A stretch of 59,828 nt of DNA, taken from IMG/VR virus record IMGVR_UViG_3300037558_000788, positions 1-59,828 of that record; one strand, given 5' to 3'. The stretch comes from a virus. The position numbers and the translations under genes are program-made. Of this stretch, positions 1-59,828 are shown piece after piece (within the stretch, counting starts at the first letter, position 1; the number at the start of each line of letters is the position of its first letter). Under the pieces are notes generated by a model, which saw only the letters and a program-made list of their open reading frames with translations, searched no databases and was not told the origin of the DNA.

Positions 1-115
1 CGTCAGAAGCTGTTACGCTTGTTATATAGTTTTGGCCTTTAACATACTCCGTAGTAGCTAATTTAGTTGTATCGTCACTTAACGTAGGCGTAGGTGCTAA
101 AGGTGTACCTGTAAA
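1..115. repeat. Exact 115-bp direct repeat, copy 1 (at window edge)
   Basis: Bases 1-115 are identical to 637-751 and lie in the same reading frame of the fibre gene. The copy begins at the very first base of the window, so the repeat probably extends further left. It encodes one fibre module (TASD, then YVKGQNY, then TPTLSDDTTKLATTEY in reverse map order). Confidence 0.9.
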
Positions 116-2212
116 CGTAGGGCTAGCTAAGTTAGCTTTGAGGTTTAAAAACTGATTTGTTTCAGTCTCTGTATAATAACGACTGTCTAAATCTGTGCTA
201 GAGGCTGTTAGGTAAGTCCCTAAATCACTAATCTGTGACTCCGTAATAGAAAGATCTCCTTGGTGTTGCGTGACACTAGCCTCAGATATGTTATCCGCGT
301 GTATGTCTGTGGAGCCTTGGTCTACCGTCCAGTCAACTATCTGAGAAGCGGCAGGTGTGCCACTTATAGACGAGTAAGGGATCGTGGGTAAGTTATTTAC
401 ATGTATGTCTGTAGAGCCTTGATCTGCCGTCCAGTCTATTATCTGATTACCACTCGGTATCGTAGGCTTCCCACTTAATGACGAGTAAGCTATCGTTTGG
501 CCTTTAACATACTCCGTAGTCGCTATATTAGTGTTGTTGTCACTCAGCGAAGGTGTAGGCGCTGTGGGTATACCCGTAAACGTAGGGCTAGCAAACATCG
601 TAGCCTTACTCTCATTTGTTACGTTACCCAACCCAACGTCAGAAGCTGTTACGCTTGTTATATAGTTTTGGCCTTTAACATACTCCGTAGTAGCTAATTT
701 AGTTGTATCGTCACTTAACGTAGGCGTAGGTGCTAAAGGTGTACCTGTAAAGGTAGGGCTAGCGAACATCGTAGCCTTACTCTCATTTGTTACGTTACCC
801 AACCCAACGTCGCCTTTAACTAAAGTTACAACCCCAGACTTCCCCGCTACCGAAGCAACTAAATTTGTATTGTCAAGAAGGGCAGCGAGGTCTAACGTAA
901 ATGTTGTATTATCGTCACGGGTAAAAGTAACTACACCACTAGTTGCGTTTAATACTCCAGAATCAATTGCTCTAGCGTCCTCGTCTAGATAAGCGGCTAA
1001 CGAAATATTAGTTGCAGCCCCATCCTCAGCAGTGTAAACCAACGACCCGCTAGTCAATGCGAGGCTGGTTAGCGTGTCAGTATTTATATAATTCCCCGTA
1101 TGTATTTCTGTGGACCCTTGGTCTTGCGTCCAGTCTATTATCTGGTTCCCACTAGGTATCGTAGGCTTCCCACTTAAAGAAGAGTAGGCTATCGTTTGTC
1201 CTTTAACATACTCCGTAGTAGCTAATTTAGTTGTATTGTCACTTAGCGTAGGCGTAGGTGCTAAAGGTGTACCTGTAAATTCAGGGCTGGCTATTGGTGC
1301 TTTAGATGTTACCGCTGCGCTTGTAGCTATTAAATAGTTTTGGCCTTTAACATACTCCGTAGTGGCTAATTTAGTTGTATTGTCACTTAGCGTAGGTGTA
1401 GGTGCTAAAGGTGTACCTGTAAATTCAGGGCTAGCAAACAGAGCTGCTTTATGTTGCGTAACACTGCCCTGAGTAATATTAGTAGCGTGTATGTCTGTAG
1501 GGGCTTCTACCGTCCAGTCTATTATCTGGTTACCAGATAAACCAATGTCGGCTGTCAGTAATGGCCTAGTAGTGATCCCCGTTACACGACCCGACGTATC
1601 AGATGTGAATGTATCTAAGACGTGCGCCCCACTAGTATTAATATTCCTCGCTGTAAACGATGTCGGTAGGACGTATTTGTTGGCGTCCGCAGCTCCAGTA
1701 TACCCTAAATCGGCTAAAGTCAGCGCCCTAGTCGTGATATTAGTTACATGGCCCGCAACATCAGAGGTAAATTCATCTAATACAAACGCTCCACTAGTAT
1801 TAATACTACGGGACGTGTAGGTAGGGTGGACGTATTTGTTGGCTTGAACCGCTATTCCGTCCAGCTTAGTGCCGTCTACAGAGAGATCTCGACCGTCTAC
1901 CGTCCCGCTAACCGTTATAGCGGCAAAGGTAGGGGAGTCCGTAGTATTTAAACTCTGGTTAAACGGATTAGCCGACGAGGATGACCCCGTAGACTGGTCA
2001 ATAGTTAGCAGTATATTGTTGTCCTGAACCGTTATCGACGGGTCAGTCGAGCTGGTAACGGTAAGCAGTGAAGTAGGTGTATCACTAACCGTTAAAGTTA
2101 AATCATCGCTAGAAATGGTTAACGGGGCGCTAGTGCCACTGACAGTCAGACTGTGTGTGGGGGTTTCACTAACGGTTAATCCATACTCATTCTCATTTAC
2201 TGTTAAAGACAT
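1..2212 (-). CDS. Tail fibre protein, N-terminal part (open at left edge)
   Basis: About 737 residues are visible from the ATG at 2212 with no stop to the left edge, so the C-terminus lies outside the window. The N-terminus holds short beta-type repeats built on LTVS. It is followed by the repeat common in phage fibres: ASPTFTGTPLAPTPTLSD, then TKLATTEYVKGQ, linked by WTxDQGSTxIH segments and VGLGNVTNESKATMFASP segments. The unit recurs about six times. Such proteins form trimeric fibres that touch the host surface. The ATG overlaps the stop of the upstream gene (TAATG), so translation is probably coupled. The protein may continue into the fibre fragment at the right edge. Function from repeat type: fairly sure; receptor unknown. 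Confidence 0.8.
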   Translation of the reverse strand, partial: MSLTVNENEYGLTVSETPTHSLTVSGTSAPLTISSDDLTLTVSDTPTSLLTVTSSTDPSITVQDNNILLTIDQSTGSSSSANPFNQSLNTTDSPTFAAITVSGTVDGRDLSVDGTKLDGIAVQANKYVHPTYTSRSINTSGAFVLDEFTSDVAGHVTNITTRALTLADLGYTGAADANKYVLPTSFTARNINTSGAHVLDTFTSDTSGRVTGITTRPLLTADIGLSGNQIIDWTVEAPTDIHATNITQGSVTQHKAALFASPEFTGTPLAPTPTLSDNTTKLATTEYVKGQNYLIATSAAVTSKAPIASPEFTGTPLAPTPTLSDNTTKLATTEYVKGQTIAYSSLSGKPTIPSGNQIIDWTQDQGSTEIHTGNYINTDTLTSLALTSGSLVYTAEDGAATNISLAAYLDEDARAIDSGVLNATSGVVTFTRDDNTTFTLDLAALLDNTNLVASVAGKSGVVTLVKGDVGLGNVTNESKATMFASPTFTGTPLAPTPTLSDDTTKLATTEYVKGQNYITSVTASDVGLGNVTNESKATMFASPTFTGIPTAPTPSLSDNNTNIATTEYVKGQTIAYSSLSGKPTIPSGNQIIDWTADQGSTDIHVNNLPTIPYSSISGTPAASQIVDWTVDQGSTDIHADNISEASVTQHQGDLSITESQISDLGTYLTASSTDLDSRYYTETETNQFLNLKANLASPTFTGTPLAPTPTLSDDTTKLATTEYVKGQNYITSVTASD
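637..751. repeat. Exact 115-bp direct repeat, copy 2
   Basis: Identical to bases 1-115; the first mismatch is at 752 against 116. It is an internal duplication of a tail-fibre module. Confidence 0.9.
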
Positions 2213-2559
2213 TAGAAGTCAGTGATGTTGTTTTCTATCTGTAAATCCCCGTAAATTAGGCGGGTTGTGTTCCCACTACTTTCTATACGGAACAAATCCC
2301 ACTTATAGCGGGCGTTTCCATCTAGTTTCAACGTCTCTGCTTTAGGTAGCTTTACTGAAACAGTAGCGGGGCCTGTAGCGGTAGTAATACTTACTGTAAA
2401 CGTCGCGACAAGGGGCTTCCCCGCGTCTCGACGGACTTCTGCTTTAAAAGTGTCGCCCGTTAAATTTACAGCAGCACTTCCAGTGCTTGCTGCTATCGTT
2501 AACGTAAACGAAAAATCTTCGCCGCGACCTACTGTAATGTTATGTTTTGCTGCTGCCAT
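2212..2559 (-). CDS. Small beta-sandwich tail-associated protein (BppU-like)
   Basis: A 115-residue protein starting MAAAKHNITVGRGEDFSF. The pattern of alternating short beta strands, a VNLTGDTFKAEVRR stretch and a late YKWDLF segment resembles the small beta-sandwich domains found at the N-terminus of baseplate and fibre proteins (BppU family). It sits directly upstream of the fibre gene, whose ATG overlaps this gene's TAA. It may serve as a fibre adaptor or fibre-assembly protein. Family resemblance is by eye only. Confidence 0.55.
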   Translation of the reverse strand: MAAAKHNITVGRGEDFSFTLTIAASTGSAAVNLTGDTFKAEVRRDAGKPLVATFTVSITTATGPATVSVKLPKAETLKLDGNARYKWDLFRIESSGNTTRLIYGDLQIENNITDF

Positions 2560-2627
2560 AGTTCGTCATAGCCTTCTATACGGCGATGAGCGATCCTACC
2601 TTATACAGCCATTTTTGTCCAGCGTGC

Positions 2628-2655
2628 GGTTACGTAGCCCCGCGACTACGTAACC
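2628..2655. other. Perfect 10-bp hairpin between minus-strand genes
   Basis: GGTTACGTAG at 2628-2637 pairs with CTACGTAACC at 2646-2655 across an 8-base loop. It lies just after the stop of the 2665-3633 gene in the direction of transcription. There is no T-run after the stem on either strand, so an mRNA-processing or stability hairpin is more likely than a classic intrinsic terminator. Confidence 0.6.
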
Positions 2656-2664
2656 CTACACACG

Positions 2665-3633
2665 TTAGGAATTACGATAAACCTGTAAAGCAAATTGGTT
2701 GGCTGACATGTCCCCCAAACCACCCTGCTTTTCAAGCATAGACTTCATCTTCTCAAGCTTGCCTTTATCCATACTGGACTTAGAATCAAACTCAGTAGCA
2801 TGGACCGTCTTAAACAGATCAACTGCTTGTTGGGTGTAGTCTTCTTGAGCTTCTTCCCCAAGAACTTCCTCAGCAGCCCGCTCATCTAAAGTATCTAAAA
2901 ACCGTTTGTCTTTTTTCCTAATCTCAGGCTCTACAGGAGAATCGGACGTTTTAGCCGCTTTCTTAGCAGCCCTTCTAGGTTTACCAAGAACTTCCTCAGC
3001 AGCTCGCTCATCCATAGTGTCAAGGAACTCTTCGTCTTCTTCACTAATAGGCTCAGACGAACCGTAAGCAGCTCCACGGAACTTTTCGTCAATCTTAGCA
3101 TCAATATCTCTTTGCTTCTGAGCTGCTGCTTCTCTCGCAACCCCAACGTCGTCACTAAACTCAACAACGTCAGATGTACCGTAAAGACCTTCCCTTTCAA
3201 AATCGACAGGATCGAAACCCCCCATCTCCTCATCAGGCATCGTGTTAAAGGCTTTCTGCTCTCTAATCGCTTGGATTCTGTCTTTAACGGACTCACTTCT
3301 CGCTTCCCTCTCTTCACGACTAGAAGAAGATTGAGGTGCGCTACCATCTATCCTCTCCAAAGCTTGTAGAAATTGATAACTATCTTGTTTTTTTCTGTTC
3401 TCCGTAGGTTCAAGATCTTTAGGTTGAGAAGTAGGACTTGCTGGAGCTACAGGCTCCCCCAACACACCAGCAAGATTAGCTAAGGCTTCTGAGCCGAGCC
3501 TAGCTCCACTGCCTTGAAAAGACATAAAAGCTTTAGCTAAGTCGATTGGCGCTCTCCCCACTGCCGCTGCATCAGCACGTAAAGCCCGCAGAGCTTCTGG
3601 ATCATTTTTTAAATAATCTAATAAATTACTCAT
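2665..3633 (-). CDS. Acidic virion-region protein with internal duplication
   Basis: A 322-residue protein, start MSNLLDYLKNDPEALRALRA, chosen because the upstream codons overlap the capsid-gene terminator. It is rich in Ala, Glu, Lys and Asp. Two near-identical segments about 50 residues apart contain EEFLDTMDERAAEEVLG and KRFLDTLDERAAEEVLG. The C-terminal third is helical and charged. It follows the capsid gene and precedes the fibre genes, so a minor virion or assembly role is likely. No family recognised. Confidence 0.7.
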   Translation of the reverse strand: MSNLLDYLKNDPEALRALRADAAAVGRAPIDLAKAFMSFQGSGARLGSEALANLAGVLGEPVAPASPTSQPKDLEPTENRKKQDSYQFLQALERIDGSAPQSSSSREEREARSESVKDRIQAIREQKAFNTMPDEEMGGFDPVDFEREGLYGTSDVVEFSDDVGVAREAAAQKQRDIDAKIDEKFRGAAYGSSEPISEEDEEFLDTMDERAAEEVLGKPRRAAKKAAKTSDSPVEPEIRKKDKRFLDTLDERAAEEVLGEEAQEDYTQQAVDLFKTVHATEFDSKSSMDKGKLEKMKSMLEKQGGLGDMSANQFALQVYRNS

Positions 3634-3642
3634 AATAAATGT

Positions 3643-3686
3643 AAAAAGAACCCCGCTGCCCGTTTTAAAGACAGGCAACGGGGTTC
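3643..3686 (-). terminator. Intrinsic terminator after the capsid gene
   Basis: On the minus strand a 16-bp stem (3671-3686 with 3648-3663, two G-U pairs) with a 7-base loop is followed by five T (3647-3643). It starts 20 bases after the capsid stop codon and ends just before the next start at 3633, so it would limit read-through from the capsid gene. Confidence 0.85.
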
Positions 3687-3706
3687 ATGTTAAGTGTTAG
3701 GCTATA

Positions 3707-5038
3707 TTAAGCACCTGCGGATGCCCCGCGCAGATATACGATTACAAAACCAAACTCGGTCTTGATCGGCTTAGTAGCACTGGCGAGAACTCCACGGAAG
3801 AAACCAATGGTTCCATCAGGGTTGGTGATCTCACTAACGATGTTCTTCCAGTCAAACTTACCACGGTAGTTAACAGGATCGAAGCTGAGTCCGTTAGAAC
3901 CACTCATTGGATTAGGAATGAGGGCTTCACAAACTTCAGGGTGAAGAACGAAAGCGGCTTCGTGAGTCGCGGTCTCATAAGCGGCATTTGGAGTAGCGAC
4001 TCCAGCAGCAACAGTATAAGGCTCGACTCGTGCAAGTTTATCCGTTCCAGAAACGAAGTTATAGCGAGGGGCCATATCGTCGATGAGGTGGTAGAACCCA
4101 CGGAAGGACTTTTCAACACCGAGTGGTGCGATAAGATCACTTACCTTAGAGTTGTTATAGCGAATGTCATCACGGAATTCGGTTTCAGTCTGGAGCGCGT
4201 AGGACGCTTCAGAAGAAAGGACAACCGAAAATACTGGGCGACCGTTCTCACGACCATAAGCATTTGCACCAGCTCCACCACGAACTTGCTTAAAGTAAAC
4301 TTTATCCAAGATTGCATTAGAAATGTTAGCGGTGATGTCACTAGTGCCATCATCAGAAGCTGCATCCACATCAAGATCGGTCAATGTAAGACCTTCTCTA
4401 GCTCCAGTAATAACTGTTCCAGCGGTCTTACAAAGGACGAGGTTGTCGGAAATAAGCTCAAACTCATCACGGTAGCGGTTCTCCCAAGTGTTACGGGTAA
4501 CCTCAGTCATGATGTTCATGATGGCGCGGAGCTGGTCCTGACGATGAGCAGCAAATCGAAGGTCTTCCAAAGAAATCTTAGGAGACTCGATAACAGCACG
4601 CTTCAATGAGTAAGGCTTCAGCTTCTTACCGAACTGAACGTAAGAGCGTCGGTCGGTTCCGGTGGGGTTGTTGTCAGAGGCATCTTGCCCATCACCGCGA
4701 CCACCTTGGAAATCTTCAGCAGTACCTGCTTCTTTTGCAGCGGCTAGGTTTCCAGCAGTTTGATCAGTTCCACCAAACAAGCCGCCGAGATCAGACCAGT
4801 TTACTCCAGCCGATCCAGAACCACCTGCGGCGGTTTTAGTAGCGATAGCACGATCATACACCAAAGTCTGTTGGGTGTATCCTTGACCATCAGGAAAAGC
4901 TCCCTGCTTAGTTAGGTCCAACCAAGGAGAGGTGTGGAGCGTGCGTGAGTAGATGTCCTTGCCGATGCGGTTAGCTTCTTCAGCGAGAATAGTGTTGACA
5001 GATGCGAGGCCCGTAGACCCCAAATTAAATGTAGACAT
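3707..5038 (-). CDS. Major capsid protein, N4-gp56 family
   Basis: A 443-residue protein. The N-terminal region with TLHTSPWLDLTKQGAF, then a QTLVYDRA segment, a central helix region (RFAAHRQDQLRAIMNIMTE) and a late HPEVCEALIPNP segment fit the N4-gp56 type major capsid family, of usual length about 400. It would form the icosahedral shell. The neighbours agree: portal and scaffold-like genes upstream. The gene has its own promoter (5207-5234), a leader of about 160 nt with two bipartite repeats, and its own terminator, as expected for the most strongly expressed late gene. No Shine-Dalgarno; the start is preceded by an A/T-rich run. Confidence 0.88.
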   Translation of the reverse strand: MSTFNLGSTGLASVNTILAEEANRIGKDIYSRTLHTSPWLDLTKQGAFPDGQGYTQQTLVYDRAIATKTAAGGSGSAGVNWSDLGGLFGGTDQTAGNLAAAKEAGTAEDFQGGRGDGQDASDNNPTGTDRRSYVQFGKKLKPYSLKRAVIESPKISLEDLRFAAHRQDQLRAIMNIMTEVTRNTWENRYRDEFELISDNLVLCKTAGTVITGAREGLTLTDLDVDAASDDGTSDITANISNAILDKVYFKQVRGGAGANAYGRENGRPVFSVVLSSEASYALQTETEFRDDIRYNNSKVSDLIAPLGVEKSFRGFYHLIDDMAPRYNFVSGTDKLARVEPYTVAAGVATPNAAYETATHEAAFVLHPEVCEALIPNPMSGSNGLSFDPVNYRGKFDWKNIVSEITNPDGTIGFFRGVLASATKPIKTEFGFVIVYLRGASAGA

Positions 5039-5110
5039 TGTAATAAATAAATAAGGGTTTGCGCTTCCAGCCAGCGTGGTCGGAAACTAAAGAGTTTTAG
5101 GGCGAACCTC

Positions 5111-5138
5111 TTAGAACTATACAATGGCTAGAGCAACC
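5111..5138 (-). repeat. Bipartite direct repeat in capsid leader, copy A
   Basis: On the plus strand TTAGAACTAT, a 5-base spacer, then GGCTAGAGCAACC. The same two boxes recur at 5166-5192 with a 4-base spacer. Both lie in the predicted 5' leader of the capsid mRNA, between its promoter and the ATG. Possible RNA- or protein-binding sites. Confidence 0.7.
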
Positions 5139-5165
5139 TGAGTTTCTATGTGCTTTACCAGTCGT

Positions 5166-5192
5166 TTAGAACTATTTAAGGCTAGAGCAACC
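5166..5192 (-). repeat. Bipartite direct repeat in capsid leader, copy B
   Basis: Same boxes as copy A (TTAGAACTAT and GGCTAGAGCAACC), spacer 4 bases. Centre-to-centre distance between copies is about 54 bases. All 23 box bases are identical while the spacers differ. Confidence 0.7.
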
Positions 5193-5206
5193 CAACTGAT
5201 AAGCGC

Positions 5207-5234
5207 ATCTTAACATTGTCTGGCGATCTGTCAA
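5207..5234 (-). promoter_or_regulatory. Sigma70-like promoter of the capsid gene
   Basis: Minus strand: -35 TTGACA (5234-5229), 16-base spacer, -10 TAAGAT (5212-5207). Predicted transcription start near 5200, giving a leader of about 160 nt that carries both bipartite repeats. It lies in the 3' gap after the scaffold-like gene. Confidence 0.65.
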
Positions 5235-5239
5235 CGGGG

Positions 5240-6436
5240 TCACACGGCACCCAAAGCAGCCGCTACTCTTTCTTCAAAGGTACCGTTTTCAGGGACGCCG
5301 GAGCTTGCTGCTGATGCTTTAGTCTGACCAGACATCGCTGGCTCCGCATCTTCATACTCAGCAAGACGATCAGTCAACGACTCAACTTCTTTCCTCATCT
5401 CAAGATATTGTCGAACAACCGTCGGGAACACTTGGGCTGAGACCGCATTGTAGGCGTGGTCAACAGGATGGAGGACAGTAGGATCAGTCTCTGATGCCTT
5501 TTGCTGGATGGCTGACATGTCAAGACCTTCGATCCCTTTGAGGAAGGGTAACTTCTGCTGGACTCTTTCGACGACATTTTTAGTGATGTTCTGCCTCAAC
5601 TGGGCGTTTTCAGCGGCTGTGACGGCACTCTGCTGCTCTTCTAGCTGTTTAGCTTCCGCTAACGCAGCGTCCGCGTTCTCATAAAGCTGCTCTCTTCGCT
5701 GTAAGATCGGATCGATGTCTTCCATGATCCGGTAAATCTTTGCCTTATCGCGGTCACTAGCATTAGGTAAAAGCTCAGATAACTGCTCTTCCTGTTCTTG
5801 TGGGTCGTCTAACGACAACACATCAATCAGAGCATCCGAATCTACCTCATACTTGTCAGCGATCTGGTCTGCCTGCTCAACAAGGGCTTCCAACGGCTGT
5901 GATACCGCCTGCTGATACGCTTGGGTCTGCTCTAGATTAGATAGAGCCTGTTGTTGTTCATATTGAGCAAGCCTTTCTTGTAGCTGCTCAACATCCTTAT
6001 TCTCAGCGAGACCCGTCAACTCCTGAATCTTCGACTCATATTCCTTCGATTGCTGGCGTAACTGATCCAACTCAGAACGGTTTGTCTTTAACTCAGTCTT
6101 GAGTTCCTTAAATCGATTAGCCGCTTTAGGGGTCCACTCGTCGCCGATGTCTTCCGTTAAATTTTCAATTGGATCATCTGATTCCTGTTCCTCGTTTCCC
6201 GTATCCTGTTCCTCTTCCGACGATTCCTCAGCCACTGGTTCCGGTTCAGGCTCTGCGGCTGGTGGTTCCTCTGCAACAGGCTCCGGCTCTGCGGGTGCTT
6301 GATCAAGGTTAGCAAACGCTGCTTCTAACGAGGCTTCAAATGAAGTCGGTTCAGCGGCATCAGGTAAAGCATCTACATTAGTTGGTGCTTCTACGGCTTC
6401 GGTGGCCTCTACGGCTGCTTCTACAGGTGCGTCCAT
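5240..6436 (-). CDS. Scaffold-like protein, acidic with coiled coil
   Basis: A 398-residue protein between portal and capsid genes, where phages place the scaffold. Residues 1-110 are very acidic, rich in Ala, Glu and Pro, with EPEPVAEE-type repeats. Residues about 110-310 are predicted coiled coil (LKTNRSELDQLRQQSKEYES, many Gln and Glu). The C-terminal end is short, with basic and acidic residues mixed. Scaffold proteins are typically acidic, helical and poorly conserved, and guide capsid assembly before being lost. The start overlaps the end of the 6421-6717 gene by 16 bases. Confidence 0.6.
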   Translation of the reverse strand: MDAPVEAAVEATEAVEAPTNVDALPDAAEPTSFEASLEAAFANLDQAPAEPEPVAEEPPAAEPEPEPVAEESSEEEQDTGNEEQESDDPIENLTEDIGDEWTPKAANRFKELKTELKTNRSELDQLRQQSKEYESKIQELTGLAENKDVEQLQERLAQYEQQQALSNLEQTQAYQQAVSQPLEALVEQADQIADKYEVDSDALIDVLSLDDPQEQEEQLSELLPNASDRDKAKIYRIMEDIDPILQRREQLYENADAALAEAKQLEEQQSAVTAAENAQLRQNITKNVVERVQQKLPFLKGIEGLDMSAIQQKASETDPTVLHPVDHAYNAVSAQVFPTVVRQYLEMRKEVESLTDRLAEYEDAEPAMSGQTKASAASSGVPENGTFEERVAAALGAV

Positions 6437-6717
6437 TCGTCTGGTTGGTTAGTTTTTGTGGTGGAGGGCCGATGAGTCAGCTTCTCCAGATCATTAAAGG
6501 CGTCTCTGTATCCCGCATACCAAGCCAGTTTATGGCTATTAGCTTGCGGGTCTGCGTCCAACGACGTAACCGTTGGGCCAGACGCCTCTTTCAAAATTGC
6601 AATAGCTTGCTGCAAGGCAGGATCATCAATAATCTCCCGCAGCCTTGTAACTGACTTTAAATCGTTGAACCAGTGTTCCAGTTTTATGGGAACTGTGGCT
6701 TTCTTTTTAGCTGGCAT
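6421..6717 (-). CDS. Small protein between portal and scaffold genes
   Basis: A 98-residue protein starting MPAKKKATVPIKLEHWFNDL. Mostly helical by composition, with an AWYAGYRDAFNDLEKLTH segment near the end. Its ATG touches the portal stop (shared base 6717) and its 3' end overlaps the scaffold-like gene, so the three are co-translated. Position suggests a head-assembly role; no family recognised. Confidence 0.7.
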   Translation of the reverse strand: MPAKKKATVPIKLEHWFNDLKSVTRLREIIDDPALQQAIAILKEASGPTVTSLDADPQANSHKLAWYAGYRDAFNDLEKLTHRPSTTKTNQPDEWTHL

Positions 6718-8939
6718 TATTCTTGTTCACGAAACCTTAAGGCGGCTTCGGCATCGCGGATCGCTTGCTCTTGGTCGAACTTCTTCTGCTTAATAGCCAT
6801 CTCAAGTTCAGCCTTCTGCTGCGTAATCTGCATATCGACTTGCGCCTTCTGTAGCTTCATATCTACCTCAGACGTTTCAGGTTGTCCACCCTCTTCTTCA
6901 GAAACTTGCTGCTGCTCTCTCTGGAGCTTCTCCAACGCCTTCATGGTGTTGTTGATCGCTTCTTCAGCATACTGTAAAATCTGCTTCGCGTTAGACACTA
7001 CGGCCTCCAATGCGGGGTCTCCAGCGGCGTATTGGGCGGTCTCAGCGATATGCTGGTAAAGTGCCTGTAATGCCGGAAGAACCTGTTGCGGATCTGCTTG
7101 TCCTTCGTTGATAGCCTGAATGAACTGCTGCAACAACGGAACATGTAGCTGCAAGTGCTGGCCGTGCATCTCGCTAGAGACAACCGGAACTGGCTGACCT
7201 TGTTGCAACTGCTGGTTCTCAAGATAAGCAATCTTGGTATCTACCGTTTTCCTATCGTCTTCTTGCGCCGGAACGTAGCGATCCGCGAGGTCGTGACCGA
7301 CACGAGTGCTAACGATGTCACGAGTAAGGTTGCGGCGACCAACGTCGTCGAATTGGCCACTAATTCCTTGAAGCTCGCGAAGCGAGACGAGTCTGTTTGC
7401 GTGCGATCCATTACCAATGGAACGAACTGCTTTGGTCTGTGCGACATCTAATTTCTTAATGAATTCTTTTTCTACGCCCCGCTTCTCACAACGGTCGAAG
7501 AAATCTTTAATCGCCGCATCAGGCCGCTTGACCTGAACAATACGGCGGACCATCTCGCGCATCAGGCGAGTCCAACTTGAGTAGAAGAGGTTTAGCGTTG
7601 AACCACTAATCCGTGTAGCCACATCCATGTCCGCCACAACCTGCATCTGGTTCTTGTATGGCGAAGTCTGGTTTGGTCCATACGGCGACATTGTGTCGGT
7701 GTTTAAGGAAAGCTGCTGAGAAAGATCCTGTAAAGCTGGCTGGACCGCCGTGCCTAAGTTAGGGATAGCCTTCTCAACGATTTTTACGTTAGGTGACATC
7801 ACTGCGTAAGCACCGTAGAACGTAAAGCTAAGTTCATCCAACGAACGTTGGTTCTCTGGCTGGATCATCACCGACGACGCTAACATCGCGCCATCAATCT
7901 GCTGGCAACGAAGTCTGTTACTTGTCTGGACATGGGAGAAAATCCGCTGGCCGAGTCCTCTGATCGAATGATAAGTGCCATTACTACCAACTCCATATGT
8001 GAAGAAGATATACGCCTGCTCAGGTGTATCGTAGCGACTGACCTTCTTGTAGAGGAAATCTTTAGGACTAGACTCAGCGGATATGTAATGACTCACGCTA
8101 CCGTCAATCTCCCGCACCCAGTAGTGCAGCACGTCAACGGTAGGGTTTTGGATGCCTGTGTAGAGATCGTTGTTCTTGATCTCTGCCTGCAACGCTTCGT
8201 AATCAGAATATGTATTACCAGACGTGTAAGCGCGGCCCGAAGTCTTGACGTTCTCCATCATGACTCGTTTGACCTCCGCTACGTTCCAGCCGACTGCCTT
8301 AGCCGCTTTCTCATTCTTAATAAAGTGGTATAACTCATGTAATTGATACTGGCGGCGACCAACGGCAATATCGATTGCATTCTCTGACGCTTGCGACTGA
8401 CGCGGAATCAAGATGTCTGCAAAACCACCGATACGGAACTTCCAGTCTTCCGGTGAGTCGAAGTAGGCAATGCCAACTCCGTGCTTAATAAATTGTGTGC
8501 AAAGGCGGAGGTAACTACTATGAAACTCTGGCCAGCGGCGGAACAAGTTTGTAAGCTCTTCCGCTACGATGTCCTCCTTTGGCCCTACTTCGCTTCTCTC
8601 GCCCGTTGTGGCTTTCACCTCTACTAGCTTCTCTAAAGACGTGTAGAGGTCAACGTAGGCCGAAAGAGAAATGTCCAGCAAACGCTGCGCTTCCCCGAAG
8701 TTCAAGTTGGTCTTGAGTCCCTGACCACTAGCCGCTAGCTGTGATTGGCTGTAAGGCGCAACGCCGTCAAACATACTGTCGATCCGAGAACGGTTAACAG
8801 CAGACTTCTCATCAGCGCGGAGCAAGGTTGCAAAGATACCTATAGCAGCTTTTACATCCTTGAGACGTGTTTCAACAGGCTTACCCTTCTCATCAAGGCT
8901 CCCTAAGTCGAGGCCGTCTAAGTCAATTAAGTTTGACAT
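6717..8939 (-). CDS. Portal protein (head-tail connector)
   Basis: A 740-residue protein. The start MSNLIDLDGLDLG at 8939 is preferred because a strong promoter (8948-8975) would begin transcription about 2 nt before it; an upstream TTG at 8975 is the -35 box itself. Portal-like features: an N-terminal region with RIDSMFDGVAPYSQSQL, a middle beta/alpha part with WVREIDG and IFFTYGVGSNG, a QVVADMDVATRIS segment, and a Gln/Glu-rich coiled C-terminus (QQQVSEEE, KAQVDMQITQQKAELEM) like the barrel helix of podovirus portals. Length matches large portals of N4-like and other marine podoviruses. Twelve copies would form the DNA gate at one vertex. Confidence 0.8.
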   Translation of the reverse strand: MSNLIDLDGLDLGSLDEKGKPVETRLKDVKAAIGIFATLLRADEKSAVNRSRIDSMFDGVAPYSQSQLAASGQGLKTNLNFGEAQRLLDISLSAYVDLYTSLEKLVEVKATTGERSEVGPKEDIVAEELTNLFRRWPEFHSSYLRLCTQFIKHGVGIAYFDSPEDWKFRIGGFADILIPRQSQASENAIDIAVGRRQYQLHELYHFIKNEKAAKAVGWNVAEVKRVMMENVKTSGRAYTSGNTYSDYEALQAEIKNNDLYTGIQNPTVDVLHYWVREIDGSVSHYISAESSPKDFLYKKVSRYDTPEQAYIFFTYGVGSNGTYHSIRGLGQRIFSHVQTSNRLRCQQIDGAMLASSVMIQPENQRSLDELSFTFYGAYAVMSPNVKIVEKAIPNLGTAVQPALQDLSQQLSLNTDTMSPYGPNQTSPYKNQMQVVADMDVATRISGSTLNLFYSSWTRLMREMVRRIVQVKRPDAAIKDFFDRCEKRGVEKEFIKKLDVAQTKAVRSIGNGSHANRLVSLRELQGISGQFDDVGRRNLTRDIVSTRVGHDLADRYVPAQEDDRKTVDTKIAYLENQQLQQGQPVPVVSSEMHGQHLQLHVPLLQQFIQAINEGQADPQQVLPALQALYQHIAETAQYAAGDPALEAVVSNAKQILQYAEEAINNTMKALEKLQREQQQVSEEEGGQPETSEVDMKLQKAQVDMQITQQKAELEMAIKQKKFDQEQAIRDAEAALRFREQE

Positions 8940-8947
8940 ACTTGGCG

Positions 8948-8975
8948 AGTATATTGAATTGACAGTCAATGTCAA
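8948..8975 (-). promoter_or_regulatory. Sigma70-like promoter with palindrome, portal gene
   Basis: Minus strand: -35 TTGACA (8975-8970), 16-base spacer, -10 TATACT (8953-8948), then 8 bases to the ATG at 8939. The expected start point near 8941 leaves a 2-nt leader. The spacer holds the palindrome ATTGACTGTCAAT, which fits an operator covering the promoter. Confidence 0.75.
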
Positions 8976-9412
8976 TCATTTGGGTAAGCCTCTTCCATGA
9001 TCTTCCCCATGCGGACCCAATGAGCGCGACCGTCTTCAGTCCGAAGGCGTGCATACTCTTTCTCCCCGAAGTCTTTGGTGTGGACTAGAAACGGGTTCCC
9101 TCTATACCGCTTGCCCGTATTCCGGTATTTCCAGACTGCCCCGTAAGGCGTTACCTTGTAATCGGGATAATCAGATATTACGACGAACTCCTCGTCCGGT
9201 AGGTCGTAGCGGACTACAGACAACTTGTTGTGGTTTACCTTCCTACTCACACCCTCATCATCAGTAATAAAAGAGTGGTATTTTAAATCTCTCCAGTATC
9301 GCTTCAGCTTCTTGTCGGTTTTTAAGTTATAGACATACCCATCGTCGGTCAGGGCGTAATGCGAAGCCCCTGCAATGGGTTCCCAATTTTCGGGTATTTT
9401 GTGTTCGGTCAT
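8972..9412 (-). CDS. NUMOD4-like putative homing-endonuclease-related protein
   Basis: A 146-residue protein starting MTEHKIPENWEPIAGASHYA. Two copies of a short module are visible: an ALTDDGYVYNLKTDK segment, and a VISDYPDYKVTPYGAVWKYR segment. The 'W..I.....Y.IS..G.V' pattern is the NUMOD4 DNA-binding motif found in HNH homing endonucleases. No HNH catalytic core (His-Asn-His) was seen, so this could be a DNA-binding remnant. It lies between the 77-bp hairpin element and the portal gene; its 3' end overlaps the portal promoter. Confidence 0.55.
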   Translation of the reverse strand: MTEHKIPENWEPIAGASHYALTDDGYVYNLKTDKKLKRYWRDLKYHSFITDDEGVSRKVNHNKLSVVRYDLPDEEFVVISDYPDYKVTPYGAVWKYRNTGKRYRGNPFLVHTKDFGEKEYARLRTEDGRAHWVRMGKIMEEAYPND

Positions 9413-9427
9413 CTCTGGGTGCGTTAA

Positions 9428-9504
9428 AAAAAACTTTTCTCTCCGGCTCTTAGTACTATATAATATTTTATATAGTACTAAAGGTCTAGAAGAAAAGTTT
9501 TTTA
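9428..9504. terminator. 77-bp hairpin element, copy 1 (bidirectional terminator-like)
   Basis: The outer arms AAAAAACTTTTCT and AAGAAAAGTTTTTT can pair, an unpaired middle follows, and the core TTAGTACTATATAA (9450-9463) pairs perfectly with 9468-9481 around a TATT loop. With A-runs and T-runs at both ends it could terminate in either direction. It begins on the stop codon of the 9502-9762 gene. An inverted copy with two mismatches is at 27472-27548. Confidence 0.75.
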
Positions 9505-9762
9505 TTGGGGTTTAAGTGCCGCTTTTCTAGCACTGCGTTTAGCCATGATTTTACCTTTATTCTTGCGGTAATACTCTTTGTTGTAGTTACTTACACGTTT
9601 TTTGAACTCCCCATACTCCTCTGGTTCAAGGACTTTGCTTATCTCTAATTTCCGAGAGTAGCTGTATTTCGTCCTCCGATAATACTCATTTTGATAACCG
9701 AGTCGCTTTTCCCGATTCTCTAAATAGTATTCCTTTTTCTTTTTTGGGTCGTATTGGGCCAT
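9502..9762 (-). CDS. Small basic Tyr/Lys-rich protein
   Basis: An 86-residue protein. Two similar segments, KKKEYYLENREKRLGYQNEY and a later YNKEYYRKNKGKIMAKR, match the repeated YY-x-x-N-x-x-K pattern found in small phage proteins linked to HNH or restriction-type nucleases. It is strongly basic, so nucleic-acid binding is likely. It has its own promoter (9768-9796), whose predicted start falls on the ATG, and it ends in the hairpin element. No catalytic residues identified. Confidence 0.65.
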   Translation of the reverse strand: MAQYDPKKKKEYYLENREKRLGYQNEYYRRTKYSYSRKLEISKVLEPEEYGEFKKRVSNYNKEYYRKNKGKIMAKRSARKAALKPQ

Positions 9763-9767
9763 AGCCG

Positions 9768-9796
9768 ACCTTACCCGATAGCCAGACCCCCGTCAA
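9768..9796 (-). promoter_or_regulatory. Promoter of the 9502-9762 gene (leaderless)
   Basis: Minus strand: TTGACG (9796-9791), 17-base spacer, TAAGGT (9773-9768), then 5 bases to the ATG at 9762. The -10 is weak, but the spacing and the closeness to the start codon match the portal and tail-gene promoters. Confidence 0.5.
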
Positions 9797-9868
9797 TTTT
9801 TTTCTAAACATACATATATGTACACACTCACGCGCAAAAAAAAGCCGGACCCCACCCGTGGCGTGTCT

Positions 9869-10029
9869 ACGAACCCTGAATCCCGAACCCCGAGCCATGA
9901 ATCAAACGCCACAAATAAATTATTCAGGGTTCAGGATACGGTATGCAGGATTCGGAAGACTGACCTTCCGAGAAGATGTTGGTGGTCATCAACTACCATC
10001 CAATTTATCCCGTATCCTGTATCCTGTAT
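9869..10029. repeat. Degenerate CCCTGAA-type repeats on both strands
   Basis: GAACCCTGAATCCCGAACC (from 9871) lies on the plus strand. The stretch from 9922 (ATTCAGGGTTCAGGATACGG) is the same type of sequence read on the other strand. CCCGTATCCTGTATCCTG follows from 10009. All are variants of a 6-7 base unit (CCCTGAA, CCCGAA, CCTGTAT). A cleaner array lies at 11147-11190. Confidence 0.55.
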
Positions 10030-10047
10030 CTTTACCGTAAGGACAGA

Positions 10048-10069
10048 TTAGTTAAGGGAGGTTAACTAA
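10048..10069. promoter_or_regulatory. Perfect 8-bp dyad TTAGTTAA/TTAACTAA
   Basis: TTAGTTAA (10048-10055) and TTAACTAA (10062-10069) flank GGGAGG. It could be an operator, or an RNA hairpin that displays a purine loop. The surrounding 250 bases are non-coding. Confidence 0.5.
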
Positions 10070-10390
10070 CGGATGTGGCTCTGTATCCCTTATAGAATCA
10101 AGGATTATTGAAAAAGTATTAGTTTTATGTTGTTAAAGTTTATCGTTTGTTTACGTTGTGGAAGTCACCGCAAGGAGGCACCCATTCAATCCCAAGCAAC
10201 GTTCGCAGTGATTAATGGTTGAAGGATAGGTCGGTCAACAACCTTCTAGATCTCAAGAAGATCTTACCTGAACGCCCAGTGATGGGGCAGCATTTTGAAT
10301 TGCCAGCAAGTCACTGCCAGCGGGAACGGCGATTGAATCCCCGTTTCGACAATGTGATTACCGTAGTATGCAGCTTACCAGCAGCCTTCT

Positions 10391-10506
10391 CGATCAGCTC
10401 AGATAGGAGCGATGAGATCTAGCGATGTAAGAGTAAGAGGGATACTACCACACCAACCCAGCACGCGATCAGCTCAGAAGGAGCGATCAGCTCTGGCTCT
10501 GGTAGT
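10391..10506 (+). ncRNA. Candidate structured leader or small RNA
   Basis: Two near copies of a hairpin-forming unit, CGATCAGCTCAGATAGGAGC (10391 on) and CGATCAGCTCAGAAGGAGC (10466 on), each fold as GATC-GCTC against GAGC-GATC with AGGAG near the loop. The second is enclosed by ACTACCA (10444-10450) pairing with TGGTAGT (10500-10506). It lies upstream of the first gene of the plus-strand cassette. Structure is inferred by eye; expression not shown. Confidence 0.4.
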
Positions 10507-10528
10507 GAATCACAAGTGAAAAGCTAGT

Positions 10529-10587
10529 GCCACCTTTTGGTGGCCATAGCTCACAGCTACCAGTCATCTGGTGGTTGTGAGCTATGG
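10529..10587 (+). promoter_or_regulatory. Tandem hairpins, the second covering a start codon
   Basis: Hairpin 1: GCCACC (10529-10534), TTTT loop, GGTGGC (10539-10544). Hairpin 2: about 20 bp, 10544-10563 with 10568-10587, loop TCAT, two G-U pairs. Its 3' arm contains the ATG at 10584-10586. In RNA this would hide the start codon. There is no T-run, so it is not a terminator. Confidence 0.65.
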
Positions 10588-10787
10588 AATACGAAGAATA
10601 CAACTACGCTATTGCGAATGAAGATGGACTCTATTATCGAGGCACAGCCTACGGTGACAAAAGAGATTGGACTACTGAAACAAGAGGATGGTGTGATGGG
10701 GCTTATACTTACAGCCTTAATGGTGCTTGGAGAAAGATATGCGCCTTTCCAAAGATGTTTGATAAGTGTGAAGTCATCCGCCTATAG
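10584..10787 (+). CDS. Small acidic Tyr/Trp-rich protein
   Basis: A 67-residue protein, MEYEEYNYAIANEDGLYYRG, ending KCEVIRL. It is rich in aromatic and acidic residues. It is the first gene of the plus-strand small-gene cassette. Its ATG sits inside the stem of a long hairpin (10544-10587), suggesting translational control. An overlapping frame (10537-10791) is less protein-like. No family recognised. Confidence 0.6.
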   Translation: MEYEEYNYAIANEDGLYYRGTAYGDKRDWTTETRGWCDGAYTYSLNGAWRKICAFPKMFDKCEVIRL

Positions 10788-10796
10788 TTAAACGCT

Positions 10797-10991
10797 ATGA
10801 CTAAGAATATGACTAAACAAGACTGGATGTATAAAGTCCTAGAGTTGAAACTCGAAATCGCGAAGGCGGATGATGCCATCAACGATCTGAGATCGTACCT
10901 TCTCAGCGATAAATTCCACAAAGACCCAACGGTTCAAGTCAGCGATGTCCTTCGCTACCTTGAAAACGTTAGGCTTTATCCTGAACCCTGA
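10797..10991 (+). CDS. Small helical protein
   Basis: A 64-residue protein, MTKNMTKQDWMYKVLELKLE, mostly helical with heptad-like spacing (coiled coil likely). It begins 9 bases after the previous stop. Its stop codon is inside a CCCTGAACC repeat unit, as is the stop of the next small gene. Function unknown. Confidence 0.6.
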   Translation: MTKNMTKQDWMYKVLELKLEIAKADDAINDLRSYLLSDKFHKDPTVQVSDVLRYLENVRLYPEP

Positions 10992-10999
10992 ACCAACCC

Positions 11000-11152
11000 A
11001 TGAAATCAAAAAACAAAAGGCGTAATTTTTACGCAAAATCAATGGCGAGCTGCAAAACTAGCGACACTAGTCTCGTTCGCGAACACCGAACGGGCGTGTC
11101 GAAGCACGCGAAAGGTAGGTTTTCACCCACGAAACGTAAGCGAAAACCCTGA
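11000..11152 (+). CDS. Very basic 50-residue protein
   Basis: MKSKNKRRNFYAKSMASCKT begins at 11000 and the protein ends FSPTKRKRKP. About a third of residues are Lys or Arg, so nucleic-acid binding is likely. The ATG follows GAACCAACCC, a leader type seen before other genes here. The stop codon TGA is part of the first CCCTGAA unit of the array at 11147-11190. Function unknown; it could be a non-gene, but start context and spacing favour a gene. Confidence 0.5.
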   Translation: MKSKNKRRNFYAKSMASCKTSDTSLVREHRTGVSKHAKGRFSPTKRKRKP

Positions 11153-11190
11153 ACCCTGAACCCTGAACCCTGAACCCTGAACCCTGAACC
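11147..11190. repeat. Six tandem CCCTGAA heptamers
   Basis: Six perfect CCCTGAA units at 11147-11188 followed by a partial CC. The array supplies the stop codon of the 11000-11152 gene and lies upstream of the DUF932 gene. A shorter run is at 10979-10993 and degenerate forms at 9869-10029. Confidence 0.9.
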
Positions 11191-11191
11191 G

Positions 11192-11216
11192 TGCGCCTTG
11201 TATCACGCAAGGCGCA
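11192..11216 (+). other. 9-bp hairpin in the DUF932 leader
   Basis: TGCGCCTTG (11192-11200) pairs with CAAGGCGCA (11208-11216) over a TATCACG loop, directly after the heptamer array. It is followed by TCATT rather than a T-run, so it may be an attenuator or mRNA-stability hairpin rather than an intrinsic terminator. Confidence 0.6.
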
Positions 11217-11278
11217 TCATTCAGAGGTCACAATGAACCACTGAAACCAAACAATAAAACAATAGAAAGAAAATAGCT

Positions 11279-12322
11279 ATGCACAACATTACTAAGATTG
11301 ATACTGTCCTCTGCCCTGAAGGTTCTAAATACAGAACATGGCATGGGTTAGAGCAGACTACCCCACTACCCATCACCGAACGGGTAGCTGAGGATTACGA
11401 GTTGCTGCCACACGTATCGAAGCAGCACATGTACGTTGACGGTCTAGAAAAGGAGGTTGAGAACTTCAAAGCTCTGACCACCATCGACAAGACTGGTCAG
11501 AAGGTCACGCTCGACGTGGTCACTGACAGATACAGCATTATTCAGAATCGCCAAGTCTTCAAGACAATGTCAGAATCCTTCAAGGGAACTGGTCTTGAAT
11601 ACACGCTCTCGTGCATCGGCACGTTGGGTGGCCTTAAGAAGTTCTTCATCTCAGTTGCAGTAGGTGACGACGATGGAGGTTTCATGGTAAACGATGACAA
11701 GTTTTACGGGAACGTGAACTTCATCACCAGCCATGATGGTGGCTCGTTTCACGCTCACGATTCACTTACAAGGATCGTGTGCCAGAACACGCTTAGGTCT
11801 TCTTTATCCGGTCAGAAGAATGTCGATTTCAAGATCAGACATAAAGGCGACACACAAGCGAAATGTGAGGATCTCTCACGCTACCTTAAGAACGTGTTCA
11901 CCGCTCGTGAAGTCTTCATCGAGAAGATGGGTAGGCTCGCCGACCATAAGGTGAATGGTGAAGACATCCGACAAGTCGTTGGTGGCTACTTCGTCATGGA
12001 AGCCTTCAAGCGTGGCGAGAAGTTAGATGAGGGATTCAAAACCCGCTCTCTTAACATGATCGACGGGATCACAGACCTTGCTATAAATGGCCAAGGCAAT
12101 CGTGGTCAGTCACTATATGATACGTTGAACGGTGCTACTGAATTCTGGACATCGGGAGATGGAGTCGGACAGTCTGCTACGGCAGGTAAGAAAGCTTACA
12201 GTTCCGAATTCGGAACAGCAGCAGCTAACAAAGAACGGTTTGCGGAATACCTGACCAGCGGATTGTTCCAGTCAACTGATCTGGAAGCAAACACACAGCG
12301 TATCCTCGCTCTATCTCATTAA
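11279..12322 (+). CDS. DUF932 family phage/plasmid protein
   Basis: A 347-residue protein. Features of DUF932 (also called phage/plasmid-like TIGR03299 protein): an N-terminal YEVVTDRYSIIQN-type segment (here LDVVTDRYSIIQNRQVF), then GTLGGLKKFFISVAV, a NFITSHDGGSFHAHDSLTRI core and RIVCQNTLRSSLS. The length is usual for the family. The family is common in phages and plasmids; its role is not settled, with DNA-metabolism or host-takeover functions proposed. It is the largest gene of the plus-strand cassette and has a long A-rich leader with AAACCAAAC. Confidence 0.85.
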   Translation: MHNITKIDTVLCPEGSKYRTWHGLEQTTPLPITERVAEDYELLPHVSKQHMYVDGLEKEVENFKALTTIDKTGQKVTLDVVTDRYSIIQNRQVFKTMSESFKGTGLEYTLSCIGTLGGLKKFFISVAVGDDDGGFMVNDDKFYGNVNFITSHDGGSFHAHDSLTRIVCQNTLRSSLSGQKNVDFKIRHKGDTQAKCEDLSRYLKNVFTAREVFIEKMGRLADHKVNGEDIRQVVGGYFVMEAFKRGEKLDEGFKTRSLNMIDGITDLAINGQGNRGQSLYDTLNGATEFWTSGDGVGQSATAGKKAYSSEFGTAAANKERFAEYLTSGLFQSTDLEANTQRILALSH

Positions 12323-12330
12323 TTCCCACC

Positions 12331-12358
12331 CTGCGTCTCGCCTAACGGCGGGGCGTAG
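12331..12358 (+). other. GC-rich hairpin after the DUF932 gene
   Basis: CTGCGTCTCGCC pairs with GGCGGGGCGTAG over TAAC, twelve pairs of which three are G-U. It starts about 8 bases after the DUF932 stop. No T-run follows, so partial termination or mRNA protection is possible. Confidence 0.5.
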
Positions 12359-12396
12359 TCGGGAGTGAATGTCCACTCCACTAAACATTAAAAGAT

Positions 12397-12525
12397 ATGG
12401 TTAAAACTAATACACTAATATGGACCGCGATCTGGTTTGTTCCAGCCGTCGCGACTCTTCACTACGTCGGGATCGATACCATCGTACGTGCTGTCATTCA
12501 AACCCTGTTCAACATTCTAGGATGA
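12397..12525 (+). CDS. 42-residue single-span membrane protein
   Basis: MVKTNTLIWTAIWFVPAVAT is a hydrophobic span with a short positive N-terminus, followed by a second mildly hydrophobic stretch ending VIQTLFNILG. The stop overlaps the ATG of the next gene (ATGA at 12522-12525), strong support for real translation and coupling. Function unknown; small inner-membrane proteins of this kind can act in superinfection exclusion or lysis timing. Confidence 0.55.
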   Translation: MVKTNTLIWTAIWFVPAVATLHYVGIDTIVRAVIQTLFNILG

Positions 12526-12818
12526 GTGGTAAGCCGATGGCGTTAAGTAAGGAGCCGATGGAGATCACCATTGAGGTGACTCCACACCCACCGTTTGAAG
12601 GGACGACCACCTACCGTGCGCTTGCGTGGGTAGGCGATCAGTACTCAACCACCCTCTACTCTCAGAGCGAAGGGTTCTGTCAGGAGTGGTGCGCTGACGA
12701 AGCAGCGAAGAAATTGTCAAAAATGATGCGTTGGCAGTACCCGAAAGCTGTTTTTAAGACTAAGCTCACCAAGAAGGTCGAGACTAAGTTCTCGTCAATG
12801 CTCAAATCAGCGATATGA
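12522..12818 (+). CDS. Small protein of the early cassette
   Basis: A 98-residue protein. The start MSGKPMALSKEPMEITIEV at 12522 is chosen because it overlaps the upstream stop (ATGA); a longer frame upstream reads the membrane-protein gene out of frame. It has an N-terminal beta part and a C-terminal helical, basic part (AAKKLSKMMRWQYPKAVF). It overlaps the next gene by 4 bases. No family recognised. Confidence 0.65.
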   Translation: MSGKPMALSKEPMEITIEVTPHPPFEGTTTYRALAWVGDQYSTTLYSQSEGFCQEWCADEAAKKLSKMMRWQYPKAVFKTKLTKKVETKFSSMLKSAI

Positions 12819-13114
12819 AATACGAAAGACAACCTAATAAGCCCGACTGGTATCGTTCCGACGATACCAAACTTTATCGCGCCGCAACGTCAGGCTCGTC
12901 ACCGTTCAATGAATGGTATGAGTTTGACGATAGAGCGGAAGCCGTCGAGCATTTCGCGGACCAGACCGAAACCGACCAATTTTGTTGGATCGGCGGAGAG
13001 ATCTTCCACCTCGAAGACCTCGAATACGATGAGGTGATCGAAGGTTTCGTCAGGATTAAAGGTGTGAAACCCGCCGACCTCGATGAGGTAGTTCAATCCG
13101 TTAGTAGATTCTAA
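12815..13114 (+). CDS. Small acidic protein of the early cassette
   Basis: A 99-residue protein, MKYERQPNKPDWYRSDDTKL, with an acidic second half (EIFHLEDLEYDEVIEGFV). It starts on the ATGA overlap with the upstream gene. The alternation of aromatic and acidic residues resembles small phage proteins that bind host enzymes, but no family is recognised. Confidence 0.65.
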   Translation: MKYERQPNKPDWYRSDDTKLYRAATSGSSPFNEWYEFDDRAEAVEHFADQTETDQFCWIGGEIFHLEDLEYDEVIEGFVRIKGVKPADLDEVVQSVSRF

Positions 13115-13129
13115 AAACCAACCTGAACT

Positions 13130-13345
13130 ATGAAAAAAACAATAAGCCGAACCGCCCAGATTCATGGGCGGGGATCGCAACCCTACCGTTGGGTTTCCCG
13201 ACTCACAGTGGAAGAAAAAGACGCCGTGAGGAGAGGGGAACTAGTCCTCATTCGTGATCACCACCCCCTGTCGGGATGTGATTACAAAAAGGTCGTTTAT
13301 CATAAACGATCTAAAAGATTTGGCCACCGCAACTACAACCCATGA
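13130..13345 (+). CDS. Small basic protein of the early cassette
   Basis: A 71-residue protein, MKKTISRTAQIHGRGSQPYR, with a helix (RLTVEEKDAVRRGELVLIRD) and a basic, His-rich C-terminus (KRSKRFGHRNYNP). The leader AAAACCAACCTGAACT precedes the ATG. The stop overlaps the next ATG. Function unknown. Confidence 0.6.
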   Translation: MKKTISRTAQIHGRGSQPYRWVSRLTVEEKDAVRRGELVLIRDHHPLSGCDYKKVVYHKRSKRFGHRNYNP

Positions 13346-13497
13346 TTCTAGATATGGACTATTTACAAATCATCGGCCTGATCCTCACGGCCCCGTTAGC
13401 TCTTATCGTAATTACTGCGAACATGGTTAAGACTGAATCGCGCCGCCTCCGCAAGATGCGGGAGCGTGCCGACCAAAAGAAAAGGAGGCGGGCATGA
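13342..13497 (+). CDS. 51-residue membrane protein with basic tail
   Basis: MILDMDYLQIIGLILTAPLA continues as a hydrophobic span (to about residue 27), then a very basic tail (RRLRKMRERADQKKRRRA). The ATG overlaps the upstream TGA and its own TGA overlaps the next ATG, so the gene is embedded in a coupled series. Topology suggests an N-out, C-in inner-membrane protein. Function unknown. Confidence 0.55.
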   Translation: MILDMDYLQIIGLILTAPLALIVITANMVKTESRRLRKMRERADQKKRRRA

Positions 13498-13928
13498 TTA
13501 TCTTGCACCAAGATCCTTGCGTATCAGCTCGCGAGCTTTGCGATAAAGACCTACGAAAAACCCTTAAACAAGCTGGAGATCTCGCGTTTAAAGCCCTTGA
13601 GAATCGCTCAGATGAAAGCGACCCTACCCTCCTGTGGGTGTGTCGCTATCCTGCTAACTTAAAATGGACCATAGAATACGCTCAATTTTGCGCGGCAGAA
13701 TCTTACTATCGATTCGGTCGCAAGCGAGCGAGAGTATCCTATCCTGTCCTTCAACTACCCGACATATCTGCGGGATCGGTTGAGGGCTTACCTAGTAAGC
13801 CTGAATACTGGAGGGACCACTACAAAAAAGTGGTGGCTCCCAAATCGGTCTGGCCAAACTTGCTATGGTCAAAGCGATACCCACCGGATTGGTTGTCGCG
13901 AATCATATTTCCGAACGCGATTCATTGA
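13494..13928 (+). CDS. Protein resembling phage pyrimidine-dimer glycosylase-like family
   Basis: A 144-residue protein. The order of motifs DP-x(3)-A-x-ELCDKDLRKTL, then LLWVCRYPANLKWTIEYAQF, EYYRFGR-like YYRFGRKR, and a final WPNLLWSKRYPPDWL matches a widespread marine-phage family with pattern DP..CA....DK...K, W..ES..NY.WL, RYGK and KR.PP.W. That family is often annotated as related to pyrimidine-dimer DNA glycosylase. Catalytic residues could not be assigned, so the repair function is an inference. Last gene before a strong terminator. Confidence 0.5.
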   Translation: MIILHQDPCVSARELCDKDLRKTLKQAGDLAFKALENRSDESDPTLLWVCRYPANLKWTIEYAQFCAAESYYRFGRKRARVSYPVLQLPDISAGSVEGLPSKPEYWRDHYKKVVAPKSVWPNLLWSKRYPPDWLSRIIFPNAIH

Positions 13929-13941
13929 AGACATAGCACCG

Positions 13942-13976
13942 AAGGAGGTGGGGATCTCTCCCCACCTCCTTTTTTT
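13942..13976 (+). terminator. Strong intrinsic terminator of the small-gene cassette
   Basis: A 13-bp, GC-rich stem (13942-13954 with 13959-13971, core GGAGGTGGGG/CCCCACCTCC) with a TCTC loop is followed by a T-run to 13976. It lies 13 bases after the last gene of the cassette, between converging gene blocks. The opposite strand has no T-run, so it works for the plus strand only. Confidence 0.92.
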
Positions 13977-14005
13977 GTGCCTAGACTTAAACCAATCGAA
14001 CCTAA

Positions 14006-14040
14006 TAAGTGGGAAATTCTTATCTGTTTTTTCCCACTTA
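14006..14040. other. 11-bp inverted repeat between converging blocks
   Basis: TAAGTGGGAAA (14006-14016) pairs with TTTCCCACTTA (14030-14040) over a 13-base loop. It is placed 32 bases after the stop of the giant minus-strand gene. Neither side has a clear T-run; it may be a weak terminator or a 3'-end stabiliser for the giant mRNA. Confidence 0.5.
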
Positions 14041-14071
14041 AATACTATCATCTCATTATCCAAGCGAAAAC

Positions 14072-17000
14072 CTATTCCGGTTCAGTGACGGGGCGCACTG
14101 GGATGTATCGATTTTGAGTCTGCATATAGTTTACAACTTGCTTGGCTCGTTCGATGCCGTAGTCCTTGTTTTGAGGCTTGAGTAAAGTCTCGATGATATT
14201 GAGGGTTGGCGGCTTGTCCATGTAACCGTAAGTCAGTAACTGCATACGCTTCTTACCCACGTTGAGATCCTTCATAGTCTTGCCGATCTTAGCAGAATCG
14301 ATACCTAGAGAATTGTAGCCTCTAGTTATCCGCATGAGTTCGTAGTTCATCTTACGGCGAGCTTCGATATTGTCATCGATGATCTGACGAACCGTTTCTT
14401 CTGTCATCGGAACATTACGTCGAAGCTGACCAAGCTCACTCTTCACGTTAGCGAATCGTTTGTTATGGTCCAAGAGATACCTCTCATACTGTCGCTGTAG
14501 ATCAACCTCGTGGAAACGAGCAGGAGCAACTCCTTTGGAAAGCTCACCCATCATTCCAGAGAGTGATTGAGTCTCGAGTCCTTTTACGAAGTCCTTACCA
14601 ATGCGAGGCGCGTATGCTTCTCCAGCTATGAACTCAAAGAGCTTGTAAGCAACATCGATTGGATCATCTACTCCTTTGTTCCAAATAGGTTTGCCAGTGG
14701 ATTGGTTAGTGTTGTTAGCTGCGTTGATCGCGGTTCCGGCTAAGATCTGAGTATCTAAGAACTGATCTTTAACATACCCTAAAGCGAAAGCGGCCCCCGC
14801 CTCACTGTATTCTCCGGCCCTGATCTTTTCCATAGAGCGGAGAATCGGATCGACGGTTCCTGCAAAAGGATTCAGGTAAGTGGCATCGAATGAAGTCAGC
14901 TTACCACCTAACGTGAAGTAATAGAATGTATGCCCGCGATAATATTCTGGAATACCTGCTCGCATGGCCTCGTCCTCGTGTTCATCGTCTCCTATTCCTG
15001 TCATCGCTGCTGCGATCATGGGGACCGCAGAAGAAAGACCAGCTAACACGAACGTCATTGAAGACATCCGAAGGATTCCCCTCTGACGCATGACCGGATC
15101 TCCACTACGGAATTCCTCTAAACCTAGCTTATAAGTGTTGAAAGGAATACGGAACATCTCAGCCTTGAATCGGAGGAACGGCGCAAACATCAATCCAAGT
15201 GGAGACTTGGTTATGTCTGTGATGAGCGGAGGTGCTTGGCTGTAAGACTGTGCCGTCATGAGAACTTTCCTCGCGGCTTCACGCTTACGCTGCATCGGAG
15301 ACATCTGGCCGAACTTGCCTTCAGGATTCTGTGCCGCAGCCCTCTCAATATACCCCAACTCATGTTGATAATACACTGCTTTGTAAGCAGCATCTAGAGC
15401 GGCGGACAGGTCTTGAGCTTTCTTCTCGATAGCAGCTAGAACTTTCTTAGGCTTGTTAAGCTTTGACTTTTCCATCAGCCCTTCAAGCTCTTTCTGGATA
15501 CCGTCGGGATTCTGTTTTCCGTTGAGGAGATCTCTCATGACCCCTGCACGAAGTTCGTCTCCCATAACTCCAAGACCAATCATCTCAGTAACAACCGGAT
15601 CGATCTCACCGTCTTTCCCGAACAGAGCTTTGAAGGATGCCCCGCCCATGCTAGTGAACATCTGGTCATACCTGAAGAAGCCTTGTGAGGTTCCGAAGAT
15701 GAAGTTACCGAGGGCGTTACGGAAATAGAAACCAACGCTACCTAACGTCTTAGCAGCCATCGCTTTACCACTAAGTTTAGAGGCTAAAGTAAACGCTCCG
15801 TTAACTAAACGTTCTGAAGTTCCAGCGTATTCTTGAATATAGGTATTGTTAAGAGTTTGCTGCAAAGCTTCTTTAAACTCTGGGTGAACATACATATCAG
15901 TCATCGGGTCGTTAGCCCCATCTGTCTGACCCATTCTAACTGACTCCCAACCTGCATACTTCTTGCGGCTCTCATCTGTAGCAAACTTAGTTTCAGCACT
16001 GATGAGTAGACCTTCTTTCTCCCCCGCATAAAATTTAAGTTGCTCAAGGAAAGACTTCTGAGCTGCAATATTAGCAACAGTAGAATAGGTCCGTAAGATT
16101 AAGTCTGTTCCGGTTTCTGCTCCATACTCTCCAAGAAGATCTCTGATTGGTTTAGGTAGGTCAGATCTCTTCTTGAAGTTATCAACCATCATCTTAAAGC
16201 CTGATGGCGACTGACCTTTGGTTTTAGCCTTTGAATCGTATTGTGATAAGAACGCATCCAGAGTCTGTTGCCCGTAAGAGTAGTGGGGGTTCTGGAGATT
16301 CAGCTTATCAAGTTCACGCCTAGCAAGTTGCTTGGCTTCTTGATAGGTCATCGGCTTCTTATTCTCGTCAGCATCCTTTTTAATTTTGTCAGCAGTGTCA
16401 CTAATGAACTGTCCCTCAAAGAACTCCATCGCAGCTTCTCTAACGTCAGCATAACTAGCATCCTCTTTAACCATCTCAAGATAGTTTGAGTCAGTGAACA
16501 TACGATAAGCCCTAGTTAGGTAGACCTCTCCAGTTCTGGAAACCTTTATAGAAACATCATCATTGAGTCCCATCTCAACCAGCTTTTTCTGGATTGGTAT
16601 GATGTGGTTCTGACGAATCTCAATAATGAATGAAGCGAGATCTGGTGATGCCGCAGCGAGGTCTCGCAATGCTTTGTTTCTTTCTTCCTCAGCAATCTTT
16701 ACTGCCTCGTCATACGCCTTACCAATGATATTGTTCTTACCTTCTTTTGCAGCTTCACGTTCTGCTTTTGCTTCGTCAGTTGTAATCACACCCGAAGACC
16801 TACGTGAGGCTATTTCGTCAAGCTTCTCGTCATACGCCTTGTCGATAAGACCAAGACGTTCTTCAGAAACAAGTGAGTCGGATCGGTATCCTTGTGCTTT
16901 GGCAATAAGATCCATTGGGGCGTTATCATAACTTCCATAAGTCTCTACGATCAGACGGTCCATCTTCCTCTTGAACTTAGTCATATTATCTTCTGCCGCC

Positions 17001-20000
17001 TTGCGGTAGAATGATCTGTTCTCAATTAAGCGTCGGTAAGGTTCACTGATCTCACCTGCCACTAACTTGTTCAACCAATTCAGTAGCCTGTTCTCTGGAC
17101 CTTTAGCGCCTATCTCAAGCATCGGCATCTCAAGTAGATCAACAACTGGGTTGAGATTAAGATCAGATTGAAGAGGGTTAGGATCTGAAGGCGCAGCGAA
17201 CTGTAACGGTAAAGAGTTACTCTCAGCGGCTTCATTCGGCTCAACAAACTTCAAGCTAGTATTAGAAACTCCACTAGATGGTGGGAAATAGCTATCAAGC
17301 TTGCTCTGAGGAACAGGTTGGTCTGTATCAATATCGTGAGATACTTCGTCCCACTTGTAAGACTTACTGAGAACATTAATCTTAGGTGTAACACCTTTCT
17401 CTTTACTTACGATAGTGAATGGGTAGCTCTCATGCTCAGGTGCAGGGACCGCTTCCACCTCACCGTCAATTTCTAAGACGGCATAAATGTTTCCAGTCTT
17501 CCTGTCCAATTGCTGGAAAGTCTTGATGAAAGGTTCAGTGAACATATCACCCAACCCCTGTAAGATAGCTGGTCTACTAAGTTTACGGTCTCTAAGAGTT
17601 TTTGAAACGTAGTCGTTACTACCTGCTAAGATCGAAGCAATTCGGAAAGCTTGGATTTGTTTAGTCTCTTCTTTTTTCTGGTCCTCCTCCGACATCAATT
17701 TAATCTTATCTTTCGATGGAGAACTGAGAGTGTCTGATACACCAAGAGCTAACCTCGACACGAAATCTTTTCGGACAGGGAAGACGGAGTCGTCTGGCCC
17801 AAGAAGCTCCCGAAGGTTTCTGATATTCTGGTCGAGACCGTCTTTGATTTTAAGACGCCTAGATAATTTCTTTACAGCTCCACTATTCGTTGTGTGTTCA
17901 GCTTCATTAGCGGCTTCAACAAGTATCTTGTTAAGGGTAGCTTTATTTAAACCATAAAAACGTGGGTTATCTGTGAGCTTTCGGAAGAAGTTTATAGATC
18001 CTACAGCCATCGTTGTCGATGAGAACATCTTAGTAACATCAGCAGATGTCAAAGCCATCAAGATCTTACCATTGTTCTTGGCAGAAATCTGATTAAGAGC
18101 GGCCTCCATCTCCTTAGCTTTAGATCTAGTCGAAGCCCAGAAGTAACCTTGATCAGAAAACTGGACAGGGTAATAAACACCACCCTTACCTGTTACGATT
18201 GTGTCTCCATCTAGTGTCACTTCCCCAGCGAATGCTGTGTCTGGCTGGTGTAACAGCACGCTTAGTCCTGCAAACTGTCTAATATCCTGACTAACTTTAA
18301 TCACTCCAGCTTCACGTAGCTGGTTAAATTTCTCTTGCTCTCTAAGATAGACATGTTCAATAGCTCCTTCAGGTGCTGCTCTTAGGATCTCATCATCTAT
18401 ATTTTTATCTTCAGGGCTAGCGTAGAATGCGAAGTTCGCGTCAGGATTATTAACATCAAAAGATTTTATGTTTGGCTGGCGGACGAACCCTGATTGGATA
18501 GCCCGCATCTCGTTGATCATCTTATTCAGAGCCACACCACCAGCACCCCCTAATTGCGTACGATTGGCAGCAAATCGGCGGATAGCTGCTGCAAAGTATC
18601 TTTTCAGGATTGCAAGTAAGGAAGGATTGCTCTTCCAAAAACGAGTGTCCTCTTCAGTGGTGTAACCACGAGTCGCTTTCTGAAGATACATTCTAAGTTT
18701 TTCTTCAGCGAGAATTCGTTTGGTTTGGAGAACGACTTCTGGGTCTTCAGATTTTAAACCGTCGTGGAATTCTTTGGCGAATGACTCATCCTTAGTGTTG
18801 GATGTATACTCTGCGAGGATGTCAAGGTAGTCAGTATCACTTAAACTTTCTACGTATGCGTCAACCTCAGCTTGTGTCAGTCCATTGAAGCTCGCGGTGT
18901 GTGCAAGCTCTTCATTGATCGACACACCAATTATACCCCTTGCCGCTAGATAACTATTGTTCTTAACTTTAGCAGCTAGCACGATTGGGTTAATAAAGAT
19001 TGTGGATTCATCCTTACTAACAGCGGCGAGGCTGCCACCCATACCCTCAATCTTTGTCTTGATAATTATTGAAGGCGGAATAAGAGAGCGAATAAAATCT
19101 TTAACGCTCTGCGCGTCAGACTGCTGGTCAGGGGATAAGCGATCAAAGAAGTCTTCTGGGAATGCCTCGGGCTGAACTTCTATAGGTGCTTCCTCCTCTA
19201 CCTGAACGTCTTCTTCTACAGGCGCACTAAACAGCGCGTCGTTAACAACAGAAGATCCTAATGCTTTCGCGTTAGTAGTTGTTGATCTGCGTGTATTCTT
19301 CCCTAGATCCAAAACATCTTTGAAGGACTTAACATATTGATTGAGTTCGTTGGTGTTCACACCACGGAACATAGAGACCATTGAGTTAAGCGTGCGATCA
19401 AACACCTTAGTGCGAGGACCAGTTAACGTCTTAACGTAACTCTGGAAATCAGGAGACAAGAAGAAATGAGCTACAAACTCGTCAAGGTTAACGAGTCCAA
19501 CCTGAATAACTGGATTACGTTTCCCTGTCGCAGATACTTGCCTATCGTAGGCTTCGTTTACCTTATTAAATAAAGTGACTAGCCTTTTCTTCGCAGCTTT
19601 CTGCGTTGTGTTCAACGGTCTTCCTGTCTCTGCAATCGTATCAGAGACAACAGCATGTGCGTATTCTTCAAGTAAAGTGTTTACAAGACCGCGACCATTG
19701 CCAGTTGCTTTGTTAATGAAAACAATATGATCTCCATGAATAGATTTAACGTATTTACCAGCAATGTTGGTATCGCCTTGCCCGACCACAAACTTAACAT
19801 TCTTGATGAACGCTTGATCCTCTAACAACAGTTTGGCAAATAACTTATGGTTCGGGTTTTTATCTGACTCCGCGATCTTTCCAAGAGCAGACACAACACT
19901 GTCTGAGTTTCCACTTTCCAATCCAAGGTCTGCAATAACAACGTCGTTCGCTTGCGCGATGCCACGTCTCTGAGCTTCCGATAACAGAGAAACAGAAAGG

Positions 20001-23000
20001 CGAGTTCGGAGTGCGCCATCAAGGGCGACCATAGTATTTAATGCTTCAGTCGAGTCTATAGTATCTCCCGTAATCTCAGCAAACAATGACTGGAACTCTT
20101 CAACGGCGGGTTTGTTTATTTGACTGACTCCTCTAGGACGACCAGCAAATCGTGAAACGATAAGGGCGTTTCTAAGATCAATACCTCTGGAAGATCCAGA
20201 CTCTAATCCCGATACAAAACTATTAACTGACTTACGGACCCGACCGTTACTGGAAACCATCCATGACGACATGACCCCAAAAAGATCTTTGGGGCTGAGG
20301 CTTTTGACGACTTCCGCCACCTCGTTTGAACCATCAAACACATTGTTCAAAACGAACTCATCAACAGATCGACGTAGGGTCTGGTCTTTATTGATAGCAT
20401 CGATAGCATTATCAATAGAACTAGACATTACGTTAGCGATCACTTCAGGCTCTGCAAGTGTGCCGTCTGGCTCTCTCCCAAAATTACTGAAGTAATCATC
20501 AGACCTTCTGGAATCGGTATCGAGGTCTCCGTCTTGTGGTAATGTCAATGCAGCTACGTCTCTATACTTTCGGGATACGTAGTCTTTTTGAGCCTTAAAG
20601 TTATCCGCAGCTTTAGATAAAACCGATGTAAATGTTGGAGGCGCAGTCCCACTCAGTGCGGGGTTGTTCTCAACATTCTGCTCTATGAACACTTCAAGAA
20701 TCTTGCTGCTGCTGTATTCTCCTGCCTTGTCAATAGTGACTAAGGGTAGGAGTCGGCTAGCGGCTGCATCTACTTTGAGATCCATCCGGTTTAGAAGTTT
20801 ACCAACTTTATCGGTAGGGTCTTGAAGAATGTCCTGCTTCAACTCAAACATTCTTGCGTTGAATATAAATTGCCGGCGAGCAGCGTCCATAGCTTGTTTC
20901 TGAGCATCCGAGTCGGAAGGGTCGGTGAGAGGCTCCATACGAGAATGAGCTTCGACGTTTCTCTCCTCCCCAGTCTTATCCAATTCCTTACTAAATGAGG
21001 TTATGAATCTTTTGATTTCTGTTACGCTACTGAAGTCTTCCTCCGTAGTTGCGCCGTTCTCAATGTCAAACTTCTTAACTCCAGTAGGGAGATCAACTGC
21101 TTTAAATGGGATACTACCCAGTATAGTAGTCTTTGCGTTATTGTAGTAATACTTAGGTGGGGCTTCAACAGGAGTAACTTTAGATTCAAGAGCTGCTCCG
21201 TCCGCCGTAAGCCCTACGACATCCTTCACATAATTATTCTCATCGAGAAGAATCGAAGGGTTAACATTAGGAAATCCTTTTGGAACAAAGACAGGGACTT
21301 TGGCCCGAAGCATCTCAGCCACAACAACAGGATCGTTACCGAACTGACCGATGCCATACTCATCAACAAACCCAGTAACTTTACCAGTCTCGGTCTTTCC
21401 TGTCTGTGGGTTGAAGTGTGTTCGCACGGACACACTCTCAAAGCTTGACCCTGACACAGGTTTCTTTACTGCAACCGTAGGGTAAATTGTGTATACTGAA
21501 GAAGCGACGTAATCACTAAGAGCAAGTGGGTCAACATCTTCAGGAATCGGGATACCGTGCGTGTCAGAAGTAGTTAAATTAACTGGGTAACCTAGACTCG
21601 CTGATTCAACAACCTTCTTCTGGACAAAGGGGGCTAGATCTTCTTTTACAGGAACGTCGTCAAACTCAAGTGTGTTACTAGACTTTCGCCTAGCGTAACT
21701 CTTGGAGCTTGTGAAATCACCACTTCGGTAATCCGCGTTGTGGGTCGTGACTTTCTGGCTTAGTGTCTCTAAAACATTCTCAGAGTTTGGTCCTACTTTT
21801 ACAGTAGCGAGAGTGCGTTGGAGGTCAGTGAAATCAATATCGACTCCCGCTTGAGCTTCTTTTCCTTGTTCTAATGACAGAGGGGAACCTTTGTCTGCAA
21901 CGACTCCAATGTGTTCTGTGTTAAGGACAGAAGCTTCTACGAATTGTGCTGAAAACTTTTTAGCTTTCTTATTCTTTACGTTACCAAATTGGAAGTTTAC
22001 TTCAGCTCTACTGACATCTGCGACTCTCTCTAAGAGAGTTGCACCTGCGGTAGTTTGCGATCCTGATACAGAATCTTGGGCTAAGTCTTCTGCTGATTCC
22101 AGCTTAATCTCGACTGGAGCTTTAGGTTGGGTCTTGTCTGTAAGTTCAGCTATCCTGTTATCTAGATCTGCCAGTAATGCTTGCTTGGTAGCAAGCTGTT
22201 CTTCATCTCTAACTTCAGCATTCTCTAATTCTTCTAGTGCTTGCGCCTCCGCAATCCTTTCTTGCTCCACTTCACTCAGCGCAGCTTGATCATTAAGTAT
22301 TGTTTGATCCTCTTCTGTTGTCTCTGTCGGTAAAGGAGGAGGTTGGATCTTGGTTCTTTTCCGCTCTCCAATCTGTCTTAGGACTTCATTGGCAGTTGTC
22401 GGACTCCCATTCTTTGTTAAGTTGTCTGCAACATCTTGGTAGAATTGACCTCTAAGACGTACGCTCTGGTCGGCTACGTCCATTGGGGTAACTTTGAGTT
22501 TTCTTGCAGCCGCTTGAACTGTTGGGACTCCCGCACCTAAGATACCACCAACCATAGCGGCGTGCATAGTCTGCTGCCACCTCTCAAGAATAGGTGTGTC
22601 TTTGTTAAGAGCTACATCTTCAACGAACGAGGATACAAGCTGGTCAAGACCTTCTTCTAGACCTTCGTCAACAGCGTTCTTTGCGATTTTACCGCTAGTG
22701 CGTAAGAACTGTGCGCTGTGCTTTTTAAGAGAATCTGCTAAGACAGTCTTCATTGCTCCTGACATAGCTTTATTAGTAATAGCTCCAGTGTTAGCAACAG
22801 CTTCTAAAACTTCTTTAGCTTCTTTGAAGCTCATACCTTTTAATAAGGCGTCTTCAACACCGCCCCTACCGATTGCACTAAACGCAGAGGTGATTAAACC
22901 AGTTACAGCACCCGTAGTCATAGCAAAACCTAAGGCTCTGTCGTGGATGTCTTCTTCGGGAAGGTCGGGGTTGCTTTCTTTAAGTTGGGTGTAAAGCGTC

Positions 23001-24940
23001 CCGTAACTCATGGCAGTAGAACGAGATGCTGCGGGGACAAATGTTCCTACAGCTAAACCCATTTTTCTCGCGACTACACTATTGTAAGCTTCCAAGGCTT
23101 CAATAGTCTTTTCTCTTGCCGCTGTTCCTGCTCCTGATTCTGCTACTTCTTTTATAAGATCCAGTTTAACAGCCCTGTCAGCTACCTTTTTTAAGGCTAC
23201 GTCACCAGTAGCTCTAAGCATATTACTGGTCATACCCTTAACCATACCCCTAGCGGTTAACTTAGCTCCTGACTTAGCAGTTAAGTATGCCACACCACCA
23301 GCTCCTGCGGTAGCTGTAGAAAGTAAAAAGGTAGCACCAATATCAACAATCATTGGGGCCACGGCTTCCATGACATCTTGTCCGACGCCGTACTCAGCAC
23401 CAAACATAGCGGCAACTTGCCGACGATTAGCTTGCTGCTTACTCATCTCAACAAGACCTTCCTTACCCCAATCAGAGCCAAATACTGTAGGGGCTAAATA
23501 AACTAGGCTTGATACGGCGTCCCATACAGAAGCGGCGATGCCTTTAGCTCTAGCAGCCACTTCGCTAAATACTTCTTCATTAGCGGTGAACTCTTTAAGA
23601 ATAGTGGCGTCTCCTTTACCTTCCTGACGGCCAGTCAAGAGAGCTTCGGACCACTCATCAGCGTAACTAGAATCTTCAAGAACTTTATTGTAATTACCGA
23701 ATTGATCAGCAAGAATCTCGTCCTGAGCCTCTACGAATCTTTTCTTAGTCTCTTCAGATAATTCAGGGTGAGCTGCTAAGGTCTTTGCAAAAAGCTCATC
23801 ATTAACAAAAACTGCGGGGTTGATTTGTGGCCCCAGCTTTGTGTTCCTCAAATTCTGCCCTGCTTCTGTTGCGTCTTGCCTGAGTGCGAATGAACCCCCA
23901 GCAAAACCGGAGCTTACCACTAAAGCTTCATAAGCGTCACGAACATCTGAAGGCTTATAATTAGCACCACTGTTGTTCAACTGCTCTGTGATATACTCAA
24001 CAGCCGAATCAAAACTACTATGGCTAGCCAACCACACTCTTTTTCGCCGAGCATCTACTTCATCGTCAGCAACTCCTATACCAGCTAACAGATCTGACAC
24101 ACCTTTACCTATTGACTTACTTACAGACTCTGCCGCTGAGTCATCTTCACGAGCTAGTTGACGTGCGTGTCCAGCGATATGCTCAGAAACAAAGGCATCA
24201 TCCTGAGATAACTCTTCAATACTCTTTGAGATCTCACTCAGTTTCTTGAACTGGTAAACAGACACACCAGTATCTGGAATAGGGCGAAGTTGAGATTCGA
24301 TTTCTGAAACATTCTCATACGAAACATCCCCAAGCTGTGAAGCCTTAACTGCTTTCGCAAGAGACATCTCACTGGCGGTATCACTAATCAAAAGCTTTTG
24401 ATTACCGTCTTCATCCATCACATAAGCAAAAGGAAGTTGATTTGTGTTAATGAGATCTTCTTTGGTCTCATTAAAACGCCTTTCGACAATCTCTTCAGCT
24501 TGAAACATCAAGGAAGCAACTTTCCCCTTATACTCTTCCGTTACGTCTTCTTGCTCTGAGATAACTTCCTCACCAGCCATGTAATCCAATATCACCTGAC
24601 GATCAGGATCATCACCTGAAAGACTAGAGAAGACGACGTTCATCTTACTCTGCGTATCAGCTCCTTTGGGAGCAAGAGTCTTCTCTATAGTATCCTCATC
24701 CATCCCCGAAATCGTGGACAGACCTTGACGCAGCCCCATCTGAATTTCGGCTTCAGACTTAGCGTCGTAGGAATCCCCTAAAGATCCACGCATAAAGTCC
24801 GCGTAGCTTAGAAAGCTTTGAGGATCGTCATCAGCTACATCGTTTTGAGTAGACCATTCAGAGAATGATTTAATTTGTTTCGGGGCTTCAGTCTCTTCAA
24901 AGAGACTCTTTTCAAATTCGGTAATAGGCAAATCAGGCAT
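14072..24940 (-). CDS. Giant virion-associated protein (large polyvalent-type), 3622 aa
   Basis: One uninterrupted frame of 10.9 kb, about a sixth of the window. It resembles the giant 'large polyvalent' proteins that phages package and inject with DNA. Hydrophobic stretches lie near residues 528-555 and 3300. Degenerate metallopeptidase-like motifs EEYAH (about residue 1758) and EELAH (about 2009) lack the first His of HExxH. A Glu/Gln-rich helical stretch is near 880-960. The C-terminal 600 residues (FYFRNALGNFIFG near 3073, then APFLRFKAEMFRIPFNTYK near 3260) resemble the LPD38 domain. N4 phage packages an RNA polymerase of similar size, but RNA-polymerase motifs were not found here. Likely role: ejection, host-envelope passage or early host attack. 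Confidence 0.75.
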   Translation of the reverse strand: MPDLPITEFEKSLFEETEAPKQIKSFSEWSTQNDVADDDPQSFLSYADFMRGSLGDSYDAKSEAEIQMGLRQGLSTISGMDEDTIEKTLAPKGADTQSKMNVVFSSLSGDDPDRQVILDYMAGEEVISEQEDVTEEYKGKVASLMFQAEEIVERRFNETKEDLINTNQLPFAYVMDEDGNQKLLISDTASEMSLAKAVKASQLGDVSYENVSEIESQLRPIPDTGVSVYQFKKLSEISKSIEELSQDDAFVSEHIAGHARQLAREDDSAAESVSKSIGKGVSDLLAGIGVADDEVDARRKRVWLASHSSFDSAVEYITEQLNNSGANYKPSDVRDAYEALVVSSGFAGGSFALRQDATEAGQNLRNTKLGPQINPAVFVNDELFAKTLAAHPELSEETKKRFVEAQDEILADQFGNYNKVLEDSSYADEWSEALLTGRQEGKGDATILKEFTANEEVFSEVAARAKGIAASVWDAVSSLVYLAPTVFGSDWGKEGLVEMSKQQANRRQVAAMFGAEYGVGQDVMEAVAPMIVDIGATFLLSTATAGAGGVAYLTAKSGAKLTARGMVKGMTSNMLRATGDVALKKVADRAVKLDLIKEVAESGAGTAAREKTIEALEAYNSVVARKMGLAVGTFVPAASRSTAMSYGTLYTQLKESNPDLPEEDIHDRALGFAMTTGAVTGLITSAFSAIGRGGVEDALLKGMSFKEAKEVLEAVANTGAITNKAMSGAMKTVLADSLKKHSAQFLRTSGKIAKNAVDEGLEEGLDQLVSSFVEDVALNKDTPILERWQQTMHAAMVGGILGAGVPTVQAAARKLKVTPMDVADQSVRLRGQFYQDVADNLTKNGSPTTANEVLRQIGERKRTKIQPPPLPTETTEEDQTILNDQAALSEVEQERIAEAQALEELENAEVRDEEQLATKQALLADLDNRIAELTDKTQPKAPVEIKLESAEDLAQDSVSGSQTTAGATLLERVADVSRAEVNFQFGNVKNKKAKKFSAQFVEASVLNTEHIGVVADKGSPLSLEQGKEAQAGVDIDFTDLQRTLATVKVGPNSENVLETLSQKVTTHNADYRSGDFTSSKSYARRKSSNTLEFDDVPVKEDLAPFVQKKVVESASLGYPVNLTTSDTHGIPIPEDVDPLALSDYVASSVYTIYPTVAVKKPVSGSSFESVSVRTHFNPQTGKTETGKVTGFVDEYGIGQFGNDPVVVAEMLRAKVPVFVPKGFPNVNPSILLDENNYVKDVVGLTADGAALESKVTPVEAPPKYYYNNAKTTILGSIPFKAVDLPTGVKKFDIENGATTEEDFSSVTEIKRFITSFSKELDKTGEERNVEAHSRMEPLTDPSDSDAQKQAMDAARRQFIFNARMFELKQDILQDPTDKVGKLLNRMDLKVDAAASRLLPLVTIDKAGEYSSSKILEVFIEQNVENNPALSGTAPPTFTSVLSKAADNFKAQKDYVSRKYRDVAALTLPQDGDLDTDSRRSDDYFSNFGREPDGTLAEPEVIANVMSSSIDNAIDAINKDQTLRRSVDEFVLNNVFDGSNEVAEVVKSLSPKDLFGVMSSWMVSSNGRVRKSVNSFVSGLESGSSRGIDLRNALIVSRFAGRPRGVSQINKPAVEEFQSLFAEITGDTIDSTEALNTMVALDGALRTRLSVSLLSEAQRRGIAQANDVVIADLGLESGNSDSVVSALGKIAESDKNPNHKLFAKLLLEDQAFIKNVKFVVGQGDTNIAGKYVKSIHGDHIVFINKATGNGRGLVNTLLEEYAHAVVSDTIAETGRPLNTTQKAAKKRLVTLFNKVNEAYDRQVSATGKRNPVIQVGLVNLDEFVAHFFLSPDFQSYVKTLTGPRTKVFDRTLNSMVSMFRGVNTNELNQYVKSFKDVLDLGKNTRRSTTTNAKALGSSVVNDALFSAPVEEDVQVEEEAPIEVQPEAFPEDFFDRLSPDQQSDAQSVKDFIRSLIPPSIIIKTKIEGMGGSLAAVSKDESTIFINPIVLAAKVKNNSYLAARGIIGVSINEELAHTASFNGLTQAEVDAYVESLSDTDYLDILAEYTSNTKDESFAKEFHDGLKSEDPEVVLQTKRILAEEKLRMYLQKATRGYTTEEDTRFWKSNPSLLAILKRYFAAAIRRFAANRTQLGGAGGVALNKMINEMRAIQSGFVRQPNIKSFDVNNPDANFAFYASPEDKNIDDEILRAAPEGAIEHVYLREQEKFNQLREAGVIKVSQDIRQFAGLSVLLHQPDTAFAGEVTLDGDTIVTGKGGVYYPVQFSDQGYFWASTRSKAKEMEAALNQISAKNNGKILMALTSADVTKMFSSTTMAVGSINFFRKLTDNPRFYGLNKATLNKILVEAANEAEHTTNSGAVKKLSRRLKIKDGLDQNIRNLRELLGPDDSVFPVRKDFVSRLALGVSDTLSSPSKDKIKLMSEEDQKKEETKQIQAFRIASILAGSNDYVSKTLRDRKLSRPAILQGLGDMFTEPFIKTFQQLDRKTGNIYAVLEIDGEVEAVPAPEHESYPFTIVSKEKGVTPKINVLSKSYKWDEVSHDIDTDQPVPQSKLDSYFPPSSGVSNTSLKFVEPNEAAESNSLPLQFAAPSDPNPLQSDLNLNPVVDLLEMPMLEIGAKGPENRLLNWLNKLVAGEISEPYRRLIENRSFYRKAAEDNMTKFKRKMDRLIVETYGSYDNAPMDLIAKAQGYRSDSLVSEERLGLIDKAYDEKLDEIASRRSSGVITTDEAKAEREAAKEGKNNIIGKAYDEAVKIAEEERNKALRDLAAASPDLASFIIEIRQNHIIPIQKKLVEMGLNDDVSIKVSRTGEVYLTRAYRMFTDSNYLEMVKEDASYADVREAAMEFFEGQFISDTADKIKKDADENKKPMTYQEAKQLARRELDKLNLQNPHYSYGQQTLDAFLSQYDSKAKTKGQSPSGFKMMVDNFKKRSDLPKPIRDLLGEYGAETGTDLILRTYSTVANIAAQKSFLEQLKFYAGEKEGLLISAETKFATDESRKKYAGWESVRMGQTDGANDPMTDMYVHPEFKEALQQTLNNTYIQEYAGTSERLVNGAFTLASKLSGKAMAAKTLGSVGFYFRNALGNFIFGTSQGFFRYDQMFTSMGGASFKALFGKDGEIDPVVTEMIGLGVMGDELRAGVMRDLLNGKQNPDGIQKELEGLMEKSKLNKPKKVLAAIEKKAQDLSAALDAAYKAVYYQHELGYIERAAAQNPEGKFGQMSPMQRKREAARKVLMTAQSYSQAPPLITDITKSPLGLMFAPFLRFKAEMFRIPFNTYKLGLEEFRSGDPVMRQRGILRMSSMTFVLAGLSSAVPMIAAAMTGIGDDEHEDEAMRAGIPEYYRGHTFYYFTLGGKLTSFDATYLNPFAGTVDPILRSMEKIRAGEYSEAGAAFALGYVKDQFLDTQILAGTAINAANNTNQSTGKPIWNKGVDDPIDVAYKLFEFIAGEAYAPRIGKDFVKGLETQSLSGMMGELSKGVAPARFHEVDLQRQYERYLLDHNKRFANVKSELGQLRRNVPMTEETVRQIIDDNIEARRKMNYELMRITRGYNSLGIDSAKIGKTMKDLNVGKKRMQLLTYGYMDKPPTLNIIETLLKPQNKDYGIERAKQVVNYMQTQNRYIPVRPVTEPE

Positions 24941-24981
24941 AGCTGAAGAGGTTTGGGATGTAGTTGATGATAGTAGTTAGA

Positions 24982-26013
24982 TTATCGAGCAGAGTCAGGA
25001 ATAAATTTACTGGAAAGACTAGGTTTTTGTTCTGTTGCCCTAGATGCTAAAACAGGGTTGGCCATAGAAGAAGCTCTCCTTAAAACAGCACGGTATAGAT
25101 CTTTATCGGGGAAATTAGCTCGACTTAAAGAGCCGCTTGACTCAATCCGCATCCGATCTTGTGGTGGGAGTAGTTGTAAATAGCTCGTTTCTAACTGGGT
25201 GCGCTCTCTATCGCCGAATGTAAGTTCTTGAATACTAATCTTATCAGCAGAATTCATAGCTTCAATCCCTGCTGCTGACAAAGTTCCTCCGGCAGTCAAG
25301 TCACTAGCAACCTCAGCAGGAGACATGTCGATGACATTTTTAAGGATAGACTCAGCCTCACTTTGTTGAGCCTTTAGGTATTCTTTCTGCTGCTCAAATT
25401 GGAAATCAGAAAGCTCTTTTTGTGTTTTAGCAAAACCTTTTTGTTTAGCTGCTTTCGCTATTTCCAAAGATATTTCATCTGAAGAGGATATATACCCATC
25501 AAGATTAGCTAGCTGCGCTATTTTCTCAGGAGAAACTCCTGAGACTGCTGCTTGATAAATTTTACCTGCGTCACGTTCACGCATCTTACTCTGGTTATCA
25601 ATGGAGCGAGTAGCCGAATTAAATAAGTTGGTAACCAAAGGGGAGAATTGTGATACAGACGCATACTTTAGCTGTAACTGTGCTAAATCTCGCTGCTGTG
25701 AGAAATTATCTTTAGATGGGTCATTAGAAATATTCGATATGCTCTCGATTACGTCTGGAATCTTTTCTAGTGCCTCATTTTCACGACGCGCTGTTTTACG
25801 CGCTCTACGTAGCTGAAACTTCTGTTGTTTAAAAGCTAACTCTTGTTGCTGCAAAGCCATTGACTGCTGCTGCATCTTCATTGTCTGCATTTGCATAGGC
25901 ATCAAAACCTCTTGGCGATACTTCATAGCAGCATCAAAACTCCTTTCTCCAGCAAGCATAGGAAAATACTGCTGGCGGAGCGGTGCGATGTCTTGGTTGT
26001 AATCGATAGCCAT
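24982..26013 (-). CDS. Gln-rich coiled-coil virion protein
   Basis: A 343-residue protein upstream of the giant gene. Residues 35-75 are dense in Gln and Met (MQMQTMKMQQQSMALQQQEL) and form a clear coiled coil, followed by basic residues (RRARKTARRE). Further helices follow. The position next to the giant injected protein matches small internal or ejection proteins of podoviruses (like those beside T7 gp16), which coat or guide the giant protein. Homology was not shown, so the role is inferred. Confidence 0.6.
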   Translation of the reverse strand: MAIDYNQDIAPLRQQYFPMLAGERSFDAAMKYRQEVLMPMQMQTMKMQQQSMALQQQELAFKQQKFQLRRARKTARRENEALEKIPDVIESISNISNDPSKDNFSQQRDLAQLQLKYASVSQFSPLVTNLFNSATRSIDNQSKMRERDAGKIYQAAVSGVSPEKIAQLANLDGYISSSDEISLEIAKAAKQKGFAKTQKELSDFQFEQQKEYLKAQQSEAESILKNVIDMSPAEVASDLTAGGTLSAAGIEAMNSADKISIQELTFGDRERTQLETSYLQLLPPQDRMRIESSGSLSRANFPDKDLYRAVLRRASSMANPVLASRATEQKPSLSSKFIPDSAR

Positions 26014-26031
26014 TTTAATCTTAAAGGTTTA

Positions 26032-27114
26032 TTATAGTTTCACTCTTTCAGGAAAGTTGGGGTTCGACCGTCGGTCTCCCTTCCTGTTAACACCAAACCG
26101 TTTTTTGTTTGGTGTTTTATCTAAAGGAGATTCATATTTCTCCACCATTTTTGGCTGTTGAATCGAGTCGTTTGATTTTGGCTTCCCCACCCCCATCGCG
26201 TCAAACATGTTTTTTGAACCAGCCATTAGTTTATCTTGTTTCTGAGCTTCTCGACTTGTTAAAATTTTCTGGAACATTCTCTGCCCGCGACCAGCAGGAG
26301 TATCAATAGCAGGTTCTCCCATACGGACCATCTCGCCAGCTAAACGCATACGAGCTGCTCCTTCTCTATCCCCATCACGAGCGAGGCTACGAGCGGCTCT
26401 ACGAAACTTACCACTAGCAGGCCCAATAGAACGAGAAGGTTTTAGAAGGGACGACCCACTACCTAATTCGTAGTTAGGGTCTTGCATAGCAGCTAAAGCA
26501 TCTAGTCCAGACCCAAACTCTTTTTTGAACATGACATTCTGAGTAGCTTCTTCTGGAGACGAAGCTAGATCTGTCGCAGGTTGGCCTGTCGCAGGTTGGC
26601 CTGTCGCAGGTTGGCCTGTCGCAGGTTGGCCTGTCGCAGGTTGGTCAAACAGCCCTGTCCCTTTTTTAGGTTTTTTAAAAGAGAACGTAGAACCACGCTC
26701 GCGGATACCTTCTTTCTCCATGAAAGAACTGAACTGATCTTCAGAAACTCCGGCCTTCGTTGCTCTTTGTCGTGCTTCTTTAAGGAGATCAGCGGTCAAA
26801 GCACCTCGTTTCGATAAGTCTCCGAGACCGGAAGCAATACCTCTGCGAGCAGCTAACTGGTCGTTAGCTTTTGGGGCGGGGCCAACCTCAGGTGTATCGG
26901 GCTTTGCGGACCCACCTGCTAAATCGTAGGTTTCAGGATCGACTGTAGAACCATAGCCAGCGGTAGTCCCAGCCATGTCTCTCATATCAGGTTCTATATC
27001 AGAGTCTGTTGCAGGTGTTTTAATACCTCTTTTAGCAAGACGTTCAGCCCTCTCAGAAGTTGGGTCTTTTCGTTGTTTTTCTTTAAGAAATTGAAAGTAA
27101 TCTTTTTTAGCCAT
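26032..27114 (-). CDS. Virion-region protein with ATGQP repeats
   Basis: A 360-residue protein; start MAKKDYFQFLKEKQRKD at 27114 chosen over an upstream TTG because it is the only ATG and follows the previous stop by 2 bases. Residues 170-195 hold about five tandem GQPAT units encoded by a 15-bp repeat. The C-terminus is basic and ends with a NRKGDRRSNPNFPERV segment. Low-complexity Gly, Ala and Pro-rich parts suggest an extended, flexible protein. It lies in the giant-protein gene group, so a minor virion or ejection role is likely. Confidence 0.6.
   Translation of the reverse strand: MAKKDYFQFLKEKQRKDPTSERAERLAKRGIKTPATDSDIEPDMRDMAGTTAGYGSTVDPETYDLAGGSAKPDTPEVGPAPKANDQLAARRGIASGLGDLSKRGALTADLLKEARQRATKAGVSEDQFSSFMEKEGIRERGSTFSFKKPKKGTGLFDQPATGQPATGQPATGQPATGQPATDLASSPEEATQNVMFKKEFGSGLDALAAMQDPNYELGSGSSLLKPSRSIGPASGKFRRAARSLARDGDREGAARMRLAGEMVRMGEPAIDTPAGRGQRMFQKILTSREAQKQDKLMAGSKNMFDAMGVGKPKSNDSIQQPKMVEKYESPLDKTPNKKRFGVNRKGDRRSNPNFPERVKL
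26574..26645. repeat. Tandem 15-bp repeat, about five units
   Basis: GGCCTGTCGCAGGTT on the plus strand repeated about five times in frame; each unit adds five residues (ATGQP) to the protein on the minus strand. Unit sequences are identical, so recent expansion by slippage or recombination is likely. Confidence 0.9.
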
Positions 27115-27116
27115 GA

Positions 27117-27410
27117 TCACCAAAGTTTTTTACACGCCCAATAGCGTGCTGTTGTTTTATCTTTTGCTGTTTTGCAATTGTGTCTGGCTCTGAAGTTTGC
27201 CCGACGCTTAGGGTTCTTGTGTTTTGTGAAATCACTGTAATCTCGGTGGCCGTAGCCGACCTTTTTAATTTTATCGCCTTCTTTACCTAATACGACGAAT
27301 TTCTTCTTCGATCCTTTAGGGGCGCGTTTAGGCTTATTAAAGCCAGCGAACGTCTCGCCGTGGTATTGGATACGGCCAGATGGGAGCCGCTTGAATCTTT
27401 TATTCGCCAC
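27117..27410 (-). CDS. Small basic protein (DUF5754-like)
   Basis: A 97-residue protein. GTG at 27410 is taken as start, because a promoter (27418-27446) would begin transcription about 1 nt before it and the upstream TTG is the -35 box. A central FVVLGKEGDKIKKVGYGHRD segment is followed by DFTKHKNPKRRANFRARHNC and a final DKTTARYWACKKLW. This order is known from small proteins of phages and large DNA viruses (DUF5754-like); function is unknown. It is strongly basic. It lies directly after the hairpin element and before the giant-protein gene group. Confidence 0.65.
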   Translation of the reverse strand: MANKRFKRLPSGRIQYHGETFAGFNKPKRAPKGSKKKFVVLGKEGDKIKKVGYGHRDYSDFTKHKNPKRRANFRARHNCKTAKDKTTARYWACKKLW

Positions 27411-27417
27411 GCGGCAT

Positions 27418-27446
27418 AATCTACCAGAATACAACGAAACTGTCAA
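27418..27446 (-). promoter_or_regulatory. Sigma70-like promoter upstream of the giant-gene block
   Basis: Minus strand: TTGACA (27446-27441), 17-base spacer, TAGATT (27423-27418), then 7 bases to GTG at 27410. Predicted leader 1 nt. It follows the hairpin terminator, so it probably restarts transcription after the terminase gene and drives the genes down to the giant one. Confidence 0.65.
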
Positions 27447-27471
27447 CGGAAGGGAATTTCGGATATGCGAC

Positions 27472-27548
27472 TAAAAAACTTTTATCCTAGACCTTTAGTA
27501 CTATATAAAATATTATATAGTACTAAGAGCCGGAGAGAAAAGTTTTTT
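27472..27548. terminator. 77-bp hairpin element, copy 2 (inverted)
   Basis: Reverse complement of the element at 9428-9504, differing at two positions near one end. Same palindromic core with GTACTATATAA arms and the same A- and T-run outer arms. It starts on the stop codon of the terminase gene and ends 26 bases before the next promoter. It could act as terminator in both directions. Confidence 0.75.
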
Positions 27549-29337
27549 AGCTTAGTAAGCTGGTATCGGGATTGTTGAGTGCGCCACTAAGAGTTTTAAT
27601 CGTAACCTGTTTCCTGTATCCCGAACCCTTTTCGTCTTTCGGTGGGTCAATAGCCACGAGTCCTAGACGTTGACGAGCGCAATCGAGCGCAAGGAATGCG
27701 GCGTCCGCTAAGTCAGGACTACGACCGAACCGAGCCTTGAACTCCGGTTTCGATTCGATTTTCACTCTGAGCGTGCCTGTTCCTTTAGTCATATCGTAGT
27801 TTCTGGCGCACATTTCCTTAGCTAAATCAGAACCCACTCCGTAGATCTGTTGTGTCCGAAGCAGTTCTTTGCCGACGAACCAGAGTTCTGACACACGATT
27901 TGTGTAAAGTTCTGCTCCGGTAAGTTGGCTATTCATGCTGACTCTCTTGTCGGAAGCTTTTCCGCCAAAGGTAACGCGCATGAACGAACTCTCCCATTCG
28001 CCAGCCAGAACGTCGCAGAAGGGCGCACCTGCTCCGGTCGAGTCGAGAGCCACATTGTTAGCAGAGATATCCCTACGTTTGCAGTGATCGATAATTTGGT
28101 GGACAATCTGGTAGGTGCGGGGAACCGCCTTGTTTGTGGCGTCGTCATTGAGATGTATAGCTTCTCCTAACTTGCAGACGTATTGGCCGTTTCGAGCGTA
28201 GCCGACTTCTGCTGTATACATAATGGTTCTGTCACCGCCGTTAGTGAACGCCGGATCGATTCCGGCAACGACGGTCGGCTTGTCTGCCCAATCGACCTCG
28301 CCCATCGCCCCACCTTTGATAAGCTCTGCTTCTGAGTAGATTCCGGTTGTTTCGTCGGAGTCGAAGAATACGGCGCGAACCATTCGCATGTATCCTCTGG
28401 ATTCCGGCCCCAATAACGCCCTATCCTCTGCCAGCTTCTCGGCTGTCGGCAGCCAAGGAAACTTAACTTCTCCTAGCGTAATATTAGGACTGCGCTCCCC
28501 ATCGAGTCGGAGGTAGTGGCCTTTCCATTTCGTGGTCCACCTGTCAGCGGTCTGCGTGTCTATGGACTCCCAGCCTTTCTTAGGCTCTGACCACACGCCG
28601 AAAGCATCGAAGCGGCTGTTTGGGTTAGACATTCCGATCATCTGGAAGAATGGGTTCTTAGATAGGTTAGTCAGGCCAGCCTGCAAGATACTTTCAGAAA
28701 GTTCTGAAAGTTCATCACCAATCATAATTACCCGCTTTTGCTTAATCCCGATGAATTTGCCGATTGCCTCTCGTGTCTTCGACTTCTCCGCCGCAATCAG
28801 AGATAATCCGGCCCGTTCGATAAGCGTGCCGTTCTCATCTACATAAGCGGCGTTGCCGATTGAATCCCGTATCTTGATTGGCGCACCATCGATCACCGAT
28901 AACAAAGACATAACTGAACCCCATATCCTTTTTCGTGCTTCCCGTAACGTAGTTGAGGTCATCAGGACCAGTGTATCGCGTGGCTGGCAGAGCCATTGGA
29001 CGATCCCCCATGCCGCCATCGTGTGTGACTTACCGGATGAAGCAGAGCCACCAATCGCTAGATACTTATGTTTGATGGCTGACCGAATCATTTGCTCTGC
29101 CCAAAGATGGCGAACCATCATAGGTTCTGGTAGCTCTTCCCTATTCCAAAGTTCGTCGCAGACTCGCCAGAAGTAAAACTCTTTGGCCTTGTCGTTGGGG
29201 TGATGAGCGAAGCCGTATAATAGAGAGGTCAGTAGACTTGTCGGTGGGATTATCAGTCCCCCTACGTCCATCTGCTTAGATTGTGGGTCGATGCGTGGCT
29301 CTAGAACGCGCTTGCGCTTGTCTGCTTCTGAGGGCAT
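27547..29337 (-). CDS. terL: Terminase large subunit (DNA-packaging motor)
   Basis: A 596-residue protein; start MPSEADKRKRVLEPRID at 29337. ATPase: P-loop AIGGSASSGKSHT near residue 100, and RVIMIGDELSEL (Walker B with catalytic Glu) near 205. Nuclease, RNase H-like: VVAGIDPAFTNGGDRT (first Asp), NVALDSTGAGAPF and SPDLADAAFLALD (last acidic residues). The enzyme cuts and pumps DNA through the portal. It starts 10 bases from the divergent small-subunit gene. Its TAA is inside the hairpin element. In most phages portal follows terminase; here the giant-gene block and small-gene cassette lie between. Confidence 0.92.
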   Translation of the reverse strand: MPSEADKRKRVLEPRIDPQSKQMDVGGLIIPPTSLLTSLLYGFAHHPNDKAKEFYFWRVCDELWNREELPEPMMVRHLWAEQMIRSAIKHKYLAIGGSASSGKSHTMAAWGIVQWLCQPRDTLVLMTSTTLREARKRIWGSVMSLLSVIDGAPIKIRDSIGNAAYVDENGTLIERAGLSLIAAEKSKTREAIGKFIGIKQKRVIMIGDELSELSESILQAGLTNLSKNPFFQMIGMSNPNSRFDAFGVWSEPKKGWESIDTQTADRWTTKWKGHYLRLDGERSPNITLGEVKFPWLPTAEKLAEDRALLGPESRGYMRMVRAVFFDSDETTGIYSEAELIKGGAMGEVDWADKPTVVAGIDPAFTNGGDRTIMYTAEVGYARNGQYVCKLGEAIHLNDDATNKAVPRTYQIVHQIIDHCKRRDISANNVALDSTGAGAPFCDVLAGEWESSFMRVTFGGKASDKRVSMNSQLTGAELYTNRVSELWFVGKELLRTQQIYGVGSDLAKEMCARNYDMTKGTGTLRVKIESKPEFKARFGRSPDLADAAFLALDCARQRLGLVAIDPPKDEKGSGYRKQVTIKTLSGALNNPDTSLLS

Positions 29338-29340
29338 AAT
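29312..29340 (+). promoter_or_regulatory. Candidate promoter of the plus-strand replication block
   Basis: TTGCGC (29312-29317), 17-base spacer, CATAAT (29335-29340), then 7 bases to ATG at 29348; predicted leader 1 nt. The -35 is weak. It overlaps the first codons of the divergent terminase gene. Confidence 0.4.
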
Positions 29341-29347
29341 TAAATCG

Positions 29348-29989
29348 ATGTCTGAAAAACCTGTAAGAGAGTGCGAGGCTGAAGCCTTGCGCCTTAACAA
29401 AGAAGGTTACAGTAATAGTGCGATTGGTCAACACATTGGGGTCCACCGCAATACAATACGTAAGTGGTTAAAGAAACACGGAGTTGCCGCAAAGATGAAC
29501 GGGGACGTGGTAGAGGGTAAGGTTCTCGACAACCTGATACACAATACGGACATCAAAGAAGAACACCTGAAGCCCGACGTAGACAAGGATCAGCTCAAAG
29601 AGGATGTTGAAGAACACTTCAATGAGACGATGAGTTCAGCTATTGTCGAAGAGCGGTTCCGTGCATCTAAACAAGAGGACGTTACCCTCAACGAGATAGC
29701 GGAAGCGCAGAACTCTCCGGCTGATAAATATCAGCACTACATCGCAGCAGCCGGAATTAAGTTGTTGCGGGACTCTATAAAGACTTTACGTGGGCCGAGA
29801 ACGATTCGTGAGATGTCAGAACTCGATCAGCTCATTAGGCGTAACTTAGGTCTTAACGCCAAGACTGGAGGGGGGGCTAGCAAGATGCAGATTGATATTT
29901 CTATCCTGAATAACTCTAAAGCAGACAAAGGCGGAGGCGCAATCAAACAGAAAAAAACGATTGACGCGGATACCGGAAACGAGATTTAA
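29348..29989 (+). CDS. terS: Terminase small subunit (DNA-recognition), HTH protein
   Basis: A 213-residue protein; start MSEKPVRECEAEALRLNKE at 29348, since the longer frame would run into the divergent gene's codons. Residues 8-45 form a helix-turn-helix (GYSNSAIGQHIGVHRNTIRK) that would bind the packaging site. The centre is acidic and helical, a DKYQHYIAAAGIKLLRDSIK segment looks like an oligomerisation helix, and the tail is Lys-rich. Divergent neighbour is the large subunit. HTH and position fit a small terminase; a transcription factor is the alternative. Confidence 0.65.
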   Translation: MSEKPVRECEAEALRLNKEGYSNSAIGQHIGVHRNTIRKWLKKHGVAAKMNGDVVEGKVLDNLIHNTDIKEEHLKPDVDKDQLKEDVEEHFNETMSSAIVEERFRASKQEDVTLNEIAEAQNSPADKYQHYIAAAGIKLLRDSIKTLRGPRTIREMSELDQLIRRNLGLNAKTGGGASKMQIDISILNNSKADKGGGAIKQKKTIDADTGNEI

Positions 29990-29990
29990 T
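29961..29990 (+). promoter_or_regulatory. Candidate promoter before the 30000 gene
   Basis: TTGACG (29961-29966), 18-base spacer, TTTAAT (29985-29990), then 9 bases to the ATG at 30000; predicted leader about 3 nt. It overlaps the 3' end of the terminase small-subunit gene. Confidence 0.4.
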
Positions 29991-29999
29991 AGCATTACA

Positions 30000-30230
30000 A
30001 TGTTCCAAGATCGTGAACCAGAGGTTGGTCCCAAATTCATTACCCGAATTGATGAAGGAGCGGATTTCCGTTTCCCTGTCGATACCGCTGACGGTCTTTG
30101 GTACCGCGTGAAGCCATCAACGGCCCGCGAAGTATTATACTTGCAGTCTCTGCCGAAAGGAATCAGGATTCTCGTTCCTGCTGAAGGCGATGGCCTACTA
30201 GTCAGAGGAGACTCTATACCCGTAAAATAA
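30000..30230 (+). CDS. Small protein of the replication block
   Basis: A 76-residue protein, MFQDREPEVGPKFITRIDEG, with a compact beta-rich composition (FRFPVDTADGLWYRVKPS). ATG at 30000 chosen over the TTG at 29961, which is part of the candidate -35 box. Its stop overlaps the next ATG (TAATG). No family recognised. Confidence 0.65.
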   Translation: MFQDREPEVGPKFITRIDEGADFRFPVDTADGLWYRVKPSTAREVLYLQSLPKGIRILVPAEGDGLLVRGDSIPVK

Positions 30231-30610
30231 TGAAACCCGAAACCCTATTCCGTCTTCACGAAGAGACGTGTAAGAAAACGCTCAACATTATGCGGGCAAA
30301 GAACAGCGACTACTGCGGTGGTGCTGGAACCGTAGATGCTCTTGCGAACTTCAAGTCTGCTAAATCACTTGGCCTCCATCCGGTTACCGGACTCCTGTTA
30401 AGGATGCAGGATAAACTGATGCGGATTAAGTCGTTCGTTAACGACGGTGAGTTAAAGGTAGCAGGTGAGTCAGTAGATGACGCCTGTGAAGATCTCGTGA
30501 ACTATTCGATTCTCGCGAAAGCCTTACTCTCTGAGGAGCGTGAGTGTGGCACTTGCAGCAATCCGGTATCTGGTGGTGAATGCGACAATTTGTATTGTCC
30601 TGAGAAATGA
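30230..30610 (+). CDS. DUF1599 (nucleotide-modification-associated) protein with zinc-binding tail
   Basis: A 126-residue protein. NIMRAKNSDYCGGAG, then ALANFKSAKSLGLHPVTGLL, RMQDKLMRI and a DDACEDLVNYSILAKALL helix fit DUF1599, a MazG-like all-helical family linked to nucleotide metabolism or modified nucleotides in phage. The C-terminus adds a Cys cluster (CGTCSNPV and CDNLYCPEK), a likely zinc ribbon. It overlaps the next gene by 4 bases. Substrate unknown. Confidence 0.7.
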   Translation: MKPETLFRLHEETCKKTLNIMRAKNSDYCGGAGTVDALANFKSAKSLGLHPVTGLLLRMQDKLMRIKSFVNDGELKVAGESVDDACEDLVNYSILAKALLSEERECGTCSNPVSGGECDNLYCPEK

Positions 30611-31095
30611 TCGTCGGCATCGACAACGGATTAGATGGCGGACTTTGTGCAATATCTAAATTTGATGGTAGCCTCATTGATAAGATTAGGATGCCGACTC
30701 TTCAGATGTCGAAGAAGAAAGAAATCGATATCCGTAAAGTTCATCAGTGGATAATGGACTTGAATACGCCTTTTATTTTTGCGGTAGAAGAACCGCTTGC
30801 ACACGCGAAGAGCAGCCAAGCTGTGCGGTCAATGGCGATCTCATTCGGTAAGTTAGTCGGGATGGCTGAGTCCCATGATTACGAAAACATAATGCGCGTG
30901 TCCGTTCACAAGTGGCAGAAGGTCATGTTGGGCAGAGTTCCTAAAGGTAGGACTAAAGAAGTTGCCTTGGAACTAGCAAACCAGTTAGAGCCATCGGAGA
31001 ACTGGCTAGCTAATAAAAGATGCCGAACTCCTCATGACGGTATGATCGACGCCTACCTTATCGCTCGATATATTTGGGGTAGTAGAAAAAGTTGA
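30607..31095 (+). CDS. RuvC-like Holliday-junction resolvase
   Basis: A 162-residue protein of RNase H-like fold. Acidic residues expected for RuvC are visible: first Asp in MIVGIDNGLDGGL, Glu in FAVEEPLAHAK, and last Asp in TPHDGMIDAYLIARY. SVHKWQKVMLGRVPKGRTKE resembles the resolvase loop. It would cut branched DNA during recombination or before packaging. It overlaps the upstream gene by 4 bases. The length agrees with single-domain phage resolvases. Confidence 0.82.
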   Translation: MIVGIDNGLDGGLCAISKFDGSLIDKIRMPTLQMSKKKEIDIRKVHQWIMDLNTPFIFAVEEPLAHAKSSQAVRSMAISFGKLVGMAESHDYENIMRVSVHKWQKVMLGRVPKGRTKEVALELANQLEPSENWLANKRCRTPHDGMIDAYLIARYIWGSRKS

Positions 31096-31129
31096 ACTTT
31101 TTCTGGACATAGCTAGTCGTTTCAATTAT

Positions 31130-31147
31130 TTGTCTGTGTATAGACAA
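31130..31147 (+). promoter_or_regulatory. Dyad around a -10-like TATAGA before the helicase gene
   Basis: TTGTCT (31130-31135) and AGACAA (31142-31147) flank GTGTAT. The sequence TATAGA overlaps the dyad and ends 6 bases before ATG at 31151. No good -35 box was found; a regulated promoter or an RNA hairpin is possible. Confidence 0.4.
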
Positions 31148-31150
31148 TAA

Positions 31151-32443
31151 ATGAAGACATTATATCCAAAGCAGCGAGAGGCTTTTGACTTCTTTCTAGC
31201 AAAACATAGATTAGATTTGAACTCACTCGACACTAGCCATGTCGGGACTGGTAAGACGGTGGTAGCCGCCCATCTAGCTAAGACCTTAAATAGACCTGTT
31301 GCAGTCCTCTGCCCTAAATCAGTTATCCCGTCATGGGAGCGTGAACTCAAGGAGACTGGAATCGAGCCACTGTTCGTTCTCAACTACGAGAAGATCCGAA
31401 CTGGTAAAACAGAGTGGATGTCGAAGCGGGGCAAGAAGATCATGACGTGGCACTTGCCAGAAGACACACTAGTGCTAGTCGATGAGGTCCATAAGTGTAA
31501 AGGGCCGTATACACAGAACGCTCAGCTTCTCGTGTCTCTCGTTACACAAGGCTATTCAATTCATGCGATGTCCGCTACTGCTGCGGAAGACCCAACTGAG
31601 ATGAGGCCAATCGGATACGCATTAGGGTTACATAATCTTAACAAAGCATCAGATGGTCTCAAGAGTTGGTTCAGTTGGATGATGCAATACGGCTGTTTAC
31701 AAAACCAGTGGAACGCATGGGAGCTGCGCCGTAAAACCAAACTCAGTGATCTCAATAAGGTTATGTATGGGAAGAATGTTAAGCGTCTCACAGTGGATGA
31801 CTTTCCTGACTCGTTCAAAGAGAACCGAGTTTTTATTGAGCCGATAGCTTTTGGTTCCGCTACTAAGATCGCTAAGGCTTATAAAGATCTTGGCATCACT
31901 CCAGAGATCATCACTAGTCTTCTAGAGAACGGAACTGTCGAAGACAGTGATTGGGTTCTCGTTAATTTGTTACGCGCTCGCCAGCTAGCGGAGTCGCTCA
32001 AAGCTAAAGACATGGCTGATATGGCTAAGGATTTCGTAGAGCAAGGTCATAGCGTTGTATTGTTTGTAAATTTCACAGATACTGTAGATACCCTCTGTGA
32101 ACTACTAGAATGTAAGTGCATTAAAGGAGGACAGAAAGTCGAGGACAGGCAGGACATCATCGATGCTTTTCAAAGGGACGAAGAACACGTCCTAGTTATT
32201 AATACTGCGGCTGGTGGAACCGGAATCTCTCTACACGACATCAACGGAGACCGCCAACGGATCTCGTTGATCTCGCCTACCTTTAACGTCAAGGATCACC
32301 TACAAGCGTTAGGGCGCATCCACCGCAACGGAGCAAAGAGTGATGCCATCCAGAAGATTCTGGTTGCAAGCGATTCGATAGAAGAACATGTTATGCGTGT
32401 TGTTGAGCAGAAGTCTGAAAACCTAAATACTCTACACCAATGA
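31151..32443 (+). CDS. SNF2-type DNA helicase
   Basis: A 430-residue superfamily 2 helicase/translocase. Motif I HVGTGKTVVAAHLAK; motif Ia region VAVLCPKSVIPSWERE; motif II DEVH (VLVDEVHKCKGP); motif III HAMSATAAED; C-terminal motifs INTAAGGTGISLH and QALGRIHRNGAKSD. The length fits phage SNF2-like proteins beside polymerase and primase. It probably remodels forks or opens DNA during replication and recombination. Its stop overlaps the next ATG (ATGA). Confidence 0.88.
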   Translation: MKTLYPKQREAFDFFLAKHRLDLNSLDTSHVGTGKTVVAAHLAKTLNRPVAVLCPKSVIPSWERELKETGIEPLFVLNYEKIRTGKTEWMSKRGKKIMTWHLPEDTLVLVDEVHKCKGPYTQNAQLLVSLVTQGYSIHAMSATAAEDPTEMRPIGYALGLHNLNKASDGLKSWFSWMMQYGCLQNQWNAWELRRKTKLSDLNKVMYGKNVKRLTVDDFPDSFKENRVFIEPIAFGSATKIAKAYKDLGITPEIITSLLENGTVEDSDWVLVNLLRARQLAESLKAKDMADMAKDFVEQGHSVVLFVNFTDTVDTLCELLECKCIKGGQKVEDRQDIIDAFQRDEEHVLVINTAAGGTGISLHDINGDRQRISLISPTFNVKDHLQALGRIHRNGAKSDAIQKILVASDSIEEHVMRVVEQKSENLNTLHQ

Positions 32444-32598
32444 AAACAGAAAAATACCTAACCCCCAAAGAACAGATGGAAGTTAAGTTGCTTCGTCACG
32501 AGATCGATATGCTTAGTAAAGCGATTAGTCGGATTGTTAGTAGGCGGGACGAACTAACGAAGAAAGTCGAGGACATCGTAAGCCAGATAGAAAAATAA
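32440..32598 (+). CDS. Small coiled-coil protein
   Basis: A 52-residue protein, MKTEKYLTPKEQMEVKLLRH then IDMLSKAISRIVSRRDEL, an almost continuous amphipathic helix. The ATG overlaps the helicase stop. It may bind the helicase or form dimers. Function unknown. Confidence 0.6.
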   Translation: MKTEKYLTPKEQMEVKLLRHEIDMLSKAISRIVSRRDELTKKVEDIVSQIEK

Positions 32599-32600
32599 TC

Positions 32601-32921
32601 ATGACACAATTAAAAAATATTGCGGTGTCCGTAGCACACCTGTTGGAAGCGGGTATCACCCAAACAGAGCGTCTTTCAATGCTCGCGTATATCGCATCTA
32701 AGGACGGAGTCGATACGGGAGAAGTTGGTAAAGCCTTTAAGTCTTCTCGCGCTAAAATTTATGGGGCGATGACCGCGTTGCAAAAAATAAACCTGACCCG
32801 ACAAGAACTCAGAGTCGAAATGGAAGATGGCGTCAAAAATAAAGTCGGTTACTGGCACGCCACTCCTTACGCTAAGGACGTATTGAGTAACTTCTATAGC
32901 TCACTTCAAATTAACCACTAA
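32601..32921 (+). CDS. Winged-helix-like DNA-binding protein
   Basis: A 106-residue protein. ERLSMLAYIASKDGVDTGEV followed by FKSSRAKIYGAMTALQKINL has the spacing of a winged helix (helix, turn, recognition helix), then a beta-hairpin wing (LRVEMEDGVKNKVGYWHAT). Most likely a small phage regulator, placed among replication genes. Its target is unknown. Confidence 0.55.
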   Translation: MTQLKNIAVSVAHLLEAGITQTERLSMLAYIASKDGVDTGEVGKAFKSSRAKIYGAMTALQKINLTRQELRVEMEDGVKNKVGYWHATPYAKDVLSNFYSSLQINH

Positions 32922-32933
32922 AACTGAAATATA

Positions 32934-33170
32934 ATGAAAATAACGGGATACGCAAATATAGATAGCGGAGCTGAGACTGCCGGATTAAGGGCATTTAAAA
33001 GAAACGCTGATTGGGAGTCCGCCATAAAAAATTGGGAGGCTCAAAAGAAAAATAGCTTGTGGATTAAAGCGGCTCTTAAATCTTTCCGACGCTTTGGGGG
33101 CGTTGTCCCCGATAAAGAACTCGATCGCCGAGCTGTTAAAAAGAAATTAACGATGTGCGACTTCTTATAA
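32934..33170 (+). CDS. Small basic protein of the replication block
   Basis: A 78-residue protein, MKITGYANIDSGAETAGLRA, then a Trp-containing helical part (WESAIKNWEAQKKNSLWIKA) and a basic end. The leader AACCACTAAAACTGAAATATA precedes the ATG. No family recognised. Confidence 0.55.
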   Translation: MKITGYANIDSGAETAGLRAFKRNADWESAIKNWEAQKKNSLWIKAALKSFRRFGGVVPDKELDRRAVKKKLTMCDFL

Positions 33171-33187
33171 AAACTCTAAACAAAAAA

Positions 33188-33334
33188 ATGAAACACGTTA
33201 ATACATTAAGAAAATACGCAGGTCACACTAGGTCATCTAATGACCGAATTACATCCTCTGAAGCCAAACACCTCTATACAGGTAAGTATGCTAAAGGAAA
33301 CCAAACAAACAAAAAGAAACGTAGAAAAAAGTAA
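33188..33334 (+). CDS. 48-residue very basic protein
   Basis: MKHVNTLRKYAGHTRSSNDR, ending KGNQTNKKKRRKK. It is Lys/Arg-rich, so nucleic-acid binding is likely. ATG follows an A-rich leader and the stop is 4 bases before the next ATG, in line with neighbouring genes. A different overlapping frame (33240-33338) was rejected. Confidence 0.5.
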   Translation: MKHVNTLRKYAGHTRSSNDRITSSEAKHLYTGKYAKGNQTNKKKRRKK

Positions 33335-33338
33335 AATT

Positions 33339-33551
33339 ATGAAAACACAAAATAACGATACTCCAATGGCATTCGACGACGGAGGTATGACCTTGAAAGC
33401 TTATTTCGCTGGTCAGGCTTTAGCCGGAATACTAGCCCGAAATAACGGCTTCATTCTCTCAGATGAGGTTCATCGAGAAGATGTAGCTAGCACAGTATGG
33501 TTGATAGCAGACGCTATGATCGAAGACCGTTACGCTACCTCCGACATTTAG
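33339..33551 (+). CDS. Small acidic protein
   Basis: A 70-residue protein, MKTQNNDTPMAFDDGGMTLK, helical middle (AYFAGQALAGILARN) and acidic end (DAMIEDRYATSDI). ATG at 33339 chosen over an upstream in-frame start, which would overlap the basic gene before it. The segment 'MTL(K/R)AYFAGQAL' is typical of small phage proteins of unknown function. Confidence 0.6.
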   Translation: MKTQNNDTPMAFDDGGMTLKAYFAGQALAGILARNNGFILSDEVHREDVASTVWLIADAMIEDRYATSDI

Positions 33552-33552
33552 T

Positions 33553-34650
33553 ATGAGTAACCAACCGGACCATCAAAGCAGGGGCCACGCGGAGTTCTCG
33601 CCATCTAGCCTGAAGTATGTAGCCGCTTGTGCGGGGTATCAGGGCCGTGATGGCACTTCGGCTGCTGCCGAGATGGGGACCAGAATTCACGAGGCTCTAG
33701 AAGTCTTCGATCCTTCTGCCCTGCACACCGAACAAGAGCATGAGATCTACGAAGAGATCGTAGAGATGGAGCAGGACTTCATGGCTAACTTCGGCGAGGT
33801 CTCAGAGGAATTAAACGAGATCCAAGTTGAGGTTGCCCTAGACGGAACCGAGACATGGGGAACCTGTGACCGATTTCTAATCCTTAAAGGCGATGACCGA
33901 GCCGTCATGGCCGACTACAAAACCGGAATCAGTATCATCGATCCGCCCGATAAGAACTGGCAAGCTAAGGCTTATACGACTGGAGCCTTCCAGAAGTATC
34001 CAAACATTCAAGAGATCGTCTTCGCGTTCTACGTGCCGCAACATAATGCGACCCTTCATCACACGTTTACGCGAGGCGATCTCCCTACTCTGGTCGAAGA
34101 CCTTAGCCGTGTTATTACGGCAGGTGAAAAGATTCGACCGAAGTGGCAGTCTGGCACGCCAGAACTAGAGGAATGCACCCCAACTCAATATTGCCGATTC
34201 TGTAGACACGAAGATATTTGTCCCTCGTTAGGTGGACTCGTTATTAGCGTCGCTAAAAAACTAGACACCACGTTACCGGACATCGATCCTACTGACGTAG
34301 ATAATCCGGCTAGACTCTCTGAGCTATTCAACATCGCGAAGATTGTTGAGAACTGGTCAGCGTCCATTAAACGTAAAACACTCGACGCCCTTAAAGACGG
34401 CGAGCAGCTTGATGGACTTAAACTACGCTCGATGGGGAGGACTCGAAAGATTTCTGACAATGCTACTTTTGTAAAAATTGCAAAAAAACATGGAATAGAT
34501 CTCGACACGTTACTCGACCAAGTTAACATCCCGCTCGCCAAGGTTGCCAAAAAAGCGGGAGCCGATAGCAAACAACCTTTCCTCGACGAATGCGAAGATG
34601 CAGGAATCGTAGAAACATCCGACGAGCGACACTGTGTCGCGACTCAATAA
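33553..34650 (+). CDS. PD-(D/E)XK exonuclease, DUF2800/Cas4-like
   Basis: A 365-residue protein. RecB-type nuclease motifs in order: AAEMGTRIHEALE (His), EIQVEVALDGTETWGTCDRF (Asp of the core), VMADYKTGISI (D-x-K) and WQAKAYTTGAFQ (Q-x(3)-Y). Cys in YVAACAGYQG plus YCRFCRHEDICPS give four Cys, as in Fe-S Cas4/AddB-like nucleases. The protein would resect DNA ends for recombination with the ssDNA-binding candidate downstream. The last 110 residues form an extra helical domain. Family DUF2800 by motif order. Confidence 0.8.
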   Translation: MSNQPDHQSRGHAEFSPSSLKYVAACAGYQGRDGTSAAAEMGTRIHEALEVFDPSALHTEQEHEIYEEIVEMEQDFMANFGEVSEELNEIQVEVALDGTETWGTCDRFLILKGDDRAVMADYKTGISIIDPPDKNWQAKAYTTGAFQKYPNIQEIVFAFYVPQHNATLHHTFTRGDLPTLVEDLSRVITAGEKIRPKWQSGTPELEECTPTQYCRFCRHEDICPSLGGLVISVAKKLDTTLPDIDPTDVDNPARLSELFNIAKIVENWSASIKRKTLDALKDGEQLDGLKLRSMGRTRKISDNATFVKIAKKHGIDLDTLLDQVNIPLAKVAKKAGADSKQPFLDECEDAGIVETSDERHCVATQ

Positions 34651-34674
34651 ACCAAACCAACAATAATTGATATT

Positions 34675-35331
34675 ATGGCTAACACCAAAAAACAAGAAGT
34701 CGTTGCTGCCGAGATCAACACTGGTCTTTCCACCAACGTAAGCGGAATTGAAATCGACGTAGAAGACATCGAGATTCCACGTATTAATGTCTGTCAAAAG
34801 ATGTCTCAGTCTGACGCTCCAGTCGGGTCGATCCTCTTCGACAAGACATATGAGATTGCCCCACCAGAGACTCCAGTTAAGACAATTACTGTCGCTGCCC
34901 AGAAGGGCTGGCGGGAGAACATCCCCTTCGATGAAGAGGATATTCCCCGCATTGCTTGGTCTAAATCTGAATCTGAGGCTATCGCAGCAGAATCAGAATG
35001 GGGTATGACTGAGTTTGCGGAGATCACTCTCCTCATGCGCCAGCCTGAAGGGAGTGGGAATGACGAAGCATTTCAGTTGCCTATCGGCGATCACAACTAC
35101 GCATTAGGAAAGATCAACGTAGGTAAGAACGCGTATCGTTCAACCTACAAGCGTCTTGCAACGTTCGCCGCTCTTCAGTCTGGAATTCCTATTCATAGCA
35201 AAGTATGGAACTTCGTGTCTGAAGAACTTAGTAAAGGTAAATACACTTGGTTTAATCCGTCGCTTAGTGTGACTAAGGAAGAAGCTAACGCAGATGTCAC
35301 CGCCTTTGTTAAAAACTTTCTCGGAGCTTAG
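34675..35331 (+). CDS. Likely single-stranded DNA-binding protein
   Basis: A 218-residue protein between the nuclease and polymerase genes. N-terminal acidic part (EIDVEDIEIPRINVCQKMS), then a beta-rich body with KTITVAAQKGWRENIPF, a SEWGMTEFAEITLLMRQPEG segment and a basic NYALGKINVGKNAYRSTYKR segment. Phages commonly place an SSB or annealing protein here, and such proteins are often of this size. No OB-fold signature is provable by eye, so the role rests on position. Leader is AAACCAAACCAACAATAATTG. Confidence 0.45.
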   Translation: MANTKKQEVVAAEINTGLSTNVSGIEIDVEDIEIPRINVCQKMSQSDAPVGSILFDKTYEIAPPETPVKTITVAAQKGWRENIPFDEEDIPRIAWSKSESEAIAAESEWGMTEFAEITLLMRQPEGSGNDEAFQLPIGDHNYALGKINVGKNAYRSTYKRLATFAALQSGIPIHSKVWNFVSEELSKGKYTWFNPSLSVTKEEANADVTAFVKNFLGA

Positions 35332-35333
35332 TT

Positions 35334-35525
35334 ATGACTGACGAAGAGAAAGAACAAAAAACCCGCGATCTCCTTCTCGAAGAGATCACGATGCTCGACG
35401 GCATGATCGCTGAAGTCGAGGATCAGCTCTCCCAAGTCGGAGCCAACTTGAGAAAGTTGAGGGTAGTTCGGGAAGCACTCCAGCATGTTACTGGTGAGCA
35501 GACTGAATTAGATTTGGACTCGTAA
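35334..35525 (+). CDS. Small acidic coiled-coil protein
   Basis: A 63-residue protein; EEITMLDGMIAEVEDQLSQV then NLRKLRVVREALQHV makes one long amphipathic helix. It follows the previous gene by 2 bases and is the last gene before a terminator. It may be a partner of the preceding protein. Function unknown. Confidence 0.6.
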   Translation: MTDEEKEQKTRDLLLEEITMLDGMIAEVEDQLSQVGANLRKLRVVREALQHVTGEQTELDLDS

Positions 35526-35543
35526 TACTAGTAGTTAGAAAGC

Positions 35544-35591
35544 AAGCCCGCCGCAGAGTTTTCCAATTTTTTCTTTGCGGTGGGCTTTTTC
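35544..35591 (+). terminator. Intrinsic terminator within the replication block
   Basis: AAGCCCGCCGCA (35544-35555) pairs with TGCGGTGGGCTT (35576-35587), one G-U pair, 20-base loop, followed by TTT. It separates the accessory genes from the polymerase-primase genes. Confidence 0.8.
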
Positions 35592-35610
35592 TGCTCACAA
35601 ATAAACTTAT

Positions 35611-37368
35611 ATGATTACATACGCATTAGATTTTGAAACCTACTACGACAAGCATTGCTCGATACGGAAGCTCGGCCCCTTAGGGTATTTTTCCCATTAC
35701 GACTTCGATGCTTATATGGTGAGCGTCGTTGGTGATGATGGATACGAATGGGTTGGCCACCCTGAAAATTTTGACTGGCCAATGCTTAACGGCAATATTG
35801 TCCTGTCCCATAACGCATCATTTGATGAAACGCTTTACCTCTACGGCATCAACTATGGTTGGTGGCCTAAAGTAGAACCCGCCGAATGGCACTGCACTGC
35901 TGACATGGCTGCTGCTGTGGGTTTGCCACGATCATTGAAGAACTCAACTGCGGAAGCTTTCGACTTAGAGATCTCCAAATCTACCCGTGATAACATGTCA
36001 GGTAAGACGTGGACTGGTATGACTAAGGAGTTCCAGAAGGAAGTAGAAGAATACGCCATCAAGGACTCTGTTCTCTGCCTCCGTCTGTGGAAGGCTTATG
36101 AGGCCAAATGGTCTCAGTTTGAGCGAGACATCAGCGTCACTAACCGACGTATCGTCCAGAGAGGAATCCCGATTGATGTGGGTGCTTTACGTAAAGCGAA
36201 AGAGACAATCAATGAACTCATTTTTGAAACTGAAAAGGCGATTCCTTGGGCCGACGAAAAGCCCCTACTTAGCCGTAAAGCATTTGACGAGCATTGTATC
36301 GAGTTAGGCATTGAACCGCCTGCTTCTCTCGCTAAGACTGATGTTGATGCCCAGAGATGGATACTCGCACACGGCCACAAATACAAATGGATTGAGGCCG
36401 TAACGAACTGGCGTCGCATTAACACGATCAAGAAAAAACTCGAAAGTTTCGACCACGCTACCATGCCAGACAACCGATACTACGGGGGCATCATGTATTT
36501 TGGTGGACACACCGGACGCTTTAGTGGAAGCGGTGGGAACCTCAACCTCCAGAACTTGCCTAGAGAAGGTATGTTCGGAGTCAATATGCGTAATTTGATT
36601 ACTGCTCCTGAAGGTAAGAAGCTAGTCGTTGTTGACCTCTCACAAATCGAAGTCCGCACTCTATGCTGGTTATCTGGCGACCGAGACACGATGGATGCTA
36701 TCGAAGCATCCGATGACATTTACGAAGCGTTCGCAATCCAATTCGGCCTGTGGTCTGAAGATAAAGGAGTCCTGAAGAAGGAAGATGCCAAGCTGAGGCA
36801 CAAAGTAAAGGCTCTCGTATTAGGCTGCGGCTACGGTGCAGGTGCTAAACGGTTTGCTGAGATGTATGATATGCCTCTGCAAGAAGCTCAAGACGCTGTC
36901 AATCTTTACCGGAGGAAGATCGCGAAGGTTCCCCGCTACTGGAAGAAACTGGACAAAGAAGTCGATAAAGCGTATAATGCTGGTCGCCTGTCTCTGACAC
37001 TCCCGTCAGGAAGGTCGCTTAACTACGGAAATCTTCGCAAGACTCTGGCTCAAGGACGAGTTCAGTTTGTCTCCAGTATTAACCGAAATGGTCAGAAACG
37101 CATCATGAAACTATGGGGTGGAGTCCTCGCTGAGAATCTCTCGCAGGCTTTGGCCAGAGATATTTTTAGTTTCATGATGTTAGAGATCGACAAGGCAGGC
37201 ATAAATATTATCTTCCACGTTCATGATGAAGTAATCTGCGAGTGTGATGAAGATAAAGCTGAAGAAACCCTACAAAAAATTACCCAAATTATGTCCACTC
37301 CTCCTGAGTGGATTAGCGATATTCCTCTGGATGCAGAGGGAGAAATTCTAACCCAATACCAAAAATAA
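35611..37368 (+). CDS. polA: Family A DNA polymerase with 3'-5' exonuclease
   Basis: A 585-residue protein. Exonuclease: DFETYY (D-x-E) at residues 7-12, SHNASFDETLY near 70 and YAIKDSVLCLRL (Y-x(3)-D) near 152. Polymerase: motif A VVVDLSQIEVRTL; motif B RHKVKALVLGCGYG with Lys and Tyr of the O helix; motif C HVHDEV. The residue at the E. coli Phe762 position is Leu. No 5'-3' exonuclease domain. It would copy the phage genome. The stop overlaps the next ATG (TAATG), coupling polymerase and primase. Confidence 0.93.
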   Translation: MITYALDFETYYDKHCSIRKLGPLGYFSHYDFDAYMVSVVGDDGYEWVGHPENFDWPMLNGNIVLSHNASFDETLYLYGINYGWWPKVEPAEWHCTADMAAAVGLPRSLKNSTAEAFDLEISKSTRDNMSGKTWTGMTKEFQKEVEEYAIKDSVLCLRLWKAYEAKWSQFERDISVTNRRIVQRGIPIDVGALRKAKETINELIFETEKAIPWADEKPLLSRKAFDEHCIELGIEPPASLAKTDVDAQRWILAHGHKYKWIEAVTNWRRINTIKKKLESFDHATMPDNRYYGGIMYFGGHTGRFSGSGGNLNLQNLPREGMFGVNMRNLITAPEGKKLVVVDLSQIEVRTLCWLSGDRDTMDAIEASDDIYEAFAIQFGLWSEDKGVLKKEDAKLRHKVKALVLGCGYGAGAKRFAEMYDMPLQEAQDAVNLYRRKIAKVPRYWKKLDKEVDKAYNAGRLSLTLPSGRSLNYGNLRKTLAQGRVQFVSSINRNGQKRIMKLWGGVLAENLSQALARDIFSFMMLEIDKAGINIIFHVHDEVICECDEDKAEETLQKITQIMSTPPEWISDIPLDAEGEILTQYQK

Positions 37369-39563
37369 TGACCTACAGATATTTGCGTAACCTACGCGAC
37401 AGTAAAGCCCAGAAAGCTAATGCCCTCAATAACCTGAAGCTAGCTAAACCAAACTTTAAGAATAAAGCAGACTACCGAGAATGGTGTAGCAATAGTAATA
37501 CTGATCATGTATTCTATTCTTGTGTCGAAGGGCGTGCGCCTTCTAAAAGAGTCAGCAACGACAACCCTGTCCACAAGATTCACGGAGTAGTAGCCGATTA
37601 CGATGCGCCCGTTGATTGGAAATCTTTTCAGAATAAACTAGCGAATGCCTGTGCCTCTATTCCGACTCCTACATGGGCCAGCCGAACCCAAAGTGGTTAC
37701 CTACGACTGGTTTGGGAATTTGAAGCTGTTATACCAATCGATCCATCTATGTATGACTCGTTTATGGGCTACATAAACAAGGCTTTGAAGATGGATAAGT
37801 TGTTCGCTGGATTTGATAAGACTTCGCTAAAACCTAATCAATATTTTGAGTTAGGTGAAGATTGGATTAAAACCGGAAACGAGACCCCAACAGGCATAGT
37901 CCACGCCTGCCTATCGAAAGCTGTATCTTCTAAGCCGCCAGAGTCTTCTGACACATCAATTCCTTTAGATGTGGTTTGTTCTGAAGTCGAATCCCGATTC
38001 CCGAATCGGTGGTTCGGTGAATTTGAAGTAGGAGCCAGAGGACCACTGTTCTGGATTGATGACGGTATTGACCGTGATGGTTGTCAGATTGTAGAAGATG
38101 GTATCGTCTGTTATTCAGACAGAGCTGGCAAAGGATTCATGAGTTGGTCAGAAATCTTTGGTAGTTCATTCGTCAAAGACTATGAGACCAAGAAGCTGGC
38201 TAACCTCCTCGACGAATACTGGTTTAATGGTAAGACCTTCTTCAAGCTTCTGTATGGTAACGCTGTTTCAATACCGAAGGAACAACTTCTTCTTGAGCTG
38301 CGTCAGGCGGGCTTCTCTGTCAGAGTAAGAAGAGGGAGAGCAATCAGTGAAGTAGAAGAAGCTCTTCTGACAGTCAGTAACAACAACCGGATTGACGAGA
38401 TCGCTCCTGTCGTGTTCTCAAAAGAACGCATTGTATCATATAACGCTAGCCGGATTCTTAACTGCTCTAACCTAGTTCCGGTTGACCCTGACTCCGACGG
38501 CGACCCGTCAAAGTGGCCGTTCCTCCATCATTGGTTGAATCAGCTATTTGTGGATAGCTCAAAGAACTCGGCCTTAGATTATTTTTACTCGTGGATGCAG
38601 CGTTTCTACACTGCGGTTTTGGATAGGGTTCCCTTACAGGGACAAGCTCTGCTGCTGGTCGGGCCGACAGGTCGCGGCAAGTCGCTATTGTCGAACAAAA
38701 TTATCAGCGGTCTCGTAGGGGGTTTCTCTGATGCGTCTGATTATCTGTCAGGTCAGACGAAGTTTAACAAAGACTTAGGTCGTGTCGCCTCATGGGTTAT
38801 TGACGATACGACCTCAGCAGCTAGCTTCCAAGACCAGAGACGTGCGACTGAACTGCTCAAGCGTGCGGTAGCCAATCCTAGAGTCGAGTATATGGCTAAG
38901 TATGCGGACGCCATGTCGATTCCTTGGACAGGGCGAGTTATCTTGTCTCTGAACATGGACGCCAACTCGTTGTCAGTGATTCCTTCTCTGGATACCAGTA
39001 ATCGAGATAAGCTCATGGCCTTGTTGATCAGCGATAAGTCTACCAATAGTTTTCCTGATAACGCGCAGCTTGAGGCTACCATCGAACAAGAGCTACCGCA
39101 CTTCGGTAGGTTCCTACTCGACTGGGAGGTTCCCCAAGGAGTAAAGGATGTTGGTCGGTTCGGAGTTAAGTCATACATCGAACCTACCATCGCAGACGCC
39201 GCGTATGATAACAGCAGCCGTAGCTCGATTGCAGAGTTGGTTGAATTCTTCGCCAAGCGTTGCCGTGAAGTTTACCCTGACTTAGATATATGGAGCGGGA
39301 CTCTTACTGAGTTTCAGGTGACCCTCCACGAGTTAAACAACGGACGTGACGTAGGTTCTTCCCGTAATTTGGAGTTCTGTCGAAGAGGGATGATAACTCT
39401 TGAAGAAGCAAGTCGGGTCAATAACAAGATCCGTCCTGTTATTTCTCAAGGACAAGGTGGGGGTAAATTGTGGAGCATTGACCTGAGTGAGATTTACGAT
39501 ATAGGTTATAAAGCGGATGACAAACGAAGATCTTCAGATCAGGAGGCAGGAACTTTGCGGTGA
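37368..39563 (+). CDS. Primase-helicase (AEP-like plus SF3-type helicase)
   Basis: A 731-residue protein. The N-terminal 150 residues contain VHKIHGVVADYDAPVDW, a D-x-D metal motif like archaeo-eukaryotic primases. Residues about 420-600 are an ATPase: LLVGPTGRGKSLLSNK (Walker A), ASWVIDDTTSAASF (Walker B) and VILSLNMDANSLSV (sensor), as in VapE/DUF5906-like superfamily 3 helicases. It would make primers and unwind DNA. It starts on the polymerase stop. The C-terminal 130 residues lack a known domain. Confidence 0.8.
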   Translation: MTYRYLRNLRDSKAQKANALNNLKLAKPNFKNKADYREWCSNSNTDHVFYSCVEGRAPSKRVSNDNPVHKIHGVVADYDAPVDWKSFQNKLANACASIPTPTWASRTQSGYLRLVWEFEAVIPIDPSMYDSFMGYINKALKMDKLFAGFDKTSLKPNQYFELGEDWIKTGNETPTGIVHACLSKAVSSKPPESSDTSIPLDVVCSEVESRFPNRWFGEFEVGARGPLFWIDDGIDRDGCQIVEDGIVCYSDRAGKGFMSWSEIFGSSFVKDYETKKLANLLDEYWFNGKTFFKLLYGNAVSIPKEQLLLELRQAGFSVRVRRGRAISEVEEALLTVSNNNRIDEIAPVVFSKERIVSYNASRILNCSNLVPVDPDSDGDPSKWPFLHHWLNQLFVDSSKNSALDYFYSWMQRFYTAVLDRVPLQGQALLLVGPTGRGKSLLSNKIISGLVGGFSDASDYLSGQTKFNKDLGRVASWVIDDTTSAASFQDQRRATELLKRAVANPRVEYMAKYADAMSIPWTGRVILSLNMDANSLSVIPSLDTSNRDKLMALLISDKSTNSFPDNAQLEATIEQELPHFGRFLLDWEVPQGVKDVGRFGVKSYIEPTIADAAYDNSSRSSIAELVEFFAKRCREVYPDLDIWSGTLTEFQVTLHELNNGRDVGSSRNLEFCRRGMITLEEASRVNNKIRPVISQGQGGGKLWSIDLSEIYDIGYKADDKRRSSDQEAGTLR

Positions 39564-39744
39564 GTTTTGGATGGAACTTCGGCAGATTCTAGAACAAATT
39601 GGAGGTGACCCATCTGTTATAGATGCTTACTTAGATGCCCCTCTCAGTGAGTTTGTAGATTTCGTAGCTCCGAATGGTATAAGGCCCGTCTATAGAAAGG
39701 CGGGCCACATCCACCATAATTGCCTACCTCCGGAGGAGAAGTGA
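39517..39744 (+). CDS. Small protein at the end of the replication block
   Basis: A 75-residue protein, MTNEDLQIRRQELCGEFWME, overlapping the primase gene by 47 bases in another frame and the converging 39724-40242 gene by 21 bases. It carries an 8-bp hairpin (39683-39706) near its end that could act as a 3' structure. Overlaps at both ends lower confidence. No family recognised. Confidence 0.5.
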   Translation: MTNEDLQIRRQELCGEFWMELRQILEQIGGDPSVIDAYLDAPLSEFVDFVAPNGIRPVYRKAGHIHHNCLPPEEK

Positions 39745-40242
39745 CTCGAACGCATCAGGCCGACGAGTTCTCTTAATCTCGATGTTGTAGCCGTCAGCTT
39801 TAAAACGAAATCCGTCTGCGTCACGCTCGCCTCTCTCGTTGAATCGTTTCTTGTGTATAATAGACTTCTTAGGGGACCAGCCACAGAGCCATACCTTCCG
39901 TAGACCTTTGTGAACGCGCATAAAGAAGTATACGTCGGCTTCAAACTTACTAAACTTAGTCCTGACAACAGAAGCATTGTAGTTTAGTTTAGGTGGGGTG
40001 TTGCAACTCTTAGCCTTAACGTCAACCTTAAGACCTTTATATTCGTAATCGTGGGTGTAGGACTTGTCCCCTACGTAGTCGAACTGCTTAAAGGTTTTCT
40101 CAAAAGCGACTTCACCTAAGAAGCCAGTCATGTTTCCTTTTCCATTAGTGAACGATGTCCTGAGATTGCCTAAAGCGTCGGACCTTCGGCACGCCTCAGC
40201 GACATCTTCTGGTGTAGGTATGTAGAGTATGAATCGACTCAA
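39724..40242 (-). CDS. PD-(D/E)XK nuclease-like protein
   Basis: A 172-residue protein. Motif order fits a restriction-endonuclease-like fold: GFLGEVAFEKTF (Glu), then HDYEYKGLKVDVKAKSCN (Asp and Lys as D-x-K), then beta and basic C-terminal parts. The start is TTG at 40242. It is the last gene of the minus-strand late block and faces the replication genes. It may trim DNA, repair damage or attack host DNA. Target unknown. Confidence 0.55.
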   Translation of the reverse strand: MSRFILYIPTPEDVAEACRRSDALGNLRTSFTNGKGNMTGFLGEVAFEKTFKQFDYVGDKSYTHDYEYKGLKVDVKAKSCNTPPKLNYNASVVRTKFSKFEADVYFFMRVHKGLRKVWLCGWSPKKSIIHKKRFNERGERDADGFRFKADGYNIEIKRTRRPDAFESLLLRR

Positions 40243-40253
40243 AATTTATTTGG

Positions 40254-41477
40254 TTAAGCATCAAACTCAAGTTTGATTGCTCTAGATGTCCCAGCTAACC
40301 CTAAATAAACGTTGCTACCTTTAACTAAGGCTGCCGTCGAGTATCCGGTTCCAAGGCTCATTATGCCAGAACCTTCTTTAGCTGTGGGTTTCCCATCCAT
40401 GAAGTCATGCTCGTAATCTTTCCACTGAAACTCAAGCGTGGTTGGGTTAATCCGAAAACATTTCGTATCTGCCCAGAAAGCACTATACAACCAACCATCA
40501 GGCCCAAGATAACCTTGAAAATTTTTGTTCTTATTAGCAACCGAGAGGTAATCTTCGGGTAGTTTAAACTCTTGATAGGTATCGTCTTCACAGTTGATTA
40601 CGAGAAACATTTTACCTTGGCGTGGTAAACAGAATATTTTATTCACTGCCTCAACATAAGTAGCGCCTACATACTTTACCGAGAATCCAGACACTCCCGA
40701 CGTAACGGGCGGGCCATCTAAGTATTTAAAAACTCCGTCTTTATCGATCTTAGCAACACTTGTTCCCAACGCTGGGGGCATGTATACCTCTTTTTTCTTA
40801 TCAGTAGCCGCTCCCCAAATGTGGTTAAACATTGTAAACCTATTTGGTTTAGGTGGGGTAAATGAAGATACTTGTTTTGTCTTAGTATCATAGGTAAACA
40901 TCTGTAGCGTCTTGGTGTAAGACGGCATATAGATGATTCCGTTGTTGCCTTCTGCTCCTGATCTTACTTGAGGACTCATCCTGAATTTCTTTTCTAGAGA
41001 AATCAGTCCAATTTTTCTGTTTAGTTTTGCTATTGCACTTGCGTAAGCTGGTAGAAAGTAAGTGTATCCGTCGGATGCTTCGACATTACCAATGAATCCC
41101 CTGTATCCCGAAGCCTGTCTCTCGATTCGATCAGCCGCAGTATCGGTTTTAATATGCACGTCTGACTTATAGCCCAATGAATGGATTGTGCCGTCATCGC
41201 CAAGAGCCATCGTGCGCGTCTTAGTTAAGTTTCCTTTGAACTCGCCTTCTAGATACTTAAAGCGAGGCCAAGGTGTAGAGCTAAAACTAGAACTAGAACT
41301 AGAACTAGAACTAGAGCTAGAGCTAGAGCTAGAGCTAGAGCTAGAACTAGAACTAGAACTAGAACTAGAGCTAGAGCTAGAGCTAGAGCTAGAGCTAGAG
41401 CTAGAACTTTGTTCCCTAAGATTTTTTAAAATCTCTTGGAGAAGTTTAATTATTTTTTCTAACGTCTGATAGATCAT
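40254..41477 (-). CDS. Beta-propeller tail protein with poly-Ser linker
   Basis: A 407-residue protein. Residues 1-23 are a helix (MIYQTLEKIIKLLQEILKNL), then about 41 Ser as a linker, then six or more blades of a beta-propeller (repeats such as DGTIHSLGYK, NGIIYMPSYTKT, KKEVYMPPALGTSVAKI, VNKIFCLPRQGKMFLVI, DGWLYSAFW). Blades resemble those in the 49231-51432 protein (IYCFPRHGNAILKID). The layout, a helical anchor with a flexible stalk and a binding head, suggests a virion-surface receptor- or glycan-binding protein. Confidence 0.7.
   Translation of the reverse strand: MIYQTLEKIIKLLQEILKNLREQSSSSSSSSSSSSSSSSSSSSSSSSSSSSSSSSSSSSSSSSSFSSTPWPRFKYLEGEFKGNLTKTRTMALGDDGTIHSLGYKSDVHIKTDTAADRIERQASGYRGFIGNVEASDGYTYFLPAYASAIAKLNRKIGLISLEKKFRMSPQVRSGAEGNNGIIYMPSYTKTLQMFTYDTKTKQVSSFTPPKPNRFTMFNHIWGAATDKKKEVYMPPALGTSVAKIDKDGVFKYLDGPPVTSGVSGFSVKYVGATYVEAVNKIFCLPRQGKMFLVINCEDDTYQEFKLPEDYLSVANKNKNFQGYLGPDGWLYSAFWADTKCFRINPTTLEFQWKDYEHDFMDGKPTAKEGSGIMSLGTGYSTAALVKGSNVYLGLAGTSRAIKLEFDA
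41284..41406. repeat. Hexamer microsatellite encoding poly-Ser
   Basis: About 20 tandem TCTAGY units on the minus strand give alternating TCT and AGT/AGC serine codons. AGC-type units form two blocks and AGT-type units two blocks, a pattern expected from block duplication. The other strand reads (EL)n, which is not a gene. Confidence 0.9.
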
Positions 41478-41749
41478 TTCTTACGTGCCTTTTTAAGGGT
41501 GCTGCTTTTACTCCGGTAGCGTGCAGTTTTATCTGCGATCTTCTTAGGCTGCTTAACAAACTGTTTACCGGCCTTCATACCCTTACGTTTCTTGCGACTG
41601 GTTTGGGCATACTCTTCGTCGGTTAAAGCTTCACGCGCAGCCTTCGGCAAATACCGCTCACCTGTCTTCAGTGAAGGCTTACCAGACTTGGTTCCCCATT
41701 TCTTTCCTGTCCAGTTGTCGAGAGATCTCTGTGAAGCTTTCTTAGGCAT
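41474..41749 (-). CDS. Small basic protein (DUF5872-like)
   Basis: A 91-residue protein, SQRSLDNWTGKKWGTKSGKP, then RYLPKAAREALTDEEYAQTS and GKQFVKQPKKIADKTARYRS. This set of segments is found in small proteins of phages and large DNA viruses (DUF5872-like); function unknown. It is rich in Lys and Arg. The start overlaps the upstream stop, and its stop overlaps the propeller gene's ATG. Confidence 0.7.
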   Translation of the reverse strand: MPKKASQRSLDNWTGKKWGTKSGKPSLKTGERYLPKAAREALTDEEYAQTSRKKRKGMKAGKQFVKQPKKIADKTARYRSKSSTLKKARKK

Positions 41750-41937
41750 TAGTAACCGGAGCGTTTGCGGATGATTTTTTTAGCCTTCTTCTTAGTAGAA
41801 GACTTAGTCGATGGTTTACTTGCTGGCTTTGCGTGTCCGTATCCTTTTTTCTTCATAGCTAAATGTTGTTCGTAAGTGTTGGCTTTATAAGCCTTTCCAG
41901 ACTTATCATACATCATGTGTGGTTTAAATTGTTTCAT
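41749..41937 (-). CDS. Small basic protein
   Basis: A 62-residue protein; start MKQFKPHMMYDKSGKAYKAN at 41937, one base of which is shared with the upstream stop (TAATG). The C-terminus is very basic (KPASKPSTKSSTKKKAKKII). An upstream in-frame start was rejected because it would overlap the 41937-42116 gene throughout. Phages often carry this MMYDKSGKAYKA type of protein; role unknown. Confidence 0.6.
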   Translation of the reverse strand: MKQFKPHMMYDKSGKAYKANTYEQHLAMKKKGYGHAKPASKPSTKSSTKKKAKKIIRKRSGY

Positions 41938-42116
41938 TAGTCTCTGTATCCTCCTCCGTTTTTCTTGTATCGTGCTGCTAGTAGTTGTGCTTTGCGGGCT
42001 GACCATTGTCCGGCTCTGCCGCCTTTTGTTCCTGCTTTGATCGAATTAAATAAACGCTTCCTCATTGTAGGCTTCGTGTAGTTGCCCGCCTCGTTGACTT
42101 TTGATTTATTTTTCAT
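41937..42116 (-). CDS. Small basic phage protein
   Basis: A 59-residue protein, MKNKSKVNEAGNYTKPTMRK, then TKGGRAGQWSARKAQLLAAR and a final YKKNGGGYRD. This motif order (G-x-W-SARKAQ-x-L, GGGY at the end) is recurrent in marine phages. It is Lys/Arg-rich. ATGA overlap with the upstream metallopeptidase-like gene and TAATG overlap with the next gene give strong start support. Function unknown. Confidence 0.65.
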   Translation of the reverse strand: MKNKSKVNEAGNYTKPTMRKRLFNSIKAGTKGGRAGQWSARKAQLLAARYKKNGGGYRD

Positions 42117-42400
42117 TTTAAGCGTTTAAGGATTCGTTCGTAAGCCGGAAAGAAAACTTCGTCGATGCAACGGATACAGGCTTCTTCCTGAAAGCTCTCG
42201 CAAAACGAGATGCCAGAGATATGGAAAGCGGCGTGTAACATTTCATGACGTAAAGTTGGTATTATTTCGTTTTCTGGTAGTTTCTTGTGTAACTGGATTA
42301 TTCGTTTTTCGTGTAAATACTGTCCGTAGCAATCTTCTAAATCAGCCTTTTGGATCTTGATCCGCTGACCAGCGATCATGACTGATTTTAGCGATTTCAC
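42113..42400 (-). CDS. Small zinc metallopeptidase-like protein
   Basis: A 95-residue protein. IPTLRHEMLHAAFHISG contains HEMLH (HExxH zinc motif) and ESFQEEACIRCIDEVFFPAY follows with Glu as a possible third ligand, as in SprT/WSS1-like or phage metallopeptidases. Its size is near the minimum for such domains. It might process virion or host proteins. Its start overlaps the HNH-like gene's end by 4 bases. Confidence 0.65.
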   Translation of the reverse strand: MKSLKSVMIAGQRIKIQKADLEDCYGQYLHEKRIIQLHKKLPENEIIPTLRHEMLHAAFHISGISFCESFQEEACIRCIDEVFFPAYERILKRLK

Positions 42401-42612
42401 TTTTTAGATCTGTTCCTTGATTTACTGAGTAACCTTAAATTTTTACGTGAGTTGTTTTTTGGATTTCCATCTTTGTGGTCAACGTCTTTACCTTTGACCC
42501 GCTTGCCTAAAATCTTCTTCATCTTTCGGCGTGCGCCATTACGGCTAGCCCGATTCTTTTTCTGTTCCGGTTTACCTTGGTAGTTGTCGTATTCTTTTCG
42601 GTAGTTTCTCAT
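42397..42612 (-). CDS. HNH endonuclease-like small protein
   Basis: A 71-residue protein. VKGKDVDHKDGNPKNNSRKN then LRLLSKSRNRSKK matches the HNH core (D-H, N, N) of small phage nucleases. The N-terminus is basic. Such proteins often nick DNA, near cos or pac sites, or act as free-standing homing endonucleases. Only the core is present. It overlaps the amidase gene by 4 bases. Confidence 0.6.
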   Translation of the reverse strand: MRNYRKEYDNYQGKPEQKKNRASRNGARRKMKKILGKRVKGKDVDHKDGNPKNNSRKNLRLLSKSRNRSKK

Positions 42613-43262
42613 GCGTTGTTAAAGTATTCGACAATCGCTTGTGCGTATACGTCGGCTAGTAGTGAGTGCTTTGCGTCAAAGAGAATCCATTCCTTCGGGG
42701 AACTGCCGAAGAAAGGCTCACATATTACGGCAGGTGGTGGGACGCTCCGCAAGAATCCAGCCCCACGACCGTCAGACTCAATTGCTTTTACGCCCCTATT
42801 TTTTTGCACCTTAAAGGTTTCAGATTGGGCTTTACTAAAACACTCGGCTAAACGTCGTCCGTTATTACTCGTATGATAGTAGAGGTATTCGTAGCCTTCT
42901 GCTTCAGAGCTTGAGTAACTGTTAAAGTGCAGCTCAATCGCTATATCACACTTCTCTTTCGCTACGCTTTGTGTGACCCAATCTATCGCGCGGCTGTATC
43001 TCTCAGACGGGTAGTCGTCAAATACAACCGATTGAATGCCTTGATGACGTAGGCGAGTCTGTAACAAGTCCGCGACTACTTTGTTGTAGCACCACTCGTT
43101 TACGCCCCCTACAGAGTTTGCGCCTTTATCTCCGATCCGGCTGTGTCCGACACAAATAGCGACCTTCTTGAGCTTCTTGACCTTTTTACGTCGTAAAGCT
43201 TTAGCCACTCTGTAAGCGGCTACTAATTCTAAAATCTTGTCGAGTATTTCGCTTGGCTTCAT
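42609..43262 (-). CDS. N-acetylmuramoyl-L-alanine amidase (endolysin), Amidase_3 type
   Basis: A 217-residue protein. After a basic N-terminal helix, the zinc-amidase motifs appear: VAICVGHSRIGDKGA (His), VNEWCYNKVVADLL (Glu), CDIAIELHFNSYSSSE (His) and AVICEPFFGSSPKEW (catalytic Glu). It cuts peptidoglycan at the amide bond to release phage. No signal peptide is visible, so a holin is needed; two small membrane proteins lie upstream in the same operon. Confidence 0.85.
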   Translation of the reverse strand: MKPSEILDKILELVAAYRVAKALRRKKVKKLKKVAICVGHSRIGDKGANSVGGVNEWCYNKVVADLLQTRLRHQGIQSVVFDDYPSERYSRAIDWVTQSVAKEKCDIAIELHFNSYSSSEAEGYEYLYYHTSNNGRRLAECFSKAQSETFKVQKNRGVKAIESDGRGAGFLRSVPPPAVICEPFFGSSPKEWILFDAKHSLLADVYAQAIVEYFNNA

Positions 43263-43495
43263 TTACCAATAATAATAGCGCGGCGGTAGCTGTAGTCACT
43301 GTGGAACTTCTGACCACTGCCGACGAAGGTGCCTTCCTTAAACCGATACTCAGCCCCGTTAATTAAGGTCACTGTTGGTGGATCGTAGAGCGCACTTCTG
43401 TTCAAAGCGGAGGCGTCGCGATAGCCTCTCGATACGCAGCTTGGCAGCAGGAGAGCCGTCAGCAGCGAGATCGTCGATTTCGTCTTCCAGTTCAT
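43259..43495 (-). CDS. Small lipoprotein, Rz1-like outer-membrane spanin candidate
   Basis: A 78-residue protein with a signal peptide and lipobox: MNWKTKSTISLLTALLLPSC, Cys20 as the lipid site. The mature part contains a SRGYRDASALNR stretch and a beta-rich end. It overlaps the 43359-43568 gene in another frame, like Rz1 within Rz. It lies beside the endolysin gene. This fits the outer-membrane half of a spanin pair for Gram-negative lysis; Pro richness typical of Rz1 is not seen. Confidence 0.55.
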   Translation of the reverse strand: MNWKTKSTISLLTALLLPSCVSRGYRDASALNRSALYDPPTVTLINGAEYRFKEGTFVGSGQKFHSDYSYRRAIIIGK

Positions 43496-43568
43496 AAATG
43501 TTTCGCCTTCTTTTCCAGTTAAGCATAGCTACGTATGCTTTGATCAACTCCGTGATCAGTTTAATCAC
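43359..43568 (-). CDS. Small coiled-coil membrane-proximal protein (Rz-like candidate)
   Basis: A 69-residue protein with GTG start (GTGA overlap with the upstream stop). N-terminal hydrophobic/amphipathic helix (IKLITELIKAYVAMLNW), then a charged coiled coil (YELEDEIDDLAADGSPAAKL). Its 3' half overlaps the lipoprotein gene in another frame. Position and helix-plus-coil order recall inner-membrane spanins, but the first helix is short for a span, so this is tentative. Confidence 0.55.
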   Translation of the reverse strand: MIKLITELIKAYVAMLNWKRRRNIYELEDEIDDLAADGSPAAKLRIERLSRRLRFEQKCALRSTNSDLN

Positions 43569-43744
43569 TTGTCCTTAGCTTTAAAAATGTTAAGCGCCGC
43601 CCAGTCCACCAGTTTGTAGACCTTCCCAATTATGGTGTCGTCCTTCGGTGTAGGGGTAAGGGCAGCGATAGCGGACGCGGCTGCAATGACGGCGGTTACA
43701 ACCCCGAAGAGTTGCTCTTTGTTTTCTAAGATGTAACTAATCAT
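43565..43744 (-). CDS. Holin candidate 1 (59 residues)
   Basis: MISYILENKEQLFGVVTAVI continues AAASAIAALTPTPKDD: one hydrophobic span (about residues 12-30), then a basic C-terminal helix (YKLVDWAALNIFKAKDK). Length and topology fit small single-span phage holins. ATGA overlap with the upstream gene and GTGA overlap with the next one support coupled translation of lysis genes. Confidence 0.6.
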   Translation of the reverse strand: MISYILENKEQLFGVVTAVIAAASAIAALTPTPKDDTIIGKVYKLVDWAALNIFKAKDK

Positions 43745-43920
43745 TTCTTGCGGTTTTTAAATTTTTCAACTGCCGTTATAGCAGAGAGGACGGCGATTAT
43801 CAAGCCGAGAAAAGTCGAGAGCAGTTGGATACCCATATCCAGATTCTCTGGTAAGGTTGACATGAAAGCGATGGCGGAACCAACGATGCCGGATATAGGG
43901 TGTGTGATGTGGTGAAACAT
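43741..43920 (-). CDS. Holin candidate 2 (59 residues)
   Basis: MFHHITHPISGIVGSAIAFM, then IQLLSTFLGLIIAVLSAITA and a basic tail (VEKFKNRKK). Two hydrophobic spans, as in class II holins. The start overlaps the stop of the 43920-44252 gene and its stop overlaps the next ATG. Two small membrane proteins side by side suggest a holin and a partner or antiholin. Confidence 0.6.
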   Translation of the reverse strand: MFHHITHPISGIVGSAIAFMSTLPENLDMGIQLLSTFLGLIIAVLSAITAVEKFKNRKK

Positions 43921-44252
43921 TACATTTCAGTAGGTGCGGGTTTAATTGATAAGAAGGTAGGCTCAGTAAGTTCTTCAACTGTTCCGGCGTTAAGTGGGCC
44001 TTCTAACATCTGGTCGTCAGCTTCAGTGAACCGCCAGCAGTCGATGGCTATAAGTTTACCGGAGCCATCTGTAGCTTCGGCAAGGTTCTCGACAGGAGGC
44101 AACCCAGTTAACGTGTTCGGATTCGGGTAACCACGAGACTGATCCACGCCAGCTACGAGAGCGGTGTAGACATCGGGTTGGACGACATAATAACGAAACC
44201 CAGTGTCAGCGCGGGATTGCTCAATGTCTGTAAGTGGTTCTTGGTCTTCCAT
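43920..44252 (-). CDS. Small protein upstream of the lysis genes
   Basis: A 110-residue protein, MEDQEPLTDIEQSRADTGFR, acidic with beta-type segments (YYVVQPDVYTALVAGVD). It shares its last base group with the holin gene start. It lies between tail genes and lysis genes. No family recognised; a tail-fibre chaperone or tail tip role is possible. Confidence 0.6.
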   Translation of the reverse strand: MEDQEPLTDIEQSRADTGFRYYVVQPDVYTALVAGVDQSRGYPNPNTLTGLPPVENLAEATDGSGKLIAIDCWRFTEADDQMLEGPLNAGTVEELTEPTFLSIKPAPTEM

Positions 44253-44578
44253 TAGTCTATCAGTTCTAGTTCGTCGAGAAGCTCAAGGTCTTCTTCGACA
44301 GGCGGCTCCCAGCGTAGTCGTTGTAGATAAGTCTCAAGGTTGATTTCCTCAATACCCTCTAGGTCAAAGTTATCAGACTCAAGGATGCCAGACTTCTTAA
44401 CACAATAGAGTCGGTCACTAGATGTCTCAGGGTCGAGAAAAGTGTTATCCCAAAGTGCCAACCACCGTTCAGTTCCGTTGTCGTCTGGGAGTGACCTTGC
44501 GGTGTTACCAGCGGTCGTGAGTGTCTCGTAGGAAGCTTCGTTGCTGAACCTAAAGAAGCGATGAGTTTCGTCTGTCAT
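44252..44578 (-). CDS. Small protein downstream of an adhesin gene
   Basis: A 108-residue protein, MTDETHRFFRFSNEASYETL, ending with an acidic tail (VEEDLELLDELELID). The start and stop touch neighbouring genes. Its position next to a large tail adhesin suggests a chaperone-like protein for fibre assembly. No family recognised. Confidence 0.6.
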   Translation of the reverse strand: MTDETHRFFRFSNEASYETLTTAGNTARSLPDDNGTERWLALWDNTFLDPETSSDRLYCVKKSGILESDNFDLEGIEEINLETYLQRLRWEPPVEEDLELLDELELID

Positions 44579-44580
44579 AC

Positions 44581-47118
44581 TTAAAGTGTTACGTTGTTGA
44601 CTATAATGCTCCAGCCCTTGGCCTTGAGTGATGTTACTGCGGAGTTCGTCGCGGCACTGAGTGAACCAGTGGCTGTATTGTAATCAATATCAATTCCGCT
44701 GTCCCCTAGTGGATTCCCTGTGGATGTTCCATCGTCTGTCCCATGCTGATTACTTGCATCTATGCTCGTCAGGATGGCCTCGACCGAATTTGCGGTGAGC
44801 GAAGTGCAGCCGTCCCATGTGTTGTTAAAGACTCCGTTCACGATGCTTGACGGATTCCAATCAGTAAACAAAGCAGGAAAATCTTCAAGGTTTGCACAGC
44901 TTTGCCACGATGAGCTAAAATATTGACTTGCGTTTAAATTTGCTGCTCCAAACGATGTCAGGTTTTGACAGAAATACCATGCTGCAAAGAAATCGCGTCC
45001 ATTCAAAGTTGATTGAATTGCAGGAAACGAAGTCAAACCGCTTTGCCGCCATGTGTTTGCAAAGTTGATTCCTTTACTTAAATCAATGTCAGCAGGAAAA
45101 CTAGTAAGGCCACTGTCTTGCCATGCGCTCGTAAAGTTCACATTCTGTGCGCTCGTGCCGAGCTTTGCGCCCGCCGGAAATGACGTTAGGGCGGTTGTGC
45201 CTTGCCATGCGGACGAGAAGCTATTTCCGTTAGGGGCATTGATAGCATCAAAATTATTTATCGAATCAGCGTCTCTCCAAGCCCTTAAAAAATTCGTTAC
45301 ATTGGTGAAATTTAAATGCTTAAACTCAACAATGTCGTAACGGTTCCGCCAAAAGTCCTGAACAGAAGTTACTGATGGTGCGTCAGCCGCACCTCTATCA
45401 ATTAACAGTCTACGCGATTGCTCAATGTCCGCTCCTGTTGCTGAATCTGGGAGAAGAATTACCCCGTAGAGCTGTCCAATTTGTCGTGCCGAAAAACCGT
45501 AGTTACCCAAAAGGTTTAACTCAGTGACCGCATCGGAATCCACGCGATACACAAAGGTGCCTAGTGACGTTCCTACGACCTGCCAGCCAGCTTGGGTTGT
45601 CGATGGAATATCTAGGTGGTCGCTGTTGTCTGCGAAGGTAACAACATAGCCGTCAGACACTGGTTGGTCGTTAGCGGTCGATTGGGTGGCAAGCTTGTCG
45701 GTATCGCCATTATCACTGCCAACGATACGCCCGTTCCAAGCCGATGAGCCTGATGAAATCGCTCCGATTGGTGCAGACTGGGAATTGTAGAAATAGTAGC
45801 CTTGTGAGTCAATGAGACTAAAGACGTTGTTCCTATTATTAATATAATTACGAACTGAGTCAGCTTGGGCGTCGGTGATGGTCGCAGGGAAGAGCCCGAG
45901 GAATTGGAGATCAATGGCGGCTGCTCTATCAAAGCTAATACGATTACCAACAGTAAACTCATCTGACGATATTGCTAGAGTGGTGGTTGGTTCAAATTTG
46001 TTTGCGCCGTTGACTTTACTAATTAGCCCGCCGCTTTTCGCTTTTGCCTCATAAACTATGTCGCCCCTTGCGTCGTCATACATATCAACGTGCGCCCATC
46101 TATAAGCACCAGCACCGTACGAAGCAAGCCACGGTGAGCCGCCGTATTTTAAACCATAAATAAAACCAGTTGAAGCGACATCAGCCGCCCCGTTTGCATT
46201 GACACTGAAAACTCTACTGTCATTGCCACCACCAGTCCCAAGGACACTGAACGCTGCGAACATATAGCCGCCGTTGATGTTGTTTGCAAAGAGACCACGA
46301 AGACCATCGTTAACACCATCGAACCGCAAGACACTCTTCTTGATAACCGTGGCTGGGTCGTTGCCGGACTGGTTGATTGTTACCGGACCACCGACACTTG
46401 CTTGAAACTTGGTGTCACCGTGCCTAATGCTCGTTGACCCGTTGAAATCACAATCGAAGACGACCGCTGAGTTGACCGTGAGCTTGGCCTTTTGAATCGC
46501 GTAGTTGCCTTCGTGGGTAATAGTGGCCTGTTGGTTTAACTGAAGGTTGTGGGTTATTGACCCTGATTGGCTGTTTGGAGTCGCCGTGTATTCCCTAACG
46601 CCGTTAATATCAGCATAGATTTCAGTGCCATTGTATCCATACTTAACATTGAAAGATGTCCCTAAATTAACTGAATTAGAAACATAAAGTGATGTCGGGT
46701 TCCCCTTACTAAACACGCGGAATTGACTGTCTGCTCTAAAGATTAACCCAAAGCCCGAGGCCCAAACCCCACCACCCATAGGCAAAACATAAGCACCCCA
46801 TTGAGTAATCACCATGTCTAGCTCACCTTCCCAAGTCTCGTTGGAGCCAATGGTAACACTCGGACCTTCAGCGTAGTTTCCAACAACGTCAGGGATGTAA
46901 AGATAACCACCAAGGTTACCCGCTGGATTCTTGATGAGCGGCAACGCTTTAGGCTGGTTTAGGGCGGTTGTCTGCTTGGCGTCACCGCCTTTGTTTCCTC
47001 GGTTGGCGAGGTTAGCCAGAATCGGCACGGAGTCCAAGAAATCAGCGGTCGTCAGGGCTTCTGCTAGAACGTCACCAGATGTCGCGCTGGAAGTCAGTGT
47101 GGATAGATTGAGTGCCAT
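44581..47118 (-). CDS. Tail adhesin with LamG-like and BspA-like repeats
   Basis: An 845-residue protein. The first 250 residues have concanavalin-like (LamG type) segments, such as LQLNQQATITHEGNYAIQKA. Later parts have further jelly-roll type segments. Residues about 620-780 contain leucine-rich BspA-like repeats of the form 'F..AW..C..LTSFPA' (for example FTSAWQDSGLTSFPAD and WYFCQNLTSFGAAN). Such proteins bind host polysaccharide or surface proteins. Ends with a compact beta domain. Position in the tail block supports receptor binding. Confidence 0.7.
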   Translation of the reverse strand: MALNLSTLTSSATSGDVLAEALTTADFLDSVPILANLANRGNKGGDAKQTTALNQPKALPLIKNPAGNLGGYLYIPDVVGNYAEGPSVTIGSNETWEGELDMVITQWGAYVLPMGGGVWASGFGLIFRADSQFRVFSKGNPTSLYVSNSVNLGTSFNVKYGYNGTEIYADINGVREYTATPNSQSGSITHNLQLNQQATITHEGNYAIQKAKLTVNSAVVFDCDFNGSTSIRHGDTKFQASVGGPVTINQSGNDPATVIKKSVLRFDGVNDGLRGLFANNINGGYMFAAFSVLGTGGGNDSRVFSVNANGAADVASTGFIYGLKYGGSPWLASYGAGAYRWAHVDMYDDARGDIVYEAKAKSGGLISKVNGANKFEPTTTLAISSDEFTVGNRISFDRAAAIDLQFLGLFPATITDAQADSVRNYINNRNNVFSLIDSQGYYFYNSQSAPIGAISSGSSAWNGRIVGSDNGDTDKLATQSTANDQPVSDGYVVTFADNSDHLDIPSTTQAGWQVVGTSLGTFVYRVDSDAVTELNLLGNYGFSARQIGQLYGVILLPDSATGADIEQSRRLLIDRGAADAPSVTSVQDFWRNRYDIVEFKHLNFTNVTNFLRAWRDADSINNFDAINAPNGNSFSSAWQGTTALTSFPAGAKLGTSAQNVNFTSAWQDSGLTSFPADIDLSKGINFANTWRQSGLTSFPAIQSTLNGRDFFAAWYFCQNLTSFGAANLNASQYFSSSWQSCANLEDFPALFTDWNPSSIVNGVFNNTWDGCTSLTANSVEAILTSIDASNQHGTDDGTSTGNPLGDSGIDIDYNTATGSLSAATNSAVTSLKAKGWSIIVNNVTL

Positions 47119-47127
47119 TGTAAGTTT

Positions 47128-48915
47128 CTATAAATTTTCGGACGAATAGGGCCAAAAAATCAGACGCTTGATGTGGCCGTTGAGTTGTTTTCCTCCACTT
47201 GTGTCAGAGCCAATGTGCAGCTTGCTTGCCGTAAGAAAGTTGCCGGTGTGTGGGAATGGAGCAGTTTGACCGCTCATGGTGGCGGCCGAACCGTCTTGGG
47301 AACCGTTCATAGTGTTAGAGTCAAAGCTTAAAGCTGTTCTTAAAAGAGTCCCCGCTGCTAAACGACCGTAATTTAACACATTGGTCCCGTCCCAACTAAG
47401 GAGCGGCGATGCAGAACCTAAATTTTTGTAAGCGAAACGATGACTATCGTATTCACCATAGATAAGTGAGTTAGCACCATCAGCATCGTTGAATTGATAC
47501 TCAGCGTAAAACGTTCCTTCTGAGCCATTAAAGAAGCTACTAAATGCACTGCCGGAAATCACAAGCTCGTCAGCGGCTCGCGTTCTTGCTGCGGCGTCAC
47601 CGCCTGATGTCGGTATTAGGGACGTGGCGACACTTCCGGCCTCTAGCTGTGCGCCCCAGATGTATAAGCCATCAGTTCCATTTCCTGCAAAGGTTTCTAA
47701 TCGACCGTCATTATCTTGTTCCGCAATAGTAAGGCGAACTTTATTTATAGCCGCTGAATTAAAGGTAACACTACAACGGAACCAATCATTTCCCACAGGT
47801 TCAATCTTAGGAGTGTAAACTGCGTATGACCCCACCGTTCCGCTTGTTAAATTGAAATTGGCGTAGGACGAAGCGTTTACAGCGTCCGTTAGTTGAATTA
47901 CGTCATATTCACCTTTCTTAGCAAACAAACTAAACGCTAAATCGCCGCTTTGAGTCTGGGCTTTGTTTATTCCCTGTCGTTGAACAGAATTACTAGACAC
48001 CATTTTTGAGCCGTCTTGACTACCTGACGGGCTGATTATAACATCGCTCTGAATAGTTGCGTTTTCACCAGTCCACTGGCTAAAGTCTTCACTGTAAGTA
48101 ACCAAGTTTGTTGCCGACGGCTCCACCAGAATCATCGGCACTCGTGGGCCAAAGGTTGCCCCTGTGATAAACTTCGGGCTTCCCGTTGTGTTCGCCACGA
48201 AGGTTGTCGCGGTCGTGCCTTCTTCGACTTGGGGCATTGCGATTTCTACTTGGTCGCCTACTGAACTATTACTTGCCCCAAAGGAAATACCAAATCTTGT
48301 CCAGTAGTCAGAAGGAGAAGTAAATGTAAATTCAATTTTTTGCCAGTCGTCGGTCAAACTGATTGATGTTGACTCAGAAGAGGTGGAACGAAAATTATCG
48401 ATATAAACATCAGGATTCCCCGAAACTCGTCGTATAAAAAAACTACCAGTGTAAACGGTGTCGTAATTATACGTTCCTGCGTCTAGAAAATAGTAATATT
48501 TTGCACTACTTGTTGAGTTGACTGTAATTATAGCACTAGGCTCAGAAAGATAACCGTTCCCGCTCTGTTTTGAAACATCGTTTGCCGTCCACCCACTAGA
48601 GAAGTCCGTATAGCCAACCCGCTGAAACACCGTCGGAGTCAACTCGGCTCCCTGTGTCTGGTCAACGCGCACCGTGTTGGGACTGGCTGACGCTATGTTA
48701 CCGTTGGCATCGGTGAACGTGGCGGTGCCTGCGCGGGTCGCTGTGATAACGTCGAGCGTCGATGGGACCGACGGATCTAAGTCCAGTGTGAACGCCTCAA
48801 GCGTGCCTTTCATCGACGTTTCTGAGTCGAATAAGAGATACGGGTCCAAGGATAAGGGGTTGAAGGGGATTACCCCACCCTTAGTAATACCTAAGCCGAG
48901 ACCGAGACGTGACAT
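47128..48915 (-). CDS. Tail protein with carbohydrate-binding-like domains
   Basis: A 595-residue protein. N-terminal segment NPLSLDPYLLFDSETSMKGT, then a jelly-roll (YYFLDAGTYNYDTVYTGSFF), a TNLVTYSEDFSQWTGENATI segment typical of phage carbohydrate-binding tail proteins, and a C-terminal LamG-like domain. Two similar halves of the beta-sandwich type are visible. It is likely a receptor-binding or tail-spike accessory protein. A TATAAT box precedes its ATG by 4 bases but without a clear -35. Confidence 0.65.
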   Translation of the reverse strand: MSRLGLGLGITKGGVIPFNPLSLDPYLLFDSETSMKGTLEAFTLDLDPSVPSTLDVITATRAGTATFTDANGNIASASPNTVRVDQTQGAELTPTVFQRVGYTDFSSGWTANDVSKQSGNGYLSEPSAIITVNSTSSAKYYYFLDAGTYNYDTVYTGSFFIRRVSGNPDVYIDNFRSTSSESTSISLTDDWQKIEFTFTSPSDYWTRFGISFGASNSSVGDQVEIAMPQVEEGTTATTFVANTTGSPKFITGATFGPRVPMILVEPSATNLVTYSEDFSQWTGENATIQSDVIISPSGSQDGSKMVSSNSVQRQGINKAQTQSGDLAFSLFAKKGEYDVIQLTDAVNASSYANFNLTSGTVGSYAVYTPKIEPVGNDWFRCSVTFNSAAINKVRLTIAEQDNDGRLETFAGNGTDGLYIWGAQLEAGSVATSLIPTSGGDAAARTRAADELVISGSAFSSFFNGSEGTFYAEYQFNDADGANSLIYGEYDSHRFAYKNLGSASPLLSWDGTNVLNYGRLAAGTLLRTALSFDSNTMNGSQDGSAATMSGQTAPFPHTGNFLTASKLHIGSDTSGGKQLNGHIKRLIFWPYSSENL

Positions 48916-48920
48916 GCCGA

Positions 48921-49169
48921 TTATACTTGTTTGTATGCGAGAACCTTACCTGAACTCAGAGTGAAGGCAGTAATTTGACCGTAGATAACCGTCCCCGCAG
49001 GAATGGAAAATCCGGTTAACGCTCCTTCTAACTCAGGCCAAGTCAGAGCTGAGAACGTAGCATCCTCAAGGATCTGCAAAGCGCAGAACTCGCCAGTAGT
49101 GGCGGAGGTGTCTGTAACGATCTTAGCCCCACGTTGTCCGAAGGTCTGTTTGTCGATGTTGTTAGTCAT
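48921..49169 (-). CDS. Small tail-associated beta protein
   Basis: An 82-residue protein, MTNNIDKQTFGQRGAKIVTD, rich in Thr, Ala and Gly with alternating hydrophobic residues (FSIPAGTVIYGQITAFTLS). Small proteins like this lie beside tail adhesin genes in many marine phages and may cap or anchor adhesins. It begins after a 60-base gap from the propeller tail gene. Function unknown. Confidence 0.6.
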   Translation of the reverse strand: MTNNIDKQTFGQRGAKIVTDTSATTGEFCALQILEDATFSALTWPELEGALTGFSIPAGTVIYGQITAFTLSSGKVLAYKQV

Positions 49170-49230
49170 GAATTAAATAATGTTTGGGTTGTTTAACTGT
49201 GAGTTTTAGTTCGTGAAATGTTGAAACATT

Positions 49231-51432
49231 TTAAATTATATTGAGAATAGCAGACCCTGATCCTGATGGGTCTAAAGAAAGTCGGGGCTTGGCGGCTCCT
49301 CTGGCGGCGTCTAGCTCCTCGTCCAGAAGCTTTTGACAGATCGTCCAGTGGTATTGAGCGCGTTCTAAATCAGCGTTGTCCTCCGCTAACATCCCTAAAA
49401 GGCCGTGTTTAATAGCGTTTAGGTTGCCTAGATAGATTAGATCGTCTTGAACAAGGACAGGCTCCCACGCCCGCTTGAGTAGAAGCTTAATGTTCTTAAC
49501 CTCAGCGGACGGATTACTAAACCGGAATCGACGGTAGCGGGCTACACCGTCGCCTTTGACTACGGCTAGTGTTGTGGTTGAGGCGGTGGTTGAAGAAGTG
49601 CTTGAGGGGAACCCCATCTTCATGACGTAATTTGCTCTCTGAGGAGCCATGTAGATTGAGTTGCCCTCAGTTATACCGTAAGAATACCAAGAATGAGTAG
49701 AAATGTTGGTTTTAGCACCTGATCCAGCAAGATCTGAAGAGATCTCTTTATACCCTATTTGATCTGTTTCTGGGTCTATCCAAAAGATATAAGGTATCTC
49801 ATAAGGGACTGAGTAGACAAGACCGTCTGGGCCTAATACGGATGAGAAAGATTTATGCTTGTAAACGTCTACCCCACTGTATGTTGCTTTATAAATCCGT
49901 AAAGCAGACGGGAGGGGGATCTCAACCGCTGAATCATCAGAAGTATCGATCTTAAGGATCGCGTTACCGTGCCTTGGGAAACAATAAATACATCCGGTTG
50001 ATGGGATGAATGTCCCGCCGGAATATTTATTGAAATAGGCAGCATGAAGTATAAGGTTGCTGTTAGTTATGGCAAAGACCTCTGATCCCGTAATATAAGG
50101 CTCATTGCCTGTCAGAAGATCGTTACCTAACACAACCCCGTCGTTTGATGGGTTAACGATAGCTATACGATCTGCTCCGTATGGTGTAAGGTAGATTTTA
50201 CCGTTTGCTGCTTTCGTAGCCCCAAAGAAAGAGTCATATATCCACTTTTTATCGTTAGGTAATTCCGTTTGCCAGTGGTTTGCCGAGTTACTTGTATTAT
50301 TAGGAGAACTATTACGAACGTCATACATCCCCCCAGTTCGGGAAGGGGAAAATGAAATTAGCGTTTGTGCCGATGTAGTGAAGTTAAACTTAGAGATGAA
50401 AGGATCGGAGTAATTACCTACATTCCTAGAGTAAATACTACCATATATATGGCCATTAGCTTCAGCTCCTCCTCGTATGTTCGTGTGGGTTAGATTGCCA
50501 GAAGAGGGTAGATAATTAATAGAAGGTGTATCCGTTACTTCTAAGTAATTTGTATTCCCACTGGGGTGGGCATATATTTTACCATTACTAGCAGTTAAAG
50601 AATCTACATACTTTTGGGTACTACCACCCGCTACGGTAGATTGTCCTGTCGTCGAGGTTGTATCATTTGACGGGTCGATAATTAGGACTTCATCTTCTTG
50701 ATAAGGAGTAGCGTAAAGCTTATTACCAGCTTTCGCGATACCGCGCCACTTTAAATTAGTAGCTCCAGTGTCGCTGGGGGCTACTAAATCACTACCAATC
50801 AACTCAAAAGTAAATTGTGAGCCACTACTTACGCTACACGCTACAGCCGAGACCTTAACTTCTTCGGAAACGTCAGCAAAACTAACAGACTTGATACTGA
50901 CAACTTTTTCGGTAAAAGTAGACAAAGAGGCCGTCCCATTTAGGTCAAACGTGTGGCTCTCAACATCGTCCTCACCGACCGCAAAATCAGTTTCTTCTCC
51001 GTAAACGACTGTGACCGAACCAGTAGTAGGTAAAGTCGTTTTTGGCGCGATTGGCTCGACTGTGATATAGTAGATATCAGTAGCTGCTTTATGAGTTAAA
51101 TCCTCTTTAGCCTCGTGGAAACCATCGTCCACAACACCGAAAATAGGTGCTGGGCCTGATTTTGCGTAGCCCCCGATCCGGTAGTCATGCCACTGAGAGC
51201 GGGCCTGAACCGGAGAATCCTGTAGCATAGCCCCTAAAAGGCTCTCGGAATGCTCTGGCAACGCGAAATAATCGTTCGTAGTATCAATAGACCAGTCGTA
51301 GAGTAGATCCTTCCACATCCCCATCCCATACAGGCGGGGCATGACTAGATTCAGCTTGGCTACAAGATCTTCGTCAGGCCGGACGTATTCAGACAAGGCT
51401 TTAGTTACGGCCTTTACGGTCAAAGCTGGCAT
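49231..51432 (-). CDS. Tail protein with an inserted beta-propeller
   Basis: A 733-residue protein. N-terminal part (1-210): MPALTVKAVTKALSEYVRPD, and an Ig-like domain near 140-200 (GSVTVVYGEETDFAV). C-terminal part (625-733): a YRRFRFSNPS segment, a NAIKHGLLGMLAEDNADLER helix pair, and a DEELDAARGAAKPRLSLDPS end. These two parts match the contiguous two-part pattern of a structural-protein family of N4-gp56-type phages. Between them sits a roughly 400-residue beta-propeller (repeats like NGKIYAHPSGNT, IYGSIYSRNVG, GKIYLTPYGADRI, IYCFPRHGNAI and GLVYSVPYEI). It has its own promoter. Confidence 0.72.
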   Translation of the reverse strand: MPALTVKAVTKALSEYVRPDEDLVAKLNLVMPRLYGMGMWKDLLYDWSIDTTNDYFALPEHSESLLGAMLQDSPVQARSQWHDYRIGGYAKSGPAPIFGVVDDGFHEAKEDLTHKAATDIYYITVEPIAPKTTLPTTGSVTVVYGEETDFAVGEDDVESHTFDLNGTASLSTFTEKVVSIKSVSFADVSEEVKVSAVACSVSSGSQFTFELIGSDLVAPSDTGATNLKWRGIAKAGNKLYATPYQEDEVLIIDPSNDTTSTTGQSTVAGGSTQKYVDSLTASNGKIYAHPSGNTNYLEVTDTPSINYLPSSGNLTHTNIRGGAEANGHIYGSIYSRNVGNYSDPFISKFNFTTSAQTLISFSPSRTGGMYDVRNSSPNNTSNSANHWQTELPNDKKWIYDSFFGATKAANGKIYLTPYGADRIAIVNPSNDGVVLGNDLLTGNEPYITGSEVFAITNSNLILHAAYFNKYSGGTFIPSTGCIYCFPRHGNAILKIDTSDDSAVEIPLPSALRIYKATYSGVDVYKHKSFSSVLGPDGLVYSVPYEIPYIFWIDPETDQIGYKEISSDLAGSGAKTNISTHSWYSYGITEGNSIYMAPQRANYVMKMGFPSSTSSTTASTTTLAVVKGDGVARYRRFRFSNPSAEVKNIKLLLKRAWEPVLVQDDLIYLGNLNAIKHGLLGMLAEDNADLERAQYHWTICQKLLDEELDAARGAAKPRLSLDPSGSGSAILNII

Positions 51433-51438
51433 GCGATA

Positions 51439-51467
51439 ACTTTACAATTAGGGTAACACAAAGTCAA
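51439..51467 (-). promoter_or_regulatory. Sigma70-like promoter, propeller tail gene
   Basis: Minus strand: TTGACT (51467-51462), 17-base spacer, TAAAGT (51444-51439), then 6 bases to the ATG at 51432. The predicted start is exactly the A of the ATG, a leaderless transcript. Confidence 0.6.
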
Positions 51468-51522
51468 TCACTGAGAAATAGGATATTTCGCGGCTTTCCA
51501 TAGCAGTTCATTGACTAAATAC

Positions 51523-52095
51523 TTAGGGGTAAATGATTTTCTTCCCGAGGCTAATCGGATTATTCCATTCGTTATCACTACTCTCTCGGTCGCCTACCTG
51601 CCAAAAGTTATAGCCGGAGACGAAGATGCTCTGGATATACCCTTGTCCGGCTGTCCAGTGGATTCGATGGTCAACTGACAACTGCACCATGTTGACAGGC
51701 GACACTATATCCAAGTGAAGGTGGAGGAGGATAGCCGCTGACTCCGGTGTTACCACGTATGCGTGTGTGTCTCGGCTTTCACTGAAGAACATGACCTGAT
51801 CACCTTTCGTTGCATCTACGAGAGGCTGAAGTCCCGAAGTCGTTACCTGTTCCTCACACTGGACATCGTCCTCAAAAATTAGAACATTCTGCTGAAGTCT
51901 TACTGCTTCGAGCCAGCACTTGGCGTGGGAAGCGCGGCAACACATATCGCCAAGGCATTCATAATAGTCAGAGACTACAGCATTATCCGCCTTATCAACA
52001 CAGAGATACTCGTAATCGAGATGCTTGCCCACGCCTTCCTCAAACTGTTTCTTGCGGTCGAGTCGAGACTCTCGGTGTATGCAAATAATCCTCAT
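51523..52095 (-). CDS. GT25-like glycosyltransferase (short)
   Basis: A 190-residue protein. MRIICIHRESRLDRKKQFEE (N-terminal nucleotide-sugar fold), CCRASHAKCWLEAVRLQQ, and VLIFEDDVQCEE with the E-D-D motif fit the GT25/LPS-glycosyltransferase family. It is shorter than its neighbour, and SRDTHAYVVTPESAAILL is shared by both in pattern. The donor and acceptor are unknown; decoration of virion proteins is one option. Confidence 0.65.
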   Translation of the reverse strand: MRIICIHRESRLDRKKQFEEGVGKHLDYEYLCVDKADNAVVSDYYECLGDMCCRASHAKCWLEAVRLQQNVLIFEDDVQCEEQVTTSGLQPLVDATKGDQVMFFSESRDTHAYVVTPESAAILLHLHLDIVSPVNMVQLSVDHRIHWTAGQGYIQSIFVSGYNFWQVGDRESSDNEWNNPISLGKKIIYP

Positions 52096-52147
52096 CGTCT
52101 AAATATCTTTATAAAAGTGGCGGTCATTTGTCCACTCTCCATTTTAA

Positions 52148-52819
52148 CTACCAAAAATTTATTTCGTGTGTCTTCCCGTTGATGTTAGATGCACCAGCTC
52201 GCTGGCCTACGACCCACTCTTTTGGGCAATAAACGGGCCAATCCTTGCGTCGGTGGGCTAATTCAAGCTGGTGGTCGATGTGCTTGTTCGTGTTACGGTA
52301 GTCCGTCGCATATGATATATGGCGGTAAAACGACGTGAAAGTAGACTGATTAACGGCGTAGGCGTGCGTCCTGTTTACAGAATTACCAACAATCACATTA
52401 GGGGACTCGGTTTTAGTCGGATCACGGCGATGTTGACCGCCTAAATAAATCTGCCCCCAATCCTCCGGCACGTCTTCCATTAACTCATTGATCTTCTCTA
52501 AAGAGTCTTCCTTAAATATCACGTCGTCTTCTAATACCAATACGTTGTTCAAAGACATATTGTAGCGGTCATCTCTAGTATGGATGACATCCTCCAGAAT
52601 CCTTTGGTGTGAACGCAAACACCCCCACGCTCCTCTGCCAGAACCCCAGTCAGCCGGACAGGTTGTCCAGTCGCCTATAATAGCAGGATAATAGTGGACC
52701 TTGTCGTTGTCCGCCATTCTAGTCTCTTCAAGATGCTTCTTCGTCTCTTCAAGACGATCCGGTCTATGGGCGCAGTTGATCACGTAAACGCGGTCAAACC
52801 AGTCAGTTAGGTTCTTCAT
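52148..52819 (-). CDS. GT25-like glycosyltransferase
   Basis: A 223-residue protein. VYVINCAHRPDRLEETKKHL, GAWGCLRSHQRILEDVIHTR, VLVLEDDVIFKEDSLEKI (D-x-D type LEDD motif) and RTHAYAVNQSTFTSFYRHI are hallmarks of GT25 (LPS/procollagen-type galactosyltransferases). It overlaps the Ser-rich protein gene (ATGA). It may add sugar to Ser residues of the neighbouring Ser-rich tail protein. Confidence 0.75.
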   Translation of the reverse strand: MKNLTDWFDRVYVINCAHRPDRLEETKKHLEETRMADNDKVHYYPAIIGDWTTCPADWGSGRGAWGCLRSHQRILEDVIHTRDDRYNMSLNNVLVLEDDVIFKEDSLEKINELMEDVPEDWGQIYLGGQHRRDPTKTESPNVIVGNSVNRTHAYAVNQSTFTSFYRHISYATDYRNTNKHIDHQLELAHRRKDWPVYCPKEWVVGQRAGASNINGKTHEINFW

Positions 52820-53310
52820 GGGTTTCCGTCTCCTTCAGATACTGAGGATGAACTTTTTGATGATCCTGAAGAGCTAGAGCTAGAGTCTGAAGAGCTAGAG
52901 GCTGAAGAACTAGAACTAGAGGCTGAAGAGCTAGAGGCTGAAGAACTAGAACTAGAGGCTGATGCAGAGCTAGAACTAGAGGATGATGCAGAGCTAGAAC
53001 TAGCAGGACTACAAGGGGAATCATGAACGGTAACCTCTATGGTTACAGTAGATGAAGTAGACGAAGACGAAGAAGAATTACTGCTTGTATAGGTTCCCGA
53101 AGCATCATTTTCACTGGAACCTCCCTCCCATTGCTGGAAAAACACATCGAGTATTATCCATTCCGAACTACCGTTCCAATAAAGGGTATAAGACGCAGCA
53201 GCAGTATAGTATTGAACGCTGTCGTCCCAATACAAGTCAATGGGGTCTCCACTCACCCCATCGTCAGTGACGACAAGCCGCGCCCTACACTTTCCGTTTG
53301 GTGCCGCCAT
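52816..53310 (-). CDS. Ser-rich tail-region protein
   Basis: A 164-residue protein. Residues 1-80 form a compact beta domain (RARLVVTDDGVSGDPIDLYW and TLYWNGSSEWIILDVFFQQW). Residues 88-164 are almost only Ser with Ala spacers, built from TCT, AGT/AGC, TCA and GCC codons in hexamer repeats. It ends EGDGNP. The beta domain is likely virion-bound and the Ser arm an extended, possibly glycosylated, linker. It is coupled to the adjacent GT25 gene. Confidence 0.65.
   Translation of the reverse strand: MAAPNGKCRARLVVTDDGVSGDPIDLYWDDSVQYYTAAASYTLYWNGSSEWIILDVFFQQWEGGSSENDASGTYTSSNSSSSSSTSSTVTIEVTVHDSPCSPASSSSASSSSSSSASASSSSSSASSSSASSSSSSASSSSDSSSSSSGSSKSSSSVSEGDGNP
52863..53006. repeat. TCTAGY/TCAGCC hexamer repeats encoding Ser/Ala
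   Basis: Imperfect hexamer units on the minus strand that give alternating serine codons with Ala interruptions. It is the same TCTAGY building block as at 41284-41406, 11 kb away. Confidence 0.75.
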
Positions 53311-54363
53311 TTATTCTCTTGGGTAAGCTGAGTTAATAAAGTTCTCGTTAGCTATGAACTGCTCTTTACTACGCTCAGGCATATCAAACCCTCTAAAGCC
53401 TTTACGGGTTCCGGTCAGTTTCAAAGTTACTTTAGAAGGCCGTAAAAAAGATAAAGGCCACGCCGAAAGAATCACGTTGTTCTTCTCAACTACCGCACCA
53501 ACTGATCCAGCCTTGTCGCCGGATATTCCTGTAACAGCCATCGAGTCCGGTTCACACACTGCCAAGAACCTGTCATCGATTCGGGCTACTGTATTGGCTC
53601 CTTCTAACGGCACATCCCTCATCACGAACTCAAAGAGAACCTCATTGGATTCCATCGTGAACAACGCACCGTATCCTTTGTCGTGCCAGTCCATAGGCAC
53701 AATAGCGGTAGACTTATCTGATCCTGAAGTAGAAGTAGAAGAAGAGGAAGTAGAAGAATCTTCCTGAACACCAAAAGCTGTTAACCAGTAAACGTCAGTG
53801 GATATGTTTTGGTCTAGGTTTTCTATCTCATAACCAACGTCTTCCGAAGCTCCTACCCCTTTAGGGGCTACATAACCAATCTTAACGTAGAACTTACCGC
53901 CGTTGTCATTAGGTAAATTTTGTTGTGGGGGAGGATCGCCATTCCCATCATCCCCTCTAATATCACATAAAGTTACTCCGCCCGACGAATTAGTTTCCCA
54001 ATACAGGTAAACATTCCCACGAAAGTCTAGTGTGTAGAACTTGTATCGGTTCTCAGAAGCAGCAAGGTTAGACGGAATGACGATTTGCGGATTAGATACA
54101 CCAGTCTGAGATACTAACCCATCCGTATTAAACACCATCCGATTGATCTGATGGACCAGAACACCGAAGTAGATGTGGATCTTATCGTCAGGAGCAGGCC
54201 GCAAGGCAAACGGATACGGCTTGTAAGCTGGATCTTCAGGACTTACACTCCCAGTCGTTGTGTCGTAGTTGTCATCAAAATCACCCGTAAAGTCACGCGG
54301 ACCTTCAGGCGCACCCTCTAACGGTATCGGTAGAGGAATATCAGAACTGTCTTCGGGCTTCAT
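53311..54363 (-). CDS. Tail-region structural protein
   Basis: A 350-residue protein; start MKPEDSSDIPLPIPLEGAPE at 54363 (ATGA overlap with the upstream stop). N-terminal acidic, Pro-rich part; then beta-rich domains (YKFYTLDFRGNVYLYWETNS, NGGKFYVKIGYVAP). A Ser/Thr stretch near 220 is similar to those of the neighbouring Ser-rich proteins. The C-terminal part is beta-rich with VTLKLTGTRKGFRGFDMPER. Likely tail or fibre-anchor protein; no family recognised. Confidence 0.6.
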   Translation of the reverse strand: MKPEDSSDIPLPIPLEGAPEGPRDFTGDFDDNYDTTTGSVSPEDPAYKPYPFALRPAPDDKIHIYFGVLVHQINRMVFNTDGLVSQTGVSNPQIVIPSNLAASENRYKFYTLDFRGNVYLYWETNSSGGVTLCDIRGDDGNGDPPPQQNLPNDNGGKFYVKIGYVAPKGVGASEDVGYEIENLDQNISTDVYWLTAFGVQEDSSTSSSSTSTSGSDKSTAIVPMDWHDKGYGALFTMESNEVLFEFVMRDVPLEGANTVARIDDRFLAVCEPDSMAVTGISGDKAGSVGAVVEKNNVILSAWPLSFLRPSKVTLKLTGTRKGFRGFDMPERSKEQFIANENFINSAYPRE

Positions 54364-56588
54364 GATGGAGGATAAACAGTTACTGTCTCCATGAGCCAAC
54401 CGCCCCTAAATGGTTTAACTTCTGAAGATATGATGTGCGGCTCCCATGTCGTTACGTTGGTTGCGTTCTTGTTATAGACCGCACCTGTGTTATTCCAAGT
54501 CTCGTCACTATTAATACTTACAGTAAAGTTAACAGCCTCATGCAACGTGGGCGGGATCGACAAGGTAAATAATGGGTTCTGTATAGAGATCGGCTCTGGT
54601 GCTGGCTTCTCACCTGCCTCTAAACCAACTGGTTGAGTCGTAGACCAACTAATGTCAACTACTGCTTTACACGGCCCTCTGAAAGAGCCTTTTGAGTAGA
54701 GAACTCTAGGATAAGTTCTAGCACCACCGGACCTCAAGTTCCATACATCAAACTGAACGTCTTGTAAAATGGGTGGGAAAGCGTAGTTAACTACGGTCTC
54801 GTAACTAAGCCTCGCGCACTCTCCTACAGGGTATGCTGCTTCCTCGGGCCTGTAACTAGTATAACCAAAACTCAAATCAATAGGAGAAAGCTGGTAGCTA
54901 TCGCTGAAGTAATCCGCGATGTTTGTATCGGCTGCTGCTACTGCGGCATACTCAACGTCAACATCTTTTATTAGTTCGTTAGCGTCTCTAAAATGTGAGG
55001 GAGCGCCGAGAAATTCAACGGAAGAAGACGTTTGAGAAGTACTTCCTTTAAACGTCCCTAATAAAACACATTCACCACCTAAAACCATCACTACAGGGCT
55101 TCCTGAGTCTAGATTAGTACTTTCTTTCCAACTAGAATAAGTTGAGCTGGGAGGAGATATTTCTAGTGTTGCGGAAGTTGTTGCCGCGTAGACCTCGATC
55201 TCTGGATTTTCGTAATTAAAATCTTGAAATTTAACTTCAGATAACTGAGCTATATTTGCCTTTTTCTCTCTATCCGTATTGAAAATTAAAACTTCTGGAG
55301 AACCGTATGTCCATGTCGTAGGAGTAGGGTTGCTGTTAAAGTTTGATGGGTTAAAGAATTGATAGCTATCTTTTGGAAGAACTTTGATAGGCTCGACCGA
55401 CTTCGGTAGATCCCTATTAAGTAACGCGACCCCCATATCATTTCCTGCGTGCAGTTTAACACGAATTACAGTGCGTTCGTAAACTATATTGTTTCGGTCT
55501 ACAAAAAAGACGACATCTTTTGCTGATAGGGGGGATTGCTTAGAAAAATAGACATGTCTTGGAGTGACTAACACTCCGCCGCGTTTATCGCTCTCAGTAT
55601 CGTTATAGACTATAGGGTTTCCTGAAGCCCCTGTCCCACTCTGATACCGGCGTAACCTAGCCACAAAGCCAGTAATCCCAGTAAGGTCGTGCGCCCAACA
55701 ACTTGAGTTTCTCACTGCTACGTAACCTACAAGATTGCTCCCTGACATATTGGCAGTGATCGAAGTAAAGAAAGTTCGGTCTGATGACGCACTATGCCCG
55801 CTAATTGCACTAGCTATAGAAGCACTCGCTTCATCTTGTAGTTTTAACCGTCCGTCTTCGCCCGAAGTTGGACACTTAACAACCTCCTGCTCAGTAACGG
55901 CAAACCAGTTATCAGACAACTGCTGAACAGTGCGGATCGTGCCGGAGTGCATGCCCCAGTAGGCGTTGTCAGAATTTAAGTCCTCAATCTCGTCTGATGC
56001 TCCGGTTGGAGTCTCTCCTCGATAATAAAGGGTCTGCTTAGTCTCGTTCGTCGTCTTGAAGAACTCATCAAAGTCTAAACGGGACAACGGAACCTTCTTC
56101 ACGTAGACCCGTTGCTCAACAACATACAGGCCGTTTAGAATCTTGTCGTTTAGAGGAATCTGCTTACGCTCCGCCAGAACGTGTGTGCCACTGAACTTGC
56201 CTGTTGGAGTATCAGGCATCGTCGCCCCCATTGCGGGAACGGTAGAACTAAACTCACTACGGCGGATTACGTAATCACGCGAAACAGCGTCAAACTTAGT
56301 GCCGCCAATATCAGCCTCACTATAGGACCAGTTGTCGTTATCTTGCTCTAGCTGGTCAGCCGCGTAGTAGTAACGGTAGTAACGGTTTTGTCTTTGATCG
56401 TCCGCCGCTTCGACGTGAACCAGTCGGTGGTTTGGCCACTTTTTGTAGTCGGGGTGGCTAGACCCGTATTTAGGAACATCAGACCCAACCCTCTCCGCAT
56501 CAACGGTTTCAAAGAAAAGGATGTCGTTAACATTCGGTGTAGGAAATGTAACGACTGACTGTCGTTGCGGGGAGGGATTAAGGGCCAT
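54360..56588 (-). CDS. Tail protein with a trypsin-like domain (His apparently lost)
   Basis: A 742-residue protein. Residues about 330-520 show S1 peptidase landmarks: GGVLVTPRHVYF (strand and loop at 337-348), NDMGVALLNRDLP with Asp384 and LDSGSPVVMVLGGECVLLGT with Ser495. At the catalytic His place (P-R-H-V-x-x-A-A-H pattern) there is Gln351, so the domain may be inactive or a different His is used. The rest is beta-rich (KVPLSRLDFDEFFK, GSPEVLIFNTDREK, FTVSINSDETWNNTG). A virion protein with structural or cleavage role. Confidence 0.6.
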   Translation of the reverse strand: MALNPSPQRQSVVTFPTPNVNDILFFETVDAERVGSDVPKYGSSHPDYKKWPNHRLVHVEAADDQRQNRYYRYYYAADQLEQDNDNWSYSEADIGGTKFDAVSRDYVIRRSEFSSTVPAMGATMPDTPTGKFSGTHVLAERKQIPLNDKILNGLYVVEQRVYVKKVPLSRLDFDEFFKTTNETKQTLYYRGETPTGASDEIEDLNSDNAYWGMHSGTIRTVQQLSDNWFAVTEQEVVKCPTSGEDGRLKLQDEASASIASAISGHSASSDRTFFTSITANMSGSNLVGYVAVRNSSCWAHDLTGITGFVARLRRYQSGTGASGNPIVYNDTESDKRGGVLVTPRHVYFSKQSPLSAKDVVFFVDRNNIVYERTVIRVKLHAGNDMGVALLNRDLPKSVEPIKVLPKDSYQFFNPSNFNSNPTPTTWTYGSPEVLIFNTDREKKANIAQLSEVKFQDFNYENPEIEVYAATTSATLEISPPSSTYSSWKESTNLDSGSPVVMVLGGECVLLGTFKGSTSQTSSSVEFLGAPSHFRDANELIKDVDVEYAAVAAADTNIADYFSDSYQLSPIDLSFGYTSYRPEEAAYPVGECARLSYETVVNYAFPPILQDVQFDVWNLRSGGARTYPRVLYSKGSFRGPCKAVVDISWSTTQPVGLEAGEKPAPEPISIQNPLFTLSIPPTLHEAVNFTVSINSDETWNNTGAVYNKNATNVTTWEPHIISSEVKPFRGGWLMETVTVYPPS

Positions 56589-56602
56589 GATGTGATTAGG
56601 TT

Positions 56603-56817
56603 TTAGGCTTCTCCGCCTTCACCCTCACCTTCTTCAGCAGCTTCTTCTTGCAGAGAGGCTCCAGCTTCTTGGAGCTTCTTTGTAAGGTGAACAGCGGCTT
56701 CAGCTACTTGAAGACCTGCGGCTTTCGTCGCGAGGTCGATCAACTTGATGAGTGCGTTGGCTTCGTTAGCGTTTAATGTAAGTTCAATATTTTCGTCCAT
56801 ACGGACGAAGGTTTGCA

Positions 56818-56818
<1 letters not shown>
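56603..56818 (-). CDS. Small acidic-tailed helical protein
   Basis: A 71-residue protein; MQTFVRMDENIELTLNANEA, two helices (ALIKLIDLATKAAGLQVAEA and VHLTKKLQEAGASL), then an acidic Gly/Glu tail. Its ATG overlaps the upstream stop (TAATG). It may be a chaperone-like protein for tail assembly. Function unknown. Confidence 0.6.
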
Positions 56819-57258
<440 letters not shown>

Positions 57259-57296
57259 AGTTTTGTTTGGTTTGGTTAAAAAAATTGTTTAATATA

Positions 57297-59828
57297 TCAC
57301 CCGTTGAACCAGTTGGAACCATCGGAGTATACGGGGCAGAAGTTACTTCCCCCACCAGAAACTCCACTTCCGTGAGACGCTTGCAGACTGTAGTAGCTGT
57401 CACTCACGAAGGCCCGTTGACCAGCAGGAGACGCTGAAGGTAGCGCAGATACGGTGTAGACTTTGTGGGCAATGGTCCCGTTGACATCTAACTTGGCGGC
57501 GGGAGTCGATTTCCCTATGCCGACTGAACCGCTTCCGGCTCCGTCAATATAAAAGGCGTTCGCCTCAAGGTTTGATTCAATTCTGAAGTTAACATCTGCT
57601 CCATTTTCATTAATAACGATCTGATCGTGCGTTGATTCCTGAAGAGTCAACATCTTCACATTACCCGCGTAGAAGTTAATCTGGTCAGTGGTTAACTGCA
57701 TGTAGGTGTTAGAGTCACCACTATGGGTTATCTTTTCGCCTACATTTATGTTTCCTGCAAAGGTTGCGTTACCATTAACCTCTAGTTTTTCTGCTGGACT
57801 AGTCGTTCCTATACCAACGTTGCCCGCAGAAGTAATCCGCATTCTTTCACTACCAGCATTTGTAGTGAAAGTTAAAAACCCTCCTGTAGAACCACCTCCT
57901 CTGTAGAATGTTACAGCAGCGTTCTCTGTGGTATTATAATATAATCCATGTTTAAAAGCGTAAGCGTTACTCCCGTTACTTGTGCCGTTGTTATAAGTAG
58001 TTAGCCTAAATGCAGTTTCACTACCATTTATTAAGCTCATCCAAGCAGCGCCAGATGTAACAGAAACATCTAACTTAGCACTAGGACTAGTTGTTCCTAT
58101 ACCAACGTTACCACCACTTAGGATGGTCATTTTCGTAGAATTATTCGCAACAATAGCTACCGATTGATTATCTAGAGTCCCAAATTGCCCAGTGCCACTG
58201 GAGTCAGTTAAATATTTACCAAGATTGTTTCGTATTCTACCATTTGCAACATCAAACGTAATAGCCGTCGTTACCCCATTTTTGAAATTTAAAACACCAT
58301 TACCCCAAGAACTTCCTATTTGTATATCCGCAGTAGTTCCTGTAAAGTATAGTTGGTTAGTCAATCCTACAGTACCACTAACATGCAACTTGTAGGCTGG
58401 ACTAGCTGTTCCTATACCAACGTTACCGTCGTTTCTGATACGCATTGACTCTACAAGATCGGTAGAACCAAATTGAGAATGTTGCGTAAAGAAAGCTAAT
58501 CCAATTTCGTTAGGGTCGGTGTCAGTCTGAATAGCTACAATCGAAGCGGCTTGAAGCTGTGCTTCGTTAGTAGAGCCAAAAGTAATAGATCCAGCATAAG
58601 CTCCTACTGCGGAACTCATAGTTTGATTACCTATATGAAGATCAGAAGTAGCGTCTAAATAACCAAGTGAATAAGATTTACTGCCTTTTATATGCAATTT
58701 AGCAATAGGACTCGTTGTTCCTATACCAACTTTGCCAGAGGAGTCGATACGTATACCTTCTGTCTTAGCTCCATTGTATTCAGTTGTCCCAATACTGGCA
58801 TAGGGAACTGACCCTACTCTACCTCCTTCAAGGTATATACCTCTATCGTTTGAGGTTCCTATTCGTAAAATTGCACCGCTGCCATCAGCATCGCTTGCAC
58901 CCTCAAGCCTTGCGACTTCAGAAATAGAACCTGATGAGCCAGTGTTTCTGACATGCAGTCTTGTCGCTGTTGTATCATAAGCATAAGGACTCGTTGTTCC
59001 TATACCAACGTTACCAGAAGAATTAATGCGAACTTTTTCAGTATTAGTTCCATTTGTAATAGTTTGTAATACTAAAGATCCGTCTTCTGTTGCGTTAGTA
59101 TTATCATCTATGATTACTCCAATTCTCGCATAATCTTTAACTGCAGAAGCTGAATTGATACCTGCTATATTAATTATTCCTGCAATACCACCCTCTGTAT
59201 TCTGCGGTCTTAATACTCTTAATTGATCAGCGAAAGATGCATTAGAAATTTCTAAGGCATTGCTAGGGCTTGTTGTCCCTATGCCGACATCGCCATTAGC
59301 AGCAATACGCATAGATGTAGAACTACCAGAAATAAAGTCTAATGGATGAGCCGTGGTATTAGCGTTCCCTGTCCTTGAATAAATCTTATTAGAATTCCCA
59401 TCGGGAGAAATCAACAAACCCCCAGAAGGGGATGTGGAGTTATCTATAGCGAACTGCCCTATAATGTGAAGAGGTCTATCAGGACTCGTTGTTCCTATAC
59501 CAACGTTACCAGCACCAGTGATCCGCATCCTTTCGGTGGCCGCTCCAGTCCCGCTCGTTTGTGGGCAGAAGTAAATATCTCTAGCAGAAGCAGAACCTGT
59601 ATTAGATCCTTGGATAAAGATTTTTATATTATTGTCCCAAGCTGCGATATTAGTCTGTCCATCATAAACAAACTTAGAGTTCCAGTTCATGTCGGCCCCA
59701 CCCATTTGGACTTGACCATCATAAAGAGATATTTGAGTCCCGCCATCTACAGCAAAGTCTGCCTTGCCTCCGTTATCATGAGCGCCATTTACTAGAACCT
59801 TGCCAGAAGAATTAATACGCATTCTTTC
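57297..59828 (-). CDS. Tail fibre protein, C-terminal part (open at right edge)
   Basis: At least 843 residues; the frame is open to the right edge (Glu-Arg precede the first visible Met, as in the internal ERMRI motifs). It has about ten GNVGIGTTSP repeats, spaced 50-110 residues apart, each following a RMRITGAG-type or RINSSGK-type segment. This is the stalk repeat of many phage fibres. The C-terminus ends with AGQRAFVSDSYYSLQAS and a Gly-rich tip with NWFNG. No ending chaperone domain was recognised. Likely the C-terminal part of the fibre whose N-terminus is at the left edge. Confidence 0.8.
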   Translation of the reverse strand, partial: ERMRINSSGKVLVNGAHDNGGKADFAVDGGTQISLYDGQVQMGGADMNWNSKFVYDGQTNIAAWDNNIKIFIQGSNTGSASARDIYFCPQTSGTGAATERMRITGAGNVGIGTTSPDRPLHIIGQFAIDNSTSPSGGLLISPDGNSNKIYSRTGNANTTAHPLDFISGSSTSMRIAANGDVGIGTTSPSNALEISNASFADQLRVLRPQNTEGGIAGIINIAGINSASAVKDYARIGVIIDDNTNATEDGSLVLQTITNGTNTEKVRINSSGNVGIGTTSPYAYDTTATRLHVRNTGSSGSISEVARLEGASDADGSGAILRIGTSNDRGIYLEGGRVGSVPYASIGTTEYNGAKTEGIRIDSSGKVGIGTTSPIAKLHIKGSKSYSLGYLDATSDLHIGNQTMSSAVGAYAGSITFGSTNEAQLQAASIVAIQTDTDPNEIGLAFFTQHSQFGSTDLVESMRIRNDGNVGIGTASPAYKLHVSGTVGLTNQLYFTGTTADIQIGSSWGNGVLNFKNGVTTAITFDVANGRIRNNLGKYLTDSSGTGQFGTLDNQSVAIVANNSTKMTILSGGNVGIGTTSPSAKLDVSVTSGAAWMSLINGSETAFRLTTYNNGTSNGSNAYAFKHGLYYNTTENAAVTFYRGGGSTGGFLTFTTNAGSERMRITSAGNVGIGTTSPAEKLEVNGNATFAGNINVGEKITHSGDSNTYMQLTTDQINFYAGNVKMLTLQESTHDQIVINENGADVNFRIESNLEANAFYIDGAGSGSVGIGKSTPAAKLDVNGTIAHKVYTVSALPSASPAGQRAFVSDSYYSLQASHGSGVSGGGSNFCPVYSDGSNWFNG

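Follow-up and report, generated by a model that had tools for sequence, protein, structure and literature searches.

How does a virion protein of about 320 residues, conserved within a group of uncultured phages, come to measure 733 residues in one of them, and what might the additional part do? The question is raised by an intact open reading frame on the minus strand (positions 49231-51432) of a viral DNA of 59,828 nucleotides (IMG/VR record IMGVR_UViG_3300037558_000788, positions 1 to 59,828), hereafter called the window. A preliminary description of this DNA had proposed that the gene encodes a conserved tail component into which a beta-propeller has been inserted. We describe below the family to which the protein belongs, the predicted fold and the relatives of the insert, the probable identity of the carrier, and finally the functions that such a fusion could have.

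An enlarged member of a conserved virion-protein family

The 733-residue protein matches its family at both ends. It is made up of the two extremities of a conserved protein of about 320 residues from the virion module, with an insert of about 405 residues between them. The N-terminal part (residues 1-207; 50812-51432, minus strand) carries two helices and the first strands of a beta domain up to its long fifth strand. The C-terminal part (residues 613-733; 49231-49596, minus strand) brings the last strands of this domain, two helices and a C-terminal tail. Relatives L001 and L002 have 320-residue proteins devoid of the middle part, and to these residues 1-104 and 628-716 show 93-100% identity; the two ends belong to one contiguous family, as had been supposed. 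At the DNA level, the flank encoding residues 1-105 is 86-91% identical to insert-free L001-L005, L007, L009, L011, and L023. For most of the close insert-free genes (L001-L005, L009), identity over the C-terminal part is 92-94%, and for L023 it is 77%.

Whether the propeller is shared by all members was checked on the 81 distinct full-length proteins of the family that a full-length search of IMG/VR recovered. It is present in 1 of the 81, 80 having 309-352 residues and the window protein alone reaching 733, and the fusion is known from one genome only. The 733-residue protein has no match in Pfam or PHROGs. PDB sequences, searched with phmmer and with profiles, yielded nothing useful, with one weak CBM match (4a42, E 0.007). 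No relatives of the family were found among the cultured-phage records searched.

In the alignment, the two junctions fall near residues 207/208 and 612/613, which correspond to window positions 50811/50812 and 49596/49597, close to residues 210 and 620 as first proposed. Because both ends of the insert are rich in serine and threonine, it can be delimited only to within several residues. These short linkers, SSGSQ on the left and SSTSSTTAST on the right, lie at or across the junctions.

The insert also differs from its surroundings in composition, with a GC content of 42.2% vs. 48.5-50.3% in the flanks and a GC3 of 37% vs. 48-49%. When the family tree is computed with the insert left out, the window protein groups with the insert-free proteins of L023, L002, and L001 (support 100/100). 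Since it is nested among insert-free proteins, the insert was gained. Insertion by a mobile element was considered and left aside: there is no target duplication and no terminal inverted repeat, and the borders show only chance-like 12-mers, without noteworthy direct or inverted repeats.

The predicted propeller and its relatives

The insert (residues 208-612; 49597-50811, minus strand) carries seven repeats of the type [ILV]Y..[PI], at residues 239, 286, 329, 413, 482, 539, and 593, spaced by 43-84 residues and absent from the flanks. In 20,000 shuffles, the mean number of such motifs was 0.16 and the maximum 3; seven were never obtained. In an AlphaFold2 model built on a 37-sequence alignment, strands run through the whole of residues 208-607, at moderate confidence (mean pLDDT 71, pTM 0.59). 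Several loops (366-400, 443-467) are modelled with low confidence, and the details of the blades are therefore not to be relied upon. When compared with the PDB by Foldseek, the insert matches seven-bladed propellers, the best being virginiamycin B lyase (E 2.9e-14, target TM about 0.8), and propellers stand at the top of 684 matches below 1e-3. The insert is predicted to be a seven-bladed beta-propeller joined by short Ser/Thr-rich linkers. The some 400 residues of propeller repeats announced by the preliminary description are borne out by these results, fold prediction included.

A scan with the insert sequence alone found no relative, and a profile scan was needed. The closest relatives, with 66-71% amino acid identity, are stand-alone genes with Ser-rich flanks in three related phages, L006 (7669-8988), L021/L022 (L022: 4179-5834), and L023 (1991-3469). 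They are located 2.8-3.8 kb upstream of the insert-free adaptor gene, in a slot bounded by homologues of window 53311-54399 and 52148-52819, and their linkers resemble those of the insert. In the window, this slot is occupied by a Ser-rich ORF of 164 residues with a similar C-terminus, SSVSEGDGNP (52816-53310, minus strand), which is 95-99% identical over 100 residues to Ser-rich genes of L003, L004, and L009. On this ground, no relocation of the propeller from the window's own slot gene is claimed. With only about 70% identity between the insert and its nearest stand-alone relatives, the direct donor is unsampled; none was found among the sequences searched.

It has to be weighed here whether the assembly has falsely joined a stand-alone propeller gene to the adaptor gene. 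The fusion comes from a single contig of a metagenomic assembly and the two genes are separate in relatives. However, two false in-frame junctions would be needed, leaving the propeller complete and the adaptor preserved at both ends; moreover, no long repeat is seen at the junctions and another gene fills the slot expected for the stand-alone propeller. We consider such a chimera highly improbable.

The window encodes a second, distant propeller protein (40254-41477, minus strand), with an N-terminal helix-like stretch, a run of 41 serines and the propeller. Being only about 23% identical to the insert, it was discarded as its direct source. This propeller type is common in the phage group, and propeller proteins related to it occur widely in viral contigs, though no relatives appeared among the cultured-phage records searched.

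Several other genes of the window deserve mention. Two genes resembling glycosyltransferase family 25 lie in the virion module beside the adaptor gene (51523-52095 and 52148-52819, minus strand); in relatives, other genes are found in the slot of the latter. The 742-residue virion-module protein at 54360-56588 (minus strand) has an insert of about 280-320 residues with respect to homologues of 405-443 residues in L014, L025, L026, L030, L032, and L034. This insert carries the trypsin-like triad motifs TPRH, NDMGVALL, and DSGSP, with slight variants in L003, L006, L009, and L022, and has no Pfam match. Judged by these motifs, it is a second, parallel domain insertion in the same virion module, that of a putative trypsin-like domain. 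On the minus strand are also found a giant ORF of 3622 residues (14072-24940), with no Pfam match and only a chance-level PHROG match, and an 845-residue protein (44581-47118) with C-terminal repeats of the SAWxxSGLTSFP type, whose L006 homologue has 1302 residues.

The carrier and its insertion site

The fold of the carrier was modelled with AlphaFold2 on the insert-free protein of L004 (mean pLDDT 79). The model contains helices 6-16 and 23-37, a beta region (44-241), helices 258-272 and 276-298, and a tail. The part previously called Ig-like is predicted as a beta domain of eight strands, plus short N-terminal strands. This arrangement corresponds to the plan of head-to-tail adaptors, in which N- and C-terminal helices form a bundle, a beta domain lies between them, and an embracing C-terminal segment follows. 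Foldseek relates the carrier to adaptor chains of phage SU10 with a probability of 0.94-0.98, but with an E-value of about 0.02 and a target TM of 0.40-0.49, and the best PDB matches by E-value are unrelated sandwiches. Matches to BFVD models named “Head to tail adaptor” have probabilities of 1.00 (E 4.1e-4) and 0.95. With hhalign, the carrier profile showed no sequence-profile match to T7 gp11 or SU10 gp11 (probability below 1%). Such a relation is not required at this distance, because T7 gp11 and SU10 gp11 were assigned by structure.

Since the modelled fold of the carrier points to adaptors but its sequence does not, the name “adaptor” is probable rather than proven: the modelled protein is probably a podoviral head-to-tail adaptor of the T7/SU10 gp11 type. 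The earlier assignment to a tail component is supported and can be narrowed to this probable identity. The missing sequence match to known adaptors and the modest TM-scores would also suit another ring or neck protein, for instance a head-completion or fibre-anchoring protein, in which case the insertion would be real but the propeller displayed elsewhere. We judge this unlikely, given that the helix-helix-beta-helix-helix-tail order is that of adaptors and that the high-probability structural matches bearing functional names are adaptors. A nozzle protein of the T7 gp12 type, in which a propeller core is accompanied by platform and nozzle-tip domains, was rejected as the carrier, 80 of the 81 full-length family members having no propeller.

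Within the probable adaptor, the insert falls in loop 199-204 (L004 model), at the tip of a long hairpin formed by strands 176-198 and 205-217. In the alignment, this hairpin-loop stretch has 5-22 residues in relatives vs. 423 in the window protein, between the same anchors. The surrounding domain is hypervariable: the proteins of L001, L002, and L008 are 98-100% identical at their ends and only 30-52% identical in the beta domain. Window residues 105-200 (50833-51120, minus strand) lie in this domain, and the insert occupies its most length-variable loop. Such hypervariability suggests that the adaptor beta domain is exposed and under diversifying selection or exchange.

Possible roles of propellers at the phage neck

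Head-to-tail adaptors are critical for virion assembly and are usually small. No description of an adaptor with an inserted propeller turned up in the literature covered, which was partial. Among the BFVD models are adaptor-like ones of 519-581 residues, so that enlarged adaptors beyond the window protein may exist and may not be unique to it.

The following scenario builds on what the data above show, namely the insert with its borders, its gain, the propeller prediction and the stand-alone relatives; the adaptor identity, the ring, the exposure and the binding activity are inferred, and the whole has in our view about an even chance of being correct. The phage would be short-tailed, and gene 49231-51432 would encode its head-to-tail adaptor. 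Into this gene, a propeller module complete with its seven blades and closely akin to the stand-alone virion-region genes of sister phages would have recombined in frame, Ser-rich linkers joining it to the hairpin tip of the exposed, hypervariable beta domain. Provided the protein is made whole, it follows that each adaptor copy carries a propeller, presumably directed outward on a flexible tether. The subunits would then form a collar of propellers just below the capsid, twelve of them should the ring share the 12-fold symmetry of T7 and SU10, and this collar could bind host-surface glycans or a receptor, supplementing the tail fibres. Several published observations are consistent with such an arrangement. 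The adaptor of T7 forms a 12-fold ring (PMC6702177), that of SU10 has radially protruding fibre dock loops (PMC9509320), and tail tubular protein A of a Vibrio phage was reported to bind a host receptor (PMC7241545). Binding of a receptor or glycans is the most likely task of the propeller, while enzymatic or structural roles are possible.

An enzymatic role would make the propeller a putative lyase or hydrolase of polysaccharides that clears host glycans at the neck, and not a passive binder. The best fold match of the insert is a propeller enzyme, virginiamycin B lyase, and in Klebsiella phages KP32 and KP34 tail tubular protein A is reported to act as a saccharide hydrolase (PMC5741709). 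Nevertheless, identity to virginiamycin B lyase is only 11-13%, Foldseek matches propellers of unrelated function to each other, and neither Pfam nor PHROG gives a match, which leaves this role rather improbable. We are equally doubtful of a structural propeller that would dock the tail fibres or brace the neck, as the stand-alone propeller may do in relatives. It is true that the adaptor fibre dock holds the fibres in T7 and SU10, that the propellers of nozzle proteins have structural roles (PMC6702177), and that the insert sits in the putative dock domain. However, many relatives have neither the insert nor a close propeller type in the slot, and the propeller is therefore dispensable as a brace; the flexible linkers, for their part, suggest display.

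If outward display is retained as the preferred reading, the apparent tolerance of a 400-residue domain per adaptor subunit would point to a natural permissive site for display at the neck. The fusion would also bear on the question of whether adaptors take part in host binding. As the same module occurs free and fused in sister genomes, the route from a free protein to a fused domain becomes testable. A broader and more tentative proposal, which we hold to be possible but somewhat less likely than the display scenario, is that about a dozen tethered propellers constitute a second, neck-mounted apparatus for receptor or glycan binding, derived from a free-standing virion propeller moved into the adaptor, and that propeller, protease, and hypervariable beta modules are being shuffled between neighboring virion genes in these phages.

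The fusion can finally be set against known systems. With T7 gp11 and SU10 gp11 (tail tubular protein A), the carrier, as modelled, shares the helix pair, the beta or fibre-dock domain, the following helices and the C-terminal tail; it differs by a larger beta domain, by the 405-residue propeller and by having no sequence match to them. The nozzle proteins T7 gp12 and SU10 gp17 are likewise podoviral tail proteins with a seven-bladed propeller (PMC6702177, PMC9509320). In these proteins, however, the propeller makes up the nozzle core and, in T7, belongs to the DNA gate, whereas the insert is optional and sits in another protein, absent from that protein's relatives. Virginiamycin B lyase (PDB 2z2o) has the overall fold predicted for the insert, at the low sequence identity given above. 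Cylindrospermopsis phage Cr-LKS4 encodes a protein of 1130 residues (WHL30579.1), with a counterpart in virus RM-2018a, whose repeats are related to the insert at about 24-25% identity; there, the propeller forms the C-terminal part of a different and larger cyanophage protein, unlike the carrier described here. In the sister phages, the same propeller, again with Ser-rich flanks, is encoded by separate genes, unfused to the adaptor.
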